Positions 1 through 47,875 are shown, numbered from the stretch's first letter. The stretch is 47,875 nt of DNA from Candidatus Brocadiia bacterium (GCA_013359215.1 JABWCH010000002.1:1-47875); one strand, 5' to 3'. The notes: generated by a model from the sequence alone, not told the origin. Program-made: numbers and translations.

Positions 1-842
1 TTGATTCTATCTGGCAAAGTGAAAAAAGCCAGAAAGAACAAAGAAAAGCACAATCATTGAAATCAAGAAATGGTTCGTATATCGAGTTTATAAGCAGTGT
101 AGACTATGATTTGATCACAAAAAGCCTTGAAGACACGAGGCAAGGAATCCGCTTGTTGAATATTAGAACCATAAACAAAGAAGTCAGAGCCGTTGTTTAT
201 ATTCCCGCAGGCAAGGAAAATTGCTTCCTCAAAAAAATAAAAGATTTTGAAACTCAAAACACCAAAGATGGAAATCCCAAAAATGCCAAGCTTATCAGTA
301 GCATTGAAGATGTAAGTATAGCTTTAGTAGAATCTTTATGGACTGATCCTCCCTCTATGCTGCCTGAGCAAAAAACAGCCATCTGGATTGAGGCTTGGTT
401 GAGGGTCAGCGATAATGAAGAATCTCAAAAAGAAGAAATAGAATCCTTTTGGTCTACCTTGCAATCAATCGGGATTGAAGCAAAGCCAAATTATTTGGCA
501 TTTCCAGAGAGAGCGATAGTGCTGATTTATGCATCACGAGAGCAGTTGGTTCAGTTGCTAATATCCAGTGATATGCTTGCAGAGTTCAGAGTCGGTCAGG
601 AGGCTTCTGGATTTTGGACAAATGAAAGTAGCATAGACCAGGCACAATGGGTGAACGATTTATTGAGTCGCCTCAATATACAATCATCTAATGTGAAGGT
701 ATGCATTCTCGATAGCGGTGTCAACAATGGACACCAATTGATACAGCCTGTATTGAATAACCAGAATTGTTTAACAGTCGAGCCATCGTGGGGTACGGAT
801 GACCATGCAAGTGGCAGTGGTCATGGCTGGAATAGGTGATGG

Positions 843-860
843 GACAAAAGTTTTTTGACA
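843..860 (+). repeat. Left terminal inverted repeat of IS630-type element
   Basis: The 18 bases GACAAAAGTTTTTTGACA are the exact reverse complement of 2075-2092, with no mismatch. They mark the left end of the insertion sequence and lie about 120 bp before the transposase start. Confidence 0.88.
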
Positions 861-979
861 TTGTTATTTTTTGCATGAGACAAGGGTTTTAAAAGAGAGG
901 GGATTTTTTACCAAAAATTGATCGAATGGTGACAATGGAATAAATTCATTGCTATACTTTTTTATTTGGAGTAATAGCA

Positions 980-2065
980 ATGAGAAAAATATATATTCCA
1001 AATATTACAGGAAAAGAAAGAAGATTGCTAAAGAAAATCTACAAAAGATGTAAAGGAAAAATTTCTTACAGAGCACATATCATTTTGCTTGCTGTGGAAC
1101 TCTTACCAGAGTATACAGTAGAGCAGATAGCGGCTATTTGTTGGTGTACCCGACAAACGGTATACAATGTTTTTGAAAAATTTAATGAGAATAGAATCAT
1201 AGGTCTACTTGATGACCAGCGATCTGGAAGACCTCGAAAAATAAATTCGGAGGTGTCAGTACCGTTGTTGGAACTCCTCGAAACGAAAACCCCGCGTGAA
1301 GTAGGAAATTACTTGCATGGTAAGTGGACATTGAAACTAACGGTAGATTATGTTAAAAATCGCTGGCAAATTAAAGTTTCCCCAAGAAGCATTTCTCGAT
1401 GGTTACAGCAAAATGGATGGGAATATAACCGAAGTAAAAACGAGTTTAAAGTCCCAGGTCCGCTTTCCAAAAAAGAGCAAAAGGATGTAATAAAACTTTT
1501 AAAAATTATTAACGAAGAGAAAGAGGTGCTTCTTTTTATAGACCAATCAGCTTTTTATCTTGATGGCATTCCCTCCGGTTTTTGGGGGCCAAAAGGAACC
1601 CAGAAAAGAGTTTACAACTATGGCAACAAGAAAAAATTTTGGGTATTTGGTGCCTTTAACCCTCATACTAAAAAGGTTTATTACCGGGTTTGCGAAGGAT
1701 GTAACAGTGCCGAGTTAAGGCTCTTTTTGTACCAGATTCGACAACGTTTTCCTGGTAAGATAATTCATTTGGTACTGGACAAAGCAAGTTTCCATACTTC
1801 TCAAGAGACAAGCGATTTTTTTAAAGACCATCAAGACTTTGTGCCTCATTTTTTACCTACTAAAGGGGCCAGGCTTAACCCCATTGAGCGTTTTTGGCAA
1901 TTCGCCAAAGGCATAGTTACTGCCAGTTCTATATTTACCGATATGAAAGAGCTTTATCACGTTCTTCGCCAATTCTTCTGGTATTATGCCAGTGCTCGCC
2001 TTAATTATAACTTCGACAAAGAAAAGTTGATTGTAATTTGGCAAAATTGGCCTGTAACCAGCTAA
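980..2065 (+). CDS. IS630 family transposase (single-ORF DDE type)
   Basis: This 361-residue protein cuts and joins the ends of the surrounding element. The N-terminal ~130 residues form a helix-turn-helix region that should bind the inverted repeats (IAAICWCTRQTVYNVFEKF is the clearest helix-turn-helix stretch). The catalytic core has the DDE triad: D188 in LLFIDQS, D267 in LVLDKASFH and E303 in LNPIERFW. The 35 residues between D267 and E303 fit the family. The length is normal for one-frame IS630 transposases and no frameshift is present. An SD-like GGAG lies about 10 bases before the ATG. It lies inside the S8 peptidase pseudogene in the same orientation. Confidence 0.93.
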   Translation: MRKIYIPNITGKERRLLKKIYKRCKGKISYRAHIILLAVELLPEYTVEQIAAICWCTRQTVYNVFEKFNENRIIGLLDDQRSGRPRKINSEVSVPLLELLETKTPREVGNYLHGKWTLKLTVDYVKNRWQIKVSPRSISRWLQQNGWEYNRSKNEFKVPGPLSKKEQKDVIKLLKIINEEKEVLLFIDQSAFYLDGIPSGFWGPKGTQKRVYNYGNKKKFWVFGAFNPHTKKVYYRVCEGCNSAELRLFLYQIRQRFPGKIIHLVLDKASFHTSQETSDFFKDHQDFVPHFLPTKGARLNPIERFWQFAKGIVTASSIFTDMKELYHVLRQFFWYYASARLNYNFDKEKLIVIWQNWPVTS

Positions 2066-2074
2066 TTTTTATTT

Positions 2075-2092
2075 TGTCAAAAAACTTTTGTC
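2075..2092 (-). repeat. Right terminal inverted repeat of IS630-type element
   Basis: Perfect 18-bp inverse of 843-860, starting 10 bp after the transposase stop codon. The S8 pseudogene sequence resumes directly after it. Confidence 0.88.
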
Positions 2093-2419
2093 ATGCGACC
2101 TAGTTGCTTATGGTGATTTGGAAAAAGCATTGAAAACTTGTAGCCAAGTGACCATATCGCATAAGCTATGCTCTGTAAAAATATTACCACGAACGGGGAT
2201 AAACAAGAAAGAACTCTATGGGGATATTACCAGCCAGGCCATAAGCAGAGCAGAAACCCAAAACCCGAAGGAATTTATTTTATATTGTATGGCAATAACT
2301 GCCGAAGAAGATATTGACAAAGGCCGTCCTTCTTCCTAGATACACTCAATGTTCGCGCAAATTAAAAACAACTATGCTGAATTTCCTGCTCTTTGTCGCG
2401 TAGTGACTTAGTAATAAAG

Positions 2420-2439
2420 CCTGGGCATTCATGCCCAGG
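2420..2439. terminator. GC-rich palindromic hairpin, possible terminator of the leftward nuclease gene
   Basis: CCTGGGCAT and ATGCCCAGG pair perfectly across a two-base spacer. The hairpin lies about 70 bp past the stop of the leftward nuclease gene. On that strand it is followed by a short T-rich stretch, so it could end that transcript. It could equally be a dispersed palindromic repeat, because the U-tract is weak. Confidence 0.5.
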
Positions 2440-2511
2440 ACAGAGATATTTCAAAATTTATGACCTTCAGGGCAAAGTAAGTTTTTTCCGATGCAGAATA
2501 GCAGTCTTGCT

Positions 2512-3852
2512 TTATTCTCCCGCCAATTTCAGCCCCATTTCCTTCAGCTTTGCTCTAACCGTCTGCAACGAAATCTTGCCGAATCTTTTGATCTTGAGCA
2601 AATCACCTTCATTTTTAGCCATCAATTTGGCAACGGTGTCAATTCCGGCGGATTGTAGGTAACTTATTATACGCTTGGGCAAGCCTAAATCATGAATAGG
2701 CTTTTTGTCCGTGTGATCTGGGAGGAGAAGTCCGCTATCTCGCTTGGTTTTCTCAATCAATTCCTGGAGTTCCTGCCTGGTGGGCAGATATATTTGATAT
2801 TGTGAGACAAACACGCTGTTATCCATACCACCCAGGGCAAATTCCACAAAAGCCTTGTCTTTGGAAGCGCAGAGGATGATTCCGATAGGCGCGTTCTCAC
2901 CTTGTTCCATTTCTTCCCGCTTAAGGTAGTTGAGGTAGAAATTCATCTGCCCAGCATCGGCATGGTCAAATTCACCTATCTTTAAGTCTATCGCTATGAG
3001 TGATTTTAACTTGCGGTGAAACAAAAGTAGGTCAATGTAGTAGTGCTTCGTGTTGAAGGTGATTCTTTTCTGTCTGGCAACAAAGCAGAATCCCCTACCC
3101 ATTTCTAACAGGAAGTATTGTAAATTGTTGATGATGGACTGTTCTAAATCCGACTCTGTATAGCTTCCTTCCGACAAACCCAAGAATTCAAATACAAAGG
3201 GGTCTTTGATAATATCTTGGGGCGATTCTATCGCCTGGCCATTTTTTGCCATCTTCAAGGTATTCTCTTTGTCTTTGCTCAATCCGACTCTGGTAAAAAG
3301 CTGGCTGTCTATCTGTCGTTTCATCTCTCGGACAGACCATTTGTTTTGCAACGTCTCAACTTCGTAAAACTGGCGTTCCAATGGGTCTTCTATTCTGATA
3401 AGTTCTACAAAATGAGACCAGGTCAAGTTTTTACAAAGCCGAATGAAGAAAATCGATGATTCATCCTGGCTTTGTAAGATAGGCTCTATGGCAATCTCCA
3501 GGAGTTTTTGGGAGTCTGATGCAGATTGCGCAGACAGTGTCTGCGCAATTACAGGCCAAGATTTCGCCGACACTGTCTGCGAAATTGGGTAGGTTTTGAA
3601 AAACAGAATCATCTGGTTCAAATTTCTTTCAGAGAAGCCTTTGCCTATCTGTCTGGATAAATCTTTTGCCAGATTTTTCAGTAGCTCTTGTCCGTATTTC
3701 GCTCTGTCCTTCCCGTTCTGCTCATATTCCAAAATGTATCGCCCAAACAACCAGTTCCTCAAAGTGAGTTGCAAATTGATTGCCTGGATTGCTGTCTTGA
3801 CAGATGCCCTGCTTAGAGTCGAAAGGCACTCTTTCAATTGCTTGTAATTCAT
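2512..3852 (-). CDS. YhcG/DUF1016 family PD-(D/E)XK nuclease with alpha-CTD-like tail
   Basis: This 446-residue protein belongs to the YhcG (DUF1016) family of putative nucleases found in defence and mobile regions. The N-terminal ~170 residues are the helical DUF1016_N domain. Residues ~200-370 carry the nuclease fold, with the motif YIDLLLFHRKLKSLIAIDLK giving the aspartate and the D-x-K signature. The last ~60 residues, from HDLGLPKRIISYL to LKEMGLKL, align closely with the helix-hairpin-helix C-terminal domain of the RNA polymerase alpha subunit. They keep the arginine and the G-K-x-S-L turn used for DNA contact. Two palindromic segments sit in the linker between the helical domain and the nuclease. 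The start is supported by GGAG six bases before the ATG. It appears to be a single-gene unit, and the substrate is unknown. Confidence 0.85.
   Translation of the reverse strand: MNYKQLKECLSTLSRASVKTAIQAINLQLTLRNWLFGRYILEYEQNGKDRAKYGQELLKNLAKDLSRQIGKGFSERNLNQMILFFKTYPISQTVSAKSWPVIAQTLSAQSASDSQKLLEIAIEPILQSQDESSIFFIRLCKNLTWSHFVELIRIEDPLERQFYEVETLQNKWSVREMKRQIDSQLFTRVGLSKDKENTLKMAKNGQAIESPQDIIKDPFVFEFLGLSEGSYTESDLEQSIINNLQYFLLEMGRGFCFVARQKRITFNTKHYYIDLLLFHRKLKSLIAIDLKIGEFDHADAGQMNFYLNYLKREEMEQGENAPIGIILCASKDKAFVEFALGGMDNSVFVSQYQIYLPTRQELQELIEKTKRDSGLLLPDHTDKKPIHDLGLPKRIISYLQSAGIDTVAKLMAKNEGDLLKIKRFGKISLQTVRAKLKEMGLKLAGE
3525..3549. repeat. Perfect 25-bp palindrome inside the nuclease gene (copy 1)
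   Basis: The arms ATTGCGCAGACA and TGTCTGCGCAAT are exact reverse complements around a single central base at 3537. It lies in frame in the nuclease gene and encodes part of the linker peptide IAQTLSAQ. A related palindrome follows 11 bp later. Confidence 0.9.
3561..3585. repeat. Near-perfect 25-bp palindrome inside the nuclease gene (copy 2)
   Basis: The arms ATTTCGCCGACA and TGTCTGCGAAAT pair with one mismatch around a central base at 3573. The core GACA-TGTC, the arm length and the encoded peptide (ISQTVSAK) all match copy 1, so the two look like repeats of one element. Confidence 0.88.
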
Positions 3853-4036
3853 GATTCATCTCCATGACATTTTCTGTATGGTAAATTGCATTGAACCACT
3901 ATACAAAAGTTGCAGTATGGAATACAAGTCAAAAAATGCCTAGATGTTTTCTCTGCTTATTTTTAAAATTGTGATCAGCCTGCTCGATAAGCACGATTTT
4001 AGGCGATTTTCTGGAACTTGACTTAGTGTCGCAAAA

Positions 4037-4399
4037 TTACGCTCTGGCTTTGATAAGCCGTTTCCACTCGTTTACATCTATGGAAAAGTATTTGCCATTG
4101 TCATACATCCTCAAGATTTTGGCTATCAAAGGAAACGCAACTTCAGGCTGTATGATTCAGTCCGTCCCTAGAGCATGTAGTTTGCCATCTCTGAGTTCAT
4201 AGCCATCATCTTCCCCCTGTTCTACCAGGGATATAAAAGGCTCTTGCTGTGCCACCGATTCCTCCAGAAGTTCAGGGATGCTTTTTCCCACAGGAGCAAC
4301 GATCTCCTTGATTTTGGGATACTTCTTGGGTAGTTCTGATGGCTGAGGCAATAAGCCTGGCTGTTGCAGATTCTTTCTGTTTTCCGGCAGATTGGACAT
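4037..4399 (-). pseudogene. Small protein of unknown function with an in-frame stop after 80 residues
   Basis: The intact first part (4157-4399) encodes 80 residues beginning MSNLPENRKNL, acidic toward the end. A strong ribosome site, TAAGGAGG, lies 8 bases before the ATG, so translation start is credible. At 4157-4159 there is a TGA. The same frame then stays open for 39 more codons (IIQPEVAFPLIAKIL through EWKRLIKARA) to a TAA at 4037-4039. That downstream stretch looks like real protein, not random sequence, so an original ~120-residue protein was probably cut short by a point mutation. I do not recognise the family. No signal peptide or membrane segment is visible. Confidence 0.55.
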
Positions 4400-4943
4400 A
4401 AAATGGCCTCCTTACAAAAAAAATAGCCCGACTTCCTTAGAAACAAAGAAACATCGGGTAAAAAGTAAAGGAAGTGAGCGATGTCTGAAGTATGATCTCA
4501 GACCTGTAGCCACATTTTACAGCCACAGGCAGCTTTCCGATAGGGCTTGCAGGGTAATTTATGATGTGAGCTGAAGTCGAGCTATCAAGGGAAAAAAAAG
4601 ATGTGCATCAAGGAAAGACTTGTGATATTTATCTTCTATCATTAGTATACCGATAGAAATCATATTTTGCAAAGGAAACAGGGATTTTTTTAGGGGAAAT
4701 TGGGAATATTTTTTGATTGGCATGATATTTTTGATACAATAAAATCGTAAATTGAAGCACCAAAATGTAATGATGTGTACAAAGTATTACTGATTACATG
4801 AGTTGCATCAAAGCATGTGCCAACTCAAAGAGCTTTCTTTAAACAAACAAAGTATCCTAAAAGTATAAAAAATCTTTCGACTTGGAACTTATAGCTTTAG
4901 CAATCCTAATCTGTGATAAAATTCATGTATAGGAGAACTATAA
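4400..4943. other. Intergenic region, 544 bp, between divergent genes
   Basis: This separates the leftward small gene from the rightward mrr gene and should contain both promoters. It is AT-rich. I see no open frame with a ribosome site, no strong hairpin with a U-tract and no repeat. A TTGGAA hexamer at 4882 has no convincing -10 partner, so no promoter is called. Confidence 0.6.
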
Positions 4944-5831
4944 ATGAGCGTCCCTGATTACCAGAGTTTTATGCTACCTGTATTACAGATAATGAACGAC
5001 CAAAAGGAAGAAATATCTAAAAACGAACTTATAGATGCTTTGATCAAAAAGTTAAATCTAACAGAAGAAGATATAAAGGAGATGCTTCCTAGTGGTATAC
5101 AAACTACCTTAACCAATAGAGTCGGATGGGCATGTACCTACCTAAAGAAAGCATTGCTATTGGAATCTACTAAAAGGGGATACTGTAAAATCAGCATGCG
5201 TGGCAAGGAACTGATGAAAACTAAGCCCAAAGTTATCAATACCCCGTTCCTAGAGCAGTATTCCGAATTTTCTGCCTTCAGGGCATCCAAGAAGAAAGAG
5301 CCACCAGTTGAAACTCCATCAGAAGCATTGGATGCTGCTTACGAGAATCTGCGTGACGAACTAGCAGCAGAGCTTCTGGGCAAGCTCAAAAAAATATCCC
5401 CATCGTTTTTTGAGAGGATCGTAGTAGAGCTGCTAGTAAAGATGGGCTATGGGGGATCACGTGCTGATGCTGGTAAGGCTATAGGGAAAAGCGGAGATGG
5501 TGGCATAGATGGAATAATCAAAGAGGACAGGCTTGGCCTTGATGTGGTCTATATCCAGGCAAAACGTTGGGATAGAACTTCAATAGGAAGCCCTGATGTT
5601 ATGCAGTTTGCTGGTGCGCTCCAAGCACAGAAGGCTAACAAGGGCATCTTCATCACAACATCTAAATTTACCGAGGATGCTAAAAGTTATGTCTCCCAGA
5701 TTGGAAGCAAGATAGTGCTGATAGATGGAGAGCTGCTAACAGACCTTATGATAGAACACAATGTTGGGGTATCTGTAGTCGCTCTATATCCAGTGAAAAA
5801 GGTTGATAGCGACTACTTTGAAGAGGGGTGA
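4944..5831 (+). CDS. mrr: Type IV restriction endonuclease Mrr
   Basis: Mrr cuts DNA carrying methylated adenine or cytosine and so acts against foreign modified DNA. This 295-residue protein is full length (E. coli Mrr is about 304). Residues 1-95 are the N-terminal winged-helix domain (Mrr_N), starting VPDYQSFMLPVL. Residues ~150-285 are the Mrr catalytic domain. The PD-(D/E)XK-type site is visible as SGDGGIDG (D185, D189) followed by VYIQAKRW (Q205, K207), preceded by the conserved LLVKMGYGG. AGGAG lies 7 bases before the ATG. It stands alone and is not in an operon with a methylase. An Mrr beside an active type I system must tolerate that system's methylation pattern. Confidence 0.94.
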   Translation: MSVPDYQSFMLPVLQIMNDQKEEISKNELIDALIKKLNLTEEDIKEMLPSGIQTTLTNRVGWACTYLKKALLLESTKRGYCKISMRGKELMKTKPKVINTPFLEQYSEFSAFRASKKKEPPVETPSEALDAAYENLRDELAAELLGKLKKISPSFFERIVVELLVKMGYGGSRADAGKAIGKSGDGGIDGIIKEDRLGLDVVYIQAKRWDRTSIGSPDVMQFAGALQAQKANKGIFITTSKFTEDAKSYVSQIGSKIVLIDGELLTDLMIEHNVGVSVVALYPVKKVDSDYFEEG

Positions 5832-6167
5832 AATTATGACCAAATGTGCCATAGGACGCATAGGAAAGAAAGTATGGACAAAAACCCTGGATGTTTCTTG
5901 AATAAACCTAGTGTGCCTTAGTTGAGACAATTTTAGAGCTATCTATGCTATCATTCCTTCTGATCCAAAAACCGTTGTTGTTGACAAATAAACGACTGAT
6001 CAGGGAAGTCTCAATGCTTCCCTTCTTCTGTGGTCTATATGATCTTTCCCTATCCGTTCGGTTGTAGAGGCTCTTTTGTGAATTGTAGAGCATTAAGAAT
6101 CTTTGAAGGCGGGTACTCCTTTGCCCTACAATACGTTAAACGATGATCCAAAACAAGGGAGATTTTT
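5832..6167. other. Intergenic region, 336 bp
   Basis: Lies between mrr and a small membrane-protein gene. Immediately after mrr there is a 21-codon frame (5836-5901, MTKCAIGRIGKK onward) with GAGGGG upstream. It has no recognisable product and could be a remnant. The rest shows no convincing gene. The stretch TTTTAGAGCTAT at 5931 resembles part of a type II CRISPR repeat but occurs once only. Confidence 0.5.
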
Positions 6168-6392
6168 ATGATTTATTTTTTCTATTTTTCTATAGCAACA
6201 TGCCTATTTTGTGGGGCAGGATGGCTAATCAAAACTAAAAATCCTTACTTGGTCTTTGCTGTTCTGGGGGTACTACAATTTGTCCTATTCAAAATTTTGA
6301 CGAATGGAGAGGATATAAACATCGTTTTGGCTTTTGGCTTGACCATATTGGCAATATTGACCTATGACAGAATCCAATCTAATAGGAAATAG
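6168..6392 (+). CDS. Small integral membrane protein
   Basis: A 74-residue, highly hydrophobic protein. Three membrane segments can be seen: residues ~2-22 (starting MIYFFYFSIATCL), ~28-46 (YLVFAVLGVLQFVLF) and ~50-67 (IVLAFGLTILAIL). It ends in a short basic tail, DRIQSNRK. GGGAG lies 8 bases before the ATG. The next gene begins 17 bp after its stop, so the two are probably co-transcribed. The family is not recognised. The small size beside defence genes would suit a membrane effector or anchor, but nothing in the sequence proves that. Confidence 0.6.
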   Translation: MIYFFYFSIATCLFCGAGWLIKTKNPYLVFAVLGVLQFVLFKILTNGEDINIVLAFGLTILAILTYDRIQSNRK

Positions 6393-6409
6393 AGGAAGAA
6401 GGGAACAAT

Positions 6410-6832
6410 ATGAATCATAGAGAATATTTAACAAAGCTCATTGGAAAAGAATGTCAGTATGAAAAATATGGGAGAGGTGCTTTGCTTACATATAATAAGA
6501 TAAGCGAGGAGCAGAATATAGAAAATGATATTATTTATGAATCTCATACAGCAAAAATTTTAGAGGTACATGAAGATTTTATAGTACTTGAATATTGTAA
6601 CGGAACAATCTTTAGTATTAAAGAATACGACAGTTTGTATAACAGCCAGAAAAAACAAACAATACCAGTTAAAAAGATTATTAGACTAGAAGATGTAGCT
6701 ATAAACTATTATTCAGAAAAGAAAATAAATGAAATCCTATCCAATGAGAGAGATCGCTATAAAAAAGAAAAAGAGGAAATAAGAAGATCACAAGCGTCAC
6801 TAAATATTCTTTCTATAGACTCCACAATATAA
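6410..6832 (+). CDS. Protein of unknown function, 140 residues
   Basis: A soluble, charged protein. The first ~90 residues look beta-rich (IGKECQYEKYG, TAKILEVHEDFIVLEYCNG), in the manner of a small barrel such as an SH3 or OB fold. Residues ~108-130 are a lysine- and glutamate-rich helix (NEILSNERDRYKKEKEEI). An AGGAAGAAGG ribosome site lies before the ATG. It follows the small membrane protein by 17 bp and precedes a zinc-ribbon membrane protein, and all three may form one unit. No family is recognised. Confidence 0.6.
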   Translation: MNHREYLTKLIGKECQYEKYGRGALLTYNKISEEQNIENDIIYESHTAKILEVHEDFIVLEYCNGTIFSIKEYDSLYNSQKKQTIPVKKIIRLEDVAINYYSEKKINEILSNERDRYKKEKEEIRRSQASLNILSIDSTI

Positions 6833-6917
6833 TATCTCGATGCTTATACACACTATAACAGAATCAAAGCACCTAATCAAAATAGTAAAATCAGAACAAC
6901 ATCTAAGGATTTCATTA

Positions 6918-7703
6918 ATGACAGAGATCGAAAAAGTTAAATTTTCCTGTCCTAAATGCAATGTAAGAATAACGATAAAAAGTGACCGAATTCAGGAAAC
7001 AATAAAATGCCCGAAATGCAGTCATTCTTTTTTGGGAATGGCAGGTAACGATATTGAATTTTTTGTTGAATTTGAGCTTGATACTACACCTTCTTCAACT
7101 AAATTTTCTCCAAATGAAACACCATACACGCAGTCATCAAAACAAGAAGTAAATTCTGCCTCCTCTAACTATGCGCAACCAGGAGAAATGCCTCCAATAG
7201 AAAAACGTAGATTTAAGAAAGTGCCTTACCGTCCTAAACGCAATACAACAAATTACGAATATGAGGAAGAGGAAGACCAAGAAAATATACCAATCATGAA
7301 TTCTAATTTCTACGATCTAACATCTTCTAAAGATGGCGGCTCATTTGGAAATATCTTGCTTACAGCAATATTGCTCATATCATTATTTTCTTTCCTGGTA
7401 TTCTCTACGATATTGCCTTCTGAAGGCAAAAAAACTGCCATAGGTTCTGCTCTGATTCTTGTTCTCATTGCTATAGGATATTTTTTTATTCCATTATTGA
7501 TAGCATATCTAGCCGATGAAAAAACAGGCCATGCATGGTTATGGTTTTTTCTTTCTATTTTTCTTGTTCCTGTTGCTTTAGGTATGTGTATGGATAAGAT
7601 TGCTTTCTCTATAGTTTTTCTAGGAATCGTACTAGCTCTACAAATCTTTTTCTTAGTAATATTACTTGTCAAAGATCAAAATAAATACCGTCCTGGCAGC
7701 TAA
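6918..7703 (+). CDS. Membrane protein with N-terminal MJ0042-type zinc ribbon
   Basis: A 261-residue protein from the preferred start. An ATG at 6840 is in the same frame but has no ribosome site, whereas the ATG at 6918 has AAGGA nine bases upstream and puts the zinc ribbon at the very N-terminus. The ribbon is FSCPKCNVRI...IKCPKCSHSF, two CxxC knuckles of the MJ0042 type that may bind zinc in the cytoplasm. Residues ~55-130 are a low-complexity linker rich in S, P, K and E. The C-terminal half holds four membrane segments (ILLTAILLISLFSFLVF, AIGSALILVLIAIGYFF, HAWLWFFLSIFLVPV, FSIVFLGIVLALQIFF). Such proteins are common in planctomycetes and some deltaproteobacteria. The function is unknown. 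Confidence 0.72.
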   Translation: MTEIEKVKFSCPKCNVRITIKSDRIQETIKCPKCSHSFLGMAGNDIEFFVEFELDTTPSSTKFSPNETPYTQSSKQEVNSASSNYAQPGEMPPIEKRRFKKVPYRPKRNTTNYEYEEEEDQENIPIMNSNFYDLTSSKDGGSFGNILLTAILLISLFSFLVFSTILPSEGKKTAIGSALILVLIAIGYFFIPLLIAYLADEKTGHAWLWFFLSIFLVPVALGMCMDKIAFSIVFLGIVLALQIFFLVILLVKDQNKYRPGS

Positions 7704-7845
7704 ATAAATATCATAAACTGCCAAATTGATAATGACTACTTGGAGAAGAATGAAACCAAATATTCATAATGTGTGTTATGAATATTCTTTGCAGTGGTAA
7801 AGTACAAAAAATGAATGTTTTCTCTCACAGATTGTAACTTTTATC

Positions 7846-7886
7846 TTGCATAATATTTTCTACTATACTATAATATAGTAGAAAAT
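7846..7886 (+). promoter_or_regulatory. Strong promoter overlapped by a 13-bp inverted repeat (operator-like)
   Basis: A -35 box TTGCAT (7846-7851), a 17-bp spacer and a consensus -10 box TATAAT (7869-7874) precede the AAA ATPase gene, whose ATG is 55 bp after the -10. The arms ATTTTCTACTATA (7855-7867) and TATAGTAGAAAAT (7874-7886) are exact inverses around six bases, so the -10 lies in the heart of the palindrome. A repressor bound here would block transcription. A further ACTACTATA follows at 7893. Confidence 0.7.
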
Positions 7887-7928
7887 AAATTTACTACTAT
7901 ATCGTATCATATTAGAGTTTATAAAAAT

Positions 7929-9365
7929 ATGCAAGATTATGTTAAACATAAAGTTAAAGAATATATCCGCAGTCAAATATCGCAAAGCGATATACGAGTC
8001 AATGCTTATGCATTAAACGATCAAGGGGAAAAAAATCCAACACGAAGTTTATTCCCCCAAATCAAAGGTTTTATTGATGATTTTCTCTCTTCCAAAACTA
8101 CAGAACCACGATGGCTTTGTATTTCAGGATTAAGAGGGGTCGGCAAAACCACGTTATTAGCGCAACTTTGGGCAACAAGCGATATACCGAGAGATCAAAA
8201 ACTATATCTGTTCATCGACCAAGCGAGCCAAATTCTGGGAGTGTCTTTGCAGGATATTCTGGAGGTGTATGAAGAAATTTTAGGAACTCCTTATGAAGAG
8301 CTGCGAAGTCCAGTTCTCCTGTTTCTGGATGAGGTTCAGTATGAAAAAAACTGGGGGATTATTTTAAAGACTCTCTATGACCGAGCTAAACGTGTGTTCA
8401 TAGTTTCCACAGGATCATCTGCGTTGTTTCTGCAAACTAACGCCGATGTCGCCCGCCGTGCCGTATTTCAAAACATGTGGCCAATGTCTTTTACTGAGTA
8501 TCTCCAGATAAAAAAAAGGAAACCATCAATATCAAATGTGGAGGATTCTATAAAAACTGCACTGTTTTATTCACAAACAGAGGAAGAAGTATACAATGGC
8601 TTGTTATCCATACAAAAAGCAGTGGAAAATTATTGGATAGATATACATCGTATGGAAATCGACACTTTTCTGAAATTCGGGACACTACCATTCACACTAC
8701 CTTTAAAGAATGATGGTCTGATTTATGATCAGATAAAACAGATTTTAGACAGAATTATAAACTACGATATCCTCAATCTAGGCTGTTTCAGATCCGATGT
8801 TATCAATAAGATCCCTGCAATTATCTATACGGCGGCGAATTCCGATGTCATGAGCGTCACCAACTTATCTAAAACTTTCGGGATTACAGCAGTTACGCTA
8901 TCTCAAGTATTAGATATTTTGGAAAAAACCCAGATCATGTTTCGGGTCTATCCTTATGGATCATCGTATGCACAGGTACGCAAACCGTCGAAATATCTCT
9001 TCACTTCTTCAGCGTTTCGGGCCATGGAATACGGGTTTATCGCCAATATCGCTCAGATAGACATACAGAAGGGAAAACTGCTCGAAGATATTGTCGGACT
9101 CTATCTCATGCGTCTACTCAAAGACCAGCCTGAATATTCGCTCACCTACGACAGTGGCAAAGGTGGTGCGGATTTTATCGTCGGGTTCCAGTCTTCTAAA
9201 ATCGTAATTGAGGTGGGATATGGAAAAAAAGGGATCAAACAGGCAATCTTGACCGCCGAGAAAGTAGAGCCAAAATACAGCCTTGTCGTAGCGGAAGGAA
9301 ATTTAAAAATGGATAAAGAAAAAAAAATCGTTTATGTGCCTTTGGAGTATTTTTTGCTGCTATAG
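7929..9365 (+). CDS. AAA family ATPase, AAA_14/DUF4143 type
   Basis: This 478-residue ATP-binding protein has Walker A GLRGVGKTT (K73) and Walker B VLLFLDEVQ (D134, E135). The sensor segment FIVSTGSSALF and the MWPMSFTEYL motif are both typical of AAA_14 proteins. The middle region is winged-helix-like (VTNLSKTFGITAVTLSQVL). The C-terminal ~110 residues match the DUF4143-like region, with a restriction-endonuclease-like fold: LEDIVGLYLMRLL, then GGADFIVGF and IVIEVGYGKKG. Members are widespread and poorly understood, and many sit next to toxin or defence genes. It is a single gene with its own strong promoter and an operator-like palindrome. No good Shine-Dalgarno sequence is visible before the ATG. 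Confidence 0.85.
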   Translation: MQDYVKHKVKEYIRSQISQSDIRVNAYALNDQGEKNPTRSLFPQIKGFIDDFLSSKTTEPRWLCISGLRGVGKTTLLAQLWATSDIPRDQKLYLFIDQASQILGVSLQDILEVYEEILGTPYEELRSPVLLFLDEVQYEKNWGIILKTLYDRAKRVFIVSTGSSALFLQTNADVARRAVFQNMWPMSFTEYLQIKKRKPSISNVEDSIKTALFYSQTEEEVYNGLLSIQKAVENYWIDIHRMEIDTFLKFGTLPFTLPLKNDGLIYDQIKQILDRIINYDILNLGCFRSDVINKIPAIIYTAANSDVMSVTNLSKTFGITAVTLSQVLDILEKTQIMFRVYPYGSSYAQVRKPSKYLFTSSAFRAMEYGFIANIAQIDIQKGKLLEDIVGLYLMRLLKDQPEYSLTYDSGKGGADFIVGFQSSKIVIEVGYGKKGIKQAILTAEKVEPKYSLVVAEGNLKMDKEKKIVYVPLEYFLLL

Positions 9366-9474
9366 TTCCAAAGTCCAATAAAACGACCATTTTTTTATAC
9401 TCTACACTACATATATCATCATGAATATCCATAGGCTTTCCTGTGTCCAAAAAACTGGTATAGAAAAAATAAGT

Positions 9475-9503
9475 TTGCTTTATTAAAACTTAATGAGTAT
9501 AAT
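9475..9503 (+). promoter_or_regulatory. Promoter of the resolvase gene
   Basis: A -35 box TTGCTT (9475-9480), a 17-bp spacer and a consensus -10 box TATAAT (9498-9503) give a start site near 9510, about 29 bp before the resolvase ATG. The surrounding 9366-9538 gap is where a recombination site would be expected, but no clear inverted pair was identified. Confidence 0.65.
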
Positions 9504-9538
9504 AAACAATATATCTATACACATAAGGAGCAAACATA

Positions 9539-10138
9539 ATGATAATTGGATATGCTCGTGTTAGCACGAAAGATCAAAATTTGGATTTGCAGATTGATGC
9601 TTTAAGGAAAGCTGGCTGCGAAAAAATCTATACGGAAGTGGCCAGTGGTGGTAAAACAGAGAGACCAGAACTGAATGATCTTTTGAGGAATATCAGGTCT
9701 AAGGATATATTGGTGATATGGAAACTAGATCGGCTTGGACGTTCGCTTAAGCATCTAGTAGAGCTTGGTAACGATCTGTCCAAAAAAGAAGTAGGTCTGC
9801 GTAGCCTAAACGATCCTATAGATACGACTACTGCTCAAGGCAGGTTAATCTTCAACATATTTGCTTCTCTGGCTGAATTTGAAAAGGACATTATCAAGGA
9901 AAGAACACAAGCTGGATTATCCGCAGCTCGTTCTCGTGGAAAAAATGGTGGTAGGCCAAAGGGATTATCAAAAGAAGCACAAACTACAGCCTGTGCTGCC
10001 GAGTCATTATACGAAGAGAAAATACTCAGCGTACAGGAAATTGCTGATAAATTGGGGATATGCAAAAGCACGCTGTATAACTACTTGAGATATAGAGGGG
10101 TCGAAATAAGTCCTTATGAAAAATCAGATAAGGAATGA
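9539..10138 (+). CDS. Serine recombinase (resolvase/invertase family)
   Basis: This 199-residue small serine recombinase cuts and rejoins DNA at short paired sites. The N-terminal catalytic domain opens MIIGYARVSTKDQ, with the nucleophile at S9. Other landmarks are KLDRLGRSLKHL, the TAQGRLIFNIFASLAEFE helix and the long E-helix RTQAGLSAARSRG. The C-terminus is a helix-turn-helix for site binding (LSVQEIADKLGICKSTLYNYL). The length and domain order are those of Tn3-type resolvases and DNA invertases. AAGGAG lies before the ATG. No transposase lies beside it, so it may be a remnant of a transposon or a stand-alone resolvase for this accessory region. Confidence 0.92.
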   Translation: MIIGYARVSTKDQNLDLQIDALRKAGCEKIYTEVASGGKTERPELNDLLRNIRSKDILVIWKLDRLGRSLKHLVELGNDLSKKEVGLRSLNDPIDTTTAQGRLIFNIFASLAEFEKDIIKERTQAGLSAARSRGKNGGRPKGLSKEAQTTACAAESLYEEKILSVQEIADKLGICKSTLYNYLRYRGVEISPYEKSDKE

Positions 10139-10158
10139 AGGGGTTAAATAAAAAAAAA

Positions 10159-10193
10159 TCTATATAGAAATCTATATAGAAATATGCTATAAT
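10159..10193 (+). promoter_or_regulatory. Toxin-antitoxin promoter with tandem palindromic operators
   Basis: Two copies of the palindrome TCTATATAGA lie at 10159-10168 and 10171-10180, 12 bp apart centre to centre. That spacing suits dimers of a ribbon-helix-helix antitoxin. An extended -10, TGCTATAAT, lies at 10185-10193, with no good -35. The -10 ends only six bases before the toxin ATG, so the transcript should start at or within a base or two of that ATG. Confidence 0.7.
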
Positions 10194-10199
10194 AAACTC

Positions 10200-10541
10200 A
10201 TGAGTAAAAAAGAAGTAATCGCAACATCAGTATTCGAAAGATTATTAAAAAAATTAGCTAAAAAGTTTCCATCTGTAAAAAAAATATTCTTAGAGGCAAT
10301 TGAAAATTTAGAGGATAAGCCAGGCTTTGGAGATGAAATACAAGGACACAAAGACTATTACAAAGTACGCTATCCAAACATAGATGCAAAGAAAGGAAAA
10401 AGCGGAGGCTTTAGGCTAATCTACTATTGGACTAAAGATTCAGAGCAGGTGATATTAGTATCCATCTACTCCAAAACAGAGCAAAAAGAGGTTGATTGGG
10501 AGAGTGTAAAACGTAGCATAGAAGGAGCAGAAAATGACTAG
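10200..10541 (+). CDS. RelE-like type II toxin
   Basis: A 113-residue basic protein of the RelE/ParE superfamily. RelE members cut mRNA in the ribosome, while ParE members poison gyrase. The C-terminal part has the RelE-like strand pattern GGFRLIYYW, VILVSIYSKTEQKEV. The N-terminal helices are lysine-rich (FERLLKKLAKKFPSVKK). The toxin comes first and overlaps the antitoxin by 8 bp, the HigBA-like order. No ribosome site precedes the ATG, and the promoter sits directly upstream, so the message is probably leaderless. Whether the target is mRNA or gyrase cannot be read from the sequence. Confidence 0.85.
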   Translation: MSKKEVIATSVFERLLKKLAKKFPSVKKIFLEAIENLEDKPGFGDEIQGHKDYYKVRYPNIDAKKGKSGGFRLIYYWTKDSEQVILVSIYSKTEQKEVDWESVKRSIEGAEND

Positions 10542-10788
10542 CCATAATGTATCCGTATATTTAGACAACATTGAAACCTGGAAGAAATTTAAAGGTGCTT
10601 GTAAAGAAGAAGGAAAGAGGCCAAATACTGTTCTGCGTAGCTTCATAGAAAGCTATTGTGCTGAAATTTTTGAAATAGAAATGCCATTAGAAAAACAGAT
10701 CGCTCAAGGAATGATTGAAGCCAAAAGGATAGCCAAAGGAAAAGTAAAAGGAAAGGATGCTAGAAAGCTTTTAGCAGAAATTGGATAA
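10534..10788 (+). CDS. Ribbon-helix-helix-like antitoxin
   Basis: An 84-residue protein whose first ~45 residues look like a ribbon-helix-helix DNA-binding domain: the strand VSVYLDN, a helix TWKKFKGACKEEG, then RPNTVLRSFIESYC. The C-terminal lysine-rich tail (AKRIAKGKVKGKDARKLL) should wrap the toxin. It starts inside the toxin gene (8-bp overlap) with AAGGAG before its ATG, so translation is coupled. It probably binds the paired TCTATATAGA sites upstream and represses its own operon, as is usual for these pairs. Confidence 0.8.
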   Translation: MTSHNVSVYLDNIETWKKFKGACKEEGKRPNTVLRSFIESYCAEIFEIEMPLEKQIAQGMIEAKRIAKGKVKGKDARKLLAEIG

Positions 10789-10820
10789 AGATCAAAGGAC
10801 AAAAAATATCCTTTGATCTT
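10788..10820 (+). terminator. Hairpin at the end of the toxin-antitoxin operon
   Basis: AAGATCAAAGGA and TCCTTTGATCTT pair perfectly over 12 bp across a 9-base AT-rich loop. The left arm starts at the end of the antitoxin stop codon. A U-tract is lacking, so it may act as an mRNA-stabilising hairpin rather than an intrinsic terminator. Confidence 0.6.
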
Positions 10821-10858
10821 GGCTAAGCTACTGTCTTTTTCTTGTGCAGAAATCCGTT

Positions 10859-10905
10859 AAAAGATAAGTGTCAAGGAAATAGGTATTTCTTTGACAATAT
10901 CTTTT
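10859..10905. terminator. Long hairpin between convergent genes, bidirectional terminator
   Basis: AAAAGATA, TGTCAA and GAAATA on the left pair in order with TATTTC, TTGACA and TATCTTTT on the right, with only two single-base bulge or mismatch steps and a tiny loop. The stem of more than 20 bp ends in A/T runs on both strands. It lies between the toxin-antitoxin operon and the convergent protease gene, where a two-way terminator is expected. Confidence 0.7.
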
Positions 10906-10935
10906 ATAACACCAAATAAAGGAATAAGTTAGTCT

Positions 10936-11916
10936 CTATTTACCTATGTACTTGCCGTTCTTCCACCTGCCGACCTTCTTAGTACCATCAGGATAAGTCA
11001 AAGTTCCCTGACCATTTCTCTTGCCATCCTTGTATTCTCCTAAGTACTTCTCTCCATCAGGCCAAGTATAAGTCCCCTGACCATTCATCTTGCCATCCTT
11101 GTATTCTCCTACGTACTTCTCTCCATCAGGCCAAGTATAAGTCCCCTGACCATTCATCTTGCCATTCTTGAATTCTCCTACGTACTTCTCTCCATTAGGA
11201 CACGTCATAATCCCTTGACCATATTCATTAGCAAAAATATTAGATTCCACCTGCATGATATTGACAGCAATGATTCTAGATTGTTTAGCTTCGGAGCGTG
11301 AAATGATTCCTAATACATGATTATTTTGGTCTATAATGGGACCTCCACTAAAACCAGGTTCTAACGATTGATTGAGTACAAACCAATCGTCTTTGATGGA
11401 AGTGATTTTCAAATCAATATTTACTTGGGGATTAGAAGTAGAAGGAAAGCCCCATGCTTCTACTTTTTTCCCTACATACATTTCTTCATGAGAAACATTT
11501 AATTTTTGCAATCTTAATGTTTCTAATGCTTCACTAGAAATTTTAAGAAAAGCTAGATCGTATTTTAAAGAAATATAAATTCTTTCTGGCTCAATCCCAA
11601 GCCCTCCGATGCGCACCTTAGATTCTATCAATTTTTCCAAAATCACATTCTTGTTAAATTGAACAATATTACCATCTTCTCCTTGAATTGCTTGATAATC
11701 CTCTAAGGCTAAACCACATACCACATGTTTTGATGTAACAATCTTACCATCTAATACAAAACCTGTGCCATAAATAATAGTCGAAATTGTTTTTTCAGAA
11801 TTCCAAATCCAGCCAAATTCTTTATATTGATACTTCAATTGGCAAGTGATTTTAACGACATTGTCATACTTTTTTTCCTGAGTGACTGTGGGATTCGCAT
11901 GGAATAAAAATACCAT
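10936..11916 (-). CDS. Trypsin-like serine protease fused to MORN repeats
   Basis: This 326-residue protein joins two modules. Residues ~15-225 are a chymotrypsin/DegP-type protease domain with a full catalytic triad: H64 in TSKHVV, D120 in KYDLAFLK and S190 in PGFSGGP. Residues ~230-326 are four MORN repeats of 23 residues each, of the form GEKYVGEYKDGKMNGQGTYT. MORN repeats often bind lipids or mediate protein contacts, so they may place the protease at a membrane or on a partner. The N-terminus, MVFLFHANPT, is short and no complete signal peptide is seen. No ribosome site is evident before this ATG, and an in-frame stop lies seven codons upstream. It is a single gene. Proteases of this type act as effectors in several bacterial conflict systems, but no sensor lies beside this one. 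Confidence 0.85.
   Translation of the reverse strand: MVFLFHANPTVTQEKKYDNVVKITCQLKYQYKEFGWIWNSEKTISTIIYGTGFVLDGKIVTSKHVVCGLALEDYQAIQGEDGNIVQFNKNVILEKLIESKVRIGGLGIEPERIYISLKYDLAFLKISSEALETLRLQKLNVSHEEMYVGKKVEAWGFPSTSNPQVNIDLKITSIKDDWFVLNQSLEPGFSGGPIIDQNNHVLGIISRSEAKQSRIIAVNIMQVESNIFANEYGQGIMTCPNGEKYVGEFKNGKMNGQGTYTWPDGEKYVGEYKDGKMNGQGTYTWPDGEKYLGEYKDGKRNGQGTLTYPDGTKKVGRWKNGKYIGK
10976..11251 (-). repeat. Four tandem 69-bp repeats encoding MORN units
   Basis: The units begin at 10976, 11045, 11114 and 11183, with an exact 69-bp period that keeps the frame (23 residues each). The two middle units are nearly identical in DNA sequence, which points to recent tandem duplication. The outer two have diverged. 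Confidence 0.85.
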
Positions 11917-12250
11917 GAGTGTTACATAAGTATATCAAATCAATAAAAGAATATCAAAGAAAACATGATTGTCTTTTCTGTCCCAAAAAAAAGTTTTGTC
12001 TTAAGATTGATGACAAAACTTTTTTTAAAATTTTTGGACATGTAAAATTGGGAAGTCTTTTTGGAAGTTTTTGGGAATAAGCTGAGATTGATTGCATTCT
12101 AACAAAGGCATGGGAAAAAATTTTTTTTGGGGGGATTTATTTTCCCTTACCTTGATCAAAACCGCTTCTAATAACAAATAGTTTACAAATTTAAATATAG
12201 CCTTGCATTGTTTTTTTTTTATTTTATAATCAAGCAACATAAGGAAGAAA
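11917..12250. other. Intergenic region, 334 bp, between divergent genes
   Basis: Separates the protease gene from the type I restriction operon. It is very AT-rich, with runs of A and T. It holds the long inverted repeat at 11986-12026. The leftward frame 12025-12270 is mostly low-complexity hydrophobic and lysine codons and is not called as a gene. Confidence 0.55.
11986..12026. terminator. Perfect 15-bp inverted repeat with A- and T-tracts
   Basis: The arms 11986-12000 (seven A, then GTTTTGTC) and 12012-12026 (GACAAAAC, then seven T) are exact inverses around 11 bases. The form is that of a two-way intrinsic terminator, yet no gene is seen to end here. The arm resembles the IS630 end at 2075-2092 with one base changed, but the orientation is wrong for an element end. 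Confidence 0.5.
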
Positions 12251-12322
12251 ATGCTATTGAAAACAAACAATCAAGCCATAAAAGTTCGAATTAGCAGGGA
12301 ATTGAATGAGGATAAAAAATAG
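12251..12322 (+). CDS. Possible 23-codon leader or remnant frame abutting hsdM
   Basis: The frame encodes MLLKTNNQAIKVRISRELNE plus three residues. AAGGAAG lies before its ATG, and its TAG stop is immediately followed by the hsdM ATG. That arrangement would couple hsdM translation to it. The AIKVRISREL stretch resembles the first strand of an antitoxin or ribbon-helix-helix protein, so it may be a remnant. It is too short to identify. Confidence 0.35.
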   Translation: MLLKTNNQAIKVRISRELNEDKK

Positions 12323-13816
12323 ATGATAACTCTCAAAGATTTAGAAGCTTATTTGTGGGGAGCAGCCAATTTGTTGCGAGGGATGATTGATGCTGCTGAT
12401 TTCAAGCAATACATATTTCCCATGCTTTTTTATAAAAGACTCTGTGATGTATACGATGAAGAGTATAGTTTGGCACTAAAAGAATCCTGTGGGAGCTTAG
12501 AGTTCGCAGGGTATGAGGAAAATCATCGTTTTCAAATACCCAAAGGATACCATTGGGAAGACATTCGCAAAGAAACCAAAGATGTTGGGATAAAATTTCA
12601 AAAGGCTCTTCGAGAGATAGAAAAGAAGAATGCGAACAAACTGCATGGTATTTTTGGAGATGCTCAATGGTCGAACAAAAATCGCTTTACAGATGAAAAA
12701 ATGGTGGATTTGGTAAACCATTTTTCCTCCATGAAGCTCACTCTGGAAAATGTGCCTGCCGATGAATTTGGAACCGCGTATGAATATTTGATCAAGAAGT
12801 TTGCAGACGATAGTGGGCATACAGCCGCCGAATTTTATACAAATCGCACGGTGGTGCAACTGATGACTCTGATTCTGGAACCTCAACCAGCCGAGGCCAT
12901 TTACGATCCTACGTGTGGAACAGGTGGCATGTTGCTCAATTGTGTTCTGCAACTCAAAAATGCTGGCAAAGAATACCGCAATGTTGTGTTGAAGGGACAG
13001 GAACTGAACCTGATCACATCGGCTATTGCACGCATGAACATGATTATCCATGATGTGGATGATTTTGAGATCGCCCAGGGAGATACACTGGACCATCCAT
13101 CGTTCATCAAGGAAGACAGGCTGGAAACGTTCCATATCATACTCGCCAATCCTCCGTATTCTGTCAAACGGTGGAATCGAAAGAAATGGCTGAAAGACCC
13201 TTATGGTCGAAATATATGGGGGACACCGCCTCAAGGCTGTGCGGATTATGCCTTTATTCAGCATATCTATCATAGTCTGGAGCAAAAGAAGGGACGTGCT
13301 GCTATTCTATTGCCTCATGGAGTTTTATTCCGAGACAATGAAGCAGAAATACGGCGTAAAATGGTCGAAATGGATGTTGTGGATGCAGTGATTGGGCTAG
13401 GGCCTAATTTGTTTTATAACTCTTCCATGGAATCTTGCATTTTGATACTGCGCAACAATAAGCAAAAAGATCGCAAGGGAAAAATTTTGTTTATCAATGC
13501 TGTGAATGAAGTCCATAAAGAACGATCTGATAGCTACTTAGAGCGAGAGCATATTGATAGAATTGTGGATGCTTACCAGCAGTACCAGGATGTAGACGCT
13601 TTTGCAAAAGTGGCAACGAAAGAGCAGGTTCTGGGAAATTCAGGCAATCTGAGCATTCGGCTTTACACGAGTTCACAAGAAAATAAGCCCCAAAACGATC
13701 TCTCCCAGTTATACAACGATTTGCAAACCAGCTCGGAAAATATGCAAAAGAGCATGGAAGATTTATTCCACAAGCTCCAAGAGATTGGGATAGAAGCGGA
13801 CAGAAAGTGTGTATGA
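12323..13816 (+). CDS. hsdM: Type I restriction-modification methyltransferase subunit HsdM
   Basis: HsdM methylates adenine N6 in the recognition site, using S-adenosylmethionine, as part of the HsdM2S core. The 497-residue length is normal. Residues 1-140 are the helical HsdM_N domain (LEAYLWGAANLLRG). Residues ~150-430 are the methylase: AdoMet motif I at DPTCGTGG (195-202) and catalytic motif IV at NPPY (276-279). FADDSGHTAAEFYTNR before motif I is also typical. The ATG directly follows the stop of a short upstream frame. A zinc-finger gene overlaps its end, then hsdS and hsdR follow. The gene looks intact. Confidence 0.96.
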   Translation: MITLKDLEAYLWGAANLLRGMIDAADFKQYIFPMLFYKRLCDVYDEEYSLALKESCGSLEFAGYEENHRFQIPKGYHWEDIRKETKDVGIKFQKALREIEKKNANKLHGIFGDAQWSNKNRFTDEKMVDLVNHFSSMKLTLENVPADEFGTAYEYLIKKFADDSGHTAAEFYTNRTVVQLMTLILEPQPAEAIYDPTCGTGGMLLNCVLQLKNAGKEYRNVVLKGQELNLITSAIARMNMIIHDVDDFEIAQGDTLDHPSFIKEDRLETFHIILANPPYSVKRWNRKKWLKDPYGRNIWGTPPQGCADYAFIQHIYHSLEQKKGRAAILLPHGVLFRDNEAEIRRKMVEMDVVDAVIGLGPNLFYNSSMESCILILRNNKQKDRKGKILFINAVNEVHKERSDSYLEREHIDRIVDAYQQYQDVDAFAKVATKEQVLGNSGNLSIRLYTSSQENKPQNDLSQLYNDLQTSSENMQKSMEDLFHKLQEIGIEADRKCV

Positions 13817-14055
13817 AAATGTTTTATTGCCATGTTTGTGGATCAACCCATGCCAAAAAAGCTTATGTAAACGAACTCTTTAATATATACGGAAAGCCTG
13901 TCATGGTGGAACAAATTCCCGCTATGGAATGTGCAAGATGTGGAGAAGAAACCTTTGACAGAGAAACGACAGAACGCATTCGGAAAATAGTGCATGGAGA
14001 TGCCAGGCCTTTGCGATGTCTCACTATGGAAGTCTTTTCGTTTAGCCCTGTATAA
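13813..14055 (+). CDS. YgiT-type zinc-finger protein
   Basis: An 80-residue protein with two CxxC knuckles, FYCHVCGS and MECARCGEE, followed by the family motif TFDRETTERIRKIV. YgiT (MqsA N-terminal-like) zinc fingers usually belong to antitoxins or small partners of toxins. The ATG at 13813 overlaps the hsdM stop as ATGA, a typical coupled start. A GTG six bases earlier is also in frame but is less likely. Its place between hsdM and hsdS is unusual. No toxin gene and no MqsA-like helix-turn-helix tail is present, so it may instead regulate or assist the restriction complex. Confidence 0.8.
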   Translation: MKMFYCHVCGSTHAKKAYVNELFNIYGKPVMVEQIPAMECARCGEETFDRETTERIRKIVHGDARPLRCLTMEVFSFSPV

Positions 14056-14096
14056 AAACTATAGGAAAAGAATGGAAATAAAAAAGGAGATTGGGG

Positions 14097-15263
14097 TTGA
14101 CAAAGGGAAAAAAACTACATCGTGAAAAATGGAAACAAGTTGCTTTAAAAGATGTTGCACTTTGTTGCAACGAATCAGAGCGTGACGAGGAAAAGAGGAA
14201 GCAGTCAAAGTATATCAGTGTAGAACATATCACTTCGGAAGACTTTCGAATTAAAAGCTGGTCTGATGTCGAAATGCCTACTTTTTTTAGAAAATTCTCT
14301 CAAGGCGATGTCTTGGTTGCCTTGAGAAGAGTATATTTGAAAAAAGTGGCTGTTGCTGAATTTGATGGCATTTGCTCGCCACACATTTATGTCTTCAGGT
14401 CAAAACCAGACAAAATGTTACAAAAGTTTCTTCCATTTGTGTTCAATGAGAGTTTTTTTGACTTTGCAATACGACATTCCGCTGGTTCTATTTCGCCTTA
14501 TGTATATTGGAAAACCATCAAAGAGTTTCAATTCCTCCTTCCGCCCCTATCCGAGCAAAAGCTCATGGCGGATATTCTCTACCAAATCGAAGATGCCATA
14601 GAGAAAGCAGAAGCGCAGGAACTCAGTTTGAAAAAATACAAAATGGCATTGATTGACCAGCTTTTCCAGGAAAATGGCTATTTGGGAAATATAATAAAAA
14701 TTACAGATTGTCAAAAAGTAAAATTTGGTAATATTGTTAAGCAGATCAAGGTAAAAGCTGATTCTGAATATCATGGATTAGAAAGATTTGTAGCAGGAGA
14801 ACATATGCAAACAGATGATTTAAAAATTAGGCATTGGGGCATTATTGGGGAACAATATGTAGGCCCAGCTTTTACAAATAAATTTAGCAAAGGACAAGTT
14901 TTATATGGTTCTCGTAGAACATATTTGCGTAAAGTAGCTGTAGCCGATTTTGATGGCATTTGCGCAAACACAACTTTTGTTATCGAAGCTAATCAAGAGG
15001 AACTTAGCCAGAAGCTTTTACCTTATTTAATGCATTCGGAGTCATTTACCAATCATTCTGTCGAAAATTCGAAAGGATCAACAAATCCATACATAAATTG
15101 GAAAGATATAGCATCTTTTGAATTTTCTATACCTAAAATAGTATTGCAAGAGAACGCTGCCAAACTTTTCCAGCAATTCGACAATGCAATTGAGCAGACC
15201 CGACAACACCATGCGTCTCTTCGTTCCTTCAAAAAAGGCTTACTGGCAGAATGGTTGGGATAG
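14097..15263 (+). CDS. hsdS: Type I restriction-modification specificity subunit HsdS
   Basis: HsdS chooses the DNA target for both methylation and cutting. The protein has two target-recognition domains in tandem (~residues 5-190 and ~205-388), each with a Methylase_S pattern: EHITSEDFRIK...VALRRVYLKKVAVAEFDGIC in the first half, EHMQTDDLKIR...GSRRTYLRKVAVADFDGIC in the second. The halves are clearly related, so the site should be bipartite. Conserved helices separate them (EDAIEKAEAQELSLKKYK). The start is probably the TTG at 14097, seven bases after AAGGAG. A TTG at 14091 is too close to that ribosome site. The exact recognition site cannot be read from the sequence. Confidence 0.93.
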   Translation: MTKGKKLHREKWKQVALKDVALCCNESERDEEKRKQSKYISVEHITSEDFRIKSWSDVEMPTFFRKFSQGDVLVALRRVYLKKVAVAEFDGICSPHIYVFRSKPDKMLQKFLPFVFNESFFDFAIRHSAGSISPYVYWKTIKEFQFLLPPLSEQKLMADILYQIEDAIEKAEAQELSLKKYKMALIDQLFQENGYLGNIIKITDCQKVKFGNIVKQIKVKADSEYHGLERFVAGEHMQTDDLKIRHWGIIGEQYVGPAFTNKFSKGQVLYGSRRTYLRKVAVADFDGICANTTFVIEANQEELSQKLLPYLMHSESFTNHSVENSKGSTNPYINWKDIASFEFSIPKIVLQENAAKLFQQFDNAIEQTRQHHASLRSFKKGLLAEWLG

Positions 15264-15282
15264 GGGATTCAAGGAAAATTCT

Positions 15283-18255
15283 ATGGCGACATTCAATGAA
15301 AAAAACAGTGTGGAATCGTTTGTAATCGGGGAGTTGACAGGAACAGATTTTCCGCCTTGTGGTTTTCTTCGGGAAAAGAAAGACCTCTTTCTCGGACAGG
15401 TTCGCTGGCAATACGTTTCCGCTTCCGAACTTTCTCGCAAAAGTTCGGATATTTTGGTGGAGAGCCTTCTGGCAAAATCGTTGAAAAAGCTCAATCCTGC
15501 TATAGAAGAACAACCAGATCGAGCAGACGAGGTCATCCACAAACTACGAGGGCTTTTGATTACTGTACAGCATACTGGACTGGTTCGGGCAAACGAGCAG
15601 TTCAGCGAGTGGCTGAAGGGCGAAAAAACCATGCCCTATGGTATAAATCAGCAGCATATTCCCATTCGCCTGATAGATTTTGAAAAACCAGAAAACAATA
15701 GCTTTCTTGTCACCAACCAATACACAGTAGCGACTCCTATAGAAAAAATTCCAGACATTGTTTTGCTTATCAATGGCATACCTTTGGTCGTAGGGGAATT
15801 GAAAACACCTGTTCGTCCTTCTGTGAGCTGGTATGATGGTGCATCGGATATCCACGATGATTACGAAAACAGTGTGCCTTCCCTGTTTGTTCCCAATGTG
15901 TTTTCTTTTGCCACAGAAGGCAAATATTTCCGCTATGGTTCTATCCGTATGCCTCTCGAAATCTGGGGGCCATGGAGAGAAGAAGCCAGGAAAGAAGACT
16001 CTACATCGGAAGTGTTTATGGCCGTTGGACTGGAGGAAGTCAGGCAAGCGATCCGTTCCCTGCTCCATCCTCTTGTTGTGCTGGACATTCTGCAACATTT
16101 CACCATTTTTGCCACAGACAGACAAAATCGAAAGATCAAGATCCTTTGTCGCTATCAGCAATATGATGCTACCAATTTGATTGTGCAAAGAGTGATTCAG
16201 GGAAAAATAGACCGTGGACTGGTGTGGCATTTCCAGGGTTCTGGGAAGTCTTTGTTGATGGTTTTTGCAGCACAAAAATTGCGGTCTTCTCCTGTGCTAA
16301 AGAATCCGACCATTTTGATCGTGGTGGATCGAACTGATCTTGATACCCAAATCACGGCCACCTTTAATGCCAGCGAAATTCCCAACGTCGTTACGACCGA
16401 CAGTCGGGAGGAACTCAAACGCCTGCTGCAAGAAGACACTCGCAAAATCATCATTACCATGATCCACAAGTTTGGAGAAGCAGAAGGTATTCTCAACGAG
16501 CATCGGAATATCATTGTGCTGGTGGATGAAGCTCATCGCACACAGGAAGGCGATTTAGGGCGAAAAATGCGAAAAGCTTTGCCTAATGCCTTTCTTTTTG
16601 GGCTTACGGGAACGCCTATCAACCGTAGAGACAGAAACACCTTTTATGCCTTTGGTTCACAAGAAGACGAAAACGGGTATCTCAGCCGATACTCTTTCCA
16701 GCAGTCCATCCAGGATCAGGCGACATTGCCCCTTCATTTCGAGCCAAGACTTGTGTCTATCCATGTTGACAAAGAACAGATTGATCTGGAATTTAGCAAT
16801 CTGACCAGAAACCTCCAGGAGGAAGACCGACGAGAGCTATCCCGACGTGCTGCCCAAATGTCCCATTTTATCAAAACGCCAGACAGAATAGAGAAAATAG
16901 TTGGCGACATTGTGAAACATTACAAGGAAAAAGTAGCACCAGGTGGTTTTAAAGCCCAGATTGTATGCTATGATCGTGAAACCTGTATTTTGTATAAAAA
17001 AGCGTTGGACAAAATCACGCTTCCTGAATACAGCCAGGTTGTAATGACGGTGTCGGAGGATGAATATAAAGATTATAAATTGAGCAAGGAAGACGAGGAA
17101 AAAGTGCTGGACAAATTTCGAGCCCCAGATAGTACTCTACAATTTCTGATTGTGACCAGTAAACTGCTTGCAGGGTTCGATGCTCCGATTTTGCAGACTA
17201 TGTATCTGGATAAACCCCTCAAAGACCACAATTTGCTTCAGGGAATTTGCAGAACCAATCGTCCTTACAAAGGAAAATCTCATGGCCTGATCGTGGACTA
17301 CTTCGGAGTTTTCGATGATGTGGCACGTGCGCTGGATTTCGACGAAGAGGCTGTTAGACAGGTAGTGACCAACATCCAGCAGCTAAAAGATAACTTGGAA
17401 AAGGCTATGATGGATTGTCTGGCATACTTTCCTGATATAGACCGTAGTGCTGCCGACTATAACGCTCTGCTGGAAGCACAGAAATGCCTATCAACAAACG
17501 AAAGGAGAGATGCTTTTGCCAGGGATTTCAGCTATCTGGAACGACATTGGGAAGCGATTTCTCCAGATGCATGCCTAAATTCTCATGAAGACGATTATAA
17601 ATGGCTTTCCAGCATCTACCAATCCATAAAACCAGTAAATGAGACAGGTCGTTTGATCTGGCACGCCTTGGGCGCAAAGACCCTCCAACTGATCCACAAA
17701 AATATTTATGTGCAAGATGTCAACGACAAGCTGGAAACGGTCATGGTCAACGCAGATATTCTGGACGAATTTATCAAAAATCAAAATCCTAAAAAAATAA
17801 AAGAGGTAGAGGTAGAAATTGCTAAACGAATTGCCCAACATCCGAACAATCCAAAATTCATTGCCCTTAGCGAACGACTTCAAAGGCTAAACGAACAGGC
17901 ACAGCAAGGCATTATCAATAGCATTGAATTTCTAAAATACCTGATCAAAATAGCCGAAGATTTGCTGAAAGCAGAAAAAGAAGAGACGAGCAAACAAGAA
18001 CAAAACTCCGCTAAAGCAGCATTGACCGAACTTTTCAATAGCCTCAAAACCCCCAATACCCCTAAAATCATCGAAAATATAGTAAACAATATTGACGAAA
18101 TCGTAAGAATCGTACGCTTTGAAGGATGGCAAAATACAACCAAAGGACAAAGAGAAGTAAAACAAGCTTTACGCAAAACCTTGTTTAAATACAAATTACA
18201 CCAGGATCAGGATTTATTTGAAAAAGCGTACAAATATATCGAACAATATTATTGA
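15283..18255 (+). CDS. hsdR: Type I restriction endonuclease subunit HsdR
   Basis: HsdR pulls DNA through the complex and cuts it far from the site. The 990-residue protein has an HSDR_N nuclease domain with D158 and the GELK motif (E172, K174). The SF2 motor follows: Walker A GSGKS (K322), DEAH at 415-418, LTGTPINR, and LLAGFDAP with ICRTNRPY in the second RecA lobe. The C-terminal helical region joins HsdM. The ATG at 15283 has AAGGA before it and gives the usual N-terminus MATFNEKNSVESF. The frame is open back to 15184 inside hsdS, but that part is not needed. All key motifs are intact, so the system looks functional. Confidence 0.95.
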   Translation: MATFNEKNSVESFVIGELTGTDFPPCGFLREKKDLFLGQVRWQYVSASELSRKSSDILVESLLAKSLKKLNPAIEEQPDRADEVIHKLRGLLITVQHTGLVRANEQFSEWLKGEKTMPYGINQQHIPIRLIDFEKPENNSFLVTNQYTVATPIEKIPDIVLLINGIPLVVGELKTPVRPSVSWYDGASDIHDDYENSVPSLFVPNVFSFATEGKYFRYGSIRMPLEIWGPWREEARKEDSTSEVFMAVGLEEVRQAIRSLLHPLVVLDILQHFTIFATDRQNRKIKILCRYQQYDATNLIVQRVIQGKIDRGLVWHFQGSGKSLLMVFAAQKLRSSPVLKNPTILIVVDRTDLDTQITATFNASEIPNVVTTDSREELKRLLQEDTRKIIITMIHKFGEAEGILNEHRNIIVLVDEAHRTQEGDLGRKMRKALPNAFLFGLTGTPINRRDRNTFYAFGSQEDENGYLSRYSFQQSIQDQATLPLHFEPRLVSIHVDKEQIDLEFSNLTRNLQEEDRRELSRRAAQMSHFIKTPDRIEKIVGDIVKHYKEKVAPGGFKAQIVCYDRETCILYKKALDKITLPEYSQVVMTVSEDEYKDYKLSKEDEEKVLDKFRAPDSTLQFLIVTSKLLAGFDAPILQTMYLDKPLKDHNLLQGICRTNRPYKGKSHGLIVDYFGVFDDVARALDFDEEAVRQVVTNIQQLKDNLEKAMMDCLAYFPDIDRSAADYNALLEAQKCLSTNERRDAFARDFSYLERHWEAISPDACLNSHEDDYKWLSSIYQSIKPVNETGRLIWHALGAKTLQLIHKNIYVQDVNDKLETVMVNADILDEFIKNQNPKKIKEVEVEIAKRIAQHPNNPKFIALSERLQRLNEQAQQGIINSIEFLKYLIKIAEDLLKAEKEETSKQEQNSAKAALTELFNSLKTPNTPKIIENIVNNIDEIVRIVRFEGWQNTTKGQREVKQALRKTLFKYKLHQDQDLFEKAYKYIEQYY

Positions 18256-18370
18256 GCAAAATCATGATGGGAAAATGCTTGATCTATCTTTTTCTTAGAG
18301 GATACATCAGCATCAAAATTGGCATCTTGAAGTTTCTTGAATTTTTATATTTTAATTAATATGCGGTAAA

Positions 18371-19069
18371 ATGATGAGTAAAAAGAAAGTAGTAGTACTA
18401 TTGAGTGGTGGAATGGATTCGGTATCTGCTTTATACGAATCGAAGTGTAGTTATCAAATCATTGCAGGTGTTAGCTTTAATTATGGAGCAAAACATAACG
18501 ACCGAGAGATTCCGTATGCTGTCCATCATTGCCAAAAGTTAGGAATTCGTCATGAGCTTATTGTTATAGACTTTGTGAGTCGCCTATTTAAATCCGACCT
18601 TTTGAAGTCTGGTGGCAACATCCCTGATGGTCACTATGAAGAAAAAAACATGCAGCAGACCGTTGTTCCCTTTCGCAACGGAATCATGCTTTCTATTGCC
18701 GCTGGTTTTGCAGAAAGTATCGCAGCTCAGGGGATAGTCATTGGCTCCCACGCTGGAGATCATGCCATTTACCCTGACTGCCGTGAAGGATTTATGAAGT
18801 CTATAAGCGAAGCGATTCAACTTGGCACATACGCTCAAATTGAAGTCATCCTGCCTTTCATGGCAATGAATAAAGTCAAAATCGTAAAACGAGGACAAGA
18901 ACTTGGAGTGGATTTTTCGCAGACATGGTCTTGCTATAAGGGTGGAAATCTTCATTGCGGGAGTTGTGGTACTTGTGTAGAAAGGCGTGAAGCATTCATA
19001 ATGGCGGGGATCAAAGACCCGACCGCCTATGAAAGAATAAACACTTTGCCTTCCAAACCGACAAGATAG
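18371..19069 (+). CDS. queC: 7-cyano-7-deazaguanine (preQ0) synthase QueC
   Basis: QueC converts 7-carboxy-7-deazaguanine to preQ0 with ATP and ammonia. The 232-residue protein has the PP-loop LLSGGMDSVSAL near its start and ends with the zinc site SCYKGGNLHCGSCGTCVER (four cysteines). The FNYGAKH and VVPFRNGIMLSIA motifs are typical. Two ATGs lie in tandem at 18371 and 18374, and the second gives the usual MSKKKVVVLLSGG start. It is 115 bp after hsdR and heads a four-gene cassette with queE, queD and folE2, so it probably has its own promoter in that gap. Confidence 0.95.
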   Translation: MMSKKKVVVLLSGGMDSVSALYESKCSYQIIAGVSFNYGAKHNDREIPYAVHHCQKLGIRHELIVIDFVSRLFKSDLLKSGGNIPDGHYEEKNMQQTVVPFRNGIMLSIAAGFAESIAAQGIVIGSHAGDHAIYPDCREGFMKSISEAIQLGTYAQIEVILPFMAMNKVKIVKRGQELGVDFSQTWSCYKGGNLHCGSCGTCVERREAFIMAGIKDPTAYERINTLPSKPTR

Positions 19070-19079
19070 GATAAATCCC

Positions 19080-19772
19080 ATGCTTATATCAGAAATATTT
19101 TATTCCATTCAGGGCGAAGGCATACTGATGGGTGTTCCATCTATATTCATCCGCACAGCACGATGCAATCTCCACTGCCGATGGTGTGATTCCCAATATG
19201 CATCTTCGCTATCGGAGGGAAAAGAACAAAGCATTGATGAAATTGTAAAAAAGATTGCAGTCTATCCGACTCGATTTTGCGTGATAACAGGGGGGGAGCC
19301 TATGCTTGAGAAGGAAATACAAGATTTGGCAAAACATTTAGTCGGTATAGGAAAGCACGTAACGATTGAAACTGCGGGGACTATTTTTCCCAGGAATATT
19401 AACTGCTCGTTTGCATCCATTAGCCCTAAGCTGAGTAACTCGACCCCAGACAAGGAAGCTTCTCCAATCATTAGAGATCAACATGAAGAGCATCGATTGA
19501 AGCTTGATGTAATCTGTTCATGGATGGATCGCTACGATTATCAATTGAAATTCGTAGTTTGTTCTGAGCATGACATAGAAGAAATTAAAAATTTTCTAGA
19601 CTCACTAAAACGGACGATTCCTCCAGAAAAGGTTCTTTTGATGCCGGAAGGAAAAGATAATGAAAGCCTCAACTCGAAAATTGATATGATTGTTGCAGCC
19701 TGCAAACATTATGGATTCAGGTACTGTGAACGATTGCACATACGTCTGTTTGGGAATAAGAGAGGAACTTAA
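19080..19772 (+). CDS. queE: 7-carboxy-7-deazaguanine synthase QueE
   Basis: QueE is a radical SAM enzyme that rearranges 6-carboxy-tetrahydropterin to 7-carboxy-7-deazaguanine. The 230-residue protein opens MLISEIFYSIQGEG, a QueE hallmark. The iron-sulfur cysteines lie in ARCNLHCRWCDS (a CxxxCxxC triad), followed by VITGGEPML for SAM binding. The C-terminal LKFVVCSEHDIEE and VLLMPEG also fit. It starts 10 bp after queC and ends two bases before the queD start, so the cassette is an operon. Confidence 0.95.
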   Translation: MLISEIFYSIQGEGILMGVPSIFIRTARCNLHCRWCDSQYASSLSEGKEQSIDEIVKKIAVYPTRFCVITGGEPMLEKEIQDLAKHLVGIGKHVTIETAGTIFPRNINCSFASISPKLSNSTPDKEASPIIRDQHEEHRLKLDVICSWMDRYDYQLKFVVCSEHDIEEIKNFLDSLKRTIPPEKVLLMPEGKDNESLNSKIDMIVAACKHYGFRYCERLHIRLFGNKRGT

Positions 19773-19774
19773 AT

Positions 19775-20230
19775 ATGGCTTATCGTATTTGTAAAATGAT
19801 AGAAATTGAAAGTGGGCATATGCTCTCCAAGCATCCAGCAAATTGTAAATTTCCACATGGACATTCTCGTAAGATCGAGATACTTTTGGAAGCAGATACA
19901 CTCGATAAAAACGATATGGTCTGTGATTTTGCAATCTTAAAGGAGTTAATGAAAAACTTTTTGAATAACTTCGATCATGCTCTGTGCATAAATACCAGTG
20001 ATCCTATGTACGATACGCTCAAAAAAGCATACGGAGAAAGAATTATTGGATTTGAAAAACAAGATCCGACAACCGAAGTCGTAGCAAAATTGATATTCGA
20101 TAAGATAAAAGAAAACCTTGATGCTTATTGTAAACACCCTAAAATCTCATTTCCAATAGCAACAAGCGTCCGTTTGAAACGAGTACGAGTTTGGGAAACT
20201 TCAACATCGTGGGCCGAATATGAAGAATAA
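19775..20230 (+). CDS. queD: 6-carboxy-5,6,7,8-tetrahydropterin synthase QueD
   Basis: QueD turns dihydroneopterin triphosphate into 6-carboxy-tetrahydropterin, the second step of preQ0 synthesis. The 151-residue protein has the zinc-binding histidines of the PTPS family in IESGHML and CKFPHGHS, the catalytic cysteine just before the HGH motif, and FDHALCIN further on. PTTEVVAKLIFDKI and VRVWETSTSWAEY match the family C-terminus. It overlaps folE2 by 11 bp. Confidence 0.94.
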   Translation: MAYRICKMIEIESGHMLSKHPANCKFPHGHSRKIEILLEADTLDKNDMVCDFAILKELMKNFLNNFDHALCINTSDPMYDTLKKAYGERIIGFEKQDPTTEVVAKLIFDKIKENLDAYCKHPKISFPIATSVRLKRVRVWETSTSWAEYEE

Positions 20231-21053
20231 TACCCAAAAAATAGGGCAACATAAAGAACATCTTCAGGATATTCAGAATAGCGAAGATCAGCGTGGTCTT
20301 GAAATTGACAAAGTGGGCGTTTGTGATCTCTGTTACCCGATTACCGTATTAGATAGACAAAAAGAAAAGCAACATACCATTGCTCAAATCACTATGTCTG
20401 TGAACCTTCCTCATAATTTTAAAGGAACGCACATGAGCCGATTCATTTCGGTTTTGAATCAGCATCGTGGCGAGATTACTATGCGTACTCTACCAACAGT
20501 TCTTGAAGAATTGAAACTGAAACTTAAGGCGGAAAGTGCTCATATTGAAGTAAGTTTTCCTTATATGATCGAAAAGACTGCACCGATTAGCCATGAGAAA
20601 GGCTTGATGTACTACGACTGCCGATTTGCGGCTGAATCGAATAGTAAAACAAAAGATTTTATTCTGAATGTTGCTGTTCCTATCACAAGTCTTTGCCCTT
20701 GTAGTAAGGCAATCAGCGATTATGGAGCTCATAATCAGAGAGGAATAATAGAGATCAGCATTCGTACATACTCAGACAATACAGAAAATTATAGATTGGT
20801 CTGGATTGAAGAATTGATAGAGCTTGCGGAGCAGTCGGCATCTTCTCCTGTCTATCCAATTCTTAAACGAACAGACGAACGCCATGTTACCATGCAGGCA
20901 TATGATAACCCTATGTTTGTAGAAGATATCGTAAGAAATGTAGCCATGAGACTAAATATTGATCCTCGTATTTCGTGGTTCTCTGTGCGAGTTGTGAATC
21001 AGGAAAGTATTCATAATCATTCGGCCTTTGCGCAGATAGAACGTAAAAAATAG
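20220..21053 (+). CDS. folE2: GTP cyclohydrolase FolE2 (type IB)
   Basis: FolE2 opens GTP to 7,8-dihydroneopterin triphosphate, the first step shared by folate and 7-deazaguanine pathways. The 277-residue length and the motifs fit: VCDLCYPI near the start, KGTHMSRFISVLNQH, SLCPCSKAISDYGAHNQRG (the cysteine and histidine metal site) and the end motif SIHNHSAFAQIE. Type IB enzymes can use metals other than zinc, so they are often kept by bacteria facing zinc shortage. It overlaps queD and ends the cassette, which then supplies every step from GTP to preQ0. A queF homologue for tRNA queuosine is not present here. Confidence 0.94.
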   Translation: MKNNTQKIGQHKEHLQDIQNSEDQRGLEIDKVGVCDLCYPITVLDRQKEKQHTIAQITMSVNLPHNFKGTHMSRFISVLNQHRGEITMRTLPTVLEELKLKLKAESAHIEVSFPYMIEKTAPISHEKGLMYYDCRFAAESNSKTKDFILNVAVPITSLCPCSKAISDYGAHNQRGIIEISIRTYSDNTENYRLVWIEELIELAEQSASSPVYPILKRTDERHVTMQAYDNPMFVEDIVRNVAMRLNIDPRISWFSVRVVNQESIHNHSAFAQIERKK

Positions 21054-21175
21054 TTATTTTAATGCCTTGAAGAGATGAGTCAAGGGAAACTGATGACAAG
21101 TCCTGCATTGACTTCATTATACTGCCTAATCTCTCTTAAAAATATCCCCAAAAATAATTTTTTCTCTAGGATTTC

Positions 21176-22000
21176 TCAAAAAAAAGGTAATTCTGGTTTA
21201 TGAGAAATAAAATTTTGATATGCTTTTTTCCATGTTGGCGAACAGGGTTCTTGATTGACTAGTTCTCGTTTTTCTTTAGGAATAAAGTATCCTCTTAAAA
21301 AGTGCCCACACAGCCGGCAACAAGCATCTAAAACAGGTAACATTTCTGATGGCTCTTTTGGCATCTGTAACTTTCCTAAGCATAGCCCAAATACACGGTC
21401 AATCCCTCCTGCTACACCACATGGATAGTAACCGTGCCTATTTAAAGCAAGCCCACAATATGTTGTTATCCAACATCCATTTAAAAAGTTTGTTTGTTGA
21501 TAACCAGGTAAGTCTATTGGTGCTATGTTAAAAGGTTCAAAAGTGGATTGATCTGGGCTTTGCTTTACCGTATCTTTTATAACAATTGATTTGGGTAATT
21601 TTTTCAAAATAGAATGTACAATGGGACCATAGCCATTCGAAATCAAGATTAATTTGGTTTCAGGAGAATAAAAATTTTTATAATTTTCTAAAATTTTTAA
21701 AATAGCAAGAATATCTGGGTGCAGCGTGGGTTCTCCTCCCAAGATACGAATCTGTTCCCATTTTTTATGGTTCTGCTGGCTTTCAAAAACAAATTTTTGA
21801 ATTTGCTGAATGGACATTTGTTCTTGAGTAGGTGCCTGGCGACAAGAACGATCACAGTTTTTACAATGCAGATTGCAGTTCCATGTTACATCTATTTCTA
21901 TCCTGTTTATATTGGTGTGAAATTGTGTGCCTAAAAGTCGAGTAATAATTCTGTTAATGCGAATTTTGCGAAGCAATGATTTAATGAATAGATTTGTCAT
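21176..22000 (-). CDS. Radical SAM protein, paralogue 1
   Basis: A protein of about 274 residues with a radical SAM core: CNLHCKNCDRSC (CxxxCxxC for the 4Fe-4S cluster) and RILGGEPTLHPD for SAM binding. The C-terminal part has extra cysteines (TYCGLALNRHGYYPCGVAGG and LDACCRLCGHFL), which could hold a second cluster as in SPASM or twitch domains. It is closely related to the gene just upstream, so the two arose by duplication. The likely ATG is at 22000. A second ATG at 22024 is in frame, and either start overlaps the upstream gene. It is the last gene of the nine-gene leftward operon. The substrate is unknown. Confidence 0.8.
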   Translation of the reverse strand: MTNLFIKSLLRKIRINRIITRLLGTQFHTNINRIEIDVTWNCNLHCKNCDRSCRQAPTQEQMSIQQIQKFVFESQQNHKKWEQIRILGGEPTLHPDILAILKILENYKNFYSPETKLILISNGYGPIVHSILKKLPKSIVIKDTVKQSPDQSTFEPFNIAPIDLPGYQQTNFLNGCWITTYCGLALNRHGYYPCGVAGGIDRVFGLCLGKLQMPKEPSEMLPVLDACCRLCGHFLRGYFIPKEKRELVNQEPCSPTWKKAYQNFISHKPELPFF

Positions 22001-22892
22001 TGGTTTTTCTTTTCTGAGAGCCATAAAAAGTAAGATTAGGTATTTTCTCCGAGTATTCTGTATAAATTTTTTGCCAGGAAAGAGAGATTAGTTCTTCTTG
22101 CAAAGTTTTTCTGAAATTCCAGGGGATAAAATGACCACTTGTGAAACGGCCACAAAGTGGACAAAACTTTTCAAAATGGTCTTGCATTGGGTCATCGTCA
22201 TCGGGTAGTTCTTGATGCCCGATATTGTAACCCACTACTCGATCAATCCCTCCAGCTATGGCGCAACAATAGTAACCGAAAGGAGTAAGCCCCATTCCAC
22301 ACAGTTGTGCAATTTGGCATCCATTGCTGAAAGAAGTACACTGAAAATGAGCCAAATCCAAAGGTGCTACATTGAACGCTCCAAAATGCTCATTGACAAT
22401 TCCTGTCTTTTCAGAATTGTCAATGAGGATATCTGATGGAAGACTGGAAATCATTTCTTTCGTTTTGGCACTCAAGCCGTTAGTTGCCAATTCAATAACT
22501 GTACCATCAGATTGGAAAGAACTACGTAGCATCTCTATAATTTTTAATAAATCTGGATGCATGGTAGGCTCTCCACCCAAAATACGGATTCGCTTCCATT
22601 GCTTTCTTTTGTTTTGAGATTCTTTTATAAACAGCTCGATCTGGCTTGCTTTCATATAGAGTTGAGAAGGAGCCTGGCGACAAGAACGGTTACAATTCAA
22701 ACACTTAAGGTTGCAATCATAGGTAATGTCAATCTCTATGAAATCGCGAGATCTTTTGTATTGTGGTCCTAAGAGAATGGTACATAATTTGTTGGTTCTA
22801 ATAAAACGATGAATAGCTTTCAAAAAAAAAATTGTATGACCAATAGGCTCTAGCCAACCTTTATATCTGATCCTTGGGCCAAATGAAGCCAT
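21981..22892 (-). CDS. Radical SAM protein, paralogue 2
   Basis: A 303-residue radical SAM protein with CNLKCLNCNRSC and RILGGEPTMHPD, the same order as its neighbour. The C-terminal cysteines recur in IAQLCGMGLTPFGYYCCAIAGG and FEKFCPLCGRF. The shared AGGIDRV motif and cysteine spacing show that both copies keep the same auxiliary site. The ATG at 22892 has GGAGGGG six bases upstream and is preferred over the GTG at 22907. It overlaps the end of the glycosyltransferase-phosphatase gene by about 30 bp, so translation is coupled. Confidence 0.82.
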   Translation of the reverse strand: MASFGPRIRYKGWLEPIGHTIFFLKAIHRFIRTNKLCTILLGPQYKRSRDFIEIDITYDCNLKCLNCNRSCRQAPSQLYMKASQIELFIKESQNKRKQWKRIRILGGEPTMHPDLLKIIEMLRSSFQSDGTVIELATNGLSAKTKEMISSLPSDILIDNSEKTGIVNEHFGAFNVAPLDLAHFQCTSFSNGCQIAQLCGMGLTPFGYYCCAIAGGIDRVVGYNIGHQELPDDDDPMQDHFEKFCPLCGRFTSGHFIPWNFRKTLQEELISLSWQKIYTEYSEKIPNLTFYGSQKRKTNDKSIH

Positions 22893-24360
22893 ATAGTGCC
22901 CCTCCACTAAATTCCATTCTTCCTGTCAAATAATAACAAAAGGCTGTGTTTAGATAGCCTTGGGTAAGTATAATAGAGAAACCTGTAGGATCAGTATATT
23001 TTTTGATAGACTGTATTGCATGATTTACCCATTCGTTATAAGGCGTAACTATAGAACTCGAAATTTTTCCAGAAATCCAATTTGCTACCAACTGACTCCA
23101 TCCATACTTTTTTTTCATCTCAACCCATTCTTCATGTTGGAAAAATTTGCCTCCCAATAATTCTTCCAAAGTAATAATTTTTGCCTTTCCTCCTACCCCT
23201 TGTTGTATGAGTAATGCAGTTTGATAACACCGATCTATAGGAGAGGTCAAAATCACCTTAGGTGTTTGAGGTAGATAACTTGCAAATTTCAACACTTCAT
23301 TTTTAGACGATGATAAAATAGATGCTTTATAGTTTTCAGATAATGTAGCATAAGGCGAAATAACATCTTTTTCTGCGTGGCGAAGTACCAAAACAAATCT
23401 TTCTTCATTTTTTTTCTTAATTTCTTGTAAAATTTGATCTTGAGATAAAATGAGATGATGATAAAAATCACCTGTAGAAGAGTTCCATGCCTGGGTATTT
23501 TCTACAAGATCATGATGTTCATATTGTATCTCAGGGATATTACCTTTTTCCACTTGTTCCAGAATATACATCCATAGAGATTGGTCTTTCTTGAGTGTAT
23601 TCATGGGGTGGATAAAAAAACTTCTTCCGTCACCTCCTCGTAAAGATAGATAATTCATTTGCTTCTGTTTTTCGTGAAGAGAACGGTACCAGCTCAACTT
23701 TAGCCTGCTATTTTCTATGGTATTTGGAAGGGGTCTTAAAGCAAAAAGCTTGCGGCGGTCTATTAAACAGAAACGTACTTCTGGTACAAATCCGCCAGGA
23801 GGGGTCGAATAAGGCACATAAGCAGCATGATTGTGAGGAATATTAAAGGATACGGAAATATTTCTTTCGTCTTCATCTAGCGCAAAAAGCATATCGCTCA
23901 AATAATCGTGATAAATATCCCTGCGTCCAATCATGACATCCACATCCGCCTGAAGCAAATAATCTCCTTGAGCTATCTCAAAACCAAATAATTGAGGAAC
24001 AAGAGGCACATTCTGAATATTATGAGTTTCTGCAATCTCATACCCAAACCACGTCTGGTTGATTTTTTTGATATGACGTACATCCGTTGGACTAGAACGC
24101 CAGAAATCAATGATGCCTTCATCTACGAGACGATTCAATTCGGTGATAACCATCTCCTCATCGGGTTCATCATATTGCCGCAAAAAGTCTTTTCTCTTTG
24201 TGTCTGCAACCACATAGGTTTCTATGAAATTAGGATGCTTACCCAATTGTTTGGTAATATGCAATATCAATCTTCGCAAGTTTCTCCAATCTTGAGAACA
24301 TACTTTTATCATTAAACTGACGGTTCCATCATGAACCTTTCTATATTGGACTTTTTTCAT
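22861..24360 (-). CDS. Glycosyltransferase-like / histidine phosphatase fusion protein
   Basis: A 499-residue two-domain protein. Residues ~10-290 resemble a GT-A fold glycosyltransferase: VSLMIKVCSQDWRNLRRLI near the start, and ADVDVMIGRRD supplying a DxD-type metal site. Residues ~315-499 are a histidine phosphatase (phosphoglycerate mutase-like) domain, with the catalytic VLRHAEK motif (R327, H328) and VILTSPIDRCYQTALLI as the second half of the phosphate pocket. A C-terminal histidine that normally completes the pocket is not obvious. Fusion of a transferase to a phosphatase suggests both act on one phosphorylated or nucleotide-sugar intermediate, but this is inference. The start overlaps the kinase-like gene as ATGA. 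Confidence 0.7.
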   Translation of the reverse strand: MKKVQYRKVHDGTVSLMIKVCSQDWRNLRRLILHITKQLGKHPNFIETYVVADTKRKDFLRQYDEPDEEMVITELNRLVDEGIIDFWRSSPTDVRHIKKINQTWFGYEIAETHNIQNVPLVPQLFGFEIAQGDYLLQADVDVMIGRRDIYHDYLSDMLFALDEDERNISVSFNIPHNHAAYVPYSTPPGGFVPEVRFCLIDRRKLFALRPLPNTIENSRLKLSWYRSLHEKQKQMNYLSLRGGDGRSFFIHPMNTLKKDQSLWMYILEQVEKGNIPEIQYEHHDLVENTQAWNSSTGDFYHHLILSQDQILQEIKKKNEERFVLVLRHAEKDVISPYATLSENYKASILSSSKNEVLKFASYLPQTPKVILTSPIDRCYQTALLIQQGVGGKAKIITLEELLGGKFFQHEEWVEMKKKYGWSQLVANWISGKISSSIVTPYNEWVNHAIQSIKKYTDPTGFSIILTQGYLNTAFCYYLTGRMEFSGGALYGFIWPKDQI

Positions 24361-25016
24361 ATAATATCCCCAAACTGTTCCAGAAACTTATAAAAGCCAG
24401 ATAATTCTGGGAGGCTTGAATCGTTCTTTGAAGCTCTTTGCAGATGCCTGAGATTAGGATGATCTGCCCAATACATCATAAGAAAAGCTCGCTGTAAATT
24501 ATGGCAAATAGCCTTTTTTAGAAAAGGACGTAAATCATAACCAATATCTACCAATTTTAATTGATTTGAAAACATGCGAAAACTATCTGGTTTAAACCCT
24601 CCATACATCATCTGTAGCCCACAAAGGTCTTTTATCATTTGAACTATATTTGATGAAAATCCTCCAGTATATGGAGTAGAATATACATATTCATACCGAA
24701 GGAAGTATATTCCAGAAAAGCAGATCATTTCCATCTTATTGGGAAGCCAGGAGAAAGGGGTCTTACTATGATTCTCGCATAGCATTCTGATGCGATCTAT
24801 AATACTGTTTTTGATGCTATTAAAATCCATTCCAAACATCTCTTGCCAATTATCGAATTCCGACATTGTTTCCCAACCATCAAATATTTTATAAACTTTA
24901 AAAAAATCTGTGAATACTACGCCTTCTCTTCCCATGCCTAAGTAAGTTATTTCTTGTTTAAAAGCAATTTTTTTTACTGTTTGAAGTGCTATCTCAATTC
25001 GATCTAATGTATCCAT
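24357..25016 (-). CDS. Small protein-kinase-like protein
   Basis: A 219-residue protein with a kinase-like fold. LGMGREGVVFTDFFKVYKIFD (~residues 26-46) has a glycine-rich loop followed by a lysine strand. A shortened catalytic region, GGFKPDSFRMF, is followed by LKLVDIGYDLRPF in place of the usual DFG. The canonical HxD catalytic aspartate is not visible, so it may be a pseudokinase or a divergent sugar or antibiotic kinase. AAGGA lies before its ATG, one base after the stop of the upstream glycosyltransferase, and its own stop overlaps the fusion gene. The substrate is unknown. Confidence 0.6.
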   Translation of the reverse strand: MDTLDRIEIALQTVKKIAFKQEITYLGMGREGVVFTDFFKVYKIFDGWETMSEFDNWQEMFGMDFNSIKNSIIDRIRMLCENHSKTPFSWLPNKMEMICFSGIYFLRYEYVYSTPYTGGFSSNIVQMIKDLCGLQMMYGGFKPDSFRMFSNQLKLVDIGYDLRPFLKKAICHNLQRAFLMMYWADHPNLRHLQRASKNDSSLPELSGFYKFLEQFGDII

Positions 25017-25017
25017 A

Positions 25018-25839
25018 CTAATCCTTACGCTCCGTTATCCATTCTGGATTTATCCCAAAAAAACGGGAACATCTATCAAAAAATATTTCTTGATCTTGTT
25101 TATCCATCATCTGGGCATATTTGGTATAAAAAATTCGCAGCCCAGTCAATTTTTCTTGAGTACCCTTACTAGACAAAGCCTTTCTTTGGCTTTCTATATA
25201 ATACTGGACAGTATGAAATCCGGTAAATGCCCACTTTATATCAGGCTGTTGCAAAAGACGAATAGCCATATCACGGTCGAGAGTACTTGGCATATTTTCA
25301 TCATAACCGCCAATCGTTAGTAGATGTCGGGCCATAATAAAAGTATTCGAACCTTGCCATCCTGGATTTCCTCTAAGAAAATCAGAAATATGCAAAGTCG
25401 CAAGCAACGGTTGATCAAATTTTTCTTCATCCTTTATTACTGTAAGACCGGAGACTACAGAGGTTGCATTTCGTAACTTGGCAGCCTCTACGCATAACTG
25501 AAGATGTTTTTCATGCCATGTATCGTCATCATCATGAATTGCAATCCAACAATCAGGCATAAGATTATTAGCGTATTGAATGGCCCGATTCCATGAATGC
25601 GCCAAACCAGAATGACAGCTATTTTGTAGATATTCAATAATAAGACCAGCTTCTTGATAAACACCTATAATTTTTTGATTAGATTCAAAATATTGCGAAT
25701 CTGAGTCATCTACAATAATAACCCGAAATGCACAAAAACTCTGATGTAATATGGTACTCAAACATCTACTATCTAATAATTCAGGTCTGTTGCGTGTAGC
25801 AACAACTACAATAATTGGGAAATCGGCCTGGGATAACAT
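25018..25839 (-). CDS. Family 2 glycosyltransferase (A)
   Basis: A 273-residue GT2 enzyme. It opens PIIVVVATRNRPELL, the nucleotide-binding strand of GT-A folds, then VIIVDDSD. The DxD-like metal motif is the run AIHDDDDTWHEKHL at ~residue 101. GSNTFIMARHLL and STLDRDMAIRLL fit the acceptor side. No membrane segment is present, so it should act in the cytoplasm. AAGGA precedes the ATG. It overlaps the upstream glycosyltransferase by about 34 bp. Confidence 0.85.
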   Translation of the reverse strand: MLSQADFPIIVVVATRNRPELLDSRCLSTILHQSFCAFRVIIVDDSDSQYFESNQKIIGVYQEAGLIIEYLQNSCHSGLAHSWNRAIQYANNLMPDCWIAIHDDDDTWHEKHLQLCVEAAKLRNATSVVSGLTVIKDEEKFDQPLLATLHISDFLRGNPGWQGSNTFIMARHLLTIGGYDENMPSTLDRDMAIRLLQQPDIKWAFTGFHTVQYYIESQRKALSSKGTQEKLTGLRIFYTKYAQMMDKQDQEIFFDRCSRFFGINPEWITERKD

Positions 25840-26684
25840 ATTAATTCCTTTTGAGATGTTCTTTCATAGGCCCATTTTAAAAGCAATTGGCGACTTTTTA
25901 AATAAGAAGACTTTTTTCGATTAACACCGCTCAAAGAGCCTGAAATAGAATAAACAGAATGCATCAACTCTTCATCTATCATTACATCTTTTTTCCAGAT
26001 AGAAGTCAAGATATCTACTGTAAACCAATGATCTTCTCCGCTTGTAATAGCAGGATAAAAAATAGGAATTTCAGGGCGAATCACAACATTGCACGAGGGA
26101 AGTTCTGTTTTGAAAATCCCTATCGACATCCCCTCGAGTTGCTCCAAAAGGTATTTTCTTTTGAAAAATTTGTTATCTGCTAAATTGGGAACAGCCTGAA
26201 TAGTACCATTACAAATTTGATAATTGCTTCCTATTAACGCTAATCCTGGACGGCGTAAGCCACAGTTGAAAGAGAAATATTCTCTGCGAAATCTGGATTG
26301 AATTTGACATAGTGTCCTGTTATCAAAAAAATAATCATCAGCGTCCAGTCTAACAATTGTTTTGAGATTTCTGGCATATTTTCTTGATAGCCATAAAATC
26401 AGATTCCGTGTTTTATATGCTTTGGCAAATTCAACATTTATTATTACAGTTCTATGTTTATCTGCTACATGATTTACAACATTCTGCCAATGATCTATCG
26501 AAGAATCATTAACTAAAACAAGAAGAAATTTTCCCCGAATACCTTCCTGAGAAAATACAGACTGTAAGCTTGCCTCCAAGCTTGATGCATTATTGTGGAC
26601 TGCCATTCCTATAATCATCTCTGGGTTAAGTTCTCGAATGTAATGGGCAGCCCTTTTTATAGAGAATTTAGAAATATTCTGCAT
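25806..26684 (-). CDS. Family 2 glycosyltransferase (B)
   Basis: A 292-residue GT2 protein, with IIGMAVHNNASSLEASLQSVF at the N-terminus, LLVLVNDSS next, and the metal motif VRLDADDYF at ~residue 116. GEDHWFTVDIL near residue 215 fits the family's ED catalytic region. The ATG at 26684 has TAAGGT upstream and is preferred over a TTG at 26690. It lies 60 bp after the 600-residue gene in the same operon. It is only distantly similar to glycosyltransferase A, so the two probably add different sugars. Confidence 0.82.
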   Translation of the reverse strand: MQNISKFSIKRAAHYIRELNPEMIIGMAVHNNASSLEASLQSVFSQEGIRGKFLLVLVNDSSIDHWQNVVNHVADKHRTVIINVEFAKAYKTRNLILWLSRKYARNLKTIVRLDADDYFFDNRTLCQIQSRFRREYFSFNCGLRRPGLALIGSNYQICNGTIQAVPNLADNKFFKRKYLLEQLEGMSIGIFKTELPSCNVVIRPEIPIFYPAITSGEDHWFTVDILTSIWKKDVMIDEELMHSVYSISGSLSGVNRKKSSYLKSRQLLLKWAYERTSQKELICYPRPISQLL

Positions 26685-26744
26685 ATCCAACCTTACCTTG
26701 ATTTTTTCATAAAACGTGGCTATTTTTCTTGATACACGTACGTA

Positions 26745-28547
26745 CTATTCATATCCCAGTAAAATAAATCGGTGTACCCATGCATCGCTCTCTTGTGCTA
26801 CTTTATTCATCAAGGAAATGAAGCATTCAGAAATGTCTGATTGCTTTGCTCCTGCCTCAAACTTATGGCTAAATACGACAATGTAGAGTCTGGCCCAAAA
26901 TTCACCTTCTTCTAGTATAACAGGATTGCCTTGTTCTGTCAGTAGTTGCCAATCAGAAAGGCATTCTACCCATTGAGGTGGAGTTGAAGTCATGGTTCCT
27001 TTCGTATCTTCCCAAAACACAAAAATGAAGCCAGGAGATGTGCTATTGATATGTACACTTATTGGGTGCTTTTGTTCTAAGGCAACCTCTCGCCGTTTGT
27101 TTGGAGCATTTTCTCCTGGAAAGGACGATATATCAAGGAATTCATCTTCTAACTGAGGGGTAGATATATAAAGCAATTCATCTACTTTTTCTGTTTGGAT
27201 ATCTACAAAGGGAATGGAATCAGGATTATGACAAAATGCTTCGCTAAATGCCTGCAATCGCCACGGATTTTTGACATCCACTTTGTGCTCTATTTGCATT
27301 CGATGGACAAAGTGGCGGACTGAAGAATCCTGGCTAATAAACAAAGCACGGTCTATGGCTTCCATTAAATCTCGTGGTAAGCTTTCTTCGACAAAGTCAA
27401 TGAGATTCTCTTGAGAAAGAAGATTATCCTTGCAAAACGAAATATCTTTTGTTTTCTGTTTTTTCATACTTTTCAAAACTTCCTCTAAAAAAGTTTCATG
27501 TTTTTTTAACATTTCCCATCCATCCTTGTCTTGCGAATTCGGAGGTTGCCCCAATCCCAGTTTTTTCCATAAGAGTTTTATTCGGTTGAACATAGGGGAT
27601 AGAATCAAAGGGATAGTCAATACTTTTTCTAAATCCGAAGCATCTTCTCTGTATTTGGCAAGTGGATGTTTTTGAAATATATCTTCCATGACAAGTAGCA
27701 ATTTCTGCTTTATAGAATTCGGCAATCGGTCAGAACCATTCCAGAAAGGGTCTTGATCTGGACAGGTGCTAAATAAAGTTTGTTTCACTTCCTCTGGTAA
27801 AATTAAATCCAGATAGATTACCAGATACCGCCATGTGGCAAGCGCAGTGAGTCGGCTTTTTTTGATATTGTTTGAATTTTTTTTACTTTGTGCCAACTCT
27901 CTATAGGCTAAAGGAAGTGAGCTAATAGATGTTTGTAAATGCTGGAAATGTATTGGACAGATTGGACTTTCAGCCAAAGCAAAATCCAAGAGTGGGCTAA
28001 GCCAGCTATCCACATCATCCCTCCACAATAGTGCCATAGTATGGCAAGATTGCTCTATCAATTTTTTTTGCACCAGATATAGTTTTTCTAAAGCACAAGA
28101 TAAAGACAAGGTATCTATTGTTTTTTCAGTGCAAGAATTTTTATGTAATTTTTCAACGTCTTTATACTTCAAATCAGCATGAAGGCAAACCTGATATGCT
28201 TTCTTGCCAAGCAAAAGACTCATTACCCATGCCCCATGATTTTGGAACAATTCTTGGAGGTTGGATGCACATGGTGTTTTTTGGAGCGTCAGTGGTTCTT
28301 TAATCCAATGATCTGGTATTTCTTTAAACCATTTCAAAAATTTTTTGGCAGCTCCTCTCCAGGGATCTTTAGGGTTGCCAAAATCAGAATGCCAATCAAT
28401 GGGTTTGCTCAATTTATCTTCATAAATGAGTAATCCTAATTCTAAATACTTCAGATATTCCTCTTCTTTATCATCAGGAATCTGACTTCGCCGCCAATTT
28501 ACATCTCCTATCCGTTCTAAAAAGCTTTCATTCTGCTCTGGCATCAT
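26745..28547 (-). CDS. Protein of unknown function, 600 residues, paired with CHAT protease
   Basis: I do not recognise this family. It is mostly helical for the first ~430 residues. The last ~130 look beta-rich (HPISVHINSTSPGFIFVFWED, ILEEGEFWARLYIVVFSH), as in small jelly-roll or Ig-like domains. The start is one of two tandem ATGs (28547, 28544), and GGGAGGAG favours the second. The gene begins inside the end of the CHAT protease gene (20-bp overlap), so the two are made together. A direct partner or proteolytic substrate of the CHAT protease is a reasonable guess from position alone. No membrane segment or signal peptide is seen. Confidence 0.55.
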   Translation of the reverse strand: MMPEQNESFLERIGDVNWRRSQIPDDKEEEYLKYLELGLLIYEDKLSKPIDWHSDFGNPKDPWRGAAKKFLKWFKEIPDHWIKEPLTLQKTPCASNLQELFQNHGAWVMSLLLGKKAYQVCLHADLKYKDVEKLHKNSCTEKTIDTLSLSCALEKLYLVQKKLIEQSCHTMALLWRDDVDSWLSPLLDFALAESPICPIHFQHLQTSISSLPLAYRELAQSKKNSNNIKKSRLTALATWRYLVIYLDLILPEEVKQTLFSTCPDQDPFWNGSDRLPNSIKQKLLLVMEDIFQKHPLAKYREDASDLEKVLTIPLILSPMFNRIKLLWKKLGLGQPPNSQDKDGWEMLKKHETFLEEVLKSMKKQKTKDISFCKDNLLSQENLIDFVEESLPRDLMEAIDRALFISQDSSVRHFVHRMQIEHKVDVKNPWRLQAFSEAFCHNPDSIPFVDIQTEKVDELLYISTPQLEDEFLDISSFPGENAPNKRREVALEQKHPISVHINSTSPGFIFVFWEDTKGTMTSTPPQWVECLSDWQLLTEQGNPVILEEGEFWARLYIVVFSHKFEAGAKQSDISECFISLMNKVAQESDAWVHRFILLGYE

Positions 28548-31377
28548 CTCCTCCCTTCCATAGCATAAAATTCCAGGTGCGAGGGTCGTTCAATCGTAAA
28601 AGGAATTCTTCCTCTTGTGCTAGATATCCATCTTCCCATTTAGGACACAGTCCTAAAAGATTGTCACAATTACTTTCTCCTTTGATGCTTGTCAATCCAA
28701 GATTTTGTAAAAGAAAACGGCTCAACGATTGTTTCCATTTTTCTCTTTCATTCAGGTTGGTGCTTTCTTTTGATATGGTACGATAGATTTCCATAAGCTC
28801 AGGAATAGCTTGGTGAAAGTACCATTTCATCGTTTCATTGAAAGCCATTTCTTCATCAGGATAGCGATGCAACAAGTGATAATAGCAGAAGGCTATGATT
28901 GCTGTAGGGAAGTCGTGAACAGGATACAGAGGAGCAACCACCGAATTCACTCCTCTGCACATGAATTTGTCAACCATAGACATAGCTTCAGTGGACATTT
29001 TTTCGAACATGCCAGTTTTAAATGGCATGCCTGTGCTGCAAGCCCAAAGTTCCACTCCATGAATACCATAGAAAGGTAGTCCCACCATATCAGGTGACCA
29101 TACCTGACGGAATTTATTATGCTGGAATTGTCCTAAATTTTCTTCTTTAACAGGTTCTCGATCATCAAATATAAGTAAACTACCTGCTCCGCAATGGAAT
29201 TTTTGATTACCAATTTCCATTGTATCTTCAACACCATGGCAGTAAAAGCCTAAACGTGTAGCCGTAGAGATAGTTTGAGCTACATTATCTGAATTGGCTT
29301 CATAATATTTGTTTGCAAGTCCATTGTCTGCGCAAGTCTGCATAACCATATTCCCCCAAGGATGAGGTGTCCTTTTGCTAAGACCTGAAAAAAGAACAGA
29401 TTCATTTCCATTACGCCTTTGTATTGGTTTGTGATAACACAAAAGAGAAGGACAATAGCTTACACCCTCCACCCGATCTATCAAACGTACTCCATTTTCG
29501 TCTGGAATATTGGCCCATGAGATCATTCTTGCCCCTAAGACAATCGGAATCAATGTAAATCTGCGGAAACCTCCTCCAATCCAAGGGTTTGTAACATCAT
29601 AGATGGCTTTCGCAAAAGCAAAGCCATTTTCATCTGGTTTGATTGGGCTGTTGTCAGTATTGCCAATATTCCATTCGACAAAGTCATGGCAGAATTCGTC
29701 TGTAAAATCTGCACTACTGAAAGTAGTTTGAAATAGTATTTGATTAGATGTTGTATCGTATCCGAATCCAATTCCTATAAGCCGAAAGTCTTCCTGCAAC
29801 ATTGTAAGATAAATAAAGGCACGGCCAGGATTGCGTTTAGCAATCGTTTCAATATCTTGGCGAGTCAATAAGGGATAAGATGTGTATTCTTTGATGCTTG
29901 TATCGCCTAGGGAAAACGTCGCCATTATTGTCATAGTCCGTGTCATGTCAAACAGATCATTCTTGTCGTATCCCGCTCTTATAGCTTCCTGGAACTTCTG
30001 GCGAATTTGTTTATCCCATTCTCTGAGTTTTTCATGATTTTCTTCCTCTGTCAAGCTTAATATCCTAGAAGATAGAGCGTTGTATTGAGTAAGATACCTT
30101 TCAAAATCTTCTACAAAAATATCAATTCTTCTGAACAGATTTGCGTAATTTCCTATGAGGTTTAAAACTGCATAACAAAAACGGCTTTGGGAGTTTGTAG
30201 GCTTGAAGGTCATATTGAGATAATTTATCTTAAAATGGAATCGAAAATAATTTTCCGACAGCAAAATGACATCAGCAGGAATTTCTTTATCCAACGCCCA
30301 ATGTACGAAGGTATTCACAAATCCATCTTTTAAATAGCAACATTTAGTAAAATAAGATAACCCTTTGGGTTGTAATAAAACTGGAAGACATTTTTGTAGC
30401 ACTTCATTCGCTAACTTCAATATTTCTTTTGTAGTAGCCACTGGTGGTGTATGGCGAGCAAGATAAAACAGGTTTTTTGCAAACTCCTCCAGCTTATCAA
30501 AATTTTGCGCAATATCCCATTCGCGAATTTGTTGCCCTAAAACTTCTTTGGCCTTAGTGAGATCCTTTGTAGCTTCAAAAAGTTGCAATGCCTCATTTAT
30601 ATGCTTGCAAGCATAGAGAGCATCATGAGTTCCTAATTCCGATAAAATTGGAATATATAGCCTGAGCTCCTTTATGAAATTTTTGTGGATTGGTTTCTCC
30701 AATCTTTGAAGCAAATTAAAGCGCATCAATGCAAGTTTTGCCAGTTCAATAGGCGGTATATCCAAACGTAGGCATTGCTTATCGATCAATATTAGCATCT
30801 TTTCCATACTCGCTCTATCTTGTTCGCTGCTCCAAGCTGCCAATAAAGCAATGGCATAAGCAACACCTGCACTACAATTCCCTATTTCATATTCCTTTAT
30901 GCTTTGCCAAACTAAAGTATGAGCTTCGCTGGCAGATCCTAAATGTAGGCTTTCTTCCTGGCTTTCCATGATACATAAAGCCATTTTTATTCTTGTATCA
31001 GCTAAATTAACAGAATTTCCTACTTGTTCCTTGATATCGAGTGAATCTTTTAGTAGCTTTAAAGCTTTCAAAAAACGCTCTCCTCCGAGCGTCTTATCCA
31101 GGCGATAGCACTCTGCCAACTGACTGAGCCCAATAGCATACTCAATAGGCTCTATATAATGTTTGAAATGTTCCAGTGTTTTTTTCATCAAATCACGATA
31201 CATCGCGAGAAATCGAGGAACCATTCGATCAGGGATAAAGCCAAACACCTCAAGCAAATCATAGACAGGGCCTTTCCCTGACATTTCTGGCATGCAATAT
31301 TCCAAAAAATCTTTCTGTTCCATTGTGAGGGATTCATAAAATTTTTTTTGTTCTTTTTCCATTTTATTCACATTCAT
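28528..31377 (-). CDS. CHAT-domain protease with N-terminal helical repeats
   Basis: A 949-residue protein. The first ~480 residues are TPR-like helical repeats (YAIGLSQLAECYRLDKTLGGER, ALYACKHINEALQLFEATKD). The C-terminal ~350 residues are a CHAT (caspase-HetF-associated with TPRs) domain. The catalytic histidine is H714 in GFYCHGVED and the catalytic cysteine is C780 in LWACSTGMP. The VNSVVAPLYPVHDFP strand is also typical. CHAT proteases are cysteine peptidases that act in several bacterial death or defence systems. AAGGAG directly touches the annotated ATG, so a GTG two codons later may be the true start. It follows the B12-radical SAM gene by 19 bp. Confidence 0.85.
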   Translation of the reverse strand: MNVNKMEKEQKKFYESLTMEQKDFLEYCMPEMSGKGPVYDLLEVFGFIPDRMVPRFLAMYRDLMKKTLEHFKHYIEPIEYAIGLSQLAECYRLDKTLGGERFLKALKLLKDSLDIKEQVGNSVNLADTRIKMALCIMESQEESLHLGSASEAHTLVWQSIKEYEIGNCSAGVAYAIALLAAWSSEQDRASMEKMLILIDKQCLRLDIPPIELAKLALMRFNLLQRLEKPIHKNFIKELRLYIPILSELGTHDALYACKHINEALQLFEATKDLTKAKEVLGQQIREWDIAQNFDKLEEFAKNLFYLARHTPPVATTKEILKLANEVLQKCLPVLLQPKGLSYFTKCCYLKDGFVNTFVHWALDKEIPADVILLSENYFRFHFKINYLNMTFKPTNSQSRFCYAVLNLIGNYANLFRRIDIFVEDFERYLTQYNALSSRILSLTEEENHEKLREWDKQIRQKFQEAIRAGYDKNDLFDMTRTMTIMATFSLGDTSIKEYTSYPLLTRQDIETIAKRNPGRAFIYLTMLQEDFRLIGIGFGYDTTSNQILFQTTFSSADFTDEFCHDFVEWNIGNTDNSPIKPDENGFAFAKAIYDVTNPWIGGGFRRFTLIPIVLGARMISWANIPDENGVRLIDRVEGVSYCPSLLCYHKPIQRRNGNESVLFSGLSKRTPHPWGNMVMQTCADNGLANKYYEANSDNVAQTISTATRLGFYCHGVEDTMEIGNQKFHCGAGSLLIFDDREPVKEENLGQFQHNKFRQVWSPDMVGLPFYGIHGVELWACSTGMPFKTGMFEKMSTEAMSMVDKFMCRGVNSVVAPLYPVHDFPTAIIAFCYYHLLHRYPDEEMAFNETMKWYFHQAIPELMEIYRTISKESTNLNEREKWKQSLSRFLLQNLGLTSIKGESNCDNLLGLCPKWEDGYLAQEEEFLLRLNDPRTWNFMLWKGGDDARAE

Positions 31378-31396
31378 CTCCTTTTGAAAGTCAATT

Positions 31397-32647
31397 CTAT
31401 CTTGCTATATTGATATTTTTACAGGCACTATAAGCTTCTTCAATCCATTTCCCGATTTTATCTTTGCTTTGGCTATGAAATCCACCACCTGCTTTTAGGT
31501 TATAATTTGATAAAGGCGAGCCTGGCAATGGGGTAAATCGAGTAAATTGTAATTTTTCTGGATTCACTCGCTTTGCCAAATCAATAGAGTCCTTGATGGT
31601 TGTTTCGTTTTCTCCAGGCAATCCTATAACAAAACCAATGCTTCGATCAATTTTTACCTTTTTAAGTATTTCCCCACCCATCAACAATCGTTCAACCGTA
31701 GTTCCTTTTTGTATATTGTCTAAAATTTTTTGAGAACCAGACTCAAATCCAAGATAGACTTGATGGCAGCCAGCTTCCTTCATAGCCAGAGCAATTTCTT
31801 CAGTAATTTGGTCTGCTCTAGCATTGCAAAACCAATCAAAATTTAACTTTCTTTCTGTTATACCGTGGCATAAATCAAGGATTCTTTTATGATCTATAGT
31901 AAAAGCATCATCCACAAAAGAAATTTCTCTGACTTTTAACTTTTCAACAACATAAGTAATAAAATCTAACACTTGAGAAACTGGCCATCCTCTCAGTTTT
32001 TTTCCCATGATTGCAGGACTGCTGCAAAATGAGCATTTGTGAGGGCAGCCCCTCATAGTCATCAATGTTATCATTGGCTTGCTTTTTGCATCAGGACACC
32101 AATAATTTTCAATAGGCAAGTCATCCATTTTAGGAAAAGACAAACCATCGAATTTTTGTATATGCAGAATGCTGTTGCTACAGATAGTCTCTTTCCCTTG
32201 CCTATAACATATGCCTTCCATTTCTGGAATTTCACCTTCTATAATTTTTATTGCTACTTTGTGAAAAATTTCCTCTCCTTCTCCACGAATTATATAATCC
32301 ACACTTGGACATTTTTCCAATAGATCGTACGGAGCCAACGTCGCATGAGGTCCACCAACTACCACTTTTATTGCAACACCCTTTGCCCATTTGGCCCATC
32401 TTTCTACAATATCTAATGTAAAAGTGGTTGCAGTCAAACCTAAAATTTTAGGTTGCCATCTCATGATTTCGCGTCGAGCATTATCTTCATTCCAAAATAG
32501 GGCTTCAGCATCTATGACTTTTATACGAATATCATCATTCATTCTAGACCCTGCTAATTGGCATAACCCAAGAGGCGGATAAATAGATTTTGAACGAGTA
32601 AAACTACTGCATATACCTTGCGGTTGTAATAAGATAACTTCAACCAT
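31397..32647 (-). CDS. B12-binding domain radical SAM protein
   Basis: A 416-residue enzyme with an N-terminal cobalamin-binding domain (~1-150: EVILLQPQGICSS, YPPLGLCQLAG, KVVVGGPHATLAPYDLL) and a radical SAM core (~175-400) with MRGCPHKCSFCSSP for the iron-sulfur cluster and GLPGENETTIKDS for SAM. Such enzymes often methylate unreactive carbons or act in lipid, cofactor or peptide modification. The ATG at 32647 has GGAG 8 bases upstream. The frame is open to 32731 but lacks a good start there. As the first gene of the leftward operon it probably lies next to the promoter. The substrate is unknown. Confidence 0.9.
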   Translation of the reverse strand: MVEVILLQPQGICSSFTRSKSIYPPLGLCQLAGSRMNDDIRIKVIDAEALFWNEDNARREIMRWQPKILGLTATTFTLDIVERWAKWAKGVAIKVVVGGPHATLAPYDLLEKCPSVDYIIRGEGEEIFHKVAIKIIEGEIPEMEGICYRQGKETICSNSILHIQKFDGLSFPKMDDLPIENYWCPDAKSKPMITLMTMRGCPHKCSFCSSPAIMGKKLRGWPVSQVLDFITYVVEKLKVREISFVDDAFTIDHKRILDLCHGITERKLNFDWFCNARADQITEEIALAMKEAGCHQVYLGFESGSQKILDNIQKGTTVERLLMGGEILKKVKIDRSIGFVIGLPGENETTIKDSIDLAKRVNPEKLQFTRFTPLPGSPLSNYNLKAGGGFHSQSKDKIGKWIEEAYSACKNINIAR

Positions 32648-33423
32648 AAGTCTTCTCCCTACTCTATTTTTTTCTATGAATAAGTCATATATTGTCTTTC
32701 TAAAAAGAATAGGGATAAAATTCACTGTCATTTTCCCAATTTTCTAAAAAAAATATGGTTATATTTTACGACACGTGCTAAAGAATACCTATCCTGTAAA
32801 CACTGCCCTCCCTATATTGAGTGTATTCAAGTTTTTAAGTCAATTAATAAAAAATACTTATAATCATTACTTTTTATGTCTCAATCCATAAATGCTTAAA
32901 TTTTTCAAAAGAGCCAAAATAAAGACCTAAGTATTTGGCGGACTGTTGATAAGAATACTTGAATGCACTCATATTGTTTTGCTTTTGGTGAGGTGTCCGA
33001 AGGTTTTTTAGGCTTGGATAAGAGGTAAAAATAGGCTGTTATGTGAGAGATGTCAAATCTGATTTTGGAATTTGGAATTATGGCGGTAATGGAAATCAAT
33101 TTCCAAAATCGCCAAATCTTCGGGAGACCAGGATACCGATGTGTTTGTGTTTCGGGTGGTGGATGGCGATGGATAACTAATGATTGTAAGAAAATATTTT
33201 TAATAAGGAATAAGAAAAAATTTTCTCTTTTGAAGAAAAAAATTTCTTTATATAATGAATGAATCAAAACTAAAAGTAATGAATTCGAAATTAAATCTAT
33301 ACAGATAAAGTAGTTAAAAAATATCATACAAAATTATAGAAGGTGGCACAGAATATGCATAAATGAATTTCAGTACGATCAAAAGGAAGTTTCTTGTATT
33401 CACATGAAATGAAAGGAAATTTT
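32648..33423. other. Intergenic region, 776 bp, between two divergent operons
   Basis: Separates the leftward nine-gene operon from the rightward TerY-like operon and must hold both promoters. It includes a pair of inverted 14-bp sequences at 32819-32970 and a G-rich non-coding-looking segment at ~32990-33170. The longest frame (leftward, 140 codons) is low in quality and has no ribosome site, so no gene is called. Confidence 0.6.
32819..32970. repeat. Spaced inverted repeat, 14-bp arms
   Basis: GAGTGTATTCAAGT (32819-32832) and ACTTGAATGCACTC (32957-32970) are inverses with one mismatch, 124 bp apart. This could be a small non-autonomous element or a regulator-binding pair. No target duplication was recognised. 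Confidence 0.45.
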
Positions 33424-34104
33424 ATGCCCAGTCAAATGAAATCGTTTACTCAAGCCAAAGCTCGTCCCTTGCCAGTGATACTATTGGCAGATGTCAGTGG
33501 CAGTATGCAACCGGAAGACAAAATCGGGGCATTAAACCGTTCTGTAAAAGAAATGGTTGAAACATTTTCTCAAGAGAGTAATGTGCAGGTTGAAATTTAT
33601 GTGGCTATCATCACCTTTGGTGGGACTGCCCAAATCCATATACCCCTGCAGCCAGCATCCAAGGTGCAATGGCTGGATCTTGCGGCCAATGGTGGAACTC
33701 CTATGGGGGAAGCGATCAGTTTAGCCACCAAAATGATTGAAGATCAGCAACAGATACCCAGCAGAGCATATCGCCCCACTATCGTCTTGGTATCGGATGG
33801 ACAACCAACCGATTCATGGCAAGAGCCATTAGCTCAACTGGATTCGTCTGCAAGGGGGGCAAAGGCAGACAGGATGGCATTGGGAATCGGCTCGGATGCG
33901 GATGAAGAAATGCTGAAAACGTTTCTGAAAAAAACTGAAACACCAGGGAAAGGAGGCAACAGGGTGTTCAAGGCAAACGAAGCCCGCCAGATTCGCACAT
34001 TCTTCGATTTCGTAACGATGAGCATCACCAGCAGATCGCGCAGTAGCAATCCTAATCAGCCACCTTCTTTGGAAGTGACCGACCTGGAGAATTTAGATAT
34101 TTAG
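33424..34104 (+). CDS. TerY-like von Willebrand factor A domain protein
   Basis: A 226-residue VWA protein. The metal-ion-dependent adhesion site is DVSGSM (D23, S25, S27), with a downstream threonine in GGTPMGEAI and the acidic strand VLVSDGQPTDSW. VWA proteins of the TerY type pair with kinases and phosphatases in tellurite-resistance-like and TerY-P conflict modules. The ATG at 33424 has AAGGA 7 bases upstream. A TTG at 33394 is in frame but less likely. It is the first gene of a long rightward operon with an ATP-grasp gene, a kinase and a helicase. No signal peptide is seen, so it should be cytoplasmic. Confidence 0.88.
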   Translation: MPSQMKSFTQAKARPLPVILLADVSGSMQPEDKIGALNRSVKEMVETFSQESNVQVEIYVAIITFGGTAQIHIPLQPASKVQWLDLAANGGTPMGEAISLATKMIEDQQQIPSRAYRPTIVLVSDGQPTDSWQEPLAQLDSSARGAKADRMALGIGSDADEEMLKTFLKKTETPGKGGNRVFKANEARQIRTFFDFVTMSITSRSRSSNPNQPPSLEVTDLENLDI

Positions 34105-34131
34105 CCTATTAAGAATTGGAGATCAGCAGTT

Positions 34132-34960
34132 ATGCCATATTTAGTTCTTACTCCTTTATGGGATTCAAGTGCTCAAAAATTACGAAAGGCTGCAAATGAT
34201 TGTGGCTGGAATTCGTTACGACTTGAAGATATCCGACTTCCTGACTGGTTTGAGATTGAAGATAACGAAAAATACGTTACTCGTGGCCCTGCTGTTAAAG
34301 TGTTCGATGTAGCCAAATTGTTTTCTGTCAAATTATTATGTTGCGATGCTTACTTGGGTTACCAGGCTACCTCAACAGATAGTAAAACGTGATATTTATG
34401 TTACTACTCTTCAGAAAGCACTTGAAATTAAAAAACGTTGCTTTGTTAAGCCATCTATTGGAAAATTTTTTCGTTCTGGTTTATACAATCAAAAATCTTT
34501 GTCAAAAGCAACTAAAAATCTACCAAACAATATGCTTGTCCAAATTCAAGAGCCTGTAATATGGACTGCAGAATATAGATGCTTTGTGGTTGAAAAAAGA
34601 ACTGTGAGCGTGAGTTCCTATTTCTCTAACTCTCATCAATTATTTTTTAATGCTTCCAATTCAGAATTGAAAGAGGCCAAAAGATTCGCCAATTCAATTT
34701 TTGAAGAATATGATATTGATACTCCGCCCTCATTTACTCTTGATATTGGAATTATTAAAAGCGAAGGATGGGCTGTTGTTGAATGCAACGAAGCTTGGGC
34801 AGCAGGAATTTATTCATGTGATCCAGTAAAAGTGTTAAAAGCACTCCTGAAAGCATCTATTCCAATAAAAAAATTCTCAGAAAAATATAAAAAATGGGAT
34901 GCCAAAGAAAATTTTCTTTCTGTGTTTTCAGAACCGTTTTACTCATTAGAAGGCTACTGA
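34132..34960 (+). pseudogene. ATP-grasp (DUF4343-like) protein gene with a frameshift
   Basis: The first frame (34132-34392) encodes 86 residues from MPYLVLTPLWD to LLCCDAY, then runs into TGA. The next frame continues the protein from TWVTRLPQQIVKRDIY to FSEPFYSLEGY (to 34960). Removing one T near 34350 restores a single frame through D-A-T-W-V-T-R-L-P, so a one-base insertion is likely. The combined ~275-residue protein has the ATP-grasp pattern RCFVKPSIGKF, EYRCFVVEKR and WAVVECNEAWAAGIY. Such ATP-grasp proteins occur with TerY and TerD modules and may form peptide-like amide bonds. It could be a real loss, a sequencing error or programmed shifting; no slippery site was identified. Confidence 0.75.
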
Positions 34961-35008
34961 TGACATGCTTTAAGCGCATTACAGCATCCTAGTAGTAAAG
35001 GAATCAAA

Positions 35009-36370
35009 ATGGATCAAAATTTTCCCAAACAGGTGGTGGATGAACAAGGGAATATCCATCACCTTACTAAAAAGATAGGAGAAGGCGGGCAGGGAAGCGT
35101 GTTTGCAACGAAAAACAAAAAACTGGCGATCAAGATAATTCCTGGCTCAAGTGAATCCAAGAGAATGCAGTTGCAACATCAACTCAAACGGGTGAGCCTA
35201 TTTCCTCTCGACGATTTACCCATAGCCCATCCTACGGTCATACTACGCCCTCCCTATCTCGGATATGTTATGGAATTGTTGAGTGATATGGTCCCCATAG
35301 AAACGATCATATTCAAGCCAACGGAAAAGCCAGACATGGCCCAGTGGTATCAAGAAGGGGGAAGTCTGGGGAGACGGCTGTATTTGCTGGCCAAAACAGC
35401 CGAAGTTATGGCTGGATTACATGGCAAGGGTATTGTGTATGCAGATCCCTCTCCCAAAAATATTTTCGTGTCAGAAGATATCAATGAAAGCGAAGTCTGG
35501 TTGATAGATGCCGACAATCTTCAGTTTCAAAGCAGTGCAACAACTTCTATTTATACACCTGGATATGGAGCTCCAGAGTTATTTGCGGGGCGTGGTGTGG
35601 TAAATACATTGACAGATTCTTATGCATTTGCAGTGATGGCGTTTTTGGTGTTGTCTGGAGGAACTCACCCTCTGGAAGGAGACATGGTCATAGACGGCGA
35701 ACCAGAGTTGCAAGAAAAGGCATGGAGAGGCGAATTACCCTGGATTGACGACCCCGACGATACCAGCAATTTTTGTTCTTATGGTCTGCCACGACAGATT
35801 GTTTTGTCCAAGAAACTTCAGGAACTTTGCCAGGAATGCTTTGGGTCGGGGCTGAACAATTCGCAGAAACGTCCGGGAATTGTCAAATGGGTAGAATACC
35901 TCTACAAAGCAGCCGACATGACTATCCCATGCCCAGAATGTGGCTCTACCTTTTATGCAAAAAATTCTGTGTGTTCCTGGTGCGACCAGCCACGGAAAAA
36001 TTTTATGCTAGTCAATGTCAAAAATTGGGAACCAGAAAAACAAGGAGTGACAAAAGAGTCTCCTTCTATAAATGCTCTGGTGCTTTCCCATCAAAAACCT
36101 CTCACCTTGAGTTCCCGAATCACGCAAGGTCTTTCTGGCAAACAGGGACAAGAGAAGTGCTTACAAATGACGTATGTTGAAGGTAAAATCGAAGTCAGCA
36201 TATTGGCAGGTGGACCATATTGGGTTTCGAAGACTAATGGCACAAAATTACAAGAAATCAAAGGCAAGATCAAAATTCCATATCCCGCACAAAAACAGGT
36301 AAGCGATTGGTGCCTGCACTTTGGTCTTATGGATCGCCATCATCGTGTGGCATTGCTTGAAGCACAGTGA
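35009..36370 (+). CDS. Serine/threonine kinase-like protein with zinc ribbon
   Basis: A 453-residue protein. Residues ~18-290 are a protein kinase domain: glycine loop GEGGQGSVF (G24 onward), lysine in LAIKII, catalytic loop YADPSPKN (D146) in place of HRDLKPxN, and metal site IDADN in place of DFG. APELFAGRG matches the activation-segment end. A two-CxxC zinc ribbon follows at ~305-330 (CPECGSTFYAKNSVCSWC). The last ~110 residues are beta-rich. The YxD and DAD changes are typical of kinases in TerY-linked systems and still keep the key aspartates, so activity is likely. The helicase ATG lies 17 bp after its stop. Confidence 0.85.
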   Translation: MDQNFPKQVVDEQGNIHHLTKKIGEGGQGSVFATKNKKLAIKIIPGSSESKRMQLQHQLKRVSLFPLDDLPIAHPTVILRPPYLGYVMELLSDMVPIETIIFKPTEKPDMAQWYQEGGSLGRRLYLLAKTAEVMAGLHGKGIVYADPSPKNIFVSEDINESEVWLIDADNLQFQSSATTSIYTPGYGAPELFAGRGVVNTLTDSYAFAVMAFLVLSGGTHPLEGDMVIDGEPELQEKAWRGELPWIDDPDDTSNFCSYGLPRQIVLSKKLQELCQECFGSGLNNSQKRPGIVKWVEYLYKAADMTIPCPECGSTFYAKNSVCSWCDQPRKNFMLVNVKNWEPEKQGVTKESPSINALVLSHQKPLTLSSRITQGLSGKQGQEKCLQMTYVEGKIEVSILAGGPYWVSKTNGTKLQEIKGKIKIPYPAQKQVSDWCLHFGLMDRHHRVALLEAQ

Positions 36371-36387
36371 AGAGGGGAGGAAGAAAA

Positions 36388-39300
36388 ATGGATATTCATC
36401 AATTAAAGTATGGTTTCATTCAGACGTTGGAGATACGAAGGGATCCTGAAGAAATCTTTTCTTTTCCCAGAAAAGGAGTCGAAATTTCCCTTTACTATAG
36501 CGAAACTTCATCGCAAACGATTTTAAAGGAAGGGGATCAGGCTTTTGTCATCTCTGGCGTAACTCCATCTGACCAGCAAATTCTATCGGATATAAATGCT
36601 CAAGGTATGCCAAAACTTTGCTGGTTACTGCATTTTTATCCAAAAGAAAAGCCAACAGTATGTGTGATCCAGGTACATCAATTTTGCCGCCTTTTCCGTT
36701 TTCCTGATAAAATGGAAATAGGAATAGATGACCAGATGGTACAGCAAGTGCAGCAAAAAAATCCAGAAGCAAAAACAACAGAAAAAGTCATTGACTGGCT
36801 TTGCGATCAACTGCTCTTGCGCCCTAAGAACGATATTGGCAGAGCTTTTGTCTCAGCAGGAAAAGGAAAAGAAAAAAGCGATCCCGATGCATTCCGTTTA
36901 CACGGAATCAGTATCGCTGTGGATGTCAAAGTCGTATCTGAATCGTTGCAAATACAACGAATCGTCAGTGTAAAATCCACTAAAAATAGAGAAGAAGCAG
37001 AGACAATCATGCTCACAGAAGCCCCTATAACTTTTTGCGATGCTACTGTTGCTGGTAAATTTCGCCATCAATCCAGGCAACAATTAGAGGAAATTGTAGC
37101 CACAGGAGAAAGTTATATGGATTTATGGTCAAAATACAATGATTTGGAGAAGGCTGGGCTTCTGGAAAAGGCTCGAATGTTTGGTTATTTTCGTTATGAA
37201 AGCTGGAACCTGGAAGATGGATATTATCAATTTCGCTTGCAAGAGAAAGAAAAAATACGGGAGTGCCTGCAAGCACTGAGTATGGAAGAAGAATGCCAGA
37301 TGGAAGCGTCTGCAGAAATCCCAGAAGAACTGCTTCTTCATCCTGTATCAGAGGCAAACAATCTTGTCGAAAAAAAAATGCCTGTCAATTCTCAAAGAGT
37401 AAGCCAAAATCCTTTTATGGGGGAACGTATAATAAAAGTGGACTCGCAACGGCTTACGATTACTGTTGCGCCTATAGAACGGGAGGATGAGGAAATATCG
37501 CCTCCCCAATCTGGCTATCTTTATCCTTGTTTGCGAGGAGATGACAAACGAATAAATCGTAGAAAAAAAGCCTCTCTCTCTATCAGCAATGCAATTTGTC
37601 CCATGCCTCAGTTAGGATTAATTCTGGAAGGGAAACCTGTTCCCACTGCTCATTACCGTGAAATAGAACCTTTTTCTCCCAAATTAAAAAAGAAATTCCA
37701 AGATCATCCTCTCACTTTCAAACAAAAGGAAGCGATCCGAATTGCATTAAATACTCCCGATATAGCTCTGATTCAAGGGCCTCCAGGAACAGGAAAAACA
37801 ACAGTGATCACGGCACTAATGACCCGACTTGCCGAACTGGCAAATAGTCAGGAAAGTATTTCTGGACTGATTTTACTGACCAGCTATCAGCACGACGCAG
37901 TAGAAAATGCTGCAGAACGAACGGAAATATACGGAATTCCAGCCAAAAAATTCGGACAAAAACGTAAAAATCAAAATTTTGACGATAACCAATCCACATA
38001 CAATTGGGCTAAGGAACGAATAGACAAAGTGCGACTTTGTTTACCACAACTTCCCGAAAATGTCAGGTACAAACAGATGGAAGCTCTTGTACAGGCCTAT
38101 AGTTTAAAGCAGGAGAATGCCTCTCAAACAGCAAAGTTGTTAAAGAAAATTTATGACCTTTCCGATAATTTAGTGCCAGGAGAGTTGAGAGATAAACTGC
38201 GTCAGGAGCAGATAAAATTAGAATATATGCTCGATGGGAGCAGTCCAGATGAACAAACAGACAGGGAACTTATAATAAAGTCTGTGAGAGGAATCCGAAC
38301 TGAGCCAGTTTCCTTTGGAGACGATGGATCAATTAAAGCTCGCAAAGCATTGATACGTCTGACCACTTTGGATATTCTCCAAACAAACGAAGTAAATCTG
38401 TTACAAAAAGCGGCAGACTGGGTAGAAAAAGAGACCCCTCCCTTTTTAAAAGAGTTGGAAAAACTGCAAGAACGATTGCTGGAAAACATTACAGTAGTTC
38501 AGCATACACAAACAGAATCTTTCTCGAATGTTGATATTCAAAAGCTTCTGATGGAAGTTTTGGAGTCAGCGGCAGGAAAAATTGCAAGGACACAGGATGC
38601 CACAGGCAATGTTTTGTCCGAATATTTGCAAGACCTGGAAAATGATCCCTACGGCATAGAAGACACCTTGAATCAGTACCGCGCAGTTTTTGCTGCCACA
38701 TGCCAGCAAGTACAGAGCGAATATATCCCAGAAGGAGAAAGCAGGGCTTATGATGCTGTTCTGGTAGATGAGGCCGCCAGAGCGAATCCCTTAGATTTAT
38801 TTATTCCCATGTCCAAAGCAAAGCGACGCATTGTTCTTGTTGGAGACCATCGGCAACTGCCACACATGCTAGAACCAACATTGGAAAAAGAATTGGAAAC
38901 TTCATTGTCTGAACGAGCGCAAAAGGCTCTTCGAGAAAGTCTTTTCCAAAGGTTGTTTAAACAACTGCGTGAGCAAGAGCAAAGAGACGGCATCCAGCGA
39001 ACTATTACCCTGGATGTACAGTATCGCATGCCAAAAATATTAGGAAATTTTATCAGCGAACAATTCTATGAAATCCCAGATGAAACTGGTTCAGTGAAGA
39101 TTGATACAGGGGTTGACGATAAGGATTGTCAGCATAACTTACCTGAGTATATAGGAAAAGTGGCAATATGGATAGATGTTCCCTACTCCCAAGGAGCAGA
39201 AGAAAGTAGAGGCAACAGTAAAGCCAGGCGTGCAGAAGCGAGAAGAATCGCAGAAGAAGTCAAGAATCTCATGGAGCAAAACAAGTATCTTAGTTTTGGA

Positions 39301-39735
39301 ATCATTACTTTCTATACAGCGCAAAAAGAGGCAATCCAGGAAGAGCTTCGTCGTATGGATATTATGGAAAGGACGGATGAAGGAGAATATGTAGTGTTGC
39401 CCAAATGGAAATCGTCGCAAAATTCCTCTGGGAGTAAAGGGGAAAGATTGCGTGTAGGAACTGTAGACGCCTTTCAAGGGCGAGAATTCGATGTGGTACT
39501 TCTTTCCATGACTCGTAGTAATCCATATTATGACAAGACAGAAAAGGAAAGACGGAAAAAATATGGACATTTGATGCTGATGAATCGTTTGTGTGTGGCT
39601 ATGAGTCGTCAGAAGCGTTTGTTGATAGTTGTCGGAGACGCCAGGATGTTAAAATCTCCTGCGGCAAAAGATGTTATCAAGCCATTGGTGGCTTTTCATG
39701 AACTTTGCGAGGGAACTTATGGTTGCTGCATTTAG
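36388..39735 (+). CDS. UPF1-like superfamily 1 helicase (COG1112 type)
   Basis: A 1115-residue ATP-driven helicase. The N-terminal ~430 residues are an unassigned domain. The SF1 motor carries Walker A IQGPPGTGKTT (K470), a long insertion, VDEAARANPLD (D794, E795), LVGDHRQLPHM, VQYRMP and the C-terminal VDAFQGREFDVVLLS and NRLCVAMSRQKRLLIVVG. This AAA_11/AAA_12 arrangement is that of UPF1/DNA2-type helicases, which often act on RNA. The ATG at 36388 has AGGGGAGGA upstream, better than the GTG at 36367. It overlaps the next gene by 17 bp. In the CoCoNuT family the equivalent is the CnuH helicase; that match is by architecture and context. Confidence 0.9.
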   Translation: MDIHQLKYGFIQTLEIRRDPEEIFSFPRKGVEISLYYSETSSQTILKEGDQAFVISGVTPSDQQILSDINAQGMPKLCWLLHFYPKEKPTVCVIQVHQFCRLFRFPDKMEIGIDDQMVQQVQQKNPEAKTTEKVIDWLCDQLLLRPKNDIGRAFVSAGKGKEKSDPDAFRLHGISIAVDVKVVSESLQIQRIVSVKSTKNREEAETIMLTEAPITFCDATVAGKFRHQSRQQLEEIVATGESYMDLWSKYNDLEKAGLLEKARMFGYFRYESWNLEDGYYQFRLQEKEKIRECLQALSMEEECQMEASAEIPEELLLHPVSEANNLVEKKMPVNSQRVSQNPFMGERIIKVDSQRLTITVAPIEREDEEISPPQSGYLYPCLRGDDKRINRRKKASLSISNAICPMPQLGLILEGKPVPTAHYREIEPFSPKLKKKFQDHPLTFKQKEAIRIALNTPDIALIQGPPGTGKTTVITALMTRLAELANSQESISGLILLTSYQHDAVENAAERTEIYGIPAKKFGQKRKNQNFDDNQSTYNWAKERIDKVRLCLPQLPENVRYKQMEALVQAYSLKQENASQTAKLLKKIYDLSDNLVPGELRDKLRQEQIKLEYMLDGSSPDEQTDRELIIKSVRGIRTEPVSFGDDGSIKARKALIRLTTLDILQTNEVNLLQKAADWVEKETPPFLKELEKLQERLLENITVVQHTQTESFSNVDIQKLLMEVLESAAGKIARTQDATGNVLSEYLQDLENDPYGIEDTLNQYRAVFAATCQQVQSEYIPEGESRAYDAVLVDEAARANPLDLFIPMSKAKRRIVLVGDHRQLPHMLEPTLEKELETSLSERAQKALRESLFQRLFKQLREQEQRDGIQRTITLDVQYRMPKILGNFISEQFYEIPDETGSVKIDTGVDDKDCQHNLPEYIGKVAIWIDVPYSQGAEESRGNSKARRAEARRIAEEVKNLMEQNKYLSFGIITFYTAQKEAIQEELRRMDIMERTDEGEYVVLPKWKSSQNSSGSKGERLRVGTVDAFQGREFDVVLLSMTRSNPYYDKTEKERRKKYGHLMLMNRLCVAMSRQKRLLIVVGDARMLKSPAAKDVIKPLVAFHELCEGTYGCCI

Positions 39736-41278
39736 AGATTATAAAAATGTTTTGTTTTTTGATCCATATCCTTATCCTCATAAACCAGGAAAAAGAGAAT
39801 ATATCTTATGGCCAGCATACATGTTTCAAGTGGTAGCTCCTGAACCACGGCCACGTCAAATCAATCTATTACAGAAACACGTACTCAATTTTTGTGAAGC
39901 TGGGATCAACAACGCCCAAAAGATAGCATCGTTTTTAGGCATAGAATGGGAACTTGCAGGCTATATTCTTTTGGAACTGCAAAGCATGGCTGCTTTGGAT
40001 GACGATTTTTTGCCAACCAAAGCAGGCAAAGAACTTCTGGCTGAAGAAAAGGCGGATAATCCCAGGATGGTTTCTGGTTATGTATTCCAAGACCCTTTTA
40101 CAGGAAAATACTGGCCAAGATTTGTATCGGAGTTGTTATATGTAGATGTCGAGTACGACATTAAGGCCAGAGCCAGGTTGAAGTTAGGAACCCAGGGGAA
40201 GCCATGGTACGAGAATGCCTTTCAGGTTTTTCCCAAAAATAATGCAACATGCGCCACTCCATATCCAGAAGATATTTTGAAAATCGTTCGCTTGCATAGA
40301 AGACAGTACCGTATCTGGAAAAAACAACGAGGAAACGAAGAGATACCAGAAGATAGAGAGGCAGATAATGCCTCTTGCATCCAAAAAATTGCTGTCATAA
40401 ATAGGGATCCGACATCTGTGTGGCTTGCTACTTATGTATATTTGCCTCAAGATATTCAAGATGGCGCATGCTGGCAGGTGTGTGATCCTTTTGGATTTGG
40501 GTTTAGTCGGAAATTCAGAGAAGATATAGAACGTAGAATGAAAGAAGACGAAAATCTGCATAAAAAAATAAGAGACTTTTCCGGTAGCTTATTGGAGGAG
40601 CAATCTATGCAACTTGTGGAAATGGTACGGCGAATGCACCAGGAAGCCTCTGCCAGAGTAGAGGATGAATTTAGCATTGCTATCCGTGATTATGAGGATT
40701 TATTTGAACTTTTGGTCGAATTGGAAGAAGCAAATTTAGAGATTAAGCTTTCGAATCGAGATGCATCTTCTGGCAAAATGAAAAGCGTGTTGACAAAGTC
40801 GCAAAACGTTCTGGAAGGAGTGTTTCAAATTATACAAGAACAATTTCCCACCAAGAGTTGTTGGCAGGGGATACTGATAGCACAAAATGGGAGCCAGGAA
40901 AAGCGCTATAATGCCAGCATAATCAGCCAGATAGCCTTTCAAATTGGATTTAGCACAGAAAAAGACGGAAGACTCCCTGAAAATATGGTTTACGTTCCCT
41001 TTGGCAAGATCAAAAATGCCGCAGATTATGAGGACAATCACCAATCTGTTAATCCACGGGTCATTGCAGCATTGCTAACAGCACATCGCTCTAACAATCA
41101 CCCACTTCACAAAGCTGCGCAAAAGTTTCCTGATATGTTGCTCCAGATACATCGAATCAGCCAGCTACGCAACCAACGCGGGGATGCCCATGCCAGTAAG
41201 GGCGAAAAAATTCCTTTTCAAGAAGTTTTATCTCAGGTAGAGATGGTATATCGGATTGTTAAAACGCTGTTGTTTTAA
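39719..41278 (+). CDS. Protein with C-terminal HEPN-like RNase motif
   Basis: A 519-residue protein with no full-length family that I recognise. Residues ~45-110 look like a winged helix (NNAQKIASFLGIEWELAGYILLEL). The middle is helical. The C-terminal ~100 residues end in a HEPN-type signature: LRNQRGDAHAS, with R484, N485 and H491 giving the R-N-x5-H active-site pattern of HEPN ribonucleases. The ATG at 39719 has GAGGGA upstream and overlaps the helicase end, so the two are co-translated. HEPN RNases are common toxic effectors in CRISPR, abortive infection and CoCoNuT-type systems. An earlier in-frame ATG at 39671 lies deep inside the helicase gene and is less likely. Confidence 0.65.
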   Translation: MVAAFRDYKNVLFFDPYPYPHKPGKREYILWPAYMFQVVAPEPRPRQINLLQKHVLNFCEAGINNAQKIASFLGIEWELAGYILLELQSMAALDDDFLPTKAGKELLAEEKADNPRMVSGYVFQDPFTGKYWPRFVSELLYVDVEYDIKARARLKLGTQGKPWYENAFQVFPKNNATCATPYPEDILKIVRLHRRQYRIWKKQRGNEEIPEDREADNASCIQKIAVINRDPTSVWLATYVYLPQDIQDGACWQVCDPFGFGFSRKFREDIERRMKEDENLHKKIRDFSGSLLEEQSMQLVEMVRRMHQEASARVEDEFSIAIRDYEDLFELLVELEEANLEIKLSNRDASSGKMKSVLTKSQNVLEGVFQIIQEQFPTKSCWQGILIAQNGSQEKRYNASIISQIAFQIGFSTEKDGRLPENMVYVPFGKIKNAADYEDNHQSVNPRVIAALLTAHRSNNHPLHKAAQKFPDMLLQIHRISQLRNQRGDAHASKGEKIPFQEVLSQVEMVYRIVKTLLF

Positions 41279-41295
41279 ATTTTTAAGGAATATCC

Positions 41296-43986
41296 ATGGG
41301 AAAAAATAAAAATAAACATAAAAATCAGGCAGTATCTGAGTCAATCCAATCATCAATTTCAGTACCCAATCAAAAAATTTGGCAAAACTATTCTCCAGAA
41401 AAAATCGAAACGCTCTATCAAGAATCGAATCAAATAAAAGGAGAATCTGGCCAGGCTGAAACTGAAAAGCATTTGGATGTTCAAGATTTATATAGAAAAG
41501 CCAGTGAAGCCCAGCAACGATATCAAGAGGAAACCGAAAAGCTTTTGCATGAGAAAAAAAATCTGCAAAATAGAGAGATAGAATTACAGAAAAAGAGCGA
41601 TTCTTTTGAATTGCAAAAACAGAGTTTAGAGGGTAGGGAGCAACAGCTTTTAGAAGCAAAAAAAATATGGACAGAACGAGAACAAAATATTTCTCAAAGA
41701 GAAAAAATTGCTCTACAAAAAGAAAGCGAACTGCAACAAAGAGAACTCAATGCGCTTGCAGATTGCGCCAGGCAAAAACGGGAAATGTTGGATGGACTGA
41801 ATCAGGAAGTGAGGCGTTTACAAGAAGATCTGGGTAAACTTCAGAAACAGATATCGGAAGAAAGAATTCGCTTTGTTGAAGAGATAGCGCAGGAGCGTGT
41901 CAGTGCAAAAAAAAGCCTGGAAAAAGAGCTAGAGGAAGAACGCAGCCAAAACAGCGAACAAATCCAGGCACAAAAGAAGGAAGTTGGGCAAAAGTTAGAG
42001 CAAGAAACCAAGGAAATGCGCAGTAAATTGGAGAAAGAGATCGCCTCGGATCGGCAAATTCTCGCATTGCAAATACAAGCCTACCAGGATGATAGAGAGC
42101 AGTTTGTAGAAGAGAAACAACAACAGGAAGCCGAACTCCTTGCTAGAGAAAAAGAGTTGCAAAGACGAGAAAATGCTGTGTCAACCAAAGAAGAACTGCT
42201 TCAGGAAGATCGGGATGCCTTGGATCAAAAAATAGAACTGAAAGCCGGGGAGAATATTAAAAAGCTGAGGCATGAGCTGGAAATAAACAATAAATTCCTT
42301 GAGGAATTAAAAGAAAAAAGGTATGAGTTGGAGAAACAGCTTGAAGATAGAAGCGAACTAGAGCGCAAATATGGTGCTAAACCAGAGTTTTTGCTAGAAG
42401 AAGTAAAAGAAAGTCGAAAGGCGATAAAACGATTGGAAACGGAACTGGCACATCGGCCAGACATGAAAGATAAGGAACGATTGGACAATCTTCAAGCAGA
42501 AAACGATAAACTAAGGGATGAACTCCTTCAAATCCAATACAAATACCAGGACATGCGTAAAAAAGAGAATATCAATCTGATTGCTGTCACCGAGTTAGAA
42601 ACTTTGAGGGATGCCAATAAATCATTGAATGCACGTTGCGATCAGGCAATGAACAATCTTTCTTTGCTTGAGGAAGAAGTCAAGAAATATAAACAACTAA
42701 ATGAACTACCGAAAGAGAAAGAAGCAAGAATTGGAGTAATCGAAGAGCCTGTCTTTAAAATCGAAAGAAAGAGTACAAGTGAAGAAGATGAGAACGAATG
42801 GCTGCAAAATATTATGGCCAGCATAGAAAAGTGCGGCTTTTATTTCCCTCGTCGCCTTATGAATGCGTTCCATACCTCTCTAAAAATTTCCGAGTGTGCA
42901 CCTTTGACCATACTCACCGGAGTAAGCGGCACAGGAAAGTCAGAGCTTCCCCGTCTTTATTCCCTTTTTGGGGGTTTACAGTACGAACTGGTTTCCGTAC
43001 AGCCCAACTGGGATAGCCCACAAGATTTGTTTGGTTTTTTCAATTACATGGACAACCGTTTTAATGCGACAGGTTTACTTCGAGCGATGGTGCAAAGTCA
43101 GTTTCCGCTTGAGAAAAAAGGCTTTAATGATGGAATGCTTCTAGTTTTATTGGATGAAATGAACCTGGCTAAAATAGAGCAATACTTTAGCGACATGCTC
43201 AGCTTGCTTGAATTTCGACGAGGTCAAACGGAAGAGATAAAGCTAAAAGTAGACATTGGCTCTGGCCTGGATCGCTATGAGGTAGTGCTTGGAAAAAATA
43301 TTTTGTTTGCAGGGACTGTAAACGAAGATGAATCTACCCAGACGCTCTCCGACAAGACTTTAGATCGTGCCAATGTCATCGTTTTTCCAAGCCCTGACAA
43401 ACTGCGTAGCAGAGATAACCTGCATTTACCCGAAAAAGAAAAATTTTTAGAATTTGCTACATGGCAGAGATGGATAATGCCCGCATCTTCTTTGGAAACA
43501 ACAATCCGTGATAGAATGAGAATTGCTGTTGAAGAAATCAACAGATGTATGAAGACAGCAGGCAGGTCTTTGGGTCATCGTGTATGGCAGGGAATCGAAA
43601 ATTACATTGCCAACCATCCCGAAGTTTGCAGAGCAGCCATACTCAAAAAACAGTTAGAAAATTCACACAAAGAAGTTGATATGGCAGAAAAGACAGCAGA
43701 TAAGGATATCCATCCTCAGGGTACAACAGAGGAAAAAAATGCTCTGTCCCAAACGTATGAAAAAGCGTGCGTCAAGGCATTTGAAGATCAATTGGTGCAG
43801 AAGGTTATCCCTAAGCTCAGAGGAATAGAAACCGAAGGTGCCGCTCGCCAAAAATGTCTGAAACCCATTGAAAAAATCATTCAAAAAGAAGCACCGGGAT
43901 TGATGGAAGATTATCAGAATGCATGTCAGGAAAACTATGGAACATTTTTATGGCGTAGTGCCAGGTTTCTGGAAGTCAAGGAATAG
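41296..43986 (+). CDS. Coiled-coil McrB-type AAA+ GTPase (CoCoNuT CnuB-like)
   Basis: An 896-residue protein. After a charged start, residues ~60-490 form a very long coiled coil rich in E, K, Q and R (QKKSDSFELQKQSLEGRE, ELEEERSQNSEQIQAQ). The C-terminal ~350 residues are an McrB-family AAA+ domain: Walker A GVSGTGKSE (K548), QPNWDSPQDLFGFFN, Walker B LLDEMNLAKIEQYF (D620, E621) and the signature GTVNEDESTQTLSD (N676 to D678), equivalent to the McrB NxxD that favours GTP. McrB normally drives DNA movement for the McrC nuclease. A long coiled coil fused to McrB is the defining feature of CoCoNuT systems. It begins 17 bp after the HEPN gene and ends two bases before the McrC-like gene. Confidence 0.88.
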   Translation: MGKNKNKHKNQAVSESIQSSISVPNQKIWQNYSPEKIETLYQESNQIKGESGQAETEKHLDVQDLYRKASEAQQRYQEETEKLLHEKKNLQNREIELQKKSDSFELQKQSLEGREQQLLEAKKIWTEREQNISQREKIALQKESELQQRELNALADCARQKREMLDGLNQEVRRLQEDLGKLQKQISEERIRFVEEIAQERVSAKKSLEKELEEERSQNSEQIQAQKKEVGQKLEQETKEMRSKLEKEIASDRQILALQIQAYQDDREQFVEEKQQQEAELLAREKELQRRENAVSTKEELLQEDRDALDQKIELKAGENIKKLRHELEINNKFLEELKEKRYELEKQLEDRSELERKYGAKPEFLLEEVKESRKAIKRLETELAHRPDMKDKERLDNLQAENDKLRDELLQIQYKYQDMRKKENINLIAVTELETLRDANKSLNARCDQAMNNLSLLEEEVKKYKQLNELPKEKEARIGVIEEPVFKIERKSTSEEDENEWLQNIMASIEKCGFYFPRRLMNAFHTSLKISECAPLTILTGVSGTGKSELPRLYSLFGGLQYELVSVQPNWDSPQDLFGFFNYMDNRFNATGLLRAMVQSQFPLEKKGFNDGMLLVLLDEMNLAKIEQYFSDMLSLLEFRRGQTEEIKLKVDIGSGLDRYEVVLGKNILFAGTVNEDESTQTLSDKTLDRANVIVFPSPDKLRSRDNLHLPEKEKFLEFATWQRWIMPASSLETTIRDRMRIAVEEINRCMKTAGRSLGHRVWQGIENYIANHPEVCRAAILKKQLENSHKEVDMAEKTADKDIHPQGTTEEKNALSQTYEKACVKAFEDQLVQKVIPKLRGIETEGAARQKCLKPIEKIIQKEAPGLMEDYQNACQENYGTFLWRSARFLEVKE

Positions 43987-43988
43987 TT

Positions 43989-45254
43989 ATGGCTCAAAAG
44001 ATAACTTCGTTATGGAACAGTATAGCTCCAGATTTTTCGAAGCTAGAGCATTTTTCCGCAGCGCATGAAAAAACGCAAGAAGGGGCTTATTGGGCATCTT
44101 TGCAATTGTTCCATCACATTCTGGCAAAAAACAATAGAGAAGATCCCTTGACTGACCAGAGCATGCCTCTGCCCCTTATAGACACACTTTTACAAATTGG
44201 ATGTATTCTTCGCCAGGAGGGACGAGAGTTACCAGAGGACAATCTCCAACGCATCCTTCAATTATGCTGTAGCGCAGTATCTGAGATATTAGAACATCCT
44301 CGTCAAAAACTTCTGCGCAGCCATCCTTTTTTGCCCGTCAGCAAAGTTCGAGAGATGGACACAAGATGTATGGCATGGCTGGCTAAACAGCCTGGTAAAA
44401 GAGTGAGGGAGAAAATAGGTGTCAAACAGCATATTTTGGGCGTCAGGCGAAAAATTTCTGCTGACACGATAGAAAATCGAGTGCTGAGAAGATTGATTGA
44501 TGAGCTTAAGCCCATGATTGAACGAAGGCTAGACATAGTACATCATTACAGTATCTCAGACAGAGATTATATCAAACTATTGCAAAAAATGTTGCATATT
44601 TGTAGCGATGCGTTGTATTCATCAGCACTTAAAGATGTGCCTTCGTCCCATACCTTGCAAGCAAACAATGTGCTTCTTTCAGATCGAGCTTACAATAAAG
44701 TCTGGCGGGCTTTTAAACGGCTACAAGAATATCAAAATAGAGTAGAGCAAATATGGAAAGATGGCCCTAACCAGTTTACAATTATGGCATTCTGGCTTTT
44801 TATTGCCCGGCTTTATGAACGTACTCATGTTCTCCTTTATGATGATTTCTGTCTCCTTCAGCCTGGCCTTATCTCCTCTTTATTTGGAATCCAGGCACAC
44901 CTTAAGGGCTCATGGCAGGCGGCAGAAAATCCTAAACTTTCGCTTACTGTATCTCTAGGGAATTCCCTGTTCGATCTGGATATGGAAGTCAAGGGAAATG
45001 CGATTCATATTGACAGTACAAGACTTTATGAAGCAGATGGTTACATAGCAAGATCGTCTCAATCCCCTACTCATAATTGTCGCGTCGAACTCAATTTTTT
45101 ATCTTCCGAAATTTCGGACTCTAAGGAGGCTTCTTCTATAAAGGAATTTTGGATTCAGCGTGGATTTGCTCAAGGGCGTTATATGCCTTTTACCGGGCAA
45201 TTTTATTGGAATGAAGGAGAACTTTCCATGATTTTGCAGATATTTTGGGATTGA
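43989..45254 (+). CDS. DUF2357/McrC-like protein
   Basis: A 421-residue protein that directly follows the McrB-type gene, the position of McrC. DTIENRVLRRLIDELKPM (~residues 158-175) matches the TPENR-type motif of DUF2357/McrC relatives, and FWLFIARLYERTHVLL fits the family helix before the nuclease. A canonical PD-(D/E)XK site is not obvious. DLDMEVKG (D329 to K335) is the only candidate, and its spacing is poor, so nuclease activity is uncertain. The C-terminus is beta-rich. It overlaps the next gene by 10 bp. It should bind the GTPase and be driven by it. Confidence 0.72.
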   Translation: MAQKITSLWNSIAPDFSKLEHFSAAHEKTQEGAYWASLQLFHHILAKNNREDPLTDQSMPLPLIDTLLQIGCILRQEGRELPEDNLQRILQLCCSAVSEILEHPRQKLLRSHPFLPVSKVREMDTRCMAWLAKQPGKRVREKIGVKQHILGVRRKISADTIENRVLRRLIDELKPMIERRLDIVHHYSISDRDYIKLLQKMLHICSDALYSSALKDVPSSHTLQANNVLLSDRAYNKVWRAFKRLQEYQNRVEQIWKDGPNQFTIMAFWLFIARLYERTHVLLYDDFCLLQPGLISSLFGIQAHLKGSWQAAENPKLSLTVSLGNSLFDLDMEVKGNAIHIDSTRLYEADGYIARSSQSPTHNCRVELNFLSSEISDSKEASSIKEFWIQRGFAQGRYMPFTGQFYWNEGELSMILQIFWD

Positions 45255-47875
45255 GAAAATTTACAGATCATCTCATATCTCGGCTTTTTTTGAAATACCA
45301 GAAGGAATTACGAAACCCAATTCCCTTTTTACAAAACAGCAATATTCCCTTGATAAATCAAATGGGCTTAGATGTCTCTAGTGTCATTCCTCGAATTTCC
45401 ACAGAAAGTGGAAAAATTTCTTCGGAATGTCGGCTTTATTCATCCCCTGTCTCGTTGCCCGATGGCACTACAGAATGGTTAGCTGGCTATAAAGAGAAAA
45501 AATTGGATCCATGGAACAAAGAAATCGTCCATTTTAGCTCAGTTTGGGATGATTCTGATATAGAAGACACTACTCTGCTCCATTCGTTACAAAAAACGAT
45601 GGCCTCTCTCGCAAAGGATGTTGGATTGTCTAATCGGGCGCAAATAGCTCTGGCTATTCCTGATACTCTGGATGAACTCGCTCACCAACCGATCCGCCAT
45701 GCCATATCCTCTGGCGCAGTGTTGCGGGGGCTTTAGGGTGGCAGACATTGCCTGAGTTTGCAGAGAGCGGAGTTCAAAAAGGAGATGCTGTGGTTGTTGT
45801 GGATGCAGAAGCTCCTGTCTTTACAGCGACATGTCTCATAGCCATGCACGATAGACGTCTGGATGATTCCGGGGCTTGTGGCATCTATTGGCAACGCAAG
45901 CCAGCATTTATTCCTTTGGGAGCAGGAGAAAAGATCGGGTTTCAACGTTTTTCAAAAAATTTTTGCTGTCAGCATCTGGAGAATTTATGCCAGAAAGCAT
46001 CCCCTTTTCTGGAAATAAGCCAGGAACAAATAGATAAACTTGTAGCGTATCTTGAAAAGACAGGTCTTGCGGAAACTTTCCTGGAGGAAAAAAATCCCCT
46101 CTTGCTGTCTTTAGAGACAAAGGAGAAAACAGAGAAAAAATGGATTAAACTCCAATACCAGGAAGAAATATGGCGAAAACTGAGCAGCCAGTGGTATGAA
46201 AATTTTAAAATCTGGCTTAAATCATGGAGAGATTCTGAACAAGCAAAAATAATCAAGAAATACACAGGCAAACACCGTATTCATTTATTATTCGTTGGAC
46301 GACCGTTCCATAACAGGTGGATTCGTGAGCGTGTTGGCGATTATCTCCATCATTATTTGGATTTTTATCAAGATACAAAATATCATATCCCTGAGCAAGC
46401 AAAACGATTGGTAGACAGAGGATTGCTAGAATTCCTGAATCGTGAAAAACAAGGCTTACCAAGCTACGAAGATTGGTTGCCTGATCTATATTTGGAGGTG
46501 CTGGAAAAGGGAATTCCCAAACATATCCAAATTTTTGAATCTCGCTCTGCTCAACCAGGGCAGGAAATAGTATACAATGTTCAGGATGTGATGGAACTTA
46601 CTGCGAATCAACCAGACTATCGTATCCCCTTGATCCGAGACAAGCAAGGCCGTTATCCTATTTCCTATGAAGCAAAACTGGAACACCCGTCTTTCCCCTG
46701 GAGTCATAGTATCTACGTAAAAATGCAGGTAGCTTACAAATATGGCCTTGACAGCTATCGCCTATTGGTAAAACCAGTCCAGGTTGCCAGTGCGCCTTTT
46801 CAAGAAATAGAATTTCAATGGGGCAGGAAAATCTTTCAAAACAAAGAAAGTCTGAAGAATATTCCTCCGCAATTTCCTCAAGTTCAAGTTTGGGAAGGCT
46901 GTGAACTAAAACGTTGCCTGGATTGGTTTTTAGAAGCCGAGAAAAATTTAGAAGATCATGTTGCTAATCTAAACGATTATGCTCGAAGGCTAAAAGAGCC
47001 AGCGTTTATCAATTATTATTATAGCCCTCATAACCAAATAAAGAGGTTATTGGACAATATCCGAAATCTTATTGAAAAAAAATTACTTCCGTGTTGCCTG
47101 GTACTCTGGCAGCCAGATAAAGATAGCTTTATTAGAACGCCAGAATTTGATAGAGCTTTGGAAAAAGCCATTCGATTACTTACACAACTGGCCAAACTCT
47201 ATCTGAAAGACGAAACGCTACAAGAAACCACAGACTCTTTAAATGATTTTTCATGGGAAACACTTAGCTTTTTGAGAGGGGATGCACCTATCGATTTCTT
47301 GGATTATCTGGAATTCAACATACGACAAGGTAATAACGAATATCAAATGTCTTTATGGCTTGGTAGAGTCTTGGGTAATGGAAAAAATAACAGACGCAAC
47401 CTATTCCAATTTTTGTTGAAAGAGATTGAGCAAAGATTTGAACACAACAGAAATAGTCCTCAACAAAAGAAAAAATACAGTTATCTATTACGGGGACTTG
47501 CTACTGCATTATGGCGAAACCAGGAGCTGGTCCATTCTTTAGAGGAAGTATCTTCTATCCCCAAGTTTCTCGAAATATTGGAATATGATTATCGAGGGAT
47601 TATAAAAACCCTGAAAAAAACTGAGCCTGACAACCAAAAATTAATTGTAAATCAGAGCAGAAATTTTAGGAATCTGAACGAGATTCTCATGGCACTGCTT
47701 CGTTTAAGGTCTCAAGAAATTGAATTGCACGCTGGCAACAGTAGAATGCTAAAAATCTCGCAATACCTCAGAGAAATAGATGTGTTATTGTTAAAATTTG
47801 GACAGGAGTGTAAATCATGCTTTAGATTTGAATGGGAAGGACAAAAAAAGCCCGAAGGCATGTCGGAATTGGTTT
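45245..47875 (+). pseudogene. Large Hsp70/SrfB-like protein gene, frameshifted and cut by the window end
   Basis: The first frame gives 163 residues (from a TTG at 45245) ending SSGAVLRGL. A second frame continues without a break from GWQTLPEFAE to the window end, over 700 more codons. Adding one G to the run of five at 45726-45730 joins them as VLRGALGWQTL. The protein shows actin/Hsp70-like ATPase features: IALAIPDTLDELAH, then KGDAVVVVDAEAPVF and LLFVGRPFHNRWIRE, the last resembling the SGRPSR loop of SrfB-type Hsp70 relatives. The family call is tentative. The homopolymer position makes a sequencing error or a programmed shift as likely as true loss. It overlaps the McrC-like gene, so it belongs to the same operon. 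Confidence 0.55.

What the first reader, a model, noticed from the sequence alone, without database searches (positions are those of the whole stretch)
21176..32647. Nine-gene operon combining three radical SAM enzymes, glycosyltransferases, a kinase-like protein and a CHAT protease
All nine genes point left. Every junction overlaps or is under 70 bp, with ATGA-type coupling in places, so they form one transcription unit. The order is B12-radical SAM, helical-repeat CHAT protease, unknown 600-residue protein, GT2, GT2, kinase-like, GT-like/histidine phosphatase fusion, radical SAM, radical SAM. I know of no described defence or biosynthetic system with this set. A plausible reading is that the sugar and radical enzymes build a modified product that the CHAT protease system senses, guards or releases. 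The other reading is a glycan or natural-product cluster beside an unrelated CHAT pair.
Basis: partly seen in the sequence, partly recalled or inferred. Interest (0 to 1): 0.85.

Follow-up and report, generated by a model that had tools for sequence, protein, structure and literature searches.

The report
Modular glycan-assembly operon with CHAT protease
Six of the nine genes are a planctomycete's unfused copy of an undescribed sugar-building enzyme assembly, found in many unrelated bacteria as one giant protein, to which this lineage has attached a caspase-like protease, an unknown partner protein and a third radical enzyme.

Summary
The nine-gene operon is real: 21176-32731, minus strand, all junctions between -47 and +54 bp. 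It is not one conserved system. Genes 4-9 (two GT2s, a kinase-like protein, a GT-A/phosphatase fusion, two radical SAM enzymes) are the unfused form of a patchily distributed module. I found it at 54 other independent loci: Pseudomonadota, Planctomycetota, Bacteroidota, Treponema, Myxococcota, Verrucomicrobiota and one MAG labelled archaeon. The kinase-like and GTc domains share one polypeptide at all 54; elsewhere GTs, epimerase, methyltransferase, phosphatase or radical SAM domain join them, up to 2008 aa. UDP-sugar epimerases, UDP-glucose dehydrogenases and a SLOG protein recur beside it; no polysaccharide exporter or polymerase was seen to. Genes 1-3 (B12 radical SAM, CHAT protease, 600-aa orphan) accompany the module at none of the 54, and the latter two occur in none of 293 other planctomycete genomes. 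In gammaproteobacteria the module sits in restriction/defence islands, in three genomes between hsdR and hsdM. Best reading: a cytosolic oligosaccharide or glycoconjugate assembly line carried as island cargo, here with a lineage-specific CHAT trio. Product, acceptor and any antiphage role are unproven.

The parts
31397..32731 (-). Gene 1: B12-binding/radical SAM protein, 444 aa (CPHKCSFC at 229)
   Evidence: Pfam Radical_SAM 3e-22, B12-binding 1.1e-17; best NCBIfam HpnJ, BchE, PhpK-type, all far below cut-offs; no homologue at any other module locus
28528..31377 (-). Gene 2: helical N-terminal half + divergent CHAT peptidase domain, 949 aa; His714 and Cys780 signatures present
   Evidence: Pfam CHAT E=0.0012 for the C-terminal half, below curated cut-off; dyad motifs; no homologue in 293 planctomycete genomes, 72,556 plasmids or the module loci
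26745..28547 (-). Gene 3: 600-aa orphan protein, probably helical with a C-terminal beta-rich part; overlaps gene 2 by 20 bp
   Evidence: no Pfam, NCBIfam or PADLOC match; absent from 293 planctomycete genomes and viral contigs; single-sequence AF2 model uninformative (pLDDT 36)
25806..26690 (-). Gene 4: GTa, GT2-family glycosyltransferase (TTG start likely)
   Evidence: Pfam PF00535 1.8e-6; orthologous domain fused to kin-GTc in 18 loci
25018..25839 (-). Gene 5: GTb, GT2-family glycosyltransferase (GNPGWQGSN motif shared across phyla)
   Evidence: Pfam PF00535 3.9e-16; present at 52 of 54 other loci; alignment A3
24357..25016 (-). Gene 6: kin, protein-kinase-like domain, 219 aa; catalytic-loop positions degenerate here (GFKPDS for N/D-x-K/H-x-x-N)
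   Evidence: family profile hits protein kinases in PDB (YabT, 3.8e-6); in one polypeptide with GTc at 54 of 54 other loci; motif table
23446..24360 (-). Gene 7, N-terminal domain: GTc, GT-A fold glycosyltransferase-like domain with invariant DxD
   Evidence: AF2 pLDDT 95.2, pTM 0.93; Foldseek to COLGALT1 and chondroitin polymerase K4CP, E 3e-6 to 1e-5; invariant D126/D128
22861..23424 (-). Gene 7, C-terminal domain: histidine-phosphatase-like (RHxE kept, second catalytic His replaced by Gln)
   Evidence: Pfam His_Phos_1 E=4.6e-4, just below cut-off; homologous domain next to or fused to GTc at 6 other loci
21981..22907 (-). Gene 8: rSAM2, radical SAM with CxxxCxxC and five invariant C-terminal Cys
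   Evidence: Pfam 1.3e-8; alignment A6 of 21 members, 36-51% identical
21176..22024 (-). Gene 9: rSAM1, paralogue of gene 8 (42% identical)
   Evidence: Pfam 1.8e-8
12323..18255 (+). Neighbouring type I restriction-modification locus (hsdM, hsdS, hsdR); hsd genes also flank the module in gammaproteobacteria
   Evidence: Pfam; shared neighbour family

Best explanation
Genes 4-9 are a cytosolic glycan-assembly module: a set of GT-A glycosyltransferases (GTa, GTb, GTc, elsewhere also GTd) organised around a protein-kinase-like domain, with tailoring by either a radical SAM enzyme (the branch to which the window belongs) or a methyltransferase with a SLOG protein (the other branch), and a histidine phosphatase in some members. 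SHOWN by computation: homology, recurrent fusion into one polypeptide, the two branches, recurrent sugar-nucleotide partners, no exporter or polymerase among the listed recurrent neighbours, GT-A fold of GTc, residency in defence/restriction islands in gammaproteobacteria. INFERRED: the GTs act in turn on one acceptor, using UDP-uronic-acid or UDP-pentose-type donors supplied by the adjacent epimerases and dehydrogenases; the kinase-like domain phosphorylates or caps the growing saccharide (as WbdD-type kinases do), the phosphatase reverses or trims this, and the radical SAM enzyme installs a radical modification; the product is a short oligosaccharide or glycoconjugate that stays in the cell. 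In the window the kinase-like and phosphatase domains have lost catalytic residues and are more likely binding parts. The upstream trio (B12 radical SAM, CHAT, 600-aa protein) is a lineage-specific addition to the operon. At most, the B12 enzyme methylates the product and the CHAT/600-aa pair acts as a protease-sensor pair on the same transcript.
For: 52 loci from one conserved-motif scan of 84,980 species genomes plus more from 392 planctomycete genomes; kin and GTc in one polypeptide at 54/54 independent loci, GTb at 52, GTa at 28, rSAM at 22 (11 fused to GTc), phosphatase at 6 (5 fused). Single polypeptides carry GTb-epimerase-GTa-kin-GTc-GT-rSAM (L007) or GTb-kin-methyltransferase-GTc-GT-phosphatase (L028). 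GTc tree: rSAM-bearing loci form one clade, 97/99; window pairs, 97/94, with an archaeon-MAG copy whose order is GTc-GT, phosphatase, decayed rSAM, matching the window's GTc-phosphatase, rSAM, rSAM. Neighbours: SLOG LDcluster4 15, epimerase 12, UDP-Glc dehydrogenase 3 of 139 non-gamma neighbour genes, no exporter or polymerase family among those listed. Island residency: 218 PADLOC families in 121 neighbours versus 20 in 121 control genes.
Against: No enzymatic activity or product is known for any member. Exporters could be encoded elsewhere in these genomes, so a surface glycan is not excluded, and only the 25 commonest families per scan were listed. The kinase-like domain has Asn instead of the usual catalytic Asp in most members, so phosphorylation may not occur. 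rSAM enzymes of this Cys pattern mostly act on peptides (general knowledge), and the acceptor could be a peptide or protein. The CHAT trio shares GC3 and tight coupling with the module in the one genome seen. Defence-island residency is clear only in gammaproteobacteria.
Confidence: 0.65

Rival explanations
1. One integrated defence system: the sugar/radical enzymes make a modified product that the CHAT protease and its 600-aa partner sense, guard or release.
For: Nine genes in one tightly coupled transcription unit with uniform GC3; the window is a defence island with type I RM, Mrr, YhcG-type nuclease and a Mokosh-like cluster.
Against: CHAT, 600-aa protein and B12 radical SAM absent from all 54 other module loci; CHAT and 600-aa protein absent from 293 sampled planctomycete genomes. 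The genome holds at least 16 other CHAT matches over the Pfam cut-off, so one lying beside an operon is not striking.
Confidence: 0.12
2. The module itself, without CHAT, is an antiphage or anti-mobile-element system that makes a glycosylated small molecule or modifies host nucleic acid or protein, as island cargo. (Compatible with the best explanation: it adds a role to it.)
For: Gammaproteobacterial copies lie inside hsdR-hsdM intervals (L027, L029, L031) or next to hsdR, McrBC, GmrSD or Wadjet-type genes; strong excess over same-genome control genes; very patchy distribution (7/392 planctomycete genomes, 2/395 genomes of the Shewanella insulae order incl. the centre and one partial); SLOG partner, a family linked in the literature to nucleotide-based conflict systems (PMC7159879).
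Against: In Bacteroidota and several Pseudomonadota the neighbours are mostly ordinary genes plus SLOG/epimerase; islands also collect non-defence cargo; no meaningful PADLOC match for genes 3-7 (gene 4 has only a weak stray hit); not tested experimentally.
Confidence: 0.3
3. An ordinary cell-surface polysaccharide locus of the ABC-transporter, chain-terminated type (WbdD/ORF6-O7-like).
For: Kinase + methyltransferase + GT2 modules in one chain, as in K. pneumoniae O7 ORF6 and E. coli O9a WbdD/WbdA (PMC11231755, PMC3482155); sugar-nucleotide genes adjacent.
Against: No ABC-2 exporter, Wzx or Wzy family among listed recurrent neighbours; rSAM and SLOG partners have no counterpart in the passages read on those loci; WbdD appears only at E=0.99, through its methyltransferase domain.
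Confidence: 0.2
4. A peptide natural-product (RiPP) maturation cluster in which rSAM enzymes and GTs decorate a small precursor peptide.
For: rSAM C-terminal Cys pattern resembles auxiliary-cluster enzymes; nearest solved relatives are Tes (7tol) and the radical SAM protein 5wgg.
Against: No precursor ORF has room inside the overlapping operon and no recurrent short gene was seen beside the module, though ORFs under 80-110 aa were not compared; no RiPP NCBIfam model above cut-off.
Confidence: 0.08

Closest known systems
WbdD/WbdA, E. coli O9a O-antigen (kinase-methyltransferase chain terminator with GT polymerase; PMC3482155)
   Same: Protein-kinase-like domain paired with a SAM methyltransferase and GT partners acting on a glycan
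   Different: Domain order and GTs differ, no ABC exporter nearby, kinase loop mostly has Asn for catalytic Asp, and radical SAM, phosphatase, epimerase and SLOG parts are extra
ORF6 of K. pneumoniae O7 (MTase-kinase-coiled coil-GT2-GT2; PMC11231755)
   Same: Kinase, methyltransferase and two GT2 modules in one polypeptide
   Different: Its kinase resembles AmiN-type kinases, whereas ours matches eukaryotic-type protein kinases; the locus is an exported O-antigen locus
GT-A enzymes COLGALT1 and chondroitin polymerase K4CP
   Same: GTc fold and DxD
   Different: 14-16% (COLGALT1) and 7-10% (K4CP) sequence identity; no sequence-level PDB hit
Prokaryotic viperin (pVip)
   Same: Weak generic radical SAM match (1.2e-9 and 2.7e-11, partial)
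   Different: Match covers only the SAM core and scores far below the NCBIfam cut-off (33 of 180 bits)
CHAT-containing conflict proteins
   Same: CHAT fold signature with His and Cys
   Different: Far from Pfam CHAT (below cut-off); partner and radical SAM neighbour not seen elsewhere

Membership tests
WbdD-type kinase/methyltransferase chain terminator | Eukaryotic-type kinase domain in glycan assembly protein | tested here: met
   kin profile hits protein kinases, best E 3.8e-6; fused to GTs at 54/54 other loci
WbdD-type kinase/methyltransferase chain terminator | Methyltransferase domain on the same protein | tested here: not met
   present in the SLOG branch (L028, L045), absent from the window and not detected in the rSAM-branch proteins examined
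WbdD-type kinase/methyltransferase chain terminator | Adjacent ABC glycan exporter | tested here: not met
   none in the window; no ABC-2 family among listed recurrent neighbours
CHAT peptidase | His/Cys dyad in HG and ACxTG motifs | tested here: met
   H714, C780
CHAT peptidase | Profile match above curated cut-off | tested here: not met
   18.8 bits against 24
Prokaryotic viperin | Full-length match to viperin model at cut-off | tested here: not met
   32.6 and 33 bits against 180
Histidine phosphatase | RHG-type motif plus second catalytic His | tested here: not met
   RHxE kept, second His is Gln in the window; His kept in the five relatives aligned
Radical SAM with auxiliary cluster | CxxxCxxC and conserved C-terminal Cys | tested here: met
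   invariant in 21 sequences, five C-terminal Cys
Antiphage defence system | Residence in defence islands | tested here: met
   gammaproteobacterial loci against same-genome controls; not tested with controls in other clades
Antiphage defence system | Protection against phage | not testable with these tools
   needs an experiment

The most novel reading that the evidence does not exclude
The GT/kinase-like/radical SAM (or methyltransferase + SLOG) assembly is an unrecognised cytosolic glycoconjugate-based immune or stress pathway, spread horizontally as island cargo across at least six bacterial phyla, and in this planctomycete it is coupled to a CHAT protease that responds to its product.
Probability: 0.15. 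Interest if true: 0.9.

Novelty: new variant of a known kind. Interest (0 to 1): 0.6.

Why it matters
It reveals a recurrent, largely unannotated assembly of four to seven enzyme domains, often fused into one 1,000-2,000-residue protein, in many unrelated phyla. The repeated fusions define the composition and order of the pathway, so its product can be sought directly. Its residence inside type I restriction loci makes it a concrete candidate for a defence or self-labelling role that can be tested in culturable Shewanella, Marinobacter or Pseudoalteromonas.

Tried and rejected
Viperin membership for the twin rSAMs: generic core match only. WbdD homology: only the methyltransferase matched, at E=0.99. 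Phage origin: no relative of GTc in 2.9 million viral contigs, nor of gene 3; one plasmid hit, a 607-kb Salinivibrio replicon. Relatives of CHAT and gene 3: none found. Another CHAT locus of the same genome related to this pair: none among the eight loci compared. AF2 model of gene 3 from a single sequence: useless. Promoter/terminator scan: no more sites than in shuffles. A link to preQ0 metabolism (queC-queE-queD-folE2 beside the operon, a Vut_1/YhhQ-type transporter beside two Treponema copies) was considered but rests on two kinds of locus only. Literature searches found no description of the set; the key 2015 SLOG paper was not held.

Full report
OBSERVATION. Nine minus-strand ORFs lie at 21176-32731 with junctions from -47 to +54 bp and uniformly low GC3. 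In transcription order they are: B12 radical SAM (444 aa), CHAT protein (949), orphan (600), GTa (294), GTb (273), kinase-like (219), GTc-phosphatase (499), rSAM2 (308), rSAM1 (282). The genome is a 6.39-Mb MAG in 576 contigs. Its phylum is Planctomycetota, inferred because G025, reported as same phylum, has its match on a contig of the same length (29,847 bp) as the Planctomycetota contig in L026.

RELATIVES OF THE SUGAR HALF. One tblastn hit, in a Salinivibrio replicon, and one in a genome of the same phylum showed that GTc is fused to the kinase-like domain and other GTs. A motif scan of 84,980 species genomes with the GTc alignment gave 52 loci, and a sample of 392 planctomycete genomes gave seven including the window. 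Profiles built from the nine window proteins were run over all ORFs of these loci. Removing duplicates leaves 54 independent loci: kin and GTc in one polypeptide at all 54, GTb at 52, GTa at 28, rSAM at 22, phosphatase at 6; CHAT, gene 3 and the B12 radical SAM at none. Loci were selected by GTc, so the kin figure is the informative one. The window is the only case seen in which kin and GTc are separate genes. Many loci are cut by contig ends, so counts of partners are lower bounds.

ARCHITECTURES. Fused forms include GTb-epimerase-GTa-kin-GTc-GT2-rSAM (L007, 1902 aa), kin-GTc-GT2-rSAM (L008), GTa-kin-GTc-GT2 (L002), GTb-kin-methyltransferase-GTc-GT2 (L045) and the same with a histidine phosphatase (L028). 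The GTc tree separates an rSAM branch (support 97/99) from the methyltransferase/SLOG loci. The window falls in the rSAM branch as sister (97/94) to a copy in a MAG labelled archaeon. That copy is followed by a phosphatase gene and a decayed rSAM, the same order as in the window. The tree mixes phyla, which points to horizontal transfer.

RESIDUES. GTc is a GT-A fold (AF2 pLDDT 95; Foldseek to COLGALT1 and K4 chondroitin polymerase; invariant DxD). The kinase-like family keeps the Gly-rich loop, the Lys and the DxG Asp. The catalytic-loop Asp is Asn in 48 of 60 sequences and Asp in 10. The window has G and S at the two loop positions (GFKPDS), so it is probably inactive. The window phosphatase lost its second His. 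rSAM members share CxxxCxxC and five C-terminal Cys.

NEIGHBOURS. Outside the gammaproteobacterial rSAM-branch loci the recurrent neighbours are SLOG cluster 4, NAD-dependent epimerases and UDP-glucose dehydrogenase. In those gammaproteobacteria an unknown gene of about 256 aa and, where present, rSAM mostly lie on the opposite strand, and hsdR sits upstream in five of twelve loci counting L020. In L027, L029 and L031 the module lies between hsdR and hsdM/hsdS. PADLOC on 121 neighbours gave 218 families at E<=1e-15; 121 genes from elsewhere in the same genomes gave 20, nearly all CRISPR type III models. These are counts of models, not of genes, so the excess is qualitative. No exporter or polymerase of surface polysaccharides was among the listed families; only the 25 commonest per scan were shown.

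THE CHAT HALF. Gene 2 carries the CHAT dyad motifs but scores below the Pfam cut-off. Genes 2 and 3 were not found in 293 other planctomycete genomes each, and gene 2 not in plasmids. The same genome has at least 16 other CHAT matches above the cut-off, so a CHAT gene beside an operon is not unusual here. Genes 2 and 3 overlap by 20 bp and are likely a pair. Whether they act on the module's product cannot be decided from one genome.

MECHANISM. Shown: membership, fusion, order, branches, fold, context. Inferred: sequential GT action on one acceptor with uronic acid or pentose donors, phosphorylation or capping by the kinase-like domain where its loop is intact, tailoring by rSAM or methyltransferase, and an intracellular product. 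The nearest precedents by design are WbdD and the O7 ORF6 protein, but an ABC exporter is missing and the tailoring enzymes differ.

VERDICT. Operon confirmed; one-system reading not supported; the sugar half is a new variant of modular glycan-assembly enzymes with an unexplained island association; the CHAT trio is an orphan addition.

Noticed in passing
window 33394-47874: Right flank: TerY-like vWA, R2K ATP-grasp, protein kinase, MkoA-like helicase (1.2e-96), weak MkoB match and a PDC-M26A-like AAA protein, i.e. a Mokosh-like cluster with kinase/vWA additions.
   Followed up: partly
window 18371-21053: By eye, queC, queE, queD and a folE2-like gene (preQ0 synthesis) lie between hsdR and the operon, convergent with it; two Treponema module loci (L006, L008) have a Vut_1/YhhQ-type transporter directly upstream.
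   Followed up: partly
window 2512-13816: YhcG-type nuclease with an RNA polymerase alpha-CTD domain fused at its C-terminus, Mrr endonuclease, AAA_14/DUF4143 ATPase, resolvase, and a trypsin-like protease with MORN repeats.
   Followed up: no
G000 (own genome): At least 16 CHAT-domain matches above the Pfam cut-off in one 6.4-Mb planctomycete MAG.
   Followed up: no
L005 1-10105: A MAG labelled archaeon carries two copies of the module on opposite strands, one with a decayed rSAM gene (2902-3558).
   Followed up: partly
L002 16544-17314, L025 11538-12311 and 9 other gammaproteobacterial loci: Conserved family of about 250-300 aa with no Pfam match, on the opposite strand directly after the fused GT protein.
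   Followed up: partly
L028, L036, L045 and 14 other loci: SLOG cluster 4 protein immediately or closely downstream of the fused GT protein, suggesting a nucleotide-linked step in that branch.
   Followed up: partly
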